This document shows, piece by piece, positions 1-64,000 of a DNA stretch of 64,000 nucleotides. Numbering within the stretch: position 1 is the stretch's first letter; each line of letters opens with the position of its first letter. Source of the stretch: Pseudoscleropodium purum (lineage: Eukaryota; Streptophyta; Bryopsida; Hypnales; Brachytheciaceae); the NCBI GenBank assembly GCA_963969395.1, contig OZ017797.1, positions 2,418,001-2,482,000 of the forward strand. The letters are read 5' to 3'. The notes below the pieces were generated by a model. That model ran no database searches, was not told where the DNA came from, and saw nothing but the letters and a program-made list of their open reading frames with translations. A program made the position numbers and the translations under genes.

Positions 1-395
1 GCCCCCTGCTCCTGGCAAATCCTGGGTTCGAAATATTTGCAAATCGCACGCGAAGGTCTGTTTGTGAGCAGTGTGTGCGCGTGTGAAGGAAGTGGCAGTC
101 GAAGGAGATCCTTCTCTTAGGATTTGAAAGAGGCTGTGCGGCTGGTGAATTATTTGGTGGTGCAGTCTTTTGTTCAACTTAGTAAGAGCAATTTCCATCG
201 GATAGACGTTGATTCTTTCGCGTTGTGAAGAGGGCGAGTCGGGATTGACTTGAGCCAGGGTTTCGGAGTATAGTCTTTAGGTCGTCTTACATATTTGAAG
301 ATTGAAATTTCAAAAAAAACATTTCCGAATTGTTGCTGAATTAGAAACCCGAGATCGAAGTTCTAGGGTTTTGTTAGTGGTGCCGAAGGTGCGAG
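1..395 (+). promoter_or_regulatory. Upstream region / 5' UTR of the DNAJC21-type gene
   Basis: No open frame is supported here. The stretch has mixed base composition and leads straight into the ATG at 396. A TCTAGGGTTTTG telobox-like motif at about 362-373 lies just before the start, as is common in plant translation-related genes. I cannot fix the transcription start. Confidence 0.4.
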
Positions 396-2802
396 ATGGC
401 GCCTCCCGTGGAAGGGAACCTCTCGGAGTGTCTCTACGACACTCTAGGAGTCGAGCGCTCCGTGGACCCTGACAAACTCAAGATCGCGTACCGCAAGATG
501 GCCATGAAATGGCACCCTGATAAAGTCCAGCAGAGTGGGGCAGGGGACAGTGCTGATGCTTACCAGAAAGCCACTGAACGCTTTCAACAGATCAACCGCG
601 CTTACGAGATTCTGTCCGATCCTGTGGAACGGACATGGTACGACTCGCACCGTGAGCGAATCCTTGCGGCGTCTTCTTCCTCCGCCAATGCAGCTCCTGG
701 AGAGTTTGATTTGCCTCTCTGGAACTTCTTCTCGCCTTTTGCTTACTCAGGGTTTGGTGAGACCGGGAACGGCTTCTACGCCGTGTATAGGGAGATTTTC
801 AAGAAGGTGCACATGCAGGAGCAAGTGTTCGGTCGCATGTATGGGAATGGTGATGTCGGAGAAGCACCTGAGCTTGGAGGACCCGAAACTCCCTATCAAC
901 AGGTGTACTCCTTCTATCGCTATTGGCAGGGATTCTCTTCTGTTAAAGATTTTGGATGGTGTGACGAGTTCGATGTGTTGCAAGCTCCAAATCGGAAAGT
1001 TCGGCGGCTTATGGAGGAGGAGAACAATAAGGTGAGGAAGCGGGAGAAGCGAGAGTTTAACAATACCGTTCGCCAGTTGGCGACTTTTGTGAAGAAACGG
1101 GACAAGCGAGTGATCGAGAAGCAACTGGAGCTTCAAAAGCAACAGAAACAGAAGGAAGAGGAAAGGAAAGCTCGTCAATTGGCTCTTGAGAAGGAGAAGC
1201 AAGAGCAGATTCGGTTGTACAAAGAGCAAGCCTGGACGGTAGCCTCGGAAGGTGAGGATTGGGACAGCGAGGAGGAGAGTGACGACGATGGTACCGTAAA
1301 ATTAGAAAGAACTGCTCAGGACGCCGAGTGCATGATTTGTGGGAAGAGGTTCAAGTCCACCAAGCAATTGCAAAACCACGAGCGGTCGAAGAAGCATTTG
1401 GAGAATCTAGCTGCTCTCAAGGGAGCCTTTCGGAACGATGACGAGCAAGTAGAAAGGTTAGGGCGGCAATTAGGGATTGACATTTCATTCCAAAAGAAGT
1501 CGAAACGGAAGAAAGCAGTTGATGAATCCTGCGAAACGAAGGATTCAGAGACTGTGGACGAGAGCTCTGAGGATGCAGAAGCTCCTGTTGTCGAAGTCGA
1601 TTCTGGAGATGAGACTCTTCGGATGCCTGACACCATTTCAGATAATAACAATAACCCTGCGGTAGATAGTAGGAGTGACGACGAAAGTGTAGATGGTGTT
1701 AGCTTAGAGAAGGATATTTTAGGGAGAGAATCAACTTATGATGAATTGAAGATTTCTGGAGACGATGACGACGACGAGAACATGCTTGCCTCTATGCTGA
1801 AATCTCAACAAAGGCGTCAGAAGTCTGCAGTGGCACCGGAAACCAATGTTGAGAAAGAAGAAGTGGAGAAGGTAGTATCTGAGAGTGGTGATGACGATGA
1901 AGAAGAGGAAGATAGTGTGCTTGATGCCATATCAAACCTCCAGCTGAACAAGCAGGAGGCCGAACCAAGTCCCGAGGTCAGGCAATCTGATGCAGACGAT
2001 TCAGTGGAAGAGGCAGGTGCCCATGAAGATTCTGTATTGGAGGAGAAAGATGTTGAAGGGGATGAGAAGTCGAAGAAGGGAAAATCAAGGCGAAGGGCCA
2101 AGGAGGATAGAAAACAAGCGGCTTTCTCCAATCGTCATTCTGTTTCTGCAACAGAGCTGGAGGAATCAACAACAAATGGTGATGCAACCGGAGGCCCGTC
2201 TTCTACTGGAGCCACTGAGAGTGTTCGCATTGTCAGGGATCTTCCGCAGGTGAAGCACTCGAAGCTTGCTCATCGGGGGAAGAAGATCAAAAAAGAGAAG
2301 GTTCGCAAACATTAATCTAATATACTCTTTTTTCTCCTCGGCATGAGTTTAACCCCTCACTACCGTTGCAACATTTCAGTGAGTTTGTTGAATTATGTTC
2401 GCTTAAAACCTTAAAGGTAGGAAACCTACTATTGTTCTACTGAACTTGGATGATTGTGTGGCAAGTTTGAATTCTGGGTATGAGGTGCTCTGTTTTCTAA
2501 TCGATAGTTCTCTGTCTTGTGCAGAAAGGTGCAAAGCAAGATAGCCACACTTGTCAAACATGTGGAAAAGATTTTGACTCAAGGTGTGTTGAGCTTCTGT
2601 TTCATAGCAGGTTTTATTATTTTGGCCTTCTTCAAATCAGCTTCAGTATCAGTGTCTATTTCCAAACGTTGTACTTATTTTCATTGTCGAGGCTTTTAGG
2701 GTTGGACAATCTTCCAACATATTGCTTTTTGTTGTATGTGACAGGACGCAGCTGTTCAAGCATATTGCAGCTACCAATCATGCTAGTCTCAAGTCGAAGT
2801 AA
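396..2802 (+). CDS. DNAJC21: DnaJ homolog subfamily C member 21 (JJJ1-type) co-chaperone, three exons
   Basis: This is a J-protein of the DNAJC21/yeast Jjj1 family, which stimulates Hsp70 during late cytoplasmic maturation of the 60S ribosomal subunit. Exons are 396-2300, 2525-2583 and 2745-2802, giving 673 residues. The J domain is near residues 13-90 with the HPD triad in WHPDK. It is followed by the family's FF..FAYSGFG..GFY.VYREIF segment, a charged coiled coil (about 205-280), a C2H2 finger (CMIC...H.....H, about 311-335) and long acidic low-complexity tracts. The first frame appears to run on to a TAA at 2313, but AAG|GTTCGC is a usable donor. The two small exons join in phase to give CQTC-x12-H-x5-H, the second U1-like finger that this family carries at its C-terminus. 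The last exon ends in TAA. The exon 1 donor is weak, so a retained-intron form ending at 2315 is possible. Confidence 0.94.
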
Positions 2803-4308
2803 ATTAATTGCCTTCAATACATTCTATGTAATGCATAAGCATTACCATTTGGAAGAGCTTAATGATATTTCAGTTCGAGGGAGCCTTGTAAAGCTTAATT
2901 GTTTCGATGTGCTGATATCAAATTGTCAAACTCGTTAATACTGTAATATTTTAGAAATCTCCAGTCTTTGAAGAGACTCTTTGCCGAAACGATGATTGTC
3001 TCTGAAATTCACTTTCAAGAGCAGTCATTCCAACTGTGATTTCAAAATTTTTGCTCAAGTCACTAAATGTGCTAAAAATTCAAGTTTAACAGTGGTATTC
3101 TCGTCTTTGTTGCCATGAAAAAGATTCTTAGAAGTTTTGCCAAAGGTTGCCACATTTGTCGAGGTTGTGGCTCAGACACTTGAGAAAGAACCCTTCAATC
3201 TGCTGTTGGAAGACTCCTGCTGTAAGTGTAGCACATTTAGCAACTTCCCAACTAGCAGCTGCTTGGTGGATGAAACTCGTTGAGTGGAACGGATGTGCAT
3301 TCCCAAGTACATCAGTTGAAATTAAAAGCATTAGAAAATCTATCAGAGTCCTGCATAATTTTCGTTGATAATATCTGGATGTCATTTAGATTTAGCAATA
3401 ATATGTATCTACAAAAATTAGACCTCTGAGTTAAAAAAATTTAATCAATTTTGAGCAATCCTAACATAATCACAAAGTGCTTTGAAGGCCATATTCATTA
3501 AAATGAGAGAAAGTGGAGTCTCATTTTAAACATGACCCTAAATTTAGTATACAAAATCGTTCATTAAATTGAGAATATTCAATAATTTAAGACTATAGGA
3601 TACTATAAAAAATATGAAGTTATGTAAGAATAATAATCAAATCAACACAATTATCTTTGTCATCACAAAATCTATATCTCATATTAATATAAGGGCACAT
3701 TATAATGTATACATAATATTATTGTGACATTTTGGATAGAAATGCTTGGAAATTTTGTAGAAACTAACACTCCACGGGTTTAATAAAATTTGCATTTTGA
3801 CCATTTATAAAAGAACTTGGTTACAAAATTGCTTGCAAATAGAATTTGTATATGCTTAGGTAGACATCATCAACATTGCTCATCATAAAATACAGAAGTG
3901 CACCTAACATTAAAGATAAACAAACATCAATTATCTCAATAAAATATGAAGATCAAGAAATACATGATAAAATATAATTTTTTTTTTTATTATATAGTGC
4001 TATAGCACAAAATCAACAATATTTAACTTTGAAATAACATATAAAAAATATAAGTCAACACAATACAAAACAAACTTTTCAAATAAATTTAATTTTTTAT
4101 TTGAACTTATTCAATAACTAATTTTTTTTCATTTATATTTCTATTTTTTTTAAAATTTTAATCATATTATTAAAAACAAATAAACAACACTCAATTTCCA
4201 AAAGCCTTATATTTTTAATTTTGTTTAGTTTTTTTAATTTTCTCTAATATATTTTTGAAACTAACATATAAACTTATACAACTCCTAATGCTTCACTACA
4301 AGTAAAGA
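2803..4308. other. 3' UTR of DNAJC21 gene, then AT-rich spacer
   Basis: About 2803-3400 has moderate GC and is probably the 3' UTR. From about 3400 to 4300 the DNA is strongly AT-rich with long A and T runs (for example at 3979-3990 and 4121-4160). No gene is supported. If gene A belongs to a mobile element, its left end should lie in this stretch, but I found no terminal inverted repeat by eye. Confidence 0.5.
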
Positions 4309-7204
4309 CTAATCATCTTCATGCATGGTTGCATAACCACTATCTCCAACAATGTAGGCATCTATAGATTGCTGGATTATGCTAATTTGTGCCTTCGGAA
4401 TTTTGATTCGAGGATCAGAAGTCCCTGCTCTCACACGTGGCTTCCAAGCAGTCATTATACAATCAATGTGCGTCCAACTTGGAGAAATAGCTTTATCCTC
4501 GCACTATAAATTTCCTTGCTTTAACTTCCACCCAGCATATGTTTCCTCGTCAATATGTTGAAAAGATGTAGGCGTCCAATACTGCAGTTGGATAGAATTT
4601 ATATGTCTAGGATCCGGAGTAGGATTCGTGATTGCTCGAGCAAGCCAAAATGGACGAAGATCACCATCAGCAAGCCGTACTGCAACAAAATAACCCGCAA
4701 AGACGTCACGACCAACACGAAATGAAAGTTGTAGACGGTCACGCCTACGACCAACGAAAGGAGCATCTTCAGCAAATTCCTCACGCACTGTGCCATCATC
4801 TAGATATTGGTCTTCTTCCTCATTCGAAATCATTGAATTTGGCCAGAATCCATCCCGTAAACTCTCTCGCTAGTCAAGCGGATCTTCTAGAGCGCTTCTA
4901 ACACCTTGCCAATATTTCATCACCGGCTCATTTTTCCTTCGAAACTCTCTAGACAAATCTTGATTAGCCATTGTTCCCCAAAATGCAATATATCCATCTA
5001 ACCCCTTATACACTTCATCAAAACAACGCATTAGTTGTGGAGCTAGAGGTGCAGGACTCCCCCTTGGAACTCTAGGGCGCCCATCAGAAGTCTCCTTCCA
5101 CAAACGAATTCCACCACCTTCCTTTGGCAACCAATCGCTATCTGTACAGAGAATTTTGTATTGCATCAAAGGCCATCCATTGGTATCTTTGTAAAATTTA
5201 AATTGTTGAGCTTGTGAATGGCCTTGAAGAGAATCATCGCCTGTATGTAGGTACCCCTCCACAAATCCTTTAAAATTTGGAACTTCTTCAATGAGATGAG
5301 GAATCACAGGTTGTGTTTCACAATCCATGAAGGATTTCATCAACCTTGGAAGTGTTGGATAGTCATTTGTCTTCAACTTTGTGCTCCAACGACCAAATAG
5401 AGCATCAATGTCTTCGTGAGTGTGCCCGACAATGAGGAAATTAATGTAAATTTCACGAAAAATGGCTTTGAATATAAGAAGAGAGCAAAAGGCAAAAACC
5501 CAACGATTCTTGTTGTCACCAGAAGCATTGTCAAGTTGAAGAGTCAATGTTGGAGGTAGACATTGAGGGTGGACTACTTCTTCAGGGCGAGGAGGTAAAG
5601 ATTCTTCACAAATCTCAAAACCCTCTAGCACCGCTTTCGACAATTCATGAATTGGATCATTTGTGGCAAACAACTCACGCGATGAGAACTTTGGTTCAGC
5701 TTCCAAGTCTCGTAATAATTTTGCAATGGATCCTACAGTATGATTAGAATCTGTTGGAAAGATGTCCAACCCATAGTGCGCATATCGCACATCTCCATAA
5801 CCATGAGCAATCATACTTGTAACAGCAATGAGCATCTTCATAAATGAATCAATGGCCTTGCTTTTATGAGAAAAATGAGGAGAAGCAATCTTTGAATGAT
5901 CCATCTTGTCATGGATGATGGTCAGAACCTTATTAGGGTGCTTCTTAGACATCATGTGATTTGCATAGTACAACTCTCTATGTGCTTGTTGTCCGGCAAG
6001 ATGCATCTTCAGCTTCTTTGTCCATACTTCTTGAGCCTGCGGGCGTGGAGTACAAGCACTCTTCAATTGTTTCAATCTATCGCACTCACCACAACGTACA
6101 AAACTATCACCACAAGCTTTTGGAGCATATTCTGGAAATGATGAACTTCGAATGTTACTCAAACCACTGGTTGATATATGTTGCAATTGGAATGCTGAAT
6201 TCACAATATTAATCTCTGGCAAAATGTCCCTCCAACGAAAAGCAGATGGCAAAATCATAGATGGAACTTTCTCCCCTGACGCAAGTGTACGAGATTTATG
6301 TGGCATGTGGTCAGCACTGTTTTCAAGAAGCAATCAAAGTGTAGCTGTTCCTTGCAAGGTATGTGATCGGGGCTTCTTCAACCCAAGATTACCGTGATGC
6401 TCTGCTTTCTCATCATTCTTTGACTTCTCCTTGTATCTATAGAAGGTAGCCCTTGAAACTCCATGGATTGTGCACCATGCAGTAGGACAAACTTCATGAG
6501 CAGCCAATGTTATCATATCCTTCCCATTTGCATCATAGTGCATTTGCTTGTGCACGTCAAGAAGACGCGATTTTCGCCAATATACTCCACCCTCTACATG
6601 AATCTGAGACCGAATGGCCTGAATTTGCCCACGTGGAAATGGTTGCAAGCAATTCTTTGCACAACAAGTCTTGGAAGACACTTCTGCAATTGCTTGAGGG
6701 GTGAGGAGGGCTTCTTTCTTTGGAAGGCTTCTCGGCTCTTGCCTCTCCCGAGCGCTCTCATAGGTACGAACTCCAACCCGAACTCGCCGCCTTGATGCAT
6801 TAACTGGAGCTTTAAAGATAGAGGTTTGATCATGGTCATACAAGCTGGCTCCATTCAAATATACCCTTGAAATTGGCCAAGAACGCATTGACCACATCCA
6901 AGAAGATGGAACTTCAATCTCACACAAAGATTCTACAATTTGTATTGCGACTCTATCGTCACCAAGAGGCTTTCCATCCATGTCAATGACGAGGTCGGCG
7001 TCTACGCTATGACAAATTCCTTTGGCCACCTCCACCCTATATTCACTTTGAAGAATAACACACTTTGTATACCAAACAGTGCGAGGGATACCCTCGCATG
7101 GTGCAACTCCAGGAGGCAATACTAGCACTGACACTGCGAACTCATTTGGTACAGAAGTGCCCATTCTGCACAACAATGAAGACAAATTAGATACAAGAAA
7201 AGAT

Positions 7205-7223
7205 TATCCTCGACTCGAGGATG
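7205..7223. repeat. 19-bp palindrome, site 1 (gene A intron)
   Basis: TATCCTCGACTCGAGGATG. Nine-base arms around a single central base, with one mismatch at the outer position. It lies 39 bases from the predicted acceptor of gene A intron 1. Confidence 0.95.
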
Positions 7224-7465
7224 TTTTTAAACACAAAACTCATAATATTCACTACATTCAGTGATTCAATTAATTAACAGAAGATATTGATTATTACACA
7301 TTTTCTATTACAAACAAAATAGAGTATTTGCTCTGTCAACAGAAGAACTTCACAGGACACAGTAAAATCTGTTCGGGAGCATCAAGACTTCTGATGCACA
7401 CTACAATTATGTGCGTACCTCACTGTTAGTAATAAAGACAATTGCTTATTTATGAATAATAAAAC

Positions 7466-7484
7466 TACCCTCGACTCGAGGATA
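7466..7484. repeat. 19-bp palindrome, site 2 (gene A intron)
   Basis: TACCCTCGACTCGAGGATA. One change from the consensus (T to C in the left arm). Confidence 0.95.
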
Positions 7485-7589
7485 TTTGTCATTTGTCTGA
7501 ACATTTTTAGAAATCAGAAATTTCATCTTTCCCCTTCTCCACGATAACTATGATTTCCTAATATTTCTAACGTGTCAAATACATACAAT

Positions 7590-7608
7590 TACCCTCGAGT
7601 CGAGGATA
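7590..7608. repeat. 19-bp palindrome, site 3 (gene A intron)
   Basis: TACCCTCGAGTCGAGGATA. The central base is G, the only site with G at that position. Confidence 0.95.
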
Positions 7609-7727
7609 ATGGGACAAGGAGATTCGTAAATTCTAACTTTTTAACTTTTTAAAGGGAGTTTCGTAATTTCTTCACCTAATGATAGTCACTACGCATCCAC
7701 ACGGACGTGGGTACAATCAACTAATGA

Positions 7728-7746
7728 TATCCTCGAATCGAGGATA
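7728..7746. repeat. 19-bp palindrome, site 4 (gene A intron)
   Basis: TATCCTCGAATCGAGGATA. Perfect arms, central A. Confidence 0.95.
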
Positions 7747-7826
7747 CTTGCAATACAATCAAGTTTGTAAACCTCATTACTCTTTTCTTCATATTTCATA
7801 TTCAAATACCTTTTATTGATTCAGAC

Positions 7827-7845
7827 TATCCTCGACTCGAGGATA
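7827..7845. repeat. 19-bp palindrome, site 5 (gene A intron)
   Basis: TATCCTCGACTCGAGGATA. Perfect consensus copy. Confidence 0.95.
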
Positions 7846-7885
7846 GACTTTGACGGATACTTCCAATGCACCGTATTCATTTCAT

Positions 7886-7904
7886 TATCCTCGACTCGAG
7901 GTTA
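7886..7904. repeat. 19-bp palindrome, site 6 (gene A intron)
   Basis: TATCCTCGACTCGAGGTTA. One mismatch in the right arm. It sits 11 bases inside the intron from the predicted gene A donor at 7915. Confidence 0.95.
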
Positions 7905-7977
7905 GGTGATTTCACTGAACAGGTTCATCATGTTCCGTAAAAAGCGGAGGTTTGATCTCTTCATCAAGTCCGTCCAT

Positions 7978-8920
7978 TCACAAAAGTGGGATCAAACCAG
8001 AATACTAGCTACGGAGCGATCACCAAGTGCAGAAATCATACGATCAACCGACTACAAAGATACAAAAAATACAATGCAATCACTCATATCCGAAATCAAG
8101 AAACCAAATGACTATAACAATTACAACGAATACAAAGCACTGAAGAATGAGATAAACAAAAAGAAACCAAACCTATAACTACGAGACAGAATGTGTAGAA
8201 TGAAAGAACAACAGAATGATGATCACTTGTCTCAGGGGAAAAGAACATGGTGCATCAGCCTTACATAAATTCCGAATTGTTTGAACTCCACAGCCTCTAC
8301 GGAACCCACGAAACTTTGAACAATGGCGAAAACAAGGTCGCTGCTGAAAGTAAAATCCGCAGTCTGCACAACGAAATTCCACTACTTCTGAACAATCCTA
8401 CACTCCGAATCTAACAACAAAAATGCGCGCGATCAAACTTCCACACATCAAAAATGCATACCAGAGTTCCAATGCACGAATTCAAAGAAGAGTAGCAAAA
8501 TAATGAAAGAGAAAACATCTTCTCAGCAAGGGAGAAGGCGCGGAGAGTGAGTAGCGGGAAAAAATAGGCGCGAACGTCAATTGCCATGTTTAGGACGGCA
8601 AGCACTTTCGATTGATGCCAAAGTTCAGGAACGAGATAGCTGTAAAACTATTTGTCAACTAAAATAAGGCCTGCAACATCATGGCCAAAAATCCGCTGTG
8701 GCTACAGTTTCGATATTCTACATTCTAAAAAGGGTGTGTCTGCATTAAACGTCCGAGGTTAACGTCTACAAAAAGAAGTGCAAAGTCAATGAGCAGACGC
8801 ACATGCTAGTTTTCCGCCACGCCACCCGCCATCCGCTTGGCCACGTGGCAGTTTTGCTCGGGTTTTCAAGGTTCAGATGGGGCTAGCGGTTTAGGGTTTA
8901 GGGTTTAGGGTTTTGACAAT
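7978..8920 (-). promoter_or_regulatory. Putative leader and promoter of gene A (G-box and telobox)
   Basis: This lies directly upstream of gene A exon 1 and is richer in GC than its surroundings at 8500-8900. It holds a palindromic G-box (CCACGTGG, 8841-8848) and three tandem TTTAGGG units (8890-8910). Both motifs recur together in the region upstream of gene B. No protein gene is supported here; the short open frames are not conserved-looking. Promoter function is inferred. Confidence 0.45.
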
Positions 8921-8950
8921 TTATATTATCTCTACAACCTATAGCTTTTC

Positions 8951-9088
8951 TTTTATATTCACTTGTATTATCGGAAATTAGTTCAAAAAGAGGGGTTTCT
9001 TCATGGTCATTGTTGTTTCTTTGATTTTCACTTGTAATATTGTAAATTAATCCCAAAGGCTTGGTTTTTTGATGGTCATTGTTGTTTT
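8951..9088. repeat. Tandem duplication of a roughly 70-bp unit
   Basis: Two adjacent, imperfect copies, each running from a TTCACTTGTA-like start to ATGGTCATTGTTGTT. It lies in a spacer and gives a repetitive minus-strand open frame that I do not regard as a gene. Confidence 0.7.
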
Positions 9089-9444
9089 GTGTTGACTCTT
9101 TATCATTGTTTTTGTTAGGAGGGTTCTTGTTTTGATTGCTCTCTGATTTGTCATGCTTTTCAGGCTTCATCCCTTTTTGATTCATTTTCTTTTTCTTTAA
9201 ACGATTATTTCCTATCATGAGAATATAGGACTCACAAAACAAATAGAATAATAATGAGCAAAATGTATATGAAATTTTGAAAATAATTATCTATATGATT
9301 ACAAAAATATTCATTCAATTAAACAAAAATATATATTATAATGCTAAATGATAATGACACTTTTTATGCATCATTTTTGAACTTATAAGAATTTAAAAAT
9401 CTAGAAAAGCTAAAGTAAAAGTGAAAATGTTGAAAAACAAAAGT

Positions 9445-12400
9445 TGTCGCAGCACAGGGCAGGTCAATTCCCCATTATACTCACAAAAATCGCCCTAGAG
9501 TATAACTAAGTGACTCTAAAGATCGAACCCACGAGATCCTGTGAAGTATCTAGCTTTATTAAGCAGTTAAGCTCAGTCAGTATCCCAATCTTACTTTCCG
9601 GTCCTAGATCTAGAACTAGAAATACCACCACACCGGATAACTATAGACCGGATTACTCCTTCTTCCGGTCCTACTAACTATCCGGTCCGTCAAAATACCT
9701 AAATCCCAGGATCTCACAACTTCCGATCCTAGAAATCCGTCCTAACCAATCCGGTCCGGATGGTCATCCTGTACTCGTAATCCTATTCGGTTTGGTTTTG
9801 CCTCTGTTTCACCATCAGAGGGGTCGCCGCTTAATTTTGAGAGTGGTAGGCCCACCACTCCTTCCGTGACTTATAGTGGCTGAAGACCCACTGTCCTACT
9901 TCCTAAACTCCTAAGCTAATCCGGATCCGGTTTGGTCCTTCACAACAACCCAGATAGCAATCCGGGTTGTAGGTCACACGAAGACCCCACACTCGACCCT
10001 CTCATACTACAACGACCTTAATGCTACTTCCGATCCGTGCGAAGACAGGTGGTTACAAGTGCACCCGTCCGTTCCAACATCAACTAAAGTTCTTCCGTTA
10101 CCCATACGGGTGGTGAGACCTCACAGGAGATCGGACACTCAACCGGATTTTCCACCCGGGAGTTCTAGCGCAGCTAAGGAATCCCTCCCTACCCGCCTAG
10201 CCTAACAACGGCTTTCTCACCCGGAATCTCAAACTCTAGACGTGCTGAGGAACTAAGTTCACTCCCAACTCTTCGGTACCTACTCACATGCACCTAGGAT
10301 CGGAAAATAAACACCAAGGGGAGAAATCACTCGCAAACCATCCCGTACTATCCTAACTCCACATCATACAATCCTGTCGCGCTGGAGAGAGACACACAAT
10401 GAAGAGAATAGAAAAGTACAAGAAGTTTGCAAAATGAACAACTCCCAGTTCCCATCGCAGGAACCGATTTATATACAAAGGGTCAAAACCCTAAAAGCAC
10501 AAAAAGGAGCGGAAAACCCGTAGGGGTCCGCCGCCATCCTAATCTAACTTCCGGTCTAACCTAATACTGTTGAGCCGGATCCGGATCCGGATCCGCTCCT
10601 ACTCCTAATTGAAATTAAAATCCTATCTACCCTACAATTCGAGATCCTATCGTCGGGCTTCCGACCTCCGGGACTAGCTCCTCGAAGACTTCACTCAAAT
10701 TCCGGACCCGTTCCCCCTCAGCAGGATTCGGTCCGGGTGGAGACTCCAGGTCGATGGTGATATCCGGTCTCGTGCCCGGAGTCCCAGTCCGTGCAAACTT
10801 CTTGGACTCAGGAGTCCAATCCTTCCTATCTTTCTGAATGGTCGCGTCCGGAAAGAGATCCGGTAGAGAGATGTCCGAAAGATGAATCCCTTTGTTGCAC
10901 GTCGCTCCAGTCAGCTTCCGGCTGCTCTCCTCGATCCGGTCCACTGCCTTCCGCCCCTCCACCATTGCCGTCTCCACCTGCTCAGCGAAGTCCGCGAGAA
11001 TCCGGACCATCCGGGAACCGGATAGTTTCTTCTCTTCGTGGATCTTCTCGTCGAAGAGCTTCGCTTTGGCAGCGGCCGTTCCGGTCTCTCCGAGGACCGC
11101 CTTGATTTGCTCGGCTATCTTCCGAGTCTCTTCCGCCATCTCCCGGGCGGCCGTCACGTCTTCCTGATAGGCAAAAAGAGTTGCCTTCAGGTTATCCACC
11201 TCCTCCTGCAACCGGCGGATCTCTGCTTCCTGCTTCCGGGTCTCTTCCGGATTCGTGATGCACTCCGCCACTTGTTCCGCCAATTTGCTGTTCGGTGCCG
11301 CACCCACCAACTTGCCGATTGCCGCAAGCGTCTTGTGCTTGACCTCCCAATCCGCCCTGATGTTGCAGAGGACGTTGATCAGACCGTTGAACGGATCTTG
11401 CATATCCGGATCTCCCCCGGAATTGGTCTTCTCGGCTTCCGGTTTCTCCTCCGGGGCCGGTTTGTCTTGACCAGGAGGCGTCCCGCGCTTGTGTGGAGGC
11501 GTCAGCTTCTGTCGCTTGATCGGCGACATCGGCTCCTCCTCTTCCTCGCTGGACTCCCGTTCTGACCCGGAATCGGATTCCGCCTCGTCATCCGTCTCCG
11601 ACTCCCCATACTTCAGGAGCACTTCCTGCGTCTTCCACGCCCTCTCCTCCATATCGGTGAGGACTTGGTTCTCCCGATAGAGGTGGAAGAGGTAAGGGCA
11701 CACTGGAGTGGCCCTTTTCTTCCCAACCCTACTAACAAGTTGGGCCACGAGATCGGAAATGATCCGTGCCCAATCCACTTTCCGGGTACCACTGAGGGCA
11801 CCGAAAATGGTGTTGCCGAGGGTGATCGTCACCCTGGTCGGCTTTTCCGGGTGAAGAACCGGAACCAGGAATTGCAAGAGCCGACGGTGTCGGTCATCCA
11901 AGCAATCCTCGACCGCGTATCCGTCCTTCGGGTTGACGGCTCCCTTAAACTTCCTTCGGACAAACTCATCCTTCCGGCTCGCCATTCCCAAACCTCCTGC
12001 CCGGAAACCGTAAACCGCTCTCCACATCCCCTCGTTCCAGCTGACGGGAGTTCCTCTCACGGTGTTGTCAAACTGGTTGGACAACTTTCCGAGGAGCTCC
12101 TTGACCATTCTCTCCTCCCTAAAACCCCAGGGTTTCTCGGCAAACCCTACGCAACCCATGGATTTGAGATCGTCCATGAGTTGAGACTTTTCCGGCTCTG
12201 TGGAGGGAATAACCGGAATGACTTTCCGGAGCTTCACCTCACCTCCAGAGGGACTCGCTTGTCTCGACCTACGTAGCGGAGGCATTCCCACTCACATCTA
12301 CCTCACTCTCTTCTAGCCGCACGTCTCGTTCCTCACTTCCTCTCTCCGATCTCAACCGGAATCAAAACGAACAGAACACAAACGCACAGACGCACAAACG

Positions 12401-12729
12401 ACAAAAACTCAACCGCGCGCTCAAGGTCGAGTTTCTAAAAGGGGGTGCAACAGTGAAAGCTCCTCCTTTTATAGTCCCTGGACCCTTTCCGGTTTGTCAT
12501 CATGAATCCGGATTACCATCATGAATCCGGTCCTAGACCTAATCCGTGTTGCATTCCGTTTCCGTCGTTAGTTACTCCTAACCGGATTAGATCCAAGAAG
12601 CCCACTACTTCACGTTCCGTGCTAATTCTGAGTTTTCCTTCCCCACCTAATCGGATCCGGTTAGCTAATGACTAGTTTCCGTTCCTATTTGGGTGTATAC
12701 TAAGAAAATCAAAATTCTAAGCTGCGACA
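9445..12729 (-). mobile_element. Copy 1: TGTCGCAGC-ended element with 5-bp target duplication and gag-like gene
   Basis: The element begins TGTCGCAGC and ends GCTGCGACA, a perfect 9-bp terminal inverted repeat. It is flanked on both sides by AAAGT (9440-9444 and 12730-12734), a 5-bp target duplication. It is 3,285 bp, clearly GC-richer than its surroundings, with many CCGGAT motifs and a CCGGATCCGGATCC-type run near 10575-10595. It carries one long gene on the minus strand. TG...CA ends plus a 5-bp duplication fit an LTR retrotransposon, for example a solo long LTR or gag-only non-autonomous form, but I see no second LTR, no primer-binding site and no polymerase. A cut-and-paste element is the alternative. 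Two close relatives lie at 24.5-28.3 kb. Confidence 0.85.
10627..12291 (-). CDS. Gag-like / plant transposon protein of copy 1
   Basis: 554 codons, ATG at 12291, stop at 10627. The N-terminal 200 residues form a compact domain with CVGFAEKPWGF, a W-rich WNEGMWRAVYGF segment and CLDDRHRRLLQFLVPVLHPEKP. This resembles the gag-like or 'putative plant transposon protein' domain seen in plant retroelements; I recognise the style, not a named family. A strongly acidic Asp/Glu/Ser stretch follows (about 230-260), then a basic Pro-rich linker with KRQKLTPPHKRGTPP, then a coiled coil of heptad-like Glu/Lys/Leu segments (about 335-440), and a C-terminal tail ending GSPTIGSRIVG. There are no RT, RNase H, integrase or DDE motifs. 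The frame is intact, and the same protein recurs in truncated form downstream, so this is the reference copy in the window. Confidence 0.75.
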   Translation of the reverse strand: MGMPPLRRSRQASPSGGEVKLRKVIPVIPSTEPEKSQLMDDLKSMGCVGFAEKPWGFREERMVKELLGKLSNQFDNTVRGTPVSWNEGMWRAVYGFRAGGLGMASRKDEFVRRKFKGAVNPKDGYAVEDCLDDRHRRLLQFLVPVLHPEKPTRVTITLGNTIFGALSGTRKVDWARIISDLVAQLVSRVGKKRATPVCPYLFHLYRENQVLTDMEERAWKTQEVLLKYGESETDDEAESDSGSERESSEEEEEPMSPIKRQKLTPPHKRGTPPGQDKPAPEEKPEAEKTNSGGDPDMQDPFNGLINVLCNIRADWEVKHKTLAAIGKLVGAAPNSKLAEQVAECITNPEETRKQEAEIRRLQEEVDNLKATLFAYQEDVTAAREMAEETRKIAEQIKAVLGETGTAAAKAKLFDEKIHEEKKLSGSRMVRILADFAEQVETAMVEGRKAVDRIEESSRKLTGATCNKGIHLSDISLPDLFPDATIQKDRKDWTPESKKFARTGTPGTRPDITIDLESPPGPNPAEGERVRNLSEVFEELVPEVGSPTIGSRIVG

Positions 12730-12734
12730 AAAGT

Positions 12735-14490
12735 TAAAATGTAGAAAGTAAACAATATGTTATAATGTAAATTATTACTATTTACTTTAGATAATTCAAT
12801 AATTAAAAATATGATTTTTGTCTTAAAAGGTATAAAAAAATTCTTAAGAAAATTATTGCAACATAAATAGGCAAGAATTTGGTTCTACTAGCTTGTATTG
12901 AAAATAGAGTGGAAATAAAATTTATTAGATTTTGTTTTCTTAACTTAAATGAAGATAAAATTAATAGATACTTTGAAAGTTACAATTCAGTTTCACCAAG
13001 TATCATATATTTTTTAGAGATGGAGACCATTAAGCATTAAGTGTCTAAAGTTGATTAGCGATCCTTGACCAAAAGATAACCTTATACACAATAGCATTTG
13101 AAATTGCTTTATTGTGAAGCAATTTAACAAAGTACTCATGTAGTATTGAAGAACATTCAATTATATATTTGTATGCAAAGTTCCAATAAGAACTAGAGGT
13201 GCAAAATGATGATTATTACAATTAAAATTGAATAAAATTGTCAAAATTAGATGTCCTAAGAGAAAAAAATTGGTATTTAAATCCAATTTTTTTTGTTTTT
13301 GCATGTCAATAATATATGAATTATTTTCAAGCACAATGGAATGCAAGCATAAATAAATTCAACTTATTACAAAGAATTTGTAAGGGTATAATCCATAAAT
13401 ATCCAAGTGGTTCTCCCTCCAAAATTATTTCTTGGACCCCTTAATTTCAAATAATATATAGTAAATTTTAGGAACTTTTACTAAGTAGATTGCAAGATGT
13501 CTGCATTTAAAATGAAGTAAATAAGTTTTTTAATTGGATTTTGAGCATATTTTGTGACTAGATTATTTGACTTTGAATCTTTTTTTTATTTAAAATTTTT
13601 GTACAATATACTTTGAATTACAAAAAATTTATGATGAAGATTTGAGTTGAAAGTCTAGAAAAAAAGTTCCAAAAAAATCGATGATTTTCATTCTATAAAG
13701 AATTGATAAATAGAACCATGTTCAAAATTCAAGGAAAGACTAAATTGGCAATAGCTTTTAAATGGAATTGAAGCACACTACTCCCCAATGGTAAGATTGT
13801 TCTAGCAAGCATATTTAATCTTGTGAATTTTTTTAATTTTTTAATTGTAAAAAATGAGTTCAAAAACAAATCTCATATGTTATTTCTTCAATTAATTTTT
13901 ATGATTGTAGCCTATAAAACAAAAACTCCACAACTTTCACATTACTAATCCAAATAGAATGAATCAAAGTTTTCCATATAGACAAAAATACTATCAATGA
14001 GAAAAATGAGAAAATTTTTTGTAGATATTTTTACTATATGATCTTCTACTTTTTGAGCTTATTGTGGTATAATTTTTGTTCCTTGGCATTGATTGGAATA
14101 AAAATTTGATTATGTAAAAGCTATTATGTTTTCTAATCTGATTTAAGAAAAAGTTTCAAAAAATCATTTCAAACTTTAGATTACAATATTATGTGAGCCT
14201 ATCCAAAATTTATCTTGTCCCCCAAAGGGACTTTAGAAATAAGGACTACATTAGTAGACAGTCCAAATTTCCCAAATTGTGAAGATGTATTGTAATATGA
14301 AGTTTAGAATAATAATAGTTGATGATTAATCTCAAAATATAGTTGTGAAAAATTATTAATGAATCATATCCATGTGCTTAAATCAATTAGTTTATAAAGT
14401 GATACTTTTGAATAAAATTTGAGGCCATAAATTAGAAATTCTTTCTTAAATCAATTGTAGATTGAAAATTGGTGATTCTCTCTAAGGAAA
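12735..14490. other. AT-rich spacer without a supported gene
   Basis: The spacer between genes A and B continues here, strongly AT-rich with many short homopolymer runs. I see no coding segment, palindrome site or RNA gene. Confidence 0.6.
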
Positions 14491-14499
14491 AATTTATTG

Positions 14500-15260
14500 A
14501 AAGTTAAAATTATTCCACGTTAGCCATGTCTCTTGCTTCTCGTATAAGCATGTTGGAAACCAATGGTGAACAATCCAAAACATTCAAGTCATTATTAGAC
14601 CCTAGCAAGCAAAAGAAGGCATGCTAGATATGTAAATTTTTACTAGCAATTGCTTCAAGAATGATTGATTTCTTGCTAGACCTATCTCCAAAGTCTCCTT
14701 GCCAAGCAACATTACAATTTTTCCACTCATGATGCATGCAATCAAGCAATAGTTTGTTAATTGCTTCTCAAAATTTGCTCATATAGATTGATGCAAGTAT
14801 TGCCTTTCAAATTCTAGCCTACTTGCTAAGCTAAACCACTTAAAAGACTCCATTGTAGTACTCTTGCTAGTACTACAATATTCATTTGTTGCATTAGCAT
14901 AAAATCCATAACAAAGCATACCTATGGCCACTTTGATTTTCTGATGAAGGGATAATTTTGGTAAACTACATGCGTCCAATATTTTAACAAAGTAGCTATT
15001 TTGAAGACAAATCCTCTTCATGATAGTCAAGAGATATGTGTGTCACATTCAATAATGACTTCGTAGGAACTAGGACCATATATAAGAGATTCAAAGAAGT
15101 AGTTTGTCATCATTCTCTTGTGCATATCCACCTAGTCTCTACTAATATTTTGGGCTTTCCTAGGACAGGATCTATCTCTAACCCTCGTGGCACTCCTAAA
15201 CCTTCAATGTCTTATTTGCAACCCCATTATCCACCTCAAGTTCATCTCATGTTCTTCGTC
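14500..15260 (-). pseudogene. PIF/Harbinger-type transposase relic
   Basis: The minus strand reads KVAIGMLCYGFYANATNEY and STTMESFKWF, then further on DCMHHEWKNCNVAWQGDFGD, SIILEAIASKNLHI and HAFFCLLGSNNDLNVLD. These match the HARBI1/ALP1-like nuclease of PIF/Harbinger transposons, including the first catalytic Asp (in DCMHHEWKN) and the second (in GSNNDLNVLD). The frame is broken by a TAG at 14624-14626 at a position where the family has Trp, and by shifts near 14760 and upstream of 15030. No terminal repeats were found. It lies in the spacer between genes A and B and is older than the copy 1 insertion. Confidence 0.8.
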
Positions 15261-16570
15261 ATCTTCTAGGGTCTATTCTATAGCAACAAGAAGACACTCT
15301 CTTTATGCTTCCATCTTCATAAAATTCAACAAAACTAAAGAGAAAGGAAGTTCAAACAAGCACATACAATAGAAACTCTAGAAAAGAGCTCCCTATCTCA
15401 TAGCTCCTTTTGTTGCAAAGTGGAATCCAATTCCCTTTAATGTAGCATGCCAAAGTGGCCAAACAACATGGCCCACTTGGCCACATCTTTTTCTATATAA
15501 ATAATAGTTAAAAAAAATAGAGCATACTACAATGCCATCTTGTTGAAGAGTGGCAGGCCTACATCAACAATGTCAACACTATACAATTCCTTTGCTAAAT
15601 CACAATCCTTACAAAATACTGGCAATTCTCTTATATTTTTTGGTGTCACTTATACATAGTGATCTACAATCTCCTACTTTGAATAAAAATTGCTTAAAGA
15701 AATTCTTACATAGAGATTAAAACTCACTCTTAGCCACATTTGATTCTTGTTCCCAAAGTCTTCTCAAATCTTCAATTCCTACATAAATGGAAATAATTTT
15801 AGTGACTGAAATAGAGTGCATTCAAATGAAGGCTTTGATTTGTAGCATTGACAAATTTGAATGGAGATCTCTCTTTTTTATTATTGCCCTTGGTTGTTTG
15901 AAATTTCCTCAAATTTGACTCAACTTGAGTACAATGAAATTTTTGTAAAAATTACCTAAACAATATTATAAAATGTGATTTCTAAAAGAATTTCCTGATT
16001 ATTACTACAAATTTAACTTCCTACTAAGAATTTCCTGAACATTATATCAACTGAAATTTCCTAAAATCTTGGAGCATATTTGTTTTGAATGGTATATTTC
16101 TTTTCAATAAAAGTACACCCAATCCTCTTTATCATCACACTTGCTAATAATGCAATGTACTAATTTCATAGAATATTTTTCAAGGTGTCATATTTCTTAA
16201 GCTTTGGTTCATAGCACTAATCTTGGACAACCTTTATATGTCGCAGAATGAATATATGTAATGGTAATTTTTAGAGGTTTGGATCGGTGACATAATTGAA
16301 TTTTAAGTATTGCAAAGTGTTTACAATGGTGTCCAGTTACAATAGATAAAAAAGTTTGGAGAATTTAAAAAAATAGTAACTAAAACAATTAGGGCTTTCA
16401 ATTTCAAACTGAAATAACAAACTTATTTTAACAAGTTTTTTTAAACAATTAAGTGAAGTTGAAACTACTAATACATTTAATAATCTTCATTTTGTTAGAT
16501 TTTGTTCAGAATCAAGTTTTAGTTAGGTCAAAATCACATTTTAAGAACAATAATTCTAAATGCTAAAATA
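15261..16570. other. AT-rich spacer without a supported gene
   Basis: AT-rich, with no coding segment I recognise. The segment just after the Harbinger relic may hold more of its decayed 5' part. Confidence 0.5.
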
Positions 16571-16599
16571 CAGTATACAAGATGTCATTTGTTAGAACA

Positions 16600-16900
16600 A
16601 CCCTCCACCGCATAAATCAAAACAAACTATTATACTCCGTATCTCAATCTGACCCTGACGTGGCAGCACGGGCAGCTTCGGCGGCAGCGGCGCTAGGCAA
16701 ATGGTGGGCTTCCACGTGGCAGCACGGGCAGCTTCGTCGTCGGTGGCGCGGCGGCTTCTTCGACGGAGCTGGACGGGTTTAGGGTTTTTTGCAGCTTCCT
16801 GACTCCTGCATCTGCCGCTGCTGCCGCTACCACTTACGAAGTCGCGTGTTTGCACGCGCGGGACCTGCGAAGATTCGTTGGGAGGTGAAAAAATTTCTGG
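16600..16900 (+). promoter_or_regulatory. GC-rich putative promoter of gene B (direct repeat, G-box, telobox)
   Basis: An abrupt change from AT-rich spacer to CpG-rich DNA. A 23-bp direct repeat, starting ACGTGGCAGCACGGGCAGC, occurs at 16658-16680 and 16714-16736. The second copy completes a G-box (CCACGTGG, 16713-16720). A telobox TTTAGGG follows at 16778-16784. The same G-box and telobox pairing lies upstream of gene A. It is about 2 kb from the first gene B ATG, with splice-like signals between. Promoter function is inferred. Confidence 0.5.
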
Positions 16901-18325
16901 AGCGCTCTGGGAAGGCTCTCGGTGGAAGGTCGGATTGCGCCGGTCGGAGTTCAGGTTCGTGCATACTCCGACTTCATTGCGGTTTAGTGTTTTCTTGGAG
17001 GTGCGCTAGTGTGTGGGCGTTAGTGTGTGGGCATTAGTGGAGGGTTTTGGATGCATTGGTGTTTCATTTGAGGGACAGGCTCATAGTTAGAAACTGTTTC
17101 TGGCATCAATATGTACAATTACACCGCAATGATAGGGATAATTGGCAGTATAATTGCAAGTGTATTATGAACTCATAAAAAATGTGAGAAGTACTGGTAT
17201 CCAATTATTCTGGGAAGCAGTGGACATGGCGTTTCTGATACTGGGATTTTCCCATGTATATCTCTGAGTCTTCACTTGTGTGTGGTTACAAGTGCAAATG
17301 CAGGTGGGCTTTGTGAAATAGCTTCAAATAATTTCTACTTCACCTTCGAAATTTGTTATACACTGCTGAATAGATTGTGTCCCAACAGTTCCAGTCCAGG
17401 CTCACGTAGCAACTGTTTTAGACATGCATGTAGACTTACAACAGAGTCAATGAAAGGGAGGATTGGCAGTATAATCGTCAGGGTATTGTGAACTCATGAA
17501 AATTTGAAAAGAACTGGTATCCTATCCTTCACTGAAAAAAACATTGGATTAATCAGTCCTTTTGTTCTGAATCAATTTTGAAAATCTAAATTTTGAAATT
17601 GGGCTGTTCAGGGACAAAGGCTCACGGTCAAGGGAGAAGCTGGTGATCGTATTCCAAATCAATGAGATTTGTTGGATTTCCCATTTCGTGTTTCCTCCCT
17701 TGATTCAGTTTCGTTGGGTTTCGCGTTTCAGCTCACTGAGATTTGTGGGAAGACAGATGTGGGAAGACAAGTGCAGGAGGTCAAGTGTGGTAAGTTTGCT
17801 TCTGTGGCATGATCTGCATCGCAGTCCTTGTTCTCGTGTGTTCGAATTTTATGAGTTTTGGGAATCTCTTGCCACTTATCTTTGTAGTTGTTGTTTCATT
17901 GCTTGAGTTGCACGTGAAGTTGTAGAATTTGATGTTAGTTTTTTTTTATTGTGTATTTGCAGGTGTAAGTGTGATTTGCATTGATATTGCTTGGAAGAAT
18001 TCGAAGTTCTGTTTGGTAGTTGCGTGGGGAATTGCAATTGATTGCAGACAATTTGCGGTGGGTGCTTCAGCGATTCACATTGGTGTCAAACTTCTTTTGT
18101 TTTTGGTACGCAAGCTGCATCTTGATTCAGTTTTCATTTAATTTTGGTTCAATTTGTAGAGTGCTCATCCAACTAAGTGATGCTTTGCTTCCATTTGTAG
18201 AGTGCTAATGGTTTGGTTCAGTTTGTAGAGTGCTAATGCAATAAGAATAATACGCAAAAAGGCCTGTAGAGCTCTGATAAATTTTAGGGTTTTGGTCCCA
18301 GGATCGTCCCAGCTTCTTATTTACT
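16901..18325 (+). other. Probable untranslated, spliced leader region of gene B
   Basis: Moderate GC without a convincing reading frame. Splice-like signals include GTAAGTTTG near 17790 and TATTTGCAG|GTG near 17954-17964. The unit TTTGTAGAGTGCT(A/C)AT occurs three times at about 18153, 18194 and 18222. No protein is assigned. Confidence 0.35.
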
Positions 18326-18344
18326 TATCCTCGACTCGAGGATA
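18326..18344. repeat. 19-bp palindrome, site 7 (upstream of gene B)
   Basis: TATCCTCGACTCGAGGATA. Perfect consensus copy, 60 bp before site 8. Confidence 0.95.
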
Positions 18345-18385
18345 AATACCTTGAGACCAAAACTTCATCAAAAATTTTAATCGAT

Positions 18386-18404
18386 TATCCTCGACTCGAG
18401 GATA
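18386..18404. repeat. 19-bp palindrome, site 8 (upstream of gene B)
   Basis: TATCCTCGACTCGAGGATA. Perfect consensus copy. Confidence 0.95.
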
Positions 18405-18571
18405 TCCTAGAAGACCCCTTCTTCCAGGAATTAATGAAAAATCTCAAATAATAAATCTGGAAGATCAAATTACAGAATGGAATCATCTAATTCCACCACA
18501 TAATTCTGTGTAACGACATATCTAGAACACTAGAACACAAAACGAGCAAGAAGGAAATGACTAAAAACAAT

Positions 18572-18590
18572 TATCCTCGACTCGAGGATA
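18572..18590. repeat. 19-bp palindrome, site 9 (upstream of gene B)
   Basis: TATCCTCGACTCGAGGATA. Perfect consensus copy. Confidence 0.95.
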
Positions 18591-18747
18591 AAGAGGAGCT
18601 GTCAATAATGACCCCACACAAAATCTAGAAATAGAATTTTCTATTAAAAAATAAATTGACTACACCATGTCTATTGTATTTCTATCAATCTAGAATGTCT
18701 CTACTATATTCGTGAAGGGGAAAATCACTTAGATCGCTAAAAGGATG

Positions 18748-18766
18748 TATCCTCGAATCGAGGATG
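18748..18766. repeat. 19-bp palindrome, site 10 (upstream of gene B)
   Basis: TATCCTCGAATCGAGGATG. Central A, outer base changed on the right. Confidence 0.95.
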
Positions 18767-18846
18767 TCATGCCTGTAATTATCACACTCGACTCTAGTTA
18801 GTTCTAGATGTACCTAAGCCAGTATTCAGTACATAGCCATGAAAAA

Positions 18847-18865
18847 TAACCTCGATTCGAGGATA
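18847..18865. repeat. 19-bp palindrome, site 11 (upstream of gene B)
   Basis: TAACCTCGATTCGAGGATA. Central T and one left-arm change. It lies 46 bp before the first gene B ATG. TATGACAG and GGTCCCAG, two possible splice acceptors, lie between it and the coding text, so sites 7-11 may also be intronic. Confidence 0.93.
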
Positions 18866-20417
18866 AAAACAGATGTAATACATTAAGCTTATACCACGTC
18901 CTAAGTGCGTATGACAGGGTCCCAGAAAATGGAAGAAAACGACCAGACCTCTACATATGACTACTCCCACACGGAGCTCCTCATTGAACCCTTCCAGAAT
19001 CCTTTGGGACAAGTGCCATTCTTCGAGGAAATGGCTGAAAACTACAGGGAGCTGTAGAAGTTCAAAGACGTAGTCAATCAGTGGAACTTTGGGGTAAATC
19101 GACAAAAGAACTACGTCTTCCTCAGATACCAGCCAGAGGGAACAATCAGGTTCATGCCGTGGAACCTCAATGAGAAGGTAACTCTGATCGAGCAACACCG
19201 ATCAGATTATCTTGTAATCGTTCTTCAGGAAGTAGATGGAAGTGGTCACCCCCTCCCACACGTCCATTCAATTGTATGCAATGTTGGACTTGAGTTAGGG
19301 GGGTTCGATTTAGCAGAGTTATTATCATACCTCACAGGGACGCACTTAGACTTCTTGGCGGATGAGTTCGAAACCAAATTCTGGTCGTGGAATCATGTGT
19401 CCTCCACAGCCCACATCCGTCGAGTGGCTGCGATATTCCTTTCTCTTGATTGCTTTGCTCTGGAAACCTTCTCCAGAAGTCACCAGAAGCTTATAGGGAA
19501 ATCAACTGAACGCGCTCTTGCTAAAGAGAAATCTGGGGCACCACCTGGGAGCGGGAGCACGAGGGCACTACTTGGGAGTGGGAGCATGAGGGCACCACCT
19601 GGGAGTGGGAGCACGAGGGCACGACCTCGATCAGAAAACCAAAAGAGGAAGGCAGTAGAGTGTACAGAAGGCGATACAAATAGTAAGCGCAAAAAGTCTA
19701 ACCTAGTCGAAAAGACTCGAACAGCCGGGAGTTCAGGATCAATATTGACTGACCTCCCTGGTGCGGGGGAGCAGCCTGTACGAGAAAAGGAAGATCACGA
19801 GGAGTTTACGAAGTACCAGAAGGAGTTCTGGGATAACCATCAGAAGTGCTTTCTTTTTTATGGTAAAACTTTCGATATTTCCATTGAGAAATGCATTCTG
19901 GCGAAGGACACATACATCGTGAGGAAGCTGGAGCGGAACATGGTTGACGTTGTCAAGAAAAAGCTTGTGGAACTTGGAGACGCAAAAACTCAAAGGCAAA
20001 AGCTGTGCCTGACTCCTGTGGATGAAAATGGCAAACTCCTAAAGAGTGCCCCAAAATCGTGGGATGACATCAAGTCTGGAGAATTCATGATCATCAACGG
20101 GCAGCACAGTGTGATGGCCTCAAAAGAGCTTCAGATTAGAGGGTGTGGAGAGAAGCGACGAAAGGAGCTCCAGACATGGAACGCAAGTATTGTATGGGCT
20201 ACTGATCCCGTGAAGCTGACGAATATCTCCGAGTTCTACAATAAAACCAACCACATTAACCATGCCCAGCCGACCTAGGGAAATCAGATTATCAGCTTAC
20301 GCAACGTGTGGGTGGACTTAGGGAGACCCTGCCTCCTCTCAAACGAACCAGTGAATCGCAAGAACTCATCCGTAGCCAGTTTGACGCAGTATGCGGTATG
20401 TCAATTCCATCTCTGGC

Positions 20418-20436
20418 TATCCTCAAGTCGAGGGTA
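20418..20436. repeat. 19-bp palindrome, site 12 (gene B intron 1)
   Basis: TATCCTCAAGTCGAGGGTA. The most diverged copy. One CG has become CA. It is 22 bases inside the donor of the 209-bp intron 20396-20604. Confidence 0.88.
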
Positions 20437-20546
20437 ATGATCATATGCCTTTTATCATGTGTTTGATAGTTTTTAGAATTGTACAGAACTGTGAAGTAAG
20501 ACTTGGCTTAGAAGAAGTGACTTCGATTTCATCTCTGTCTCACACT

Positions 20547-20565
20547 CATCCTCGACTCGAGGATA
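20547..20565. repeat. 19-bp palindrome, site 13 (gene B intron 1)
   Basis: CATCCTCGACTCGAGGATA. It lies 39 bases before the acceptor of the same intron. Confidence 0.95.
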
Positions 20566-21978
20566 ATTCTTGTTGTCTAGTCTAAATTTACTTGCCTCAC
20601 ACAGTTCATGTATGCTATGCAGAAATTCACAACCTTGGTCCTGACACGATATCGAAACATCAATCCTGAGAAAGATGGGGCAACAATCAAGAGCACCACC
20701 GACGTGAAGAACGAGATAAAGATTATTACCCTATGTGATGAGATTTACGAACTCTGGGATGAATTTCTTGTAGGCTACTCCGAAGGTAGATTGATAGATC
20801 CCTTAACCAGACAAGAGTACAGGGCAGACAAGAAGTTTAACCCTAAATCATGTTCGCTAAAGAGGGAGTTCTTCAGGCATTGTGGCCATTTCACGGACAG
20901 AGATCTTAAGGATTTTGCTCTGCATTTGCTACACAAGACTCTGGAGCGGACACGGCCATACCCAAAGGTCTTAGTTAGTAAAACAAGAATTCTGATTGAA
21001 GACAATCAGAACGCTGCAGATTGGGTCGACCGTCGGAAGCGGAAGAGAGTGATTCACGAAGAATTGCTCGCTGTGAAGAAGACTCTAGTCTTCAGGGATG
21101 ACTCTGGAGACGTCGTCGACAAGACCTGGAAGCCGTGGAAACGGAGGCACCGGTTTTCAACAGCAACATGGAACTTCTTGCTTGCTACCACTCCAATCCC
21201 CTATTTCACAAAGCGGCTCACAAATGAAGGCAAACTAAAACGAGTAGAAGATTTCAGTGAGAAGTTTCCCGACCTTCTGCCCATGTTTCAGCGCTTCGTC
21301 AAACTCAAGTATCGTCTAAGGCAGCCATTTGGAGATGTCAACATTCGGGGATTTGAGAGAGTTGCCATGTCTGTGGTGGCGAATTCGTCATGGAAGTACA
21401 ATAACGGGTATCTGGGTTTTGGAATACTCGATCTCCGCAAGGCACCCAAACAAAAGGCTAGCAAGTCAAGTACTTTTGGCATACTTCTACCATTCCTGAA
21501 CTACCTGTCTACCCACTTGGATCCCAAGTTTGACACTCCCAGTGTCTGGCTCTGGATTGTTGGGGATTCTCTGGATATGGAGACTGTATCTAACTTCATT
21601 GCGGTTAAAATGCAAGATTACGACTCAAAGCTCTCTTGTTACATTCCGGGTAAGGTAGAGAGAATAAACAACATATCCAGCCGAGCAAGCGCGACTCAAG
21701 TGTACCTCATCTTTTTGTTCAAGAAGAATGACGCCAACGCTAAGCTCCTTGAAATCGGTGTGAAGGACGAGTATAGGACGCCGAAAGATATGGCGTACTA
21801 TGATGATTCCGCGAGAAACAATGAGGCGAAGTAGAGAATCTATCCATCGGAACTGAGGATGGAGTTCTATTTGGATATGCTGTCCACATTTGTGAGTCCG
21901 GGTGAGAATGTGTTGGGAATCTACACCGGATCCAAGTGCATGCTAGCTGCACAGGTAATAGCTCCGCTCAAGTGCATA

Positions 21979-21997
21979 TATCCTCGATTCGAGGATA
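21979..21997. repeat. 19-bp palindrome, site 14 (gene B intron 2)
   Basis: TATCCTCGATTCGAGGATA. Perfect arms, central T, 24 bases inside the donor of the 196-bp intron 21955-22150. Confidence 0.95.
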
Positions 21998-22056
21998 CTA
22001 TAAGCTTATGTTGATTTTTTTATGTTCTCCACTTTGTTTTTAGTGATAACTTATGT

Positions 22057-22075
22057 CATCCTCGACTCGAGGATG
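22057..22075. repeat. 19-bp palindrome, site 15 (gene B intron 2)
   Basis: CATCCTCGACTCGAGGATG. The two outer changes compensate (C and G), so all nine arm positions still pair. Confidence 0.95.
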
Positions 22076-23487
22076 ATCTGACGGAGATGATTCTAATTGA
22101 TGAAATCAGAGATACAAGAATGTACTGATTGCCATTCCTCTCTAATGCAGATGTACGGTGTATTCTTCTACGGTATTGACGACAGCGTCGTCTATAAGAG
22201 GGAGAGAGGAATGGCGAAGTTCGCTGACAGATTAGACATGAATGACTTTCTCCATTTGAATTCACCCTATGGGAATTACTTCGTTCAGCCGGCACTTCTG
22301 GCGGCTGCGGATCATGCGGCTGCATCCACATGTGAAGACGATGGCAGCTCGGATTCAGAGCACTCTCAAGAGGCAAGTGTAGACGAAGACAATCCTTCCA
22401 TCGACGAATTTGGGACAAACAGGTCACCTAGTTCGCTTGCTCGAGAGAATATGGAAGATGTGGACGTTGCGTAGGAGGATGTTGAAATTCACCTCCTAGA
22501 GGACGGCGGGCAAGAGATGCCACGAAATAGTAGTGTGCAAGCGCCGGCACAAGATGAAGGCCTGCAAATACTAGCGGAGGCTCATGAATGGGACTTGCAG
22601 CGTTTGGATGATCTTGCACTAGAGGCACAGAGGCAGGTAGTTTCTCGTGTGCGAGATGGAGAAACAGGCGATGAGGATCGTCGCACTCAGTGCTCTATGT
22701 CAATGGTTGGGTTGGCCACTGAGACTCCCGTTCTCATTCTCAATGACAGTGACGATGACACTGAGATCATCGAGAAGTCTGTTGTGAGACCAGAAGTTGG
22801 AGATTCTGCACGATTAGTCTCGCCGAGGTCAACGGAGATCGTTGCAAGTATCAAAGAGGAGTATGACTGGTGGGATAAAGAATTGGAGAAACAGAAAAGA
22901 AAGGACGAAGAGGATAGGGAGAAGGAGCGTAAGCTGAAAGAGGTCATGGATTATTCGGAGAGTCAGAAATGCGAGAATGAGGCATTGAGACTGAAATTAG
23001 AGGCACTTCAATCGCAAATATCCTCCCAGACAACTCAGTCGCAACCTGATCAGGGTTCACAGCAGCCATGTGGTGCAGAGGTAGTGGACGTTTGCACATC
23101 TCAGGATCCCAAGCTCCATAGAACTCCCCTCACTACGTTCAATTATCCTTGGCCCGAGGATAGATCACAAGATTCCACTGGAGAGGCTGCAGAAGTCAAT
23201 GTTAATAATTCTGTGGCTCAACATTTTGATGAAAGATCCTCTGATCAGCTGCAACTGAAGTTGTGCTCCTCAGCTGACAGTCCAACCACTACAACTGGGA
23301 AACCAAATCTTGTAGAGAAGGACAACAAGCAAGAATTTGAGAATATAGAGTCACAAGCAGTCACTGAGGAGGTAAAGAGGGTGAGGATGACCATCTAGGA
23401 TTTGACGAGGAAGACTTGCATTACTCGAATCCTTTGTTAGACGAGCAGCTCGTCGACTATGAGGGAGATGATGCTGCGGATGTGTAG

Positions 23488-24494
23488 TGTAGCTTTTACG
23501 TTTTTATAGAACTTTTTTGATTTTCTATGACATTTCCTATATTATTTATATATATTTTGAGTATTTAGTGTTAAAGAAGTCCAAAGTACACTAAAATATC
23601 CAAAAAGCAAAAAGATACTTTAGTAAGTAGCTACAAACTAATAGAAAATGGCAAAAGGGCAAAGAAAAAGTTAAAGAAAAAGAAAAAGGAGAAAGATAAA
23701 GAAAAAGCTGAGGTTAAAAGAAAAAGAAAATGCAAATTAGGGATTTGGAGGTGCAAGCAGGAACGTTGTGTCGGTCACGACGAGTTGCAACTTTTCCGAT
23801 CACCCCCGAATTTCTGATTTAATCCCTCCCTTCTCTCTCAATTTCTCTCTTCCCCCCATGCTGTGTAATTACCCTGCGCTGTTCTTGCGCTGTCTATTGT
23901 TTTTCGGTGCTGTTCATTGTTGTCAAAAGTGATGTAATTTTACATAATTTGTGCTAAGGAATAAAAGTGCTGTTTCAATTATGCTGTTTTGAAATTGTGA
24001 ATTGTGATTGTGTGCGTGTATGGATTTGAAGTTTTCAATCTCTAATGCCTCGCGTTGCAAGGAGTCTTAATTTGTGAGATTTGAGCGACTTCTGAGGGAT
24101 TGGCGGATTGAGAGAATTTGATTGTTAGAGCATTATTCAGAGATCGTGACAGCCTGCTTGCACATTGGATTACGAGCGCTGAAAAATTCCTTGTTGCACC
24201 GGCGGAGGAGACACTGGCTTGAGCGGGCTGAGACCCCGAGCGGAGGCGACGCCTGATTGGGTGGTGGAACGGAGGAGCAGAGTGACTCGGTGAGTTTGGA
24301 GCATGATTTCGGAGAGAAACAGGGAGACTGATAGGAAGAGAATCAAGGGCTGATCGACCAATTCGGCCAACAATCGAATTTCATTCGTCATTCTCGAAAT
24401 TGGAAGATCGGCTGTTCAGGATTGTGAGACTGTTTACAAGATTGCGAGATTGTTTGGTTGATCAAGCTGTTGTTGCAGGGAGTTGTATCACAGC
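23488..24494 (+). other. 3' flank of gene B and leader-like region of an unknown transcript
   Basis: It begins AT-rich, then a purine-rich GAAAAA-type low-complexity run (about 23640-23735), then a moderate-GC leader-like stretch with pyrimidine tracts (TTCTCTCTC..., about 23830-23860). TTGTTGCAG at about 24470-24478 is a good splice acceptor that would open the coding text resumed at 28309. No reading frame is supported before it. Confidence 0.4.
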
Positions 24495-26737
24495 TGTCGC
24501 AGCACAGGGCAAGTCAATTCCCCATTATACTCACAAAAATCGCTCTAGAGTATAACTAAGTGACTCTAAAGATCGAACCCACGAGATCCTGTGAAGTATC
24601 TAGCTCTATTAAGCAGTTAAGCTAAGTCAGTATCCCAATCTTACTTTCCGGTCCTAGATCTAGAACCAGAAATACCACCACACCGGATAACTATAGACCG
24701 GATTTCCCCTTCTTCTGGTCCTACTAACTATCCGGTTTGTACAAATACCCAACTCCCAAGATCTCACAACTTCCGATCTTGGAAATCCATCCTGACCAAT
24801 CCGGTCGGGATGGTCATCATGTATCCGTAATCCTATCCGATTTAGTTTTGCCTCTGTTTCACCATCAGAGGGGTCGTCGCTTACATTTGAGAGTGGTAGG
24901 CCCACCACTCCTTCCGTGACTTATAGTGGCTGAAGACCCACTGTCCTACTTCCTAAACTCCTAAGCTAATCCGGATCCGGTTTGGTCCTTCACAACAACC
25001 CAGATAGCAATCCGGGTTGTAGGTCACACAAAGACCCCACACTCGACCCTCTCGTACTACAACGACCTTGATGCTACTTCCGATCCGTGCGAAGATAGGT
25101 GGTTACAAGTGCACCCGTCCGTTCCAACATCAACTAAAGTTCTTCCGTTACCCATACGGGTGGTGAGACCTCACAGGAGATCGGACACTCGACCGGATTT
25201 CCCACCCGGGAGTTCTAGCGCAGCTAAGGAATCCCTCCCTACCCGCCTAGCCTAACAACGGCTTTCTCACCCGGAATCTCAAACTCTAAACGTGCTGAGG
25301 AACTAAGTTCACTCCCAACTCTTCGATACCTACTCACATGCACCTTGGATCGGAAAATAAACACCAAGGGGAGAAATCACTCGCAAACCGGCTCGTACTA
25401 TCCTAACTCCACATCATACAATCCTGTCGCGCTGGAGAGAGACACACAATGAGGAGAAGAGAAAGGTACAAGAAGTTTGCAAAATGAAAAACTCCCAATT
25501 CCCATCTCAGGAACCGATTTATATACAAAGGGTAAAAACCCTAAAAGCACAAAAAAGAGCGGAAAACCCGTGGGGGTCCGCCGCCATCCTAATCTAACTT
25601 CCGGTCTAACCTAATACTGTTGAGCCGGATCCGGATCCGGATCCGCTCCTACTCCTAACTGAAATTAAAATCCTATCTACCCTACAACTCGAGATCCTAT
25701 CGTCGGGCTTCCGATCTCCGGGACTAGCTCCTCGAAGACTTCACTCAAATTCCGGACCCGTTCCCCCTCCGCAGGATTCGATCCGGGTGGAGACTCCAGG
25801 TTGATGGTGATATCCGGTCTCGTGCCCGGAGTCCCAGTCCGTGCAGACTTCTTGGACTCAGGAGTCCAATCCTTCCTATCCTTCTGAATGGTTGCGTCTG
25901 GAAAGAGATCCGGTAGAGAGATGTCCGAAAGATGAATCCCTTTGTCGCACGTCGCTCCAGTCAGCTTCCGGTTGCTCTCCTCGATCCGGTCCGCAGCCTT
26001 CCGCCCCTCCACCATTGCCGTCTCCACCTGCTCAGCGAAGTCCGCGAGAATCCGGACCATCCAGGAACCGGATAGTTTCTTCTCTTCGTGGATCTTCTCG
26101 TCGAAGAGCTTCGCTTTGGCGGCGGCCGTTCCGGTCTCTCCCAGGACCGCCTTAATCTGCTCGGCTATCTTCCGAGTTTCCTCCGCCATCTCCTGGGCGG
26201 CCGTCACGTCTTCCTGATAGGCAAAAAGAGTTGCCTTCAGTTTATCCACCTCCTCCTGCAACCGGCGGATCTCTGCTTCCTGCTTCCGGGTCTCTTCCGG
26301 ATTCGTGATGCACTCCGCCACCTGTTCCTCACGTTCTCTCTCCGATCTCAACCGGAATCAAAACAAACAGAACACAAACGCACAAACGCCAAAAACTCAA
26401 CCGCGCACGCTCAAGGTCGAGTTTCTAAAAAGGGGGTGCAACAGTGAAAGCTCCTCCTTTTATAGTCCCTGGACCCTTTCCGGTTTGTCATCATGAATCC
26501 GGTTTACCATCATAATCCGGTTCATCATCATAATCCAGTCCTAGACCTAATCCGTGTTGCATTCCGTTTCCGTCGTTAGTTACTCCTGACCGGATTAGAT
26601 CCAAGAGGCCCACTACTTCACATTCCGTGCTAATTTTGAGTTTTCCTTCTCCACCTAATCGGATCCGGTTCCCTAATGACTAGTTTCCGTTTCTATTTTG
26701 GTGTATACTAAGAAAATCAAAATTTTAAGCTGCGACA
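24495..26737 (-). mobile_element. Copy 2: internally deleted relative of copy 1
   Basis: It has the same ends (TGTCGCAGC and GCTGCGACA) and very similar sequence to copy 1 in the same orientation, but is 2,243 bp. About 1 kb of the gene's 5' half is missing. The join near 26324-26330 lies at a GTTCC shared by both copy 1 breakpoints (about 11275 and 12330). Flanks are ATCACAGC and GTATGAGA, so there is no target duplication; the right end abuts copy 3. Confidence 0.85.
25677..26351 (-). pseudogene. C-terminal remnant of the gag-like gene in copy 2
   Basis: 224 codons, of which all but the first few match the coiled coil and tail of the 554-codon protein in copy 1, with a handful of substitutions (for example SRVVG for SRIVG at the end). 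The N-terminal domain and acidic linker are gone, removed by the microhomology deletion. The apparent start (MRSERE...) comes from fused leader sequence, so a functional product is unlikely. Confidence 0.8.
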
Positions 26738-28308
26738 GTATGAGAGGGTCGAGTGTGGGGTCTTTGTGTGACCTACAACCCGGATTGCTATCTGGGTTGT
26801 TGTGAAGGACCAAACCGGATCCGGATTAGCTTAGGAGTTTAGGAAGTAGGACAGTGGGTCTTCAGCCACTATAAGTCACGGAAGGAGTGGTGGGCCTACC
26901 ACTCTCAAATGTAAGCGGCGACCCCTCTGATGGTGAAACAGAGGCAAAACCAAACCGGATAGGATTACGGATACATGATGACCATCCGGGCCGGATTGGT
27001 GAGGACGGATTTCCAGGACCGGAAGTTGTAAAGATCCTGGGATTTGGATATTTGCACAGACCGGATAGTTAGTAGGATCGGAAGAAGGAGTAATCCGGTC
27101 TATAGTTATCCGGTGTGGTGGTATTTCTGGTTCTAGATCTAGGACCGGAAAGTAAGATTGGGATACTGACTTAGCTTAACTGCTTAATAGAGCTAGATAC
27201 TTCACAGGATCTCGTGGGTTCGATCTTTAGACATACTACAACGACCTTGATGCTACTTCCGATCCGTGCGAAGACAGGTGGTTACAAGTGCACCCGTCCG
27301 TTCCAACATCAACTAAAGTTCTTCCATTTACCAACTAAGGCGGTAAGACCTTACAGGAGATCGGACACTCGACCGGATTTCCCACCCGGGAGTTCTAGCG
27401 CAGCTAAGGAATCCCTCCCTACCCGCCTAGCCTAACAACGGCTTTCTCACCCGGAATCTCAAACTCTAAACGTGCTGAGGAACTAAGTTCACTCCCAACT
27501 CTTCGATACCTACTCACATGCACCTTGGATCGGAAAAGAAACACCAAGGGGAGAAATCACTCGCAAACCGGCTCGTACTATCCTAACTCCACATCATACA
27601 ATCCTGTCGCACTGGAGAGAGACACACAATGAGGAGAAGAGAAAGGTACAAGAAATTTGCAAAATGAAGACTCCCAGTTCCCATCGCAGGAACCGATTTA
27701 TATACAAAGGGTAAAAACCCTAAAAGCACAAAAAGGAGCGGAAAACCCGTGGGGGTCCGCCGCCAACCTAATCTAACTTCCGGCTAACCTAATACTGTTG
27801 AGCCGGATCCGGATCCGGATCCGCTCCTACTCCTAACTGAAATCAAAATCCTATCTACTCTACAACCCTAGATCCTATTGTCGGGCTTCCGCTCTCCGAA
27901 ACCAGCTCCTCGAAGACTTCACTCAAGTTCCGGTTCCTTTCCCCCTCCGCAGGGTTAGATCCGGGTGAAGACTCCAGGTCGATGGTAATATCCGGTCTCG
28001 TGCCCAGATTCTCAGTACGTGCTGACTTCTTGGACTCGGGAGTCCAATCCTTCCCACCCTTCGGAACGGTCGCATCCGGAAAGGAATCCGGTTCACCATC
28101 ATAATCCGGTCCTAGACCTAATCCGTGTTGCATTCCGTTTCCGTCGTTAGTTACTCCTGACCGGATTAGATCCAAGAGGTCCACTATTTCATGTTCTGAG
28201 CTAATTTTGAGTTTTCCTTCTCCACCTAATCGGATCCGGTTCCCTAATGGCTAGTTTCCGTTCCTATTTTGGTGCATACTAAGAAAATCAAAATTTTAAG
28301 CTGCGACA
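26738..28308 (-). mobile_element. Copy 3: partly inverted, further deleted relative
   Basis: Bases 26738-27231 are the reverse complement of the copy's left part (the segment equivalent to 24565-25053 in copy 2). From 27232 the sequence resumes in the forward sense at CATACTACAACG and runs to a normal GCTGCGACA end at 28308. The first roughly 70 bases are missing. A second internal deletion near 28085 joins at ATCCGGT, a short sequence present at both breakpoints in the fuller copies. Confidence 0.8.
27855..28184 (-). pseudogene. Tail remnant of the gag-like gene in copy 3
   Basis: The last roughly 75 codons match the C-terminus of the copy 1 protein (PDITIDLES and GSPTIGSRVVE). The upstream part reads through leader sequence brought in by the deletion. 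It is not expected to be functional. Confidence 0.75.
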
Positions 28309-29033
28309 CATTGACTTCTCCAAGGGAAATGTAGAAGAAGGTGTCGTGAACAGCCCTCCTGGAAGTCGAGGAGCAGTGAGGACCCCGCTTTGCTCCCCGT
28401 CTCCACTGAAGCGGGCACAATTGTCACCAAGTGATGTGGATTTGTGTTCACCAAACTCACGTAACCAGATTACCTTGAATAGAAAACTCTATACTCATAT
28501 TGAGGAAGGTGTTGAACCTTTTCGACTCGACAATAAAATTTCGACCAACAGTGCATCAACTCTTCACTAGTGAAGGTCAGCAACTTTATCACGGATACCA
28601 CGGCAGAGGGCAGAAATAAGATCACCCAGCGGAAATCATATAGTGCAAGTCAGATCCCTTGCTTTTGGGGGGTAAGCTCTTTATCTGAACAGTCTATTAG
28701 TGGCGGGTCTACACCATCAACAAGAAGTATATTTCAACGTAGGGTTCTAGGTGGAGTTTTTTCTCTTGGAAATAGACAAGCGTTCAAGCACAATGTCAAA
28801 AGATCGGGCCTTACACCGTCTCCGCCAGTTTCTAGATCTCTTTCAAATTTAGGGAATCCTCGAAGCAATTTAAAGCGAAAAGTGGATGGTAGCGATTCAC
28901 GCTCAATAGAGACAAGTAGCACGTTCAATATTAGAAGTATACCAACGGGGACCTCTCGATACGAAGATATTATGAGAGGCCGGGCAAAGATTCGTGCAGC
29001 AGAGGCAACAAACAACTCTCCAGAAACTTGAAC
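28309..29033 (+). pseudogene. Ser/Arg-rich coding fragment of an unknown gene, cut by copies 2 and 3
   Basis: From the element end, one frame reads IDFSKGNVEEGVVNSPPGSR and on to a TAG at 28568. The next frame (+2) continues with the same Ser/Pro/Arg-rich style to RYEDIMRGRAKIRAAEATNN and stops at 29031-29033. If copies 2 and 3 are set aside, the acceptor TTGTTGCAG at 24470-24478 opens SCITA directly in frame with IDFSKG, so the elements look inserted in an exon. I do not recognise the protein. It may be a third gene of the A/B element or a separate host gene. Confidence 0.45.
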
Positions 29034-32000
29034 CGATGCTTTGATAAACAATTTATGTTTACTGAGTACTCCGAACAAATAAATATTTTTTTTAGTATCA
29101 ATAGTATTTTTAGGTACATACAAAAATCAGTAATAGAATTCCTTATTTAAATGGAAGCAATAGATTTTGCACTCAATTGCCCATAATTCCAATTACATAG
29201 TCTTTGAATAGAACTTTATTGTGAGAGGCATAAATTGTTCTATATGTTCATCGATTATCAAATGATTCAATTTTGAAAAATGTCGTATGTTTTGTAGTTT
29301 GTTGTGTACATTCTGATTGTTTATTTCTTGTGCCCTTGCATATGTGTATTTCAATGTTGTTTGACTTCATGAACATTGTACATTTCTTGGGGTATTTATG
29401 TAATGTATATTTTAAATTTGTAATTTATTCTATTATTAGACATAGAGTTGTCTATATTTATCCTTGATTTCAACAACTTATCCTTGATAAGAAGGATTTG
29501 AAAGTCTAAATATGACCATTTTGTCCCATTTTAATGAATATGACCTTTTTGATATTCATATTTTGGATGTTGAGCAAAGTGCTTAAGGTAATATTTTGTC
29601 CAAGTAATTTTTCATTTGTCCCAAGTAATTATGTATGAATCTTCTTTTTTAAATCCAACTAATACCAATGTGAGGTAAATAACATAATTATAGGATATAT
29701 AAACAAAAATGTGCAAATGTTCTAAAAAAGAACTAAGGCATTAAAGGATTAAAAACCACAAATTTAAGTTGAAACTATCATACAACTAATTAAACAACAA
29801 GTACCTGTGCTACGAAGACTTTGTCCTTGTTGCATTGACTTATTGAATTAATAAGCTCCTACAAAAACCTCTCATATGTAACTTCATACTATTAGTACAA
29901 CACCTCTGTTCTCCTTCCACACCAAATTCTAAGCCAAATCAACACATGTCTTCACCAATCAAGTAACTACTTTATAAGTTGCTCACATACTACAACATTA
30001 CCTTCCTTTAATTCTTACTTGATAGATTATTTAGTTTATAGCATCCCTTAAAAAACTAAAAACTAAAGTCATCCTAGGTTTTTTAACATTCTTTGTCCCT
30101 TATTGTCACGCTTTCTATAGGATTAAATATAATCCTATCATTGAAATTTAGAGTGCTAATAGTGTAGTCATGAAGTGATTAACTTCTAAATAATCTAAGA
30201 ATTGACTACCCTTTCATTCATTAGAAGAGTTTGGAGGGTAGGAGGGTTGTTTCAAGCCTCTGTTTTTTGTAGCGAAAGAATGCCAATATCAAGAAAAAAA
30301 AATTGAAAAAAAAGATGAAAATGAAAATTATTAAAATAAAAAACAAAGTTAGAAAAAAAAATTAATTTTAATCATTACAAAAAATTTCAGCCCTTGGGAG
30401 GTCTACGAGTTTTGAACCCTTGAGTGCAATTAGAGAGGAATTAGTATTGTTTATTTTAATTTTTAATTATTATTTAATAAAATCAGCTAATATGGCACTA
30501 TTTGTGCCATGTTAGCACCATGTCAGGTTTTTGTACTTTTTGAATATATATATATATATATATATTTGTTTTTTGTTTTTTTTGTTGTTTTGTTGTTTTT
30601 GTTTTTGTTTTTTGTTTTTTGTTTTGTTTCATTTTTAATTTAAAATTTTCTGTACTTACACTACAGGGTGCTAAAAAATGAATCCTTAGTGGCCCTCCAT
30701 AGGTTTTAGATTTTTTTCTAATGTTTTCTTTTGGAAAATGATGTGACAATCTTTTTGCCACATTAGACAGTAGTTTTGGCGAGTTTGTAGAGTCAAAAAA
30801 CATCAAGGAACTCGCAACCTTCCTGGACCTCTAAAAATCCTCCAATGTGAGTTCTTGAAAGAGGGCCTCAAGTCAATTCTTTTGTCAAAAATTTATTGGC
30901 AAGGATGAAAGAAAATTGATTCTAGTAGTAAACAATGTTCAAAATAAAGTGGCCTACAATAGAGATACTCTTAAAAGTGAAGTTTTTGAAATAAAAGAAT
31001 TGATATTAATCATGAAATAATTAGTTTCTTATTAATAGTTAAATACATGAATGAAATAAGTATTGGAAAAGCAAGCAAGGATACAAAGAATGAATATAAG
31101 GGAAGAAAAATTAATCAAGTCACATTTGTAAACGGAGATGTTAATATTGATTTACAATTGCTCTTGTTTGCATGACCATTGCTTGCTATAATCTTAATGC
31201 AAGGGCGGCACAACGTTTGTAGGGGCCTAAACAATTGTTAACATGTCTTGCAACATAGCAATTGAAAATCATGTTGTGGTTTTGAAAATTGACTGTGGTC
31301 CATAATAAAAACAAATTCAAGAGAGTCATTTATTGGAAAGAAGATTGAAAAAAAGAGAGGTGCCAAAAGCTTAAAAATAAGGATTCATGGTTTTGAATTA
31401 TGAAAGACAATAATATGGATGGGGGAAAAATTCCTATTACTAAAAGAGATGAAGAATACAACATGTGTTGGTCAAAAATAAACAAAATGTGAAATTATTA
31501 GGGCTATGAATATGTTATTAATATGAACAAAACAAGTGACATTTTTTTGTATTATGAAATAATAAGGGTTGCAAATGTGGTTGCTTCCTACACTTGTCCA
31601 ATTTCACTGAATCCTTGTAAACCTATCATAACTTAGTTTAACAAAACAACACTACTTTGGGCTCTTAGATTCCTATATGTATGCATATCAAATATCCACT
31701 TTTAAATAAATATTGGATAGTGGCAACCATTACAAAGTTTCTTATTTACCATATGCAATATTTGAGTTGAAAGAGATTAACTAAATTTTCTTATACTTCC
31801 AAACAAATATCATAGAATTTTAAAATTGTGTTCACTTTGAATTATTTATTATTGACAAAGAAAATATTAGAATTTTACATTTGTTTCATCTAATAATAAT
31901 TTTATGAAAATCATGGTGGAACCAATACATTATATCTATCTCACATCAATTAGGATCGTAGAGACAAGATCTGAAGATGGATTTTAGAAGATATAGTATT

Positions 32001-33375
32001 TTTGTATTAAAAATAAATATATAGTATCTAACTTTTTGTGGTCCGTACTACTAATTATGTACAAGTTGAATGAGCTCTTAAATTTTTTTTTTATGAAAAA
32101 TAACAATGAAACAACTAAACATCTTAATTCTCTAAATAACTATGATTACAAATAAGTAATATATATAAATTAGGTTTGTTTAAAAATCTCTTTGTTTGTT
32201 CTAAAACCAACTACATCAAAAATCATATGTTTTGTGGGTTCAAAATTATCCAACAATATAAATGCTTTAGGTATGAAAATCTTGATACATACAATTTTCT
32301 TTTGTGGAAAAAGACTTCTTTAGACTTTAGAGGGATGACATTTATTTGGCATGATTTACTTATTAATGATACCAATGATAATCCTACCTCTTATTTTAAG
32401 TGTTCATATTGTGTCACTATTTCATCCATCATGTTTTTTAGTTGCACAATTTTTCATTAATTGATTTTTACTAATTCTAAAAACATCTAAACATCTTTTC
32501 AATGAATGTTGTAGCTTAATACAACCGTTTGCATTGTAGTAAGCTCCATTTTAATTAGTACTAAGTAAAAACAAAAGAATATACTAAATGAAGTCTACTT
32601 CCAATCTTAGGAGGACGAAGAATACACAATAAATGTTTAATAATCCTACTAAAATATTATCTTTGGCTTGGTAAAAATTGTAATTTCATTAGGGATGTTA
32701 GGGATAAAAATTGCCAAATCTATTTATCCTTAAAACAAATAATTCATAAGATTAGCAAGGACGGAGATTCTTTTGGCTTCGGGCCACTAAGAGACTTGTG
32801 GTTGGTTGGAAGAGAAAATAGCAAGTTGCACAAATAAGATCCTATACTTTGCCAAGATGAAGTCAAACTCCTAACATAAGCATAAAGGATGGAATTCACC
32901 ATCTAAGTCTACGAGGCTTAGATTGTTGAGCCACATTTCCAATAAATGCTTCATTCCCAACATCCGATCTTTCAAATTGGAATTGTCCTTCTTCAACCAA
33001 GATGAACTAATAAATAATGAAGTTTCAAATTATAATAAACATAGTATTATTTATCATATTTTGTAACTTACTTTAGTTTTCATTACGTTAACAACTAATA
33101 TTTGTATTCCAAAATATTGATTTAGTGTAGGAGTTATCTCAATTCTACTTTAGTTTGTTTTTGTTGGAATTTAGTTGACAATTAGTGTTCATGTTGATAT
33201 TTCGTCTTGAAAACATTAGCAGTTTTAGTGCTAGAGTTCGTAATTAGAGCTCCAAACACTAAATTTCATAATTAGTGTACTGCTGGTGATGCTCTAATAA
33301 GTTCATCAATTATAAAAAAAAACAAAACGTGACTCCGTAAGGCTGGCCCGTCTCTCTCTCTTACTTGGCATCCTT
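29034..33375. other. AT-rich intergenic region
   Basis: Long AT-rich stretch with a dinucleotide and T/G run at 30541-30640 and several short open frames with no recognisable content. I see no gene, RNA gene or palindrome site. The right edge carries the neuroguidin promoter. Confidence 0.6.
30541..30640. repeat. (AT)n and TTTTTG-type simple repeat
   Basis: An AT dinucleotide run followed by T-rich GTTTTTT units. Simple sequence, no coding content. Confidence 0.9.
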
Positions 33376-33387
33376 AAACCCTAAACC
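33376..33387 (+). promoter_or_regulatory. Telobox upstream of neuroguidin gene
   Basis: AAACCCTAAACC, 88 bases before the start codon, preceded by a CTCTCTCTC tract at 33351-33360. Teloboxes with pyrimidine tracts are typical of plant ribosome-biogenesis and translation genes. Confidence 0.65.
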
Positions 33388-33474
33388 TTGAAAACTGCAG
33401 CTCTGCCTCTATCCTGGTGCGTCTTCCTTGTTGTGATGATACTCCTCTCGTAGATTGTCTTCTCACTCGTCACC

Positions 33475-36057
33475 ATGGCAGTCACTTCCGCCGCCTTGAT
33501 CGACATGACACAGGGCCTGGACGAAATCTCCACCAAATTGCGTCCCCTGATTGAGGAGATTCGAGCTGGAAATTTGCCCACCAACAACGGAATCAGTTAT
33601 CTCGAGATCAAGCATCTGCTTCTCTTTAGCTACTGCGAAACTCTCGTCTTCTACGTCTTGGGCAAGAGTGAAGGGCGCAACCTCAAGGACCATGCTCTCT
33701 GGCAACGCCTGGCCGAAATCAAATTCATCTTGGAAAAGGTAAGGATTTCGGATTCTCTCTTTCTCTCGATTCTTGTTTGGATTTTTAATGAAGAACTTGA
33801 ATTTTAAGTTTTGTGTCGGGTTTACTGGATTCGAGTAAGTTGGCAACTTCTGGTTTTATTGCGCTGGAACTGGCAGAATGGATTTCAAGGGTTTAGGGTT
33901 TAAGTATAGAAGCATCGATCGTCACTTGCTCTGGATTGGCAGAATGTAATTCAAGGGTTTAGGGTTTAGGTGTTGGAAAAATTATTTGTAATGGAGTTAG
34001 CAGTACGTATTTCAAGGGTCTAGGGTTTAGGTGGTAGAAAAAGCATTGAAGGGGCACGGTCCTAGTATGGGGGCCCCTGTATTCAGACCTGCGATCAGGA
34101 GATTGCACCCGCTATTGGGAGACTGCGGAGACTTCGGCAAACTTCAGAAGTTTTCTCTGGGATTGGTAGCATGTAATTCAAGAGGTTAGAATTTAAGGTT
34201 TAGGTGTCTGGAAGACATTTATGGGTATTTGTTCTGGAGTTAGCCGCACTATTTTAAGGTTTTAGGGTTAAGTATTAGAATAGCATTGATGGTTCTGTCA
34301 TGGTTTGCTTGACAGATTCGCCCTGTAGACAAGAAATTGGAATATCAGATCGAGAAATTGCTGAGGGCTGGCCAGGCGCCAGCAGCAGATGCAACAGGAG
34401 AAGAGACAGGGAAAGAGGATGCGTTGTCTTTCAGACCAAATCCGGACATGCTTGTGTCTAAGCTGGACCAAATGACAGAGGTAGAATATCAGCTCTTGAA
34501 GTTCATAGTTACTGGAATGTACAAACTCAGATCTGCGTTATTGCTTCTGAAAAAAACTTTAAATTTGGCTGCCTCAGGTGTTGGAAACACTGTGGGGAAA
34601 GCTTAATTCCATCTAATACTTTTATTTTGTATTAGGATGGCGGAGGAGTTTATAAACCTCCTATGATAGCACCTACAGCCATGGCTGAAGAAGGAACTGG
34701 TCGCGATCGACGATCAAAAGCTCGAGCTGAGAAAGATATGCATCGTCGTGCAGCTCGCAGTTCTTTCATCAAGGAGCTGGCTGATGAAGTGGAAGGCAGA
34801 CCTCGAGAGGTAAGATGTCCCTATGAGGATTTAGTTTACATGCATGTGTACTACAATTGTCGGCTAGTATGTGCTATATAGGACCCGGAAGAGGAATCCT
34901 ATCATATTATAGGTTTTCTTCCCTCCAGGCCCGATGCTTTGAAGACTAATGTAACTCAAAGAGTCTTCGAAGAGGATCAGAGCATGAAATAGTTCTGATA
35001 ACTTTGAAACGACTGCTAGGCCGTGGAGTTATCTCGTTTAGAGTTTAATAAAATTTATGAAAAACATTAGGGGTTAGTCGCATTGACCTTTGATTTTATA
35101 AAACACCAGGGTCTATACTTGAACAGGATTTCGTCAATCTCGATATCCTATAGAATGCTGGGTCCGCATGGTGGGTCCTGTATAGTACTTTCCCATTATT
35201 ACATCGTCTGGCCTCTACTGCGACTGTTTTTGGTGGTATTTGTTCCTAGGATTGCATTTTATACATTTCGTGCTTACATTTCTGTTGGTTTAAATAGGTT
35301 TTTGAGACAACTGGTACGGAGACCAAGGAAATGCTCAGAGATATAGCACGTTTAGAAAAACGTGCAGAACAAGAAGAAGAGTTATTTGCTCGTGTGCCAT
35401 TAAACAGGGACGAGCGCAGGAAGGTCAAGAATTTGAAGAAAGAACGAAGCGGGTGAGTTCTTGATTTTGATTGATGATTCTACTTAGTTATTGGGCCTCT
35501 AACCTGAGGATATATTCATGTCACGTGGTGAATCGAACAATTTTGAGTACGAGGTATTTTGAATAGAAGTTTGTGCAAGACCTGTGGAACATGATTTCCA
35601 ATGGCTACAGCAATATGATCAGTTAGTTCTGGTCTTAGTCCATAACTTGGATCTCAACTACTTGTTCTTTTGTGATCAGGCTTTCGAACATGCTCGATGA
35701 TTTTGAAGATGATCTCGTCGGTCTCACAAACATGGATGAAACACCCCAGCCAAATTCAGATTGGCCCTCAAGTGGGAAATCTTCGAAGCGGCGTTCTCTT
35801 TCCCAAATGGCTGGCTCATATCCTGAGAGGTCAAAGGTATAGCATACAACTATATGGACGTGAAAATTGCTACGTTCTTCCAGATATAACTGCAAGTCTT
35901 GCTGTGGATGTGTGAATCATATTATGAAAATTTGGTGTTTTTTGATGATTTTACCATAGTTCTGAGAATATTGTTTGCTTCTCAGTACAAGAATGATGTT
36001 CCTGAGGAGTTACGTGGCGGACTCAGAAAACAGAAAGGCAAGAAAGCCCGTAAATAG
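33475..36057 (+). CDS. NGDN: Neuroguidin / Lcp5-type Sas10 family protein, six exons
   Basis: Neuroguidin (yeast Lcp5) is a nucleolar SSU-processome factor for 18S rRNA maturation. Exons are 33475-33738, 34316-34480, 34636-34809, 35298-35452, 35680-35836 and 35986-36057. Phases match at every join and give 328 residues, close to the usual family length. The N-terminal Sas10/Utp3/C1D domain (about 1-105) includes YLEIKHLLLFSYCETLVFYVL and RPVDKKLEYQIEKLL. The middle has the family's YKPPMIAPTAM and DRRSKARAEKDMHRRAARSS segments. The C-terminal part holds a coiled coil (about 205-250), FEDDL, and a basic Lys/Arg tail ending KKARK. The stop is TAG, which shows that UAG works as a stop in this genome. 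Several AGGGTTTAGGG-like boxes lie in intron 1. Confidence 0.93.
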
Positions 36058-39000
36058 TTGAAGGTAAAGTTGTCATCCCTACGTGTTCTTGAACTTTTCA
36101 GTCGTTCAGTACACATTAATTATTAATTATCTCTACCCACAGGGAGAGATAAAGCAATGGTGTGCAATGGTTTGAAAGTTCAAAAGTTATGTAGGCAAAT
36201 GAAGTGAAACATGTTTTAAAAGTGATAGTGGCATGTTGGGGCCATCATCCTTTAGAATTCATTTCTTATGTTTAGTGGAATTGTGACATGCAATTGAGGA
36301 GCAGGAGCATTCTAAGATTGTCACATAGGGATTTTTATATAATAATCAAATAGAGGATTGTACTGAAGAGACATACCACAGGAACACATATTTATTTGGG
36401 TAGAGGTACTTGTGATTTGCTACTTGTTAATTGGAACTTTATATATTTGTTTTTTATGTAGTTGCCTTTTTATCTGTTTATGACTTGTCCGTGGAATTTA
36501 TCTTGTTATGTTGATTGAGGGATGTCTAGATTTTTGTGCAAGGATACCGCTCTTGACAAGCTGAGTTTGACCCTGTGCAGCCAGTTGAAAACTTTGTGAC
36601 GTTTTCAATTCCTTTGCTGCTGCCGTTGCCATTGCTGTAACGCTGCTACGCTGCTGCGGACACAAAGTGTTGTCGGATGGATGACAGAGAATCCTTCCAT
36701 GTAAGACAGCAGTGCAGATGCTCAGTCTTAGAAGGGGAGGTCTTCCACAATAGTGTGACCTCCAATGAGTGCTATTGGTTCTTTTTAAGTAGATGATTCA
36801 CACTGCCAAACAGTAGGATTTCCTCGGTGACCAACCCGTCCTTACAGGGTCAAAGATTTGAACCAGAACCTGGAAAACATTCATGATCTGTCTCTTGTAA
36901 AGGCAAGTTTAGGGCAGAACCACGAGCAGAGTTCATTTTTGTAGTCTTGAACTCCAGATGTAGTCTAATTACGTTCATAATCAGTTTTTGTTGGATATAT
37001 CTGTGCAACACAGATCACAGTATTTGGTTCAGCTCTGCAGTAGGACGCTCGACTTTGTGACCCTGCTGAAGTCACTGCAGGAAACGAATGATGTAACCAG
37101 ACCTGCCCATTGCTGTGCGTGTTTTGGCTTGATATGCACTTCTTGTCCTTGCCCATGAATCTAATAAGATGTCACTTGTCCAGTAAGATATCATATGAAG
37201 GAAGATACCACATGACATGACATGAAGTTCTCGTGCACATGACTCTTCAGGAAGGTGATATCTGTCGAAGGAGGGTGCCACACCTACTCATTGAACTTTG
37301 TCTCGGCTCTACCCATGCAGTGAAATCTTCAAACTCCTGTAACCCTGGAATGACAGGCTAGTCTCCGAATAAATCATCATTTTCTAATACCGTGGGAATC
37401 AATTGCTTAAAAAAATGGAAAAGTATTCTTTGAAAGTTAAACTACCTTAGAAAATAGTTGAAAATATTTCTTTTTGAAATCCCATCATGATTTTGCAATT
37501 AGTCTTGTTTCTTGTTTTGAAATTTTAGGAGGGTGAACTCTAATAAGTGAACTAAAGGATCTTATAGTTAGATTTGTTCAAAATAAATATAAATGAAAAT
37601 TTTAACCTTGCTTTAGAGACTAGTTCTTACTTTGAAGCAATTTGGGCTTCTCAATGTGAAGAATTTTAGGGGTTAAATAAGTAGTAGGCATTTGAGTGTC
37701 AAAACTACTTGTAAGGTATATAATATCTACAAAAGAGTTTTATTTAACTTGCATCAATTCAATGATTGTAGACTGCCATATCTTTTTTTATCTTCTTTAA
37801 ACATATAATTAGACTTTTTCTTATAGTAATAAAGAAATGTTGTTTTACAATTAATTCTAATTGAATTATATCATGATTTTTATTATTGAAAATGTAGTGA
37901 TGGAAATTTAATTGATTTCCTAATGTGATATAATTAATATAAAATTTTAACATTTATTATTATAATACATGATTAAATTAGAAATTTAGAAAATGATATA
38001 AATTGAAACAAAATTATAATCAAAGGTACTTTCTCATTGTAGTAGAGTCTACCTCTAAAAAGAAACATCAAAGGTAGAACTTGCTATCTTTGTTCCTATA
38101 GCATAGACAATAGAACTACCTTCAATAGATTCTTCATTCACGATGGTATTTTAGACTACAATTATGACTTTCAATTTCTTTTTACACCTTCACATTTTCA
38201 AATTTTTATAATTACATTTTGATAGGAGTCCTATAAAGTCACCTTTTAAGTTATTTTGTAACAAAAATCTTCAATCAAAATTTAAATAATGATAGAAATA
38301 TTTACATGTGTAACATCAAACAATTAGTATACATATTCCAACACATTTAGGAACAATAAGTCTAATTTTAGTAGTTTGTCCTCTTGTAAGACTATTGTTG
38401 TAAATAATCTATCTTGTTATTCTTGTAACTTAGCTTTGTTGAAGTGTTTCTTCTAAATTGAATGAATGTAATGTTGACCCCTAAACGACCATTGTCCCTT
38501 CAGGGGACAAATGGGATTTTGTGCAAGTTCCTATGGGCTGAAAATTTTCCTTTATTTTTGAAACTTTTTTGAAGATAGAAAAATTGATTAGCTTCATGGG
38601 AATATAAATTTTTTTTCAATTGGTGCCTGGAAACAAAAGTTATGCCCAAATAAGCTCAAAACAAAGGATAGGAGGCAACAAAAAAAATTTCAAAAATTTA
38701 AATTCAAAATTTTTAAAATTTTTTTTACTCATAGATTATATTTTTTTTGTACATGTGAAGCTTTGGTTCATTCCATTTGGATTTTTTATGAGAAAGTTAT
38801 GTACAATCTTGTTTTTTGGGCAATTAGAGCATCTTCTTGAAAAAATAACTTGTAGGATTCATTCCTGAATGCAATTTTTACAATTTAAACAAAAAAAATT
38901 TCACATGGTCTATCTTTCTTGCTTGAACAATCTCACAATTGAAATTAGTGCATTCTAATTTCATTTTAGAGATATGAATATTTTAGATTTTCCTTCTATT

Positions 39001-39558
39001 TCATACCTACTTCTACTTAGTAATTTTTTAAAGAATAAAAATTAAGTTTTTTTGAATATTTTGAATTTTTTCTAAACTCTCAACTCAATTTTATACCAAA
39101 AAGATTTAAAGCTCAAAACACTTTAGTGCAAAAAATTAAAGTTAAAAATGTTCAAAGTTAAAAAATCTAGTCCCGTAATGTGCTGAAAAACTTGTTTTTT
39201 TTACTTTAAACGCAGATATCATGCAATCTATGTGGTCAAAAATTCTGAAATTTTTTCCACACATTCTCATAATAGTTAAGTGTAAGATCCTATGATTAAA
39301 TGTGAAAAAGAAAACAATGAAATTTTTTGTAACCTTTTGCCATAGGAATGGCAGTTTTGAGTGTTTTTTGACAAAGAAAAGGCCTTGGTCCTTTAGGGGT
39401 TAATGAAATATTTGCAGAAAATAAAAATATTGGTCAATAAAATACCTTCAACCACATACAAGATTCATTAACTTCTTAATATACAATTTCATACCTCACC
39501 TCAAAATTCAATCAAGTTCTTATACCTACATATAATCAACCACATTGGTTATCTTACA
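36058..39558. other. 3' UTR of neuroguidin gene and intergenic DNA
   Basis: About 36058-36450 is probably 3' UTR. At 36540-37350 there is a moderate-GC stretch with short frames on both strands and no recognisable protein. From 37400 the DNA is AT-rich to the end of the TTLL gene. No gene is supported. Confidence 0.5.
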
Positions 39559-42500
39559 TCATTTAAAAATCCTTTGTGAGTGATTTTCCAACTCTACCTT
39601 CAATTTATTGGTATTTTTTGGAAGACATTTTATTTTCCATGGCCAATTTTTACAAAACTTATCAATTCTTTCAACACGGTCACGTGCACGACTTATATAA
39701 TCTCTATTCAATCTAGATTTTGATCGAATAGCTTTTTTGAATGGATGAGTAAGAATGGGTGTTAGACATAATGAATTAACATCTTCTTGAAACAATGGAC
39801 GTCTTACAACTCTAAGATGTTCATAATCTTTAGGTGTTCTAGGTGCAAACTTAGTTATATGGGCCATTAATGGTTGTAGACTATATCCTTGAATAGTAAA
39901 AAAGGTATCATTTTGTTTTAGCGCTGCAATCTTGTTGTGGTAGCATTGTGTTACACAAAGCTTTTTGAGTTTTGATGGTGTCATTTTGCACCATGCATTG
40001 GGAGCTTGATTAATACAAATTTTGGCATTTGGTGTAGGAGGTCTTATTGTAGATGGTTGCATAATAGGTAGAATAAGAGTTTTACAATCCAAAACATCTA
40101 TATTTGGATCCCAAGGTAATGATGTGTCAGAAGTTGAACTTGAAGCATATGAACATTTATTAATAGCCTTTTCCTTATAAGACAATTGGTTCTGTGCGAT
40201 CCATTTTTTCTTATAGCTTTTGTTAGGAATTTCATCTTGTACTACAGGTTTTTTTCCTTACCACACCAAAATCCATCAAAATATTTAGAACTTTTATTTG
40301 TACTTGGCATATTCAATTTTATATATTTTCAACAGAATAAGATATTGTTGATGATCTTAGTTACAATTGAATAATTGATAAAGTATGTTGATCATTAGAT
40401 ATGTAATACATATATATATTTTAATTGAATTTGATTCATATTATCTATATTCAAAAATATATTATTCAATAAGAGATATATTTTTACCTTGTAGTCTATT
40501 TTGACATTGAGTAGGTAATTGATACCCTCTAATAGCTATATTAGATTGACCAACTTTCTTCCATAATCTACTTTGTATATGCCATAGTGAAGATTTGTTA
40601 CCAAATACTTTTGACTCGTTTTTTAAATCCTCAATGATACCATGTTTTGTTTCTATGATTTTTTGTAAAGGGGCTTGTATATCTTCTAGTTGTTGAGAAG
40701 ACATTTCTTTCTTCAACAACCTTACTTCATTTTGTTCCAACATAAGTAATACTCCTCCATCTTTATTTGTACTTTTTTCACTTGCTTTACTATTGGCTAT
40801 ACATAAGATATCTTCAAACATGGTTTCTTTCCCAAATCTTTCTTCTCTCACAAAGTCTTCATCATGTAAATGATCTTCTGGTAATTCAAAACACACTTTT
40901 TGTTGCCATTGGTCAACTTTTTCTTGCACCATCATTTCTTGCGAAAAAGCAAAACTATCATTTGTATTGCTAGTATCTAATTTTATACCTTGAGTGTGTA
41001 TAGTATTTTGATCTAAGTGTTGGTCACTAATAAATTTTTCTTCATCTAATGACCATTGTTCAAGATAACGATCTTCTTTCAATCTTTTGGGTGACACAAT
41101 CATGCTTTCTCTACCATGTTCCATATGATCTAAGCTAATAGTTGGTGTATAATTGGTAGAAAGTGTTGCATTTTTTGAAGCATCTTTTGTAGCAAGTGCA
41201 GCCAAGGTTGCATTGCGTGCAATTCTTTGAGCTCTCTTTTGTTGCTCACTTCTTCGTTTTTTTTCTTTTTCTTTTTCTATTTGTTCTTGTTTGCAATCTT
41301 CTCGCACTTTGACAATTGTTTCCTTTACTTTCATATCAAATGAGTGTTTGAAAATTGACTCTGCCCCTGCTAAAAATGCATTGTATAAATTTTGCATTTC
41401 TCTATCATCTATTGGATGTATGCGATCATATTTTCCCAAGTTTTTTGATTCATGATCTTCAAAGTCATGGTTGAGGCGGAAGACCACTTGGCCTTGGTTT
41501 GGTGTATGCTTAGACTTATTCATTACACTTGGAGGTCGATGTTTCCATCCATAGAGGCGCATCCGTGCACCTTTTCTATCCTGAAATCATTTTTATATTT
41601 GAAACAAGTATTTCTAGTACAAAATTTTAAAATAAATAAATAAATAATAGTATAAAAATGCAGTAATTGAAATTAAATATTCTTTGACAATGTCAAGATT
41701 TTCTTACAAGTTTTAAAATTAAATTACAATAAGATCAATTTTTTTATGTCATTTTATAAATAAATGAAATTCAATACTAAAATTATACTTTAGTGTGAAC
41801 TAAGTAACTTTTATCATTAGAAATCGCATTCAAAAATAGTATTTCTTTTAATTTTTTATACTAAATTTTTTATTAATAACTTAGAAGAAATTGCTAGCTA
41901 CTATGTATACTTGGTAACAAACTTATATGCATAGAGTAAAATCAATAAATCATTAGAGAAAATGCAAGTTTCATCAATAAGATTTATGTAAACTGTAATA
42001 TTAACCACACTAAACAAAATTATAGAAAAATTGTAATATTACAAAATATTTTATAATATATATTTTTACAAACTAAGTACATATAATTACTTGTTGTCTT
42101 ATTTTTGAATATTCCAAAGGATCCATCCGAACTAATTTTAAAGTATCTGTAATTAAGCTCTCTTTTACTTTGAGGTCCAAAGGTGTATCAATGGAAAATG
42201 ATGGTGAATGGTTGACCTATTAGTAGTGAAACCAACCTTTTTATATTAACATAAACTAATCAAAACTTATACTTTTGAAATAATTGAAACCAAGCACTTC
42301 AATATAATAACATATGTATATTTCTTATCAACTTATTTTAGAAATATGAAATCATCAAAACAAAACAAAATTGCTATTGATTCATATAGATTAATAAGTA
42401 GATGTGATATAGCAATGTATTAAGGTTCACACCTCTAACAACCAAGGAGTGCATTTTTGATCTATTAGGACATCCATACCAAGAAGTTCAAAACATGCTA

Positions 42501-45500
42501 GCCCATTATCATCTTCTCCTATATAAGTTCTATAATTATGTTGGAGAAGGGGTACAATAGCAAGAATGGTCATGACTACAATGTGGCATATTTTTTGATA
42601 AAGCTTTGTTGTATCAAATCCTCGAATAGACAAAGCTTTTAGCAAAGAACTCAATGTCCATTTGTGACCTTTGTTGGTTTCATTTGCATTTGTATTGAAG
42701 TGAAAATTAGAATTGTATTTGTTTAAAGCATAATTAGTTAAATGCATACAACTTGTAGTCAAATTCTCTGGACTAGGCTTTTGATATCTCTCAGTACAAA
42801 ATCGAGCAATACCTTCTCTACATTTACAAGTAATGAAATGTTCCATGTGAGTTTTTTTATTCAAATTATAAATATTTTTTTAAAAATAATTTTGATGCAT
42901 TACATTAATATATCTTTTAATAATATTTTATTGATTCATTATATATTTATAAAGAAATCAAATTTGTACAAATTAAAACTTTTGAACTTATATCTATAAA
43001 ATGATATTAAAATATTAAAATATACTATAAATGAATATAATTATTGATGAATGAAATCTAAATTTCATCTTAGAAACATTTACAAATTAAATTAGTTTAT
43101 TTTGAATTTGTATTGTATAAGTATGTTTATATACTATAATAATGATCTATAATTTATCAATTCAAATTTGATGTTTATATTAAAAAAAAATTCTGTACTA
43201 TTGTTGAGTGATATGACAATTTGACAAACTTATTGTAACATCAAAACTAGACTAAAAGTAAAACCTGTAAAGATAAAGGCGGAGAGGATCACATGAAAGG
43301 ATGAGTACATATATGCGAAGATCAAATTTGTAGCCATTAAGCAACATTGGACTTGTCAAGTATTTTTGTGCCAAAAGATTAGAGCTAGGAAATCCATCAA
43401 GTACATGTCTAACATCAGCAACACTTTGAGCTAAAACTAGACCTCTGCCCTGCACAATCCTATTTAACATCAATTTATAAAAGAAACTCTAGTTCATATA
43501 CACAATATACAAAATTAAGTACATCCAAAATCACTTTAAAAATAGAATTTTGTTCTAGTTAGTTTCATGAATGGTTTTGTAGATTCATCATCTATAGAAT
43601 GTATTATTTGTAAGCAAATTAAATAATTGGATGATTTACTTATTAATGATACATGAAAACTTTAGATATAGAGAATTAATCTACAATTTTTAAAGTTGAA
43701 TGTAACATTCTTGTACCTGACTTCCATTGTCTGGTTTAAGAATATAAGTTTTTGATTTTGATGAACTAAAACAATTCAACAAGTTTGATAATTGATTAGG
43801 AAGTATAAATGCTCGAGGAAAAAACTTGTAATGTGTTGGAAATAATCTATGAGGAAAAATAAAGAAAAAAACATTTGAATAGGAATATCAATTATTTTTT
43901 ACAAAATTACTACACAAGCACAATTTTTGTGATATATATATAAAGAACTAAAGCAAAATATAGAACAATAAGATCTATTTATAAATAAATTACATATTTA
44001 TCTGATTAAAATTATTTTCAATATTAACTTAATTTTTTATTTGGTTCCGATTAAAAAATGAATTTATATTATTTTTTTGATTTACCAATGAAACAATAGA
44101 AATTTATAAAAATTATAACTGTGAAGTATTTAATTTTGCTTGTGTAAAAATTACATACTATCAAATCAAAGGTATTTTGATTTATATTATTAAAATTTAA
44201 TTTTATATTAATTCAAAAAATAAAGTCTGCAAAATATATAGTTTATTTTTAATTATATTTCAAAAATCTATAGTATTTATAGATTTGAATAATTAAAATT
44301 TCCATACTTTTGTTGAATAAGTATATAATTTAGATCTAATAATAATAAAAAATTTAACAATTAGATTAAAGTATTAGCCCATACAGAAACATTCAAAAGA
44401 CATAGTTATTTTATATAAAAATCATTGCAAAAGTTATTTTATAACTTTTGCATGTTATAACTTAATTATTTTGCTCTAAAAAATTCAAAATTTGAAAAGG
44501 TAATGGAATTACTTGCGCATTGTAGATAGACTTTTGAATAAAGATTTCTTTCGACATATTGCAAGCATGCCATGAAAATGATTGATTTTTTGTCCTTTTT
44601 TCAATGCCATAAGTTTGTTAGGTCCAATAGATAAATCTACAAATACACTACAAAAAGATGTAAATTATATATAATTTTGTAGTGTTCTAAGTGTATTATG
44701 TATCCATTGTAAATTTTTCTAGGTTTATTACAAAAATAAGATTTTAGGATTCACAAGATTATGAATCATATTAATTGCAATCATTAAAAGTAAATTAAGC
44801 ACAAAATATGTGTCTTTGATGTGCAACTAAAAAAATTACTATTAAAAAAGGTACTTACCAATTATTAACTATAAAGTACTTTGAATTATTTTACTAAAGT
44901 CATAGGGATTAATCTTTTCAAAGTTCATCATTAATTCTTCAATGAATTTTGCTTATGAGTTATATGTACTAAATCAAATAAGTTTCACAACTTTTAGAAG
45001 GTTGTATTTCAATTCTTTAAATGCTTTTAATTACTAAAGATTGGTTCAAAACAATTTGTAATCTTTTTTTTGTATTAGTTACATTCTTGATTAATATAAT
45101 TTTTTCCATTGATTATTCTTTGATAATTCCTTCATAATTTTGTCAAAAACCTATAACTGTGAATTTAGATGTTTTGGTAGAAAATAAAATGTAGGAAAAA
45201 GATGACAGTCAAATTTATTAATGCTTTAAAAATGTATGTGCAAATATGCAAGAAATTAAAAATATCAAGCATTGTAATACATTGAAGATAATACCAAATA
45301 TTACATAGTTTATTTGATTCAAATCAAGTTTAGCATAACGAGAAATCAAAGATTCAATCATTATAGTCTAAATTTTTATTTTGATCATTTGAAATAATTA
45401 CATAGGCAATGTTATGATTTATGATTTGATACAATTTGAACTTTAAGTTGTTTGAATAATAGTCATTAGCTTTAATAACATTTCTACAAGAATGTTAACT

Positions 45501-48443
45501 AATTACTATATAATTATATTAAATAAAATTATGAATATTCATATACATATAACAAACTAGTAGTTAGATAAACTATCATTTAGATTTGTTCTTTAATTTT
45601 AGACTTTTTTAGATAGAAGATAAATTAACTTGATATTTTAATATATTTCTAGTTGCAATATATTATAAAAATTGTATATATTAAATCTTGTATTCATATG
45701 ATTTGTCATTGAGCCATAAATTTCTACAATTACAATTTCTACAATTTCTACAATTGAGCTCATAAAGACCTTAAAGTGTTTGTAGAATTCTTAAGAAGTT
45801 CTCAAAGAGTTCTCAAGACGGTCTTAGAATATTGGTGATTTGAGGAATTTAATTCATAGGACGAGAGACTAAACTTTGAAGTGTTTTTAGAGCTAAAACA
45901 ACAAAAATTCAAAATTTAGTCAAACATTGATTGAGTCATGATGAACATAACAATAATACTAACTACAATGTTGTATGCATTAACATATGTACTTTTATTA
46001 TTTTGGTTGTGATGATGCTAAAGGTCTTTGTTGAAGAATGATTCTTGCTACTATTGAACAATCCTTGAAATGTGTGAATATTGATGATTTAATAAGATTT
46101 GAAGCTATAAGATATGAGATGTTAGTTTCAAATCATGTTTAATAATTTGAAATTACAAAAAAATTAAATAATAAAATGTTGAAAAATACCTAAAATTATT
46201 ACAATAGTTTAACATTGTTATCTGAATATCAAATTAAGTGATTTGTTACTTAATTATGAAGTTTAGAAATGGATGTAGAATAATATTTTTACATATCAAA
46301 ATATTTTATTTATTTTAATTTTATAATAATTCATAATTCATATATTATAAATAATTTGATAATAGTTTTTACATTATTAATAGAATTCTAATCAAATAAG
46401 ATAGTCTATTTTATCCTTTTAAAAAATTCAAGTTTCAACATTTTATTATACAAAGATGATTTTTTATGTAAATTTTTACATTGAAAAAGAAGAAGATTGG
46501 ATTAGATGATTACAAATATTTGTATACTACCAGTCCAGATGAGATGACATTGTTTATCATCTTCTTGACCTTCTTTCCAACCATTTTTTTGAAGAACAAT
46601 TCGCAAGACTTCGTATTTGCAATTAGAAAGGTCTACAAGTGGACAATCTCCTTTTTTGCCTCCTTTCTTACCTCCAGCACTATCTAATCGTTTTTGTGCA
46701 AGTCTCTAAATAATAATTCAACATTGAATTTAGTTACTACCAAAGATTTATTTCTATTTCTATTTAAAGTAATCTTATCATTTTTTATGCTTGTTACAAT
46801 TCATTTCAAAAATAATATTGCTCAGGTAGATGTATTTATTTATGTGATAGCTTAATGCAAAAAACAAACACATACAATAAATTTATTGATTTAATAATCA
46901 ATATATATGTAATTATGCAAGATACAAACTAACCCTTGCAAGAATTGACATGCCAATGGAAAATAATTCTCCATCTTTTTGTCCTTGATTTGATTTGATT
47001 TTTCTTTGTATTCTTTGCAATAATTTATTAATGCCCTGAAAAAAATTAAAAATAAAAAGATATTGAAAATAATATTGAAAATAATATTATTGTAATAACA
47101 AGATATAGATTGAAAATGTAAAAAGAAAATTTATTTCAATCTTCTTATAGCTTTTAACTTTTGTAGTAAATATTGATTGGTACAAAGTATAATGGAACAA
47201 TAAATTGATAGAATTACAAACCTTAAAATGATTGAATACAAAATTGATTTTAATGTATGAAATTTATATTATTATTTTAATAGGATATTATTTCAATCAT
47301 CCAAAATTGTTTTGAAAAAAATTAGTGCAAAATCTAAGGTTGCTTAGATCTAGGATTTATATTGCATAACCTTTTTAAAAGAATTCACTTGACACATAAA
47401 AAAGTTTAAAGAAAAATATTGACTAATAAAACAAATTGTTTAAGACATTTGGTAAAATAATATCATGAAAGTTCTATTTTTAAAGTTAGTAATATTGTAC
47501 TTTGGTAGTTTAAGCAAATATGACATTTCATATTAGTACAAAATGATGGATTTATTTAGAGCAAAAATAAATATTGTTCTCTTATATTAAGAATGAAATT
47601 GAAGGATCCTTTTGAGTTATAAATGGATATATATACTTTGCTATATTTTTCGATTGCTTAATGATTCAAAGCATCAAGTTTTGATTCTTATTTATTTTAG
47701 AGTTGATATAATTACATCCTCATGGAAAAATTAAATATAATTTAATATGCATAATTTAATATTATTTTCAAACATTGAATTATTTTTGAATGTTTGAAGT
47801 TGTCGATTAATCTTCACCATAAGATTCTTTGAATCATTCACCAAGTTTTTTGATCGACGAGTATTCCTTATCCATAATGACAACAAATGTTGTTTTTCAA
47901 CTAGCTCTAGCTTACTCAACTTCGATTCCCAAACCTTCATGTTTTCAAAAGTTACAAGTTGTTGTTTTTGTCTTTGAACCTTGAAGATTTGCTTTACCTC
48001 TTTTTTCTTCCTCTCTTCTTGTTCCCTTCTACATACTTCTGTCAATTGCTCCAGAATTAATACCAACATTGGACTCATTGGATTGAATTAACATAATTCT
48101 AAAAATTCTAAATAATATGTTACCTTCTCTTGGTAATATATCCTTTCACTTTGTATTTTTATATCATAAACAATAGTAGTTTTTCTTTTGATCATATTGC
48201 TATCATTCAACAAATCAAATACTATCAATTTAGTGTATTATACTTCTTTTTTCCTTCCGTAAAGCATTGTTTTGTTTATTGATGATTTTAGAAAATGTTA
48301 AAATTTTATTTAATAATTAGTATTTTTAACAATAATGCTTGAATGTAATTATTCACCTCCATAGTGCCTCCTTTTAATTTGAAGCACGATTTCTTGGTTT
48401 TTACAACTTCATCAACTAGTTCATTGTTTTTCTTCCATCTCAT
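39559..48443 (-). CDS. TTLL: TTLL6-like tubulin polyglutamylase, about 11 exons
   Basis: The tubulin-tyrosine-ligase-like family adds glutamate side chains to tubulin, mainly on axonemes and centrioles. Phase-consistent exons are 47035-46934, 46705-46531, 44636-44513, 43846-43717, 43449-43265, 42817-42433, 42216-42091, 41580-40488 and 40241-39559. Two upstream exons are less certain: 48443-48357, and 48048 to 47842 or 47818. This gives roughly 1,100 residues. The ATP-grasp TTL domain shows LSNCKYEVLR, GQKINHFHGM, YILKPDNGSQGRG, LNGYKFDLRIYVL, CMHLTNYALNK and WLLEVNHSPSF, the last holding the Mg-ATP Glu and Asn. A long Glu/Lys coiled region and a basic C-terminus follow, outside the catalytic domain. 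Introns are AT-rich, the longest about 1.9 kb. Which TTLL subfamily it belongs to is an inference from the motifs. Confidence 0.92.
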
Positions 48444-51439
48444 CAATCATGGTTGATCTTTAAAAGAAATTTGTTCTGTAAAATCATTTTATTCTAATCT
48501 TGTTCTATAAAATCATTTGATTTTGATTTTGGAGAATTATTTTTTATTATAATTAAAACACAAAAGAGAGATTGGAAAAGATTTGCTATCATATTTCCTC
48601 CCAAATAATAGACTTCTAAACCTTTGTAGAAATGTTTAACTTAAGAATGTTAAGGTGCTTATCTTAGATTGTTTTTGTCATAGTTGAATGTGTCTCTTGA
48701 GCACTTTCTATTGAACATTTTGTGTAAGATATTTCATCCATTCAATATTTTTTAGAAATATAGGGAGGTATGTTTTCATTGGCTATAAATTTTGTCCCTA
48801 GATTTTGATTGGAGATTGAAAAAAAAAGTTTTAGAAGCCAAAGTTAAACCAAAATTTAACTTGATTGCCAACATTTTGTTAGTGTGACGTCCTTTAAACA
48901 AGAGGTGTAGCCCTAGTTTATCCTCAAATCACTTTAATTTTAGACATCACTTTGAATTGATTACATTCTAGATGCATTCTTCAACCACAATTTAGTTTAA
49001 TGATCAGATTTTCCTACATTTTTATTAAAGCAAAGCCCTTTGGGTTCAAGTCTAAATTGCCATAATAACCACTCTATAGGGACATATTATTGATTAGGTT
49101 GAAGCTTACATGTTCAACAATATGTGTCTTTGATTGATGAAAATGCAACAATCTCCTAGATAATCTTTGTGGAGTCTGGGCTACATTTCCTTATAGGCTA
49201 CTAGTACTCTATACCAACTAATATCTAAGCATTTCAATGTCAAAGACTTTGGGTAGATTCAATGTCAAGGGCTTATTCATTGGTGGAACTTAGGCTCTAC
49301 TATTCTACATTGCCTTAAAATCTATTAGAAAGTGATTTATTGAATAAGAAATACAATGTTTACTTCTCTCATGAATATATTGAAGTGTCCAATATTGAGA
49401 CCATATACAATTGTAGTTTTGTAACATATCCAATTATTCAAGTCACTATTCAATTTATTTATCTACAATCAATATTTGAGCATTTGTAATATCATAAGCT
49501 TTCTTCAAAAAAACTTTATGAAAAAACAACAAATCTTTCTATTTTTAGACATTTGCCAAATCATACTTTCCAAATTTAATTAACTATTTAGCAAAAAATG
49601 TTGTGGTTGATTACTAGTAAGGTGTCCATTTTGATTCTACTTGATTATTTATATAAAAACACCTATACATTTATGAATTCCATTTGTCTTGACTTAATGA
49701 ATGGACCATTTTATATCGCATGTCTATAAGGCTATTTGAAGAACTTGAAATATTCAAAGTCCCTCTACAAAACATCATATTTGTATTAAAAGTTGAATGT
49801 AGATAAAGATTGAGACAAAATGTGAAGCTCTCTAAAAATATCAATTAAAAAAATTCTTCAAAATTGAATTTAAGCCTAAATCTTTTTTTCTAAATGAATT
49901 GAATCATTAATTTTTTTTCTTTCTCTAATTTTTTTAAAATACAAATAAATAAATTGACAGATATAAAGTGCCATCTAATTAATGATGATGTGCAATTCAA
50001 TCATTTATTCCATGATTTAATAGAGTAAGAAGAACTCTATCTCACCTTTGTTATAAGACCAATCTAAACGAATATTATGTTCTTCCTAATTCTTAGTCTA
50101 ATTAATCAAGTAATTATTACGTTATATCTTTCACAAATCTTATAATTTTTTCATGTTTTTTTTATTGAAGAGCCTACTAAGTGAGGATAGATTGTTGATT
50201 GAAGAATGAATATAGTCAGTATCATAGAGGTACAACACATGCCAATTATCATATATAAGATCCAACAAGATTGAATAATAATAATAATGTTTGTATTTAT
50301 AGAAAATAATTTTTGTTTTTTAACATTTCAAATAGAATTTCAAATAATATTATGAATTAAAAAATCTTCTTTAATCAAAACAAAATTTCAATAGTCAAAG
50401 GTTATGGATAGCTATAGGATATTTTTGCAAGTTTTGAGCATCTATGGGGCCTTACTTATGTCCACAACATTTTGTCAAGTAAGACTATTCAAACCATAGA
50501 ATATTAAAAATAATGACTATAATTTGATGAGAATGATATTTGTTTTACCATGTATCATTTAATTTCAAGTTTCATATGTAAGTTATCACTTTATACAAAC
50601 ACTTATGAGTTTTATCGACCTTAGTGCATATTAATACATGACGTATTAGGTCACTACCCATTTAAACGTTTTAGATTCCACCTACTTGTAGGATGTGTTA
50701 CACCACCACTAGACTTCCATTCCCCAAACCAAATCTACATAATTCTTTTCAAATACCAAACCCTTTATTGAAGGACATTTGAAGTTTCTATATCTACAAA
50801 TTTGAAAAAATCCAATCAATCATTCAATTGTCACTGCACAAAGTTAAACACCAGTATTCTATTTATTTATTTTATCTCATTAGCTTATCAATAGCTTTTA
50901 ATCTTTACTACTAAGTGGATTGTTAAAGTAGCTATACCTAATTTTGACCCCTTTTTAAAACCAAACCCTATAAATTCTTGCCTAGAATGAACTCAAACCA
51001 ATCATAAGAGTTTAGGTTACTTTTGAAAATACCTATTTCTAATACTTTGATTATTCAGTTTATTCATACAATGTCCAAAAATGCATTCTAGGAGAATCTA
51101 GAATCTCCTTTGACTACCAATGACACTAGCATGTGAGTGTGGAGCAGCAAGCTTGTAAGTGTAGAGGCTCCAAAACTTTTTTTTTAATTTCTTAAGAATT
51201 TTTTTTGACAATTTTTATTTCAAAAAAAAACTAACTTATTATTTATGGTAAATTTTAGGACCTATAACCACTACTCCTATGATCGTGGACCTAGCATTCA
51301 AGACAATTACTCTAGTACAACTTTTCACAACTAGCTAAGCATAGAGACTACATCCACCAACATAATATAGGGCCTTACAGGATTTGAACTGAGGCTACAT
51401 GTTATACTCTTATGGACCTTTTGCAAATATACAACAAAC
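48444..51439. other. AT-rich intergenic region
   Basis: No coding frame, RNA gene or clear repeat can be supported. It separates the TTLL gene start from the MULE-like pseudogene. Confidence 0.6.
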
Positions 51440-51479
51440 TTAAAGAGTGACCATTCTTAGAGAAAACAACCTATAAAAT

Positions 51480-51770
51480 ATAAAAGTCATGTTCTTCAAA
51501 ATTGAAAAGAAAATGGAAGAAAATGGGATTTTTTTCAAAAAAAAGAATGAAAAAAAGGGAAGAAAGAAAAGAATGAAAAAAAAATGGAAACTAAAATGAA
51601 AACAATTTAGGAAGATAATGGCAAAAAAAAAAAATGAAAATAGAAAGCAAAATGAAAACAAAATGGAAACAAAATGAAACGAAATGAAAATTGAAGAAAA
51701 CAATACATGAACACAATGAAAAAAAAAGGCAAAATAAAAAAAGTGAAAATGAAATGATAAAAATGAAATA
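51480..51770. repeat. A-rich GAAAA/TGAAAA low-complexity tract
   Basis: Irregular repeats of AAATGGAAA and AAAATGAAA units. It yields a Phe/Ser-rich minus-strand frame that reflects base composition, not a gene. Confidence 0.85.
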
Positions 51771-51801
51771 TTCTCACTCAATAGACTTAAAATCATATCT
51801 A

Positions 51802-53248
51802 TCATACCAAGTGTTTCTCTATATTGTACGATAGAATTATATGATCTGCCTTCACTCTAAAACTATAATAATCATTGCTCTTACTAGTTACTAGAAGCAA
51901 CTTTAGTTCATTGAAGCTATAATTGGGTGCATGGATGAATTTGTCTTCATTTATGTCCATTTTGCAAAAGTACCGGAAGAGGTAGTACAAATGTTTGCAA
52001 TTGACATATTGTTGTTGCCCACCTATAGTTGAAACAACCATGGTAGTAAAATCCAGGTATGTGCACGATGGATACATATCCATGGTGAATCAATATACAT
52101 TTTGATTGTGTTCAACACCGGTCTCCAGTGACACTATTGCTCCTAAACCCATAAAAAGTAACAATGTCACTCCCAATATTTCTCTTCTAATGTTGCCAGT
52201 ACTTTTTCACTTGTTTAATTGTTTTGTAGTTGGTACATTTGCAATTTGCCGTATGGTATGGCTATTTCGTATTGTTGGATATATATGTATGTTTGCTAGA
52301 AGTGGTTGATCGTACAAAACACTCTCAAGTATGTTCGACATATTGAATAGTTGACGAGGAGACAATAGAGGCCGCTCTTGAAGTCGGAATCCAACATATT
52401 GGAGGAGTAATGTGTCCTCTTGGTTCAAGTTTGTCCCTGTCAAAATAGGCCATACTTCTGGAACCTTTGGCCAATCTAATATCCATTTGCGTTTGCTTCC
52501 TTTTACGCATCGTTCAATATCATCTACACAGAACCAAAAGTTTGCCACTATCTCTCTTTTGCTCCCATGATCTATCTTTCTTCTACAATAGGTTGGAGCA
52601 GTGGTTCCCTTCTTTCCTTTTGAAATTTTGTGCTTCGCATGTGATGTTTGAACCTTGTTGTTGAGCATGACATTTTGCATTTGATTTGTGGCTAATCCTT
52701 GCAATGTGCCATTTCAATGTATTGCATTTACTTTCAAATGCAACTGCCACATGTGGAGAAGTATTCACTTCAAGCTACTTACCTCTATCCCCAGAGGAGT
52801 CAATAGAAGCCGTTGTCAATTGTGTTTGAACATGAGGTTGAGATAAATTGACTTTGTCTGGTCTATGGGAATCCCTTGCATTGCCAATTGGTACGTCCAA
52901 ATTCTTCTTTGTGCTCCCAAAAATTTCTTCTCCTTCTAAATGAGGTATGCGACTTCTAACACCCTCTGAACTAGGCAAGGTGCTCAATGCTTGTGCAATT
53001 TTTTTGGGATGGCCGCTTTGTCTTGTAGCTCTCAATTTTAACTCACCCCATGATGGACTAGATCCTAAAGCATATCCCTTCAAGTATTCATGGTAATTTG
53101 TCATTTTCATCCATGCACAGATACTATCATCACCACTTGTGTCAAATATATTGTTTCCTCTGTTTCTAGACATTTGAAGCTACTTGTTGTGAACAATTTT
53201 TGACAAGTTGTAGGAGGGCATGTTGGTTAGCTCCTCCAAACTCAAAGC
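51802..53248 (-). pseudogene. Downstream exons of the MULE-like pseudogene
   Basis: An exon begins at 53248 (TTTGTAG|GC) and joins in phase with the donor at 53897. It reads ALSLEELTNMPSYNLSKIVH, then a TAG at 53180-53182, then LQMSRNRGNN, AWMKMTNYHEYLKGYALGSS and a polar tail to 52775. Further minus-strand frames at 52704-52207 (with CVKGSKRKWILDWPKVPEVW) and 52083-51802 may be its last exons or another decayed gene. The product is unknown beyond its association with the transposase core. Confidence 0.5.
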
Positions 53249-53896
53249 CTACAAATGCAACCCCACAAAAATTAAACATCTTACTTTCAATGGCATACAA
53301 CATAATCAACAACAAGTCAGAATTGAAACCAATGAGTCCTTGTACAAGGTACATGATATGAAGGGATTTCAAAAAATGAAGAAATAATTGTTTCACTCTT
53401 CAAGCAACTAATACTAGGAAATGTATATTGTCCCATACATATTAAATCCATTTTCAATTCAGTAAAATAAAATTTTCCATTAACCAAAAGTTGGACTATA
53501 GCAATGAACCCAAAATATCCCAATTGAGTTTGATTGGGGTATTTAGGCTCCTTCATAATACCCCCATTTTTGGTTTATGCATCCTTTTTTTTTTCATTTT
53601 TTGCAAAATATTTTAGCCCACAATTCTTTAATTTACCAGAAGTGGGGTTTTTATGAAGAAGGCCAAACTCCCAAGTTGGATCCGACTTGGGTATTTTGCC
53701 TCCTTGACACTACCCCTACTTTTGGTTAATGTAGAAAAAAATGAATTTCCACAATCACAAAACCATCCAAAAATCTCATAGCTTCTCAAATTGACAATAT
53801 ACACATATAACAAAAAACTAAATTAATAAATATTTATGAAAAAAAAATGAATAAAAGAATTCAATTTTTCTATTCTATGTCGATAAGGGGGCATAC

Positions 53897-55500
53897 CATT
53901 TGCATGAAGCCTCTCCACTACCTATAATGAAAATGCCAAAATGCAAGCTAATGGTCCAAATGATAAAGTGCATCTTTAGTAGTTGCTCTAGATGACAACC
54001 ACCACGACTGAATTGCTAGGTATTTTGTCTTTGCATCCTCCATTGATTTTGCATCTTTGTATTGTTTACAAAGTAAATTGTGTTGATGCTGAAGCACTTC
54101 CTTGATGTACTTCTGTGTGTGTTTTTGAAGTGAAGTACTCCAATGCAACAAACAAGTCCTCTCTTGGTCTTCCATTTTCTGATCCACAAAACCACTACCA
54201 TATACAATGCAAATCGCATTCCAATTGGCCATAGCGCTATCTACCATAAACCCTTTGAAGTTTGGATTCTCAACTCCATATCGTGACATTACATTATTCA
54301 AGTACTTCCAAAAAAGTACCTGAATTTCGATATCTTTCGATTGCATGTCACATATTGCAATGGTCATCACCTTTTTGTAATCTGGATCGTATACGTGGCA
54401 AGCCTTTGTGGTCCACTCCTTTATATACTTCACGTGGTCAAACATCATCCAAGCATTTTGTAGATTCCCTTCAGATTGCATGCGCTTCATTAGGTCTACT
54501 CTACTTTTAAGACCTTCAGTGAGCATCTTGAAAATGTACACTTTTTCTTTGCCCTAGCTAAGGAAGACGCTATCGTGAATGAATTTAAACTTGGACTCTT
54601 TTTTAATGGTCATTATGTTGTTGATGATGCTTCCATGGTTATTTGAGCAAAATGAAGATATGACGTTGCGGATGTTGGAGCTGTTTAAGTACTCCAACCG
54701 GTCCATTACCTCTTTTAGGTCTTCCCCTTTCAACATTTGTTTCTCTCCTTCTCTGTTGTGAAACAAATACAATATTAGAAAATCCTTGCTTGCCGGCAAA
54801 GCAATGGCGGAGTTTATGGCCATTGGTGTTTTGGTCACTTGCTTCGCAATGAATCCAAAAATCTTCTCAACGCTAGAATCTCTATACATGTTTTTTGCTA
54901 CTAGGTGAGAATGGGAATCTAGATGAATTGCGGCCCTCATCATTTTAGGATTTTTGCTATAGCAATAGTATATTCTAGCATTGCATGTATTTGGGCATGT
55001 TGGTGTTACTTTGTACAACTTACAAACTAAAGTACACTCATTGGGAGGATTGCCACCTAATGGAAAAGGACACATTGTGTAACCACTCTACTCCGTCTCA
55101 TTACATTTCCTAGCTCTCTTCAAGTAGTTACACTCAAGATTTACACAAGCAAGATGACCAATACAGTATGACTTTTGGAACCTCATGTTGTCAGAATTGT
55201 GAATGTTTGTAGTTTGTACCTTGTACCACAGATGTCCATCATAACAATTGTCCATCCCCTCCAAATTCTATGCAATAGATGAAGACAAACATAAGCGACA
55301 TGGAGGCAATTCAAAGATGACATCCTTGTCAAAAACTGGTGGAAGGAAGTGTACTTGATGGTGGTTGATGGCATTCACGTCCATCATTGATAATTCATTC
55401 TAGGAGCAATGCATATTTCTTAGTCTCTTCAAAGATTCCATGATGCTCATTTTATTGACAGGCATAGGATACAACGGAGGATGGAAAAAGGAAGATTGTA
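53897..55500 (-). pseudogene. MULE-like DDE transposase core with six in-frame TAG stops
   Basis: One frame holds for about 1.5 kb. In order it shows a zinc-finger-like segment (RFQKSYCIGHLACVNLECNY), MMRAAIHLDSH, MFDHVKYIKEW, CHVYDPDYKKVMTIAICDMQ, NFKGFMVDSAMANWNAI (likely the second catalytic Asp), ERTCLLHW and IQSWWLSS. This arrangement is that of MULE-type transposase-derived families. Stops are TAG at 55400, 55268, 55088, 54554, 53948 and 53918, with no TGA or TAA in this frame. Conserved context suggests Gln or Trp at each. It ends at a donor (ATG|GTATGC) after 53897. The element's terminal repeats were not found. Confidence 0.72.
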
Positions 55501-57122
55501 CGGGATTGTTGGTTGGGATGTTTGATATTGAGTGAACAATATGATGCTCACTAATATTATTGGCATACATTGCGCTCTCTTCAACAAAATCAAGTCTAAT
55601 GACTTCCCTTCTAATTCACTTGACAATTCAACGACATCATCTACTTTCTCAATCTTCACTTCACGAAAAATTGCACTTGAAGGATGCAATGGTTGTACTT
55701 TTGGAGGTGGACTACTTGAAACAAGATTTGTAACATAAGGCATATCAATTGTTGAGTTATCCAAATGCCGACTTAGAATCTCAATTGATGCCCCTAATAT
55801 AGACAAAGGAAGCTCATAAGCTCTATAGTTACCAAAAGCAAAGTACTAGCAATGTCCTTCCTCTTCAAGGAATTAATGTACAAGAACAAACTCTTGGTAA
55901 TCACCTAAATCTGACTTCCTCTTTTTTTTGATGTAGATAGAAGACTCTACAAATTTGAAACAAATATGTAGCAAATGACTAAGTACTCTAGCACGTCCAC
56001 TAACCTCCATTGGAAACACAAGAGGAATTGCATGACCATCTACTCTAATGCAAGCCATAGTGAAGAATTAGATGGCCTCATGATACCAAGAGACAAAGGA
56101 TCTGCTAGTCACTGTGCATTTGCCCCAGACTGAATCCATGTAAGTATTGTATTCTTTATATCATTGTTTTTTTCATACATGATGTAAGTAGTACTATGTA
56201 TAGAATTGTATAGGCTTGCATTGGCTACGGAGAGATGTAGTATTTGCACATAGCTGCTATAGGGGAACATCATTAGAACTCCTATAGAACATTGCATTCA
56301 AAGCATTTAGGCGGCTCTGACAAAAACCTCATATAACTATGCCCACTTTCTTCTAACAAAGATATTCTTCTTATGAGAGGTGCCTCCATTTAATTGCAAA
56401 AGATTAATAGGCCATGTGTTAGAGTTTATTATAGACTACCAAGTGGGATGTCAAAACAATAGACAGTTCATTGAATGACATTACAGCTGTCTAAAATTCC
56501 AAATTTCCTTGGAGGTGCTTGTCAAAGATCTAATCTACAAAGCCACTTCCTACATGACGCATGAAGTTGGGATGTATGTATAAGTATTCTCTAGTTTTCT
56601 TCACAAAAGTCTTTCCAATGGTGCCTTCATTAGGTAACATATCTTTTTGAGAGAGTGTCATTTATGGTTGTGTGTGTATGACCTTATGCTTGTAGACAAG
56701 TTTAGGACTACAGTCACTAATCCGAAAATCCAAAACAAATGCAAGAGGTGTATTTCTTTGTACTTTTTTTCTTGTAAATCTCTTAGGAGGTCAAGAATGA
56801 CTTGCCTAAAGAAAGTTGTGTCCAAAACAGGTCTGTCATCACAAACAAACCTCCATAATCTCTTACACTTTGAAGAAGGGAGCAGTGGCACACAAGAGGA
56901 CATAGAAGTATAGAACATGAACTCCTAAGAAGCGATGGCGAATGACATCACAAGAAACAAAGAATTTTGAAGGACAACAGAGTCACACAAGTAAGCATTT
57001 TCAAATCCCACTCCTTTCATTGTACTCCTTTTGAGTACATTCGGTCTAAGTACACCTAACCAAATATTTTTAATCATAATTGTATGTATACATGATGATT
57101 TTAAATAGGTTAATGCTTTCAT
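55501..57122 (-). pseudogene. Degenerate upstream part of the MULE-like pseudogene
   Basis: Minus-strand fragments 57122-56658, 56058-55873 and 55806-55447 carry polar, protein-like text such as KRLWRFVCDDRPVLDTTFF and FREVKIEKVDDVVELSSELE. These are broken by TAG, TAA and frameshifts. The last fragment and the core frame are separated by one frameshift near 55450-55530. I treat it as the N-terminal part of the same gene, with low certainty. Confidence 0.35.
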
Positions 57123-58499
57123 ATGAACTTGTATCCTTCATAGACTAATCTTAACACATAGATACATTTTAAAATTTTTAGTGTACCAATCATGTACATT
57201 TCAAGATAGGTCAATTTTAGGAACCATTGTAGGTATTCAATGTAGGAATTCTAAAGAAATTGAATAAAGGTCCAAACAATAGGAAACTACTTGCATTTGA
57301 TGCCAATTCTAATTTACTGCTTACTAAAATTTATTAGAAATTAATACTAGAAGATTAGTTCTTGTAAATGTAGTGAGATTCTATAGTCAGGTGAAACTTG
57401 TAGTGACTTATAACTTGAGTGAGTACGTAAACATTAGTTGTAATCAGATTATTCTTTTTACTATGAACGTGATAAATCTTAAATTTCCACCTACCGACCA
57501 ATTTGACGAATTTGCAAGCAACTTTCTCTTATTTTTTGCACCTCTTTCTAATAGGCACATGTACAATTTTATTCCATGACTATCGAACCTGAATCAATGC
57601 ATGCAAGTGGTTACAAACTTACAACCAGTAATTATTAATTTTTATTTAATTAAACTCTAATGACCCCGACTAGCATATTAAAAAAGTTTTTGGATGAATG
57701 TCAAGGCAAGCCATCAATTTTTGAATTTTAGCTCCTTAAGTGCTAAGATTAATAGTCCATGTAAATCAAGCATGTTTAGGGATAAGAAAATCTGAGAGAG
57801 ATCTACCTACCAATGGAATGAGTTCATTGCATTTGTGGATTAACAACAAACTAGCTTATCTCAGTACTTGAACCTATGTGCTTATAGCTTGCTTACGGCT
57901 TTAGATTTTGCTTCTTGAACTGTTGCATGATCCTGTGTTTGGAATGCTGCCGCAATCTTGTCCTTGGTTGATCGTGAGTGTGATGTTGTTGATCGGTTTG
58001 ATGCCATTTTGGTCCACATTTAAGCTCAGTTGCATATGTCAACTTCATACTACCATTTTGTTCTTGTATATTGAATTTGAAGTTGTTGCGTAGTAGGACC
58101 CAATGACGATTGACAAAGGATCCTAGCAAGATTCTTGAAGGAGCACTAGGAGCCAATTGAGGGAAGCAAAAAGAGCACATCTACAAGCAAATCCTTAGGA
58201 GTTGAATTTTGGAGTCACCAATTAGGTATTCATTTTGATGAGTTTAATTTCTAAGACAATATTTTTGTTGATCGAATGAATTCCTTCTCAAATTTGTTTT
58301 GGTCTTGCTTCTTGTATCTAGCGTCCCACATACTATTCCAATCTGTTTTCGAACTTGCTTTTTGGTTTTTGACTGCTTGATTGAATGTGGTTTCTGACTA
58401 CTTGATTGAACTATTAGCATTTTCGGGCTTGCCATGTTTGTGTGTCGATTCTACGTCCCAATTCTCAGCGTGTTGATTTTCAATGTATTGATTCTACGA
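57123..58499. other. Intergenic stretch, no gene recognised
   Basis: Moderately AT-rich. A minus-strand frame at 58180-57893 has a plausible composition but no recognisable domain. Confidence 0.4.
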
Positions 58500-59215
58500 G
58501 CCAATTTTTAGAATTTCCAAGTTTCTAGTTTGCTTTCCATTTCCAATCTTTGACAAACCCATACAAGATTTTTGAATTGTCTTACTATCCTACATGGCAT
58601 TTTGAATCTTTCTTGACCAATCATTTATGCATCCAAGTAATAATGTAGGGGGCTCTAGATCTAGATTGTTTAGAAATCCTAAAATGCAGCAAGCTAAAAG
58701 CAAGTCTCTATTAGAAATTCCAAAATGTTTTAAATATAAGACCGATATTGGAGGTAGGGTAGAGCTCATTCAAAACCCTAGTCAGGTCCGACTGGGGTTT
58801 GGGGTGACCTCTGCCATCCCCTAATATCAGTCTCATATCTTGTACTTGATCTACTTAGTCAATGTGTGGACCTACTTCGACTTCAATGGTCTTGGCCAAC
58901 CTACTTGTGGACTCCTTCTCGTTGCTTCGTGGAAAGGGTCGTGGATGTACTAAAGGACCTGTTCGTAGACCGATTCTGTGTGCCAATCTCAATGTACCAG
59001 TTTTCAACGTTTCCAGGCTTATTTTTTTATTCTCATTTCCAATCTTTGACAAACCTATACAAGATTTTTGAATTGTCCTATATGGCATTCCAAAAATTTC
59101 TTGAGAGATCCTTCATACATTCGAGTGTTATTTTTAGAGGCTATGGTTCTTAATCTATAGTAATAGTGTGCAGAATCGGGTAGGTGGTCTAGTAATTCTA
59201 AAACATAACAAGCTT
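58500..59215. repeat. Two imperfect direct copies of a roughly 200-bp unit
   Basis: Bases about 58510-58700 and 59005-59215 share ATTTCCAATCTTTGACAAAC, then ATACAAGATTTTTGAATTGTC and a matching tail ending near a CAAGCT motif. Copies are about 490 bp apart, consistent with an old tandem duplication or the ends of a decayed element. Confidence 0.65.
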
Positions 59216-59225
59216 AAGGGAAATA

Positions 59226-62200
59226 TGTCGCACGTGTAGTCTAGGCGTAAGTATCTTTACACACGAAAACGTGGTAAGATGACACGAATTATCGTCCTAG
59301 GGAATTCCAGATGTATTTTCAAACTTCAATATCCGAATGGTCGTTTTCTCTTCTACCGACTACTCTTCCACTCTTTTTCCAGAATCAACTATTATCCAGA
59401 TTCTAGTTCGGATCTGGTATCACTCGGTTTCCGGTTACGTTTCTCAATACACTGGTTTTCAATTCTTTTGTTTAACCATCAGAGGGTCCACTCTTGATCT
59501 TTCAAGGGGTAGGGACTTCACCACTCTTTTTCTATTTACTACATAGGTAAAAACAAACAAACAAACACCCAAGTACTCAAAGTGTTGTGGCATAGAAGGT
59601 AGATCCGGATTATGGTTGTTATAACGGGCGAGTTAGGGTCATCGGACTGGACGGAAGGACGGTCCAGACGGCTTTAATTTTGTAACTTGTGCAATTTTGC
59701 GGAATGACACGTCACCTCGAAATGCGAAATCCAGGGCACGGACGATCTCGTCCACGCCCTAATGATCTCGTCCATCCGTCCCTTAATCCACATGGCATCC
59801 ACGTGGCCTATTTTTCCGTTATCAGAAAGTCAACTATGTGTTGACTGTATCGGACGGGCGGGACCTCTAACGGACGGGCGAACTAGACGTCTGTCCACTA
59901 TGACAACCATGATCTGGATCCTCACAACATTCCAAATGGCTGATTCGGAATGTAAATCACTTAGGACTATGTTCACTCCTCCTTACTACAACGACAGATC
60001 TTAGGCACCCAGAATTGACAAGGGATAATCTTTCTAGGTGTAAGATGGATCCCAAGGTTGGCAGACCTTTTGGTGAGTGAGAGTTTCCTCTGACGGTCGC
60101 TAATCTCAGGATAGAATTGTTTCTAATTCCGGATCTGCACTCACACCACTCTTTACTAGAAATTGGATTACTGTTCTGGTAGTTCAAAGGCACCACGTGT
60201 AGCTCCTTCGTCTCATATCTAACAGCATTACAATAGCACTCTTTTAATCCGATCCAGTTATCCAAAATCCGGATTCCTCCTCACCCGTCCTTCTCACATC
60301 TCAACACTCTATGTAATAAACCAACACAATTCAAATATATGGTTGGAGCCAGAATGTTCACCAAATGATTCAAATTAAAGAAGGAAATGAAATACAACAA
60401 AATAATTGCTAGAATGGAATGAGAAGGCAACAAACTTGTCCACCTTTAAAAACCAAAACCAAAACCAAAGTCAACGCTTAAAAAGCCAAAAAGACACCCT
60501 ACAAATTAGGACAACCAATTAGTGAACAACCCGGGATATTCTGACCATTCACAACCCAATTATCCCTACAAATCTGGAACTCTTAAAACAATCCGGAACC
60601 CGGGTCCATGCTTAGAAATCCTCTTTCGGAATGAAAATCCTACCTAACTACCTGTACTTTATCTACTTCGCCGTGCCTTCTTTGAGCTGCTCCTACTTTA
60701 ATTGCCCAGAGTCTTCACCGATGCCTTCATCAATGTACTCTTTGTTGATGACTAAATTTGAGGCTTACGTGAAACCTTTGGAAGTGAGACTTCAAATTCC
60801 GTCTCTTTTTCAGATCCAAACTTCAACACCTCCTCTTCTGACTCCTCAATCTTCTGAATCTTCAGATCCTTGGCTTACACCAACTCACTCAATTCAATCT
60901 CAGCACGATCTCGCTTTGGTGTCGATTGCTGTATATAGGAGAAATCTTGCAGATGAGGCCAAGCCGGATTTGTCATTACTCTAATCCGTGCGTCGAGGTT
61001 GTTGGGAATAACCAATCCGGGTACGATAAACTTTCCGGCCATGATTTTACTAAGTGGTGGAAAAATTGGGATGGAAATTCCTTGCTCTGTTGGAATAGAC
61101 TTCTCACTTGCCCCTTTCTCTAGCTTCAGTATTGCTGGTCTTGATGGAGTCAGTGCTTGACTGCCTGATGGACCTGCAACTAGAGTGAAGATAGACTTTA
61201 ATCCTTCTGATTGTGGCTGAATCAGTCTACTAGAACCTATTGGATCATAGTCTATCAAATCGGAGTATCAAAAAATATGCTTTTGGAAAATTCCAAAAAC
61301 CCTTCTAAGTCGATAGCTTGTTCCGAATCCAAGTACCCTAGCAACTTGCGCATGTCCTTCAAAACAATCTCCATCCAGACTTCAAAGTCAACTAAGATCT
61401 TTACCATCCTTGATCCGGTTATGTGTCCTTCTTTCTCCAACTAGGTGGTGTAGAGGTCAGCTCGGATCACCGTATACTTCGGAACCATGACAAGTTCCTT
61501 GAAGTTGTGGACGAGTCGAAGAGCCTTTGTCTCCTTTCGTCTCGCCGTGTTCAGCTTCCCCTCCATCCATTTGAGTTGGAATTTGAGGCTATCTTTTTCT
61601 TCCTCAAACTTCCGGATCTGTTTTTTCTTCTATCGGAATTCTTCCGGATTCGGACGTTTCTGGATCTCCTCTAAAATTTGGTCTAATTCCACCTTGAGTT
61701 TATCCGCGATAAGGAGCACGTAATCCTCCAGGTCGCCATACATCTGTTTGGCTTGTTGCATCCACTGGATTTCGGCTTAAAAAAACTCTAACTCTTGGGG
61801 ATGTTTCGGATCTGGAATCGGTTCTTCTTGTTCCGAGGTAAGCGCCTTCCCCCGTGCATCCGGATTTGTGGACTTCCTTTGTCTTCGATCCACTACTTCT
61901 TCTTCCTTTTCTACTTGCTCTTCTTCTTCGGATTTCTTCTTCTCTTTCAGATTCTTTCTTCTCCTTCTTCAACTCATCCGTGAGGCCGTACTTCAGGATT
62001 TCAATTCCAGTGTTGTACTAAATCATCTCCTCTATACTTAAGACCTCATTGTGGTGATAGGGCTGTGCTTCGTTCGGCCCATGTGCTCTGCCAGTTTGTC
62101 TACTACTCCTTGGATCCCTCTCCCTCAATGGACAATCTGTTCCTCAAAAGCCCTGAAAATGGTGTTAGCCATTGTGACCGTAATCCGGGTAGGTTTTTCC

Positions 62201-62860
62201 GGATACAAGATTGAAATTAGAAAATTCAGTACCTCTCTAAGCCTCTCGTTCTTATAGTCACTAATGACAAAACCCTCCTTTGAGTGGGCCTGACTCCAAA
62301 ACTTTTTGGCTATGTACTTATTCGCTCATCTAGTTAATTAGAGTTCATTTTTTTTAAACGAATAGACATCCACCCAAATATCTTCCATCCAAACTATAGG
62401 TCGACCTTTCATTATCAACTCGTATTGATTCGGAACTCCGTAAATGAGTTCTTGAATCATCTCCTTGTTCTTCATGTTCCACGGTCTATTTAATAATCCG
62501 ACACACTTGATATACATGAGGTCCTCTTCTAATTGAGTTCGGTGAGCCAGATCGGAAAGGATAACCGGACAAACTATCCGGGCTATAGCTCCAAATTTTT
62601 GTATAGCCAGATCGGCAGCCATTGCCATGAATCACCGACAACTAACAATCTATTCCAGTACTGATCCTTTTGTTCTCTTCCTATCTCGGTCGCTAATTCA
62701 CCACTCTTTCTCTCAGCTATATGTTTACAAAGTTCAACAAGCAGAAAAGGAGAGAAAGAGAAGTAGTGGTGGGTTTAAGTACCTAGCACAAGATTGATAG
62801 TTCCCGGTGGAGAACAGATAGAAGACCGTTCCCTTAATGGTGTCATATTGAGAGGAATTT
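59226..62860 (-). mobile_element. Diverged relative of the TGTCGCAGC-ended element
   Basis: It begins near TGTCGCAC (59226) and shares landmarks with copy 1 in the same order: CCATCAGAGG, a CACCACTC box, repeated CCGGAT motifs, and a minus-strand gag-like region. Identity is low and both ends are uncertain. It is an older member of the same family. Confidence 0.5.
60875..62628 (-). pseudogene. Decayed gag-like gene of the diverged element
   Basis: The minus-strand frame 62628-62338 aligns with the N-terminal domain of the copy 1 protein: YIKCVGLLNRPW against SMGCVGFAEKPW, and WMEDIWVDVYSF against WNEGMWRAVYGF. Fragments to about 60875 keep coiled-coil and tail-like text but are split by stops and shifts. 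Non-functional. Confidence 0.65.
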
Positions 62861-64000
62861 GCTTTGGGAAATCATGGAGATTCTAGCTGTTGTTAAAAAT
62901 GACTTGAGGGTAGGGATTCTTGCTTAATGTTCTTTTAAACTTTGAATCTTCAACAGAATGTCCGCTCGAACCTTGAACCTTCAACAAATCTTGAATCAAC
63001 TCCCCGTTGGCCTATCATGTTATGACTTTAGGGATTCAAGGGTCAAGGAAGGGATAAAAAACCACAAGATATGAGACGGATAGAATGGATGGCAAACCAC
63101 ACGCTGAACCATTCATGAATATGGCTCTTAAACTTTCAAATTTACGATCTATTGGTAATCAACCCAATCTCATCGTGAGAATGACATAAAATTCAACCAT
63201 ATGAGTCATTAACCCCACTTCGTTGTCCATGACACAAAATGAAATAAGGCCATGTACGCAATGTCAAACAATTTGCAAACAGAGTTTACAATGCAAAAAT
63301 TTGACAAAGCCACATGTTCACAATATGAAATGACAACGAGCCTTCAAATTCGGTAAAGGATAACAAAACCTTAAGTCGCAACATAGGCTAGGTCCTTACA
63401 AGGTAAATCTTCACTTGAATTTTCGAATGTTGAAGTCTTCAATCTTTCAATCTTCAATCTTCTCTTCCACCCTCCTTTAGATTAGCAGCACTATAATGAA
63501 CACTAAAAACGTTTTAAAACTCTACTTTAAATAAATGATAGCTTTTTTGAAAGCTAAGACAATAAACTTTGATCCATCAAAATCTCGTTTGAAGCAAAGC
63601 TACTGCCTATGAACTATGTGCTTTCAAAGATTCCCTATAAGAAATTTGAGCGGCAATACTCTACTCCACCTTTCTATTCATAACTTAAGTTATACGAATG
63701 ATATTGACAAGTGAGATAGCTTAATAGAAAGCTAACAACAAGATCTATATTTTACTCAATTTTCACTTTGCTTCAACGAAATTCGTGACTCTAAGAGAGA
63801 TACAAAGTCTTCGCTCTTCTTTTTGGATAGCAAAAGATTACTCCTCACTCAAAGACCCATAAAATTCACATACAAGTTTGGAATCAAATGAAATTACTAC
63901 CAAAAAAAGCGCAATACCACCATCTATAATTCCACCAAATTTTGTATTAAAATCTTTCTCCAACAATACATAGCATCTAATCAAAATTTTGGTTCTTCGC
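62861..64000. other. Window end, no gene recognised
   Basis: Moderately AT-rich, no supported frame, RNA gene or palindrome site. Confidence 0.5.

What the first reader, a model, noticed from the sequence alone, without database searches (positions are those of the whole stretch)
7205..22075. Fifteen copies of a 19-bp palindrome, all in non-coding parts of two divergent genes
The sequence shows 15 copies of TATCCTCGANTCGAGGATA with 0-3 changes. They fall in two clusters only: 7205-7904 (gene A intron) and 18326-22075 (upstream of and inside introns of gene B). None occurs in exons or in the rest of the 64 kb as far as I can see. Nine-base arms with a free central base suggest a dimeric DNA-binding site. 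Site 15 keeps pairing through paired outer changes. Restriction to introns and leaders, with exons spared, suggests sites serving the element rather than a spreading repeat. I know of no described element with this motif.
Basis: seen in the sequence. Interest (0 to 1): 0.92.

Follow-up and report, generated by a model that had tools for sequence, protein, structure and literature searches.

The report
Moss transposons with self-made address tags
A family of large moss jumping genes carries many copies of a short mirror-image DNA tag in the introns and leaders of its own genes, with different versions of the tag in different branches around a shared five-base centre, which suggests a self-encoded protein that recognises and controls only its own kind.

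Summary
In detail: 15 sites at ≤2 mismatches, plus one at 3 mismatches inside a coding exon (0.02 expected). They sit in a decayed ~26 kb inverted-repeat element with a DUF7869 gene (A) and an undescribed gene (B). Genome-wide (313 Mb) the motif occurs 417 times; the reversed control once. Of listed sites, 48 of 50 lie within 20 kb of a listed A or B.

Gene B has ≥101 exon-2 matches. Diverged clades carry different palindromes at corresponding intron places: TATCCTCGA, TATCCTTGA, TYAGCGCGA and TYAGCTCGA arms, all around a consensus centre GANTC. Two of these, read from introns, were then counted genome-wide: 523 and 753 against 0. In 18 loci, 30 GANTC-centred palindromes flank exon 2, none lies inside.

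Best reading: an element-encoded dimer, probably B, binds clade-specific sites to control or protect its own genes, like Arabidopsis VANC. Binding is untested.

The parts
3485..3516 (+). left terminal inverted repeat arm of the element; a candidate 5-bp target duplication TTTGA lies at 3481-3485, overlapping or abutting the arm
   Evidence: 32 bp, 87.5% complementary to 29516-29547; BLAST E 4e-8 for the two 300-bp ends; 0 of 200 shuffles as good. The end base and the TTTGA duplication were read by eye
29516..29547 (-). right terminal inverted repeat arm; candidate duplication TTTGA follows at 29548-29552
4310..7164 (-). gene A coding exon (DUF7869), with three in-frame stop codons; a decayed copy (left border approximate, by comparison with P0001)
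   Evidence: PF25273 E 1e-43; P0001 is 78% identical over 100% of the query
7165..7912 (-). gene A leader intron with six palindromes (borders inferred from the frame and from the start of the homolog P0001)
7205..7223 (.). palindromic site 1
7466..7484 (.). palindromic site 2
7590..7608 (.). palindromic site 3
7728..7746 (.). palindromic site 4
7827..7845 (.). palindromic site 5
7886..7904 (.). palindromic site 6
18326..18344 (.). palindromic site 7 (gene B leader)
18386..18404 (.). palindromic site 8 (gene B leader)
18572..18590 (.). palindromic site 9 (gene B leader)
18748..18766 (.). palindromic site 10 (gene B leader)
18847..18865 (.). palindromic site 11 (gene B leader)
18911..20395 (+). 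gene B exon 1, with the conserved INGQHSV block (resembles the P motif of ParB-like folds, not proven)
20418..20436 (.). palindromic site 12 (gene B intron 1); its centre departs from GANTC
20547..20565 (.). palindromic site 13 (gene B intron 1)
20605..21954 (+). gene B exon 2; residues about 241-450 are predicted to fold like a beta-class N6-adenine DNA methyltransferase, without its catalytic motif
21979..21997 (.). palindromic site 14 (gene B intron 2)
22057..22075 (.). palindromic site 15 (gene B intron 2), paired outer change
22151..23490 (+). gene B exon 3 (charged, low complexity, decayed; right end approximate)
23144..23162 (.). weak sixteenth site (3 mismatches) inside gene B exon 3

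Best explanation
The palindromes are cis-acting recognition sites of a family of moss DNA transposons that carry a DUF7869 gene (A) and an undescribed gene (B). A protein made by the element binds each site as a symmetric dimer. My candidate is gene B, whose exon 2 is predicted to be a catalytically dead adenine-methyltransferase fold of the CcrM class. It would read the consensus centre GANTC plus clade-specific flanking arms. Because many sites sit in the leaders and introns of the element's own genes, the bound protein most likely controls or protects expression of its own element (self-activation or anti-silencing, as VANC does for Arabidopsis VANDAL elements) and ignores other clades. SHOWN: the sites, their link to genes A and B genome-wide, corresponding intron places across clades, paired arm changes around a GANTC consensus, and a predicted methyltransferase fold without catalytic residues. 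INFERRED: that gene B and not gene A is the binder, that it binds as a dimer, and that the outcome is regulation or anti-silencing.
Against: No binding, expression or methylation data. GANTC is a consensus, not absolute: 2 of 16 window sites, two L018 sites and five flank palindromes depart from it on one side of the centre. In two clades other palindromes recur at one place each (centres AC and GG; 11 of the 17 non-GANTC flank palindromes). The fold match is moderate (only 2 Foldseek hits at E <= 0.001; identity about 10%, rmsd about 4 A). One homolog gives a weak N6_N4_Mtase match (E 0.026, below cut-off) and 0 of 20 alignment members do. The window copy is decayed. Gene A leaders carry the sites too, so gene A could be the binder. 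Clade-wise arm types could reflect shared descent alone. Clade-ii sites have one unpaired position. TATCCTCGA is not one clade: L018 and P0116 carry it too (3 changes).
Confidence: 0.6

Rival explanations
1. The sites are binding sites of the gene A protein (DUF7869, possible transposase) or of a TnpA-like accessory, used to assemble the transposition complex, as subterminal repeats do in CACTA elements.
For: Gene A leaders carry the same sites as gene B leaders; some listed sites have a listed gene A but no listed gene B within 20 kb (5 of 50, 14 of 50 and 3 of 57); in clade ii further site clusters lie about 15-34 kb from gene B and about 2 kb from a DUF7869 match (three loci on C1 compared by eye).
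Against: In the window the site nearest to a terminal repeat is 3.7 kb away; all 15 lie in leaders and internal introns, where transposase sites are not expected. The GANTC centre matches the fold class predicted for gene B. No fold was obtained for gene A (no jobs left; a profile search of solved structures gave nothing).
Confidence: 0.2
2. The palindromes act in RNA: hairpins or pairing between copies bring splice sites together or regulate splicing of the element's introns.
For: All 15 sites are in introns or leaders, often close to inferred splice sites; every copy can pair with every other.
Against: Pairing alone would not fix the sequence, yet the GANTC centre is shared by all types while the arms differ. 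One-sided changes in the window show no preference for G-U pairs (by eye). One locus has an upstream tandem array with an 86-bp unit, and L016 and L017 have sites downstream of the gene B stop codon.
Confidence: 0.1
3. A working or partner-dependent 6mA system: gene B helps an active adenine methyltransferase mark GANTC in the sites, giving a self / non-self epigenetic tag.
For: Predicted fold matches N6-adenine methyltransferases including CcrM and the MTA1 and METTL3/METTL14 complexes; inactive partners are known there (recalled).
Against: No catalytic DPPY in 20 of 20 members; I saw no active partner gene in the window's element; 6mA in mosses was not examined here.
Confidence: 0.08
4. The sites are a short repeat that spreads by itself and merely survives in non-coding parts.
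For: Short, many copies, exons largely spared.
Against: Flanks show no insertion signature; several copies of the element share the spacing 60, 186, 176, 99; listed sites are almost confined to gene A/B neighbourhoods; different clades have different arms at corresponding places.
Confidence: 0.02

Closest known systems
VANC anti-silencing proteins of VANDAL transposons in Arabidopsis (PMC5735166, passages read; PMC10398659, search listing and start of abstract only)
   Same: Short motifs dense in introns, intergenic and terminal non-coding parts of the element; often in tandem repeats; motif versions differ between related element families, and protein and motif are proposed to coevolve.
   Different: VANDAL motifs are 8-9 bp, arrayed in one orientation and not described as palindromes in the text ('palindrom' 0 occurrences); the transposase there is of the Mutator type (recalled), here DUF7869; here the likely binder is a dead adenine-methyltransferase fold. 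Anti-silencing is not shown here.
CcrM and other beta-class N6-adenine DNA methyltransferases (PMC6787082, abstract and outline read)
   Same: Predicted fold of gene B exon 2; CcrM is a dimer that recognises GANTC, the consensus centre of all site types here.
   Different: Catalytic DPPY and the SAM-site DPFxGSG are not kept; the site is 19-21 bp with clade-specific arms; the gene is split by introns and lies in a plant transposon.
ParB / parS and ParB-fold proteins fused to methyltransferases (PMC12704722, passages read)
   Same: Palindromic sites near the gene; ParB-like folds are reported fused to N6_N4 methyltransferase domains in phages and MT-A70 in archaea; gene B exon 1 has INGQHSV where ParB has its GxxR block.
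   Different: No significant sequence or fold match; the arginine of GxxR is serine here.
CACTA/EnSpm TnpA subterminal repeats (recalled)
   Same: A transposon protein binds a short repeated motif of its own element.
   Different: TnpA motifs sit near the termini; here they lie in leaders and introns, and the termini are not CACTA.

Membership tests
VANC/VANDAL-type anti-silencing system | short motif enriched in non-coding parts of the element, introns included | tested here: met
VANC/VANDAL-type anti-silencing system | motif in tandem repeats in at least some copies | tested here: met
   86 bp x 6.1 with one site per unit upstream of gene B in one clade-ii locus (one locus examined)
VANC/VANDAL-type anti-silencing system | Mutator-type transposase in the element | tested here: not met
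   gene A is DUF7869 (PF25273 E 1e-43); no MULE transposase domain in the 9 pieces scanned
VANC/VANDAL-type anti-silencing system | element protein binds the motif and lowers DNA methylation | not testable with these tools
   needs protein and methylation data
beta-class N6-adenine DNA methyltransferase | fold | tested here: met
beta-class N6-adenine DNA methyltransferase | catalytic (D/N/S)PP(Y/F/W) | tested here: not met
   0 of 20 alignment members (some are partial)
beta-class N6-adenine DNA methyltransferase | Pfam N6_N4_Mtase above its cut-off | tested here: not met
   L017 exon 2, 14.9 bits against 26.7; no member of 20
ParB/sulfiredoxin-like fold (gene B exon 1) | sequence or fold match | tested here: inconclusive
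   (model pLDDT 35); three hhalign comparisons, best P 0.04 with INGQHSV placed on the ParB block, the others 0.27 (same place) and 0.3 (elsewhere)
CACTA/EnSpm element | termini CACTA and 3-bp target duplication | tested here: not met
   arms begin A(A)GGYCATATTC; candidate duplication of 5 bp, read by eye

The most novel reading that the evidence does not exclude
A transposon lineage has turned an inactive CcrM-like adenine methyltransferase into a dimeric DNA reader: GANTC is kept as the common core and the flanking arms work as a changeable address, so each clade controls only its own copies. This would be a protein-DNA code that has diversified several times within one plant genome.
Probability: 0.4. 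Interest if true: 0.92.

Novelty: new variant of a known kind. Interest (0 to 1): 0.83.

Why it matters
Transposon-encoded, sequence-specific self-recognition in plants is known to me mainly from VANC in Arabidopsis. Here a separate family, in a moss, shows a similar layout with a different protein, a dyad-symmetric site, and several versions side by side in one genome. That makes a long-standing question testable in one organism: how a mobile element and its target motif change together. It would also be, if gene B is the binder, a case of an inactive DNA methyltransferase reused as a reader of its class's recognition core. DUF7869 has no text hit in the library searched.

Tried and rejected
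RNA-hairpin and self-spreading readings: see rivals. ParB membership of gene B exon 1: NCBIfam, Pfam and PHROGs gave no relevant match, the structure model failed (pLDDT 35) and its Foldseek list is meaningless; three profile comparisons with up to 7 bacterial ParB proteins were not significant (best P 0.04, others 0.27 and 0.3). Viral collection: no exact motif, no gene A (25), gene B exon 2 (26) or exon 1 (78) relatives. The full-length gene B protein search found nothing, probably because relatives in the database are single exons; exon 2 alone found 26. Bins of L002, L010 and L012 gave no gene B match (the same alignment did match G001). The hypothesis that CpG survives because the sites shield DNA from methylation is unsupported: CpG observed/expected varies with coding and promoter parts as well. 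The similarity of window 28318-29031 to a frame in L017 was not confirmed by BLAST. One search was a wasted call.

Peptide evidence: ORF callers ran into introns, so tails of homologs spell the site (P0116 YPRLED, P0117 IVDSRI, P0114 YPRFEG, gene A homolog P0003 IIESRI, P0130 and P0134 LARIEL). 370 tail residues were scanned; tails under 4 residues were dropped. In 88,569 other residues the TATCC-type frames 1 and 2 gave 0 and frame 3 gave 2; the TCAGC type gave 2 (frame 1), 0 and 1; the TTAGC frame 1 gave 2. So the five-residue frame-3 peptides (SSSR and the like) are not evidence. LARIEL fits TTAGCTCGA better than TCAGCTCGA; P0130 and P0134 were nevertheless grouped with L016 and L017 on the tree, so that label really means TYAGCTCGA.

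Dropped rows: one search uses only places that searches list, and not all of these: 50 of 417, 50 of 523 and the 57 exact of 753 sites; 92 gene B places (of 101 matches; pieces of one locus merged or left out) and 150 gene A places (of 181 matches); 59 of the 92 gene B places have a listed gene A within 40 kb. Its random points were drawn on the 8 contigs whose length I had. One search used 74 gene B places, one search used 31 of one clade. The 14 loci were chosen by me from the list to cover clades. L069 shows no GANTC palindrome at 8 of 9 and is a miss among the 18 loci (17 hold at least one). On the tree 5 of 26 rows were left unlabelled.
Full report
WHAT WAS CLAIMED AND WHETHER IT IS THERE. 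A scan of the 64 kb window finds 16 sites at up to 3 mismatches where 0.02 are expected. The sixteenth lies in a coding exon (23144) with 3 mismatches. Six sites lie in the intron before the coding exon of gene A; five in the leader and two in each of two introns of gene B (borders inferred). The central GANTC is intact in 14 of 16. Flanking bases share little.

THE ELEMENT. A 32-bp inverted repeat pair (3485-3516 and 29516-29547, 87.5%, 0 of 200 shuffles as good) encloses both genes: about 26 kb, including two blocks of another repeat family. A 5-bp candidate duplication TTTGA was read by eye. Gene A is a DUF7869 protein (E 1e-43) with 111 homologs reported among 7996 candidates scored. The rows that bear an organism name are the mosses Ceratodon and Physcomitrium; from this I infer a moss host. 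Both genes of this copy have in-frame stops. Gene B copies with an open exon 2 exist elsewhere in the genome.

GENOME-WIDE TEST. The window's genome (313,191,705 bases, 52 contigs) holds 417 sites at up to 2 mismatches against 1 for the reversed pattern. Several listed clusters repeat the window's spacing of 60, 186, 176 and 99 bases. The 15 loci cut around the first places carry gene A (95%), gene B exon 1 (pieces of 80-96%) or a more distant gene A (52-58%). The genome has at least 101 gene B exon-2 matches and at least 181 DUF7869 matches.

OTHER CLADES, OTHER PALINDROMES. I fetched 14 more gene B exon-2 loci with flanks, chosen to cover clades, and pooled them with the window and three contigs from a cyanobacterial bin that carries moss-like contigs. 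In these 18 loci, palindromes with at least 8 of 9 paired arm positions and centre GANTC number 30 in 15.3 kb of flank and 0 in 24.0 kb of exon 2. Other palindromes number 17 and 5. 17 of 18 loci hold at least one GANTC palindrome; L069 holds none. Many loci are near-copies within a clade, so the 30 are not independent. Of the 17 others, 11 are two single homologous places (centres AC and GG), 5 are sites of the same look with a one-sided change at the centre, and 1 is in L069. Arm types: TATCCTCGA (window clade, L018), TATCCTTGA (44-46% clade, called ii; one unpaired position), TYAGCGCGA (about 31% clade, iii), TCAGCTCGA (L016, L017), TATCTTTGA (L070), and TTAGCTCGA upstream of the gene A homolog L001. 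On a tree of 26 exon-2 proteins, 21 of them labelled (P0114, P0116, P0130 and P0134 from intron-derived tail peptides), the labels need 4 changes, the least possible (0 of 200 shuffles as low). TATCCTCGA itself needs 3, so it is either ancestral or repeated. Long branches make parts of the tree unsure, and near-copies help any label to cluster.

PREDICTION TESTED. Motifs read from introns of two clades were then counted in the whole genome: TTCAGCGCGANTCGCGCTGAA 523 against 0 and TTATCCTTGANTCAATGATAA 753 against 0. Of 57 exact sites of the latter, 49 lie within 1 kb of a clade-ii gene B exon 2, 0 inside one, 2 at 1-20 kb and 6 farther. Over all three lists, 148 of 157 places used lie within 20 kb of a listed gene A or B, against 2.9% of random points on 8 contigs. 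Two of the nine exceptions also have a gene A. At 5 kb the figures are 132 of 157 against 0.8%. The lists are capped; 1,536 of the 1,693 sites were not examined.

INDEPENDENT ASSEMBLY. In the 4.8 Mb bin, CTCGANTCGAG occurs 20 times (control 7). Eighteen are on the four contigs, 22.2 kb in all, with gene A or gene B homologs; the other two are hardly palindromic beyond the core.

ARRAYS. A clade-ii locus holds, upstream of gene B, 6.1 tandem copies of an 86-bp unit, each with one site. One search lists similarly spaced sites in opposite orientations at several loci; on C1 three such clusters lie about 2 kb from a DUF7869 match (by eye). In L017 two sites downstream of the gene B stop lie upstream of an NIF-type phosphatase frame (E 2e-14); L016 has three sites downstream of the stop.

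HOW IT MOST LIKELY WORKS. A shared GANTC centre, a free middle base, paired arm changes, many copies at both genes, and sparing of exons point to a sequence-specific dimer that acts on DNA. CcrM is a dimer that reads GANTC (PMC6787082, abstract). The layout resembles VANC (PMC5735166: motif in introns, intergenic and terminal non-coding parts; tandem repeats; different motifs for different VANC proteins). Hence I propose self-directed regulation or anti-silencing. Shown: layout, genome-wide link, conservation pattern and predicted fold. Not shown: binding, dimerisation, effect.

LITERATURE. DUF7869 has no text hit. Searches combining moss or Physcomitrium, transposon, ParB, adenine methyltransferase, palindrome, intron or anti-silencing showed no paper on such a system among the titles and abstract starts listed. 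PMC12704722 (passages) surveys ParB folds and reports methyltransferase fusions; 'moss' and 'plant' have 0 occurrences in its text.

Noticed in passing
window 9455-12725 and 24497-28308: Insertions of one repeat family inside the element with 8-bp ends GTCGCAGC/GCTGCGAC (by eye), the first holding a 554-aa ORF without a Pfam family; the second block contains inverted and partial copies.
   Followed up: partly
L017:1365-2219 (minus strand): Next to gene B lies an NIF-type phosphatase frame (PF03031, E 2e-14), with palindromes of the same type upstream; it may be a third gene of that element clade.
   Followed up: partly
L001, L016, L017, L018 (bin AVDCRST_MAG81): A cyanobacterial metagenome bin in the genome collection carries moss-like transposon contigs, apparently contamination.
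   Followed up: partly
G000 contig C49: Contig C49 (12.7 Mb) holds many divergent and decayed gene B copies with many stops; it may be a special chromosome such as a sex chromosome (guess).
   Followed up: no
L042: The cyanobacterial bin encodes a ParB-like protein whose C-terminal half looks like a degraded DNA methyltransferase (by eye), a possible bacterial counterpart of gene B; the profile comparison gave nothing.
   Followed up: partly
window 19536-19627: 27-bp tandem repeat (3.4 copies) inside gene B exon 1 coding for a Gly/Ser/Arg-rich stretch.
   Followed up: no
window 8888-8913: Short TTTAGGG telomere-like run upstream of gene A.
   Followed up: no
G000 C1:25469041-25469405 and C1:25491388-25491752: Clade-ii sites form clusters in both orientations about 22 kb apart; the first lies about 2 kb from a DUF7869 match (C1:25466440), the second upstream of gene B, suggesting arrays at both genes of one element.
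   Followed up: partly
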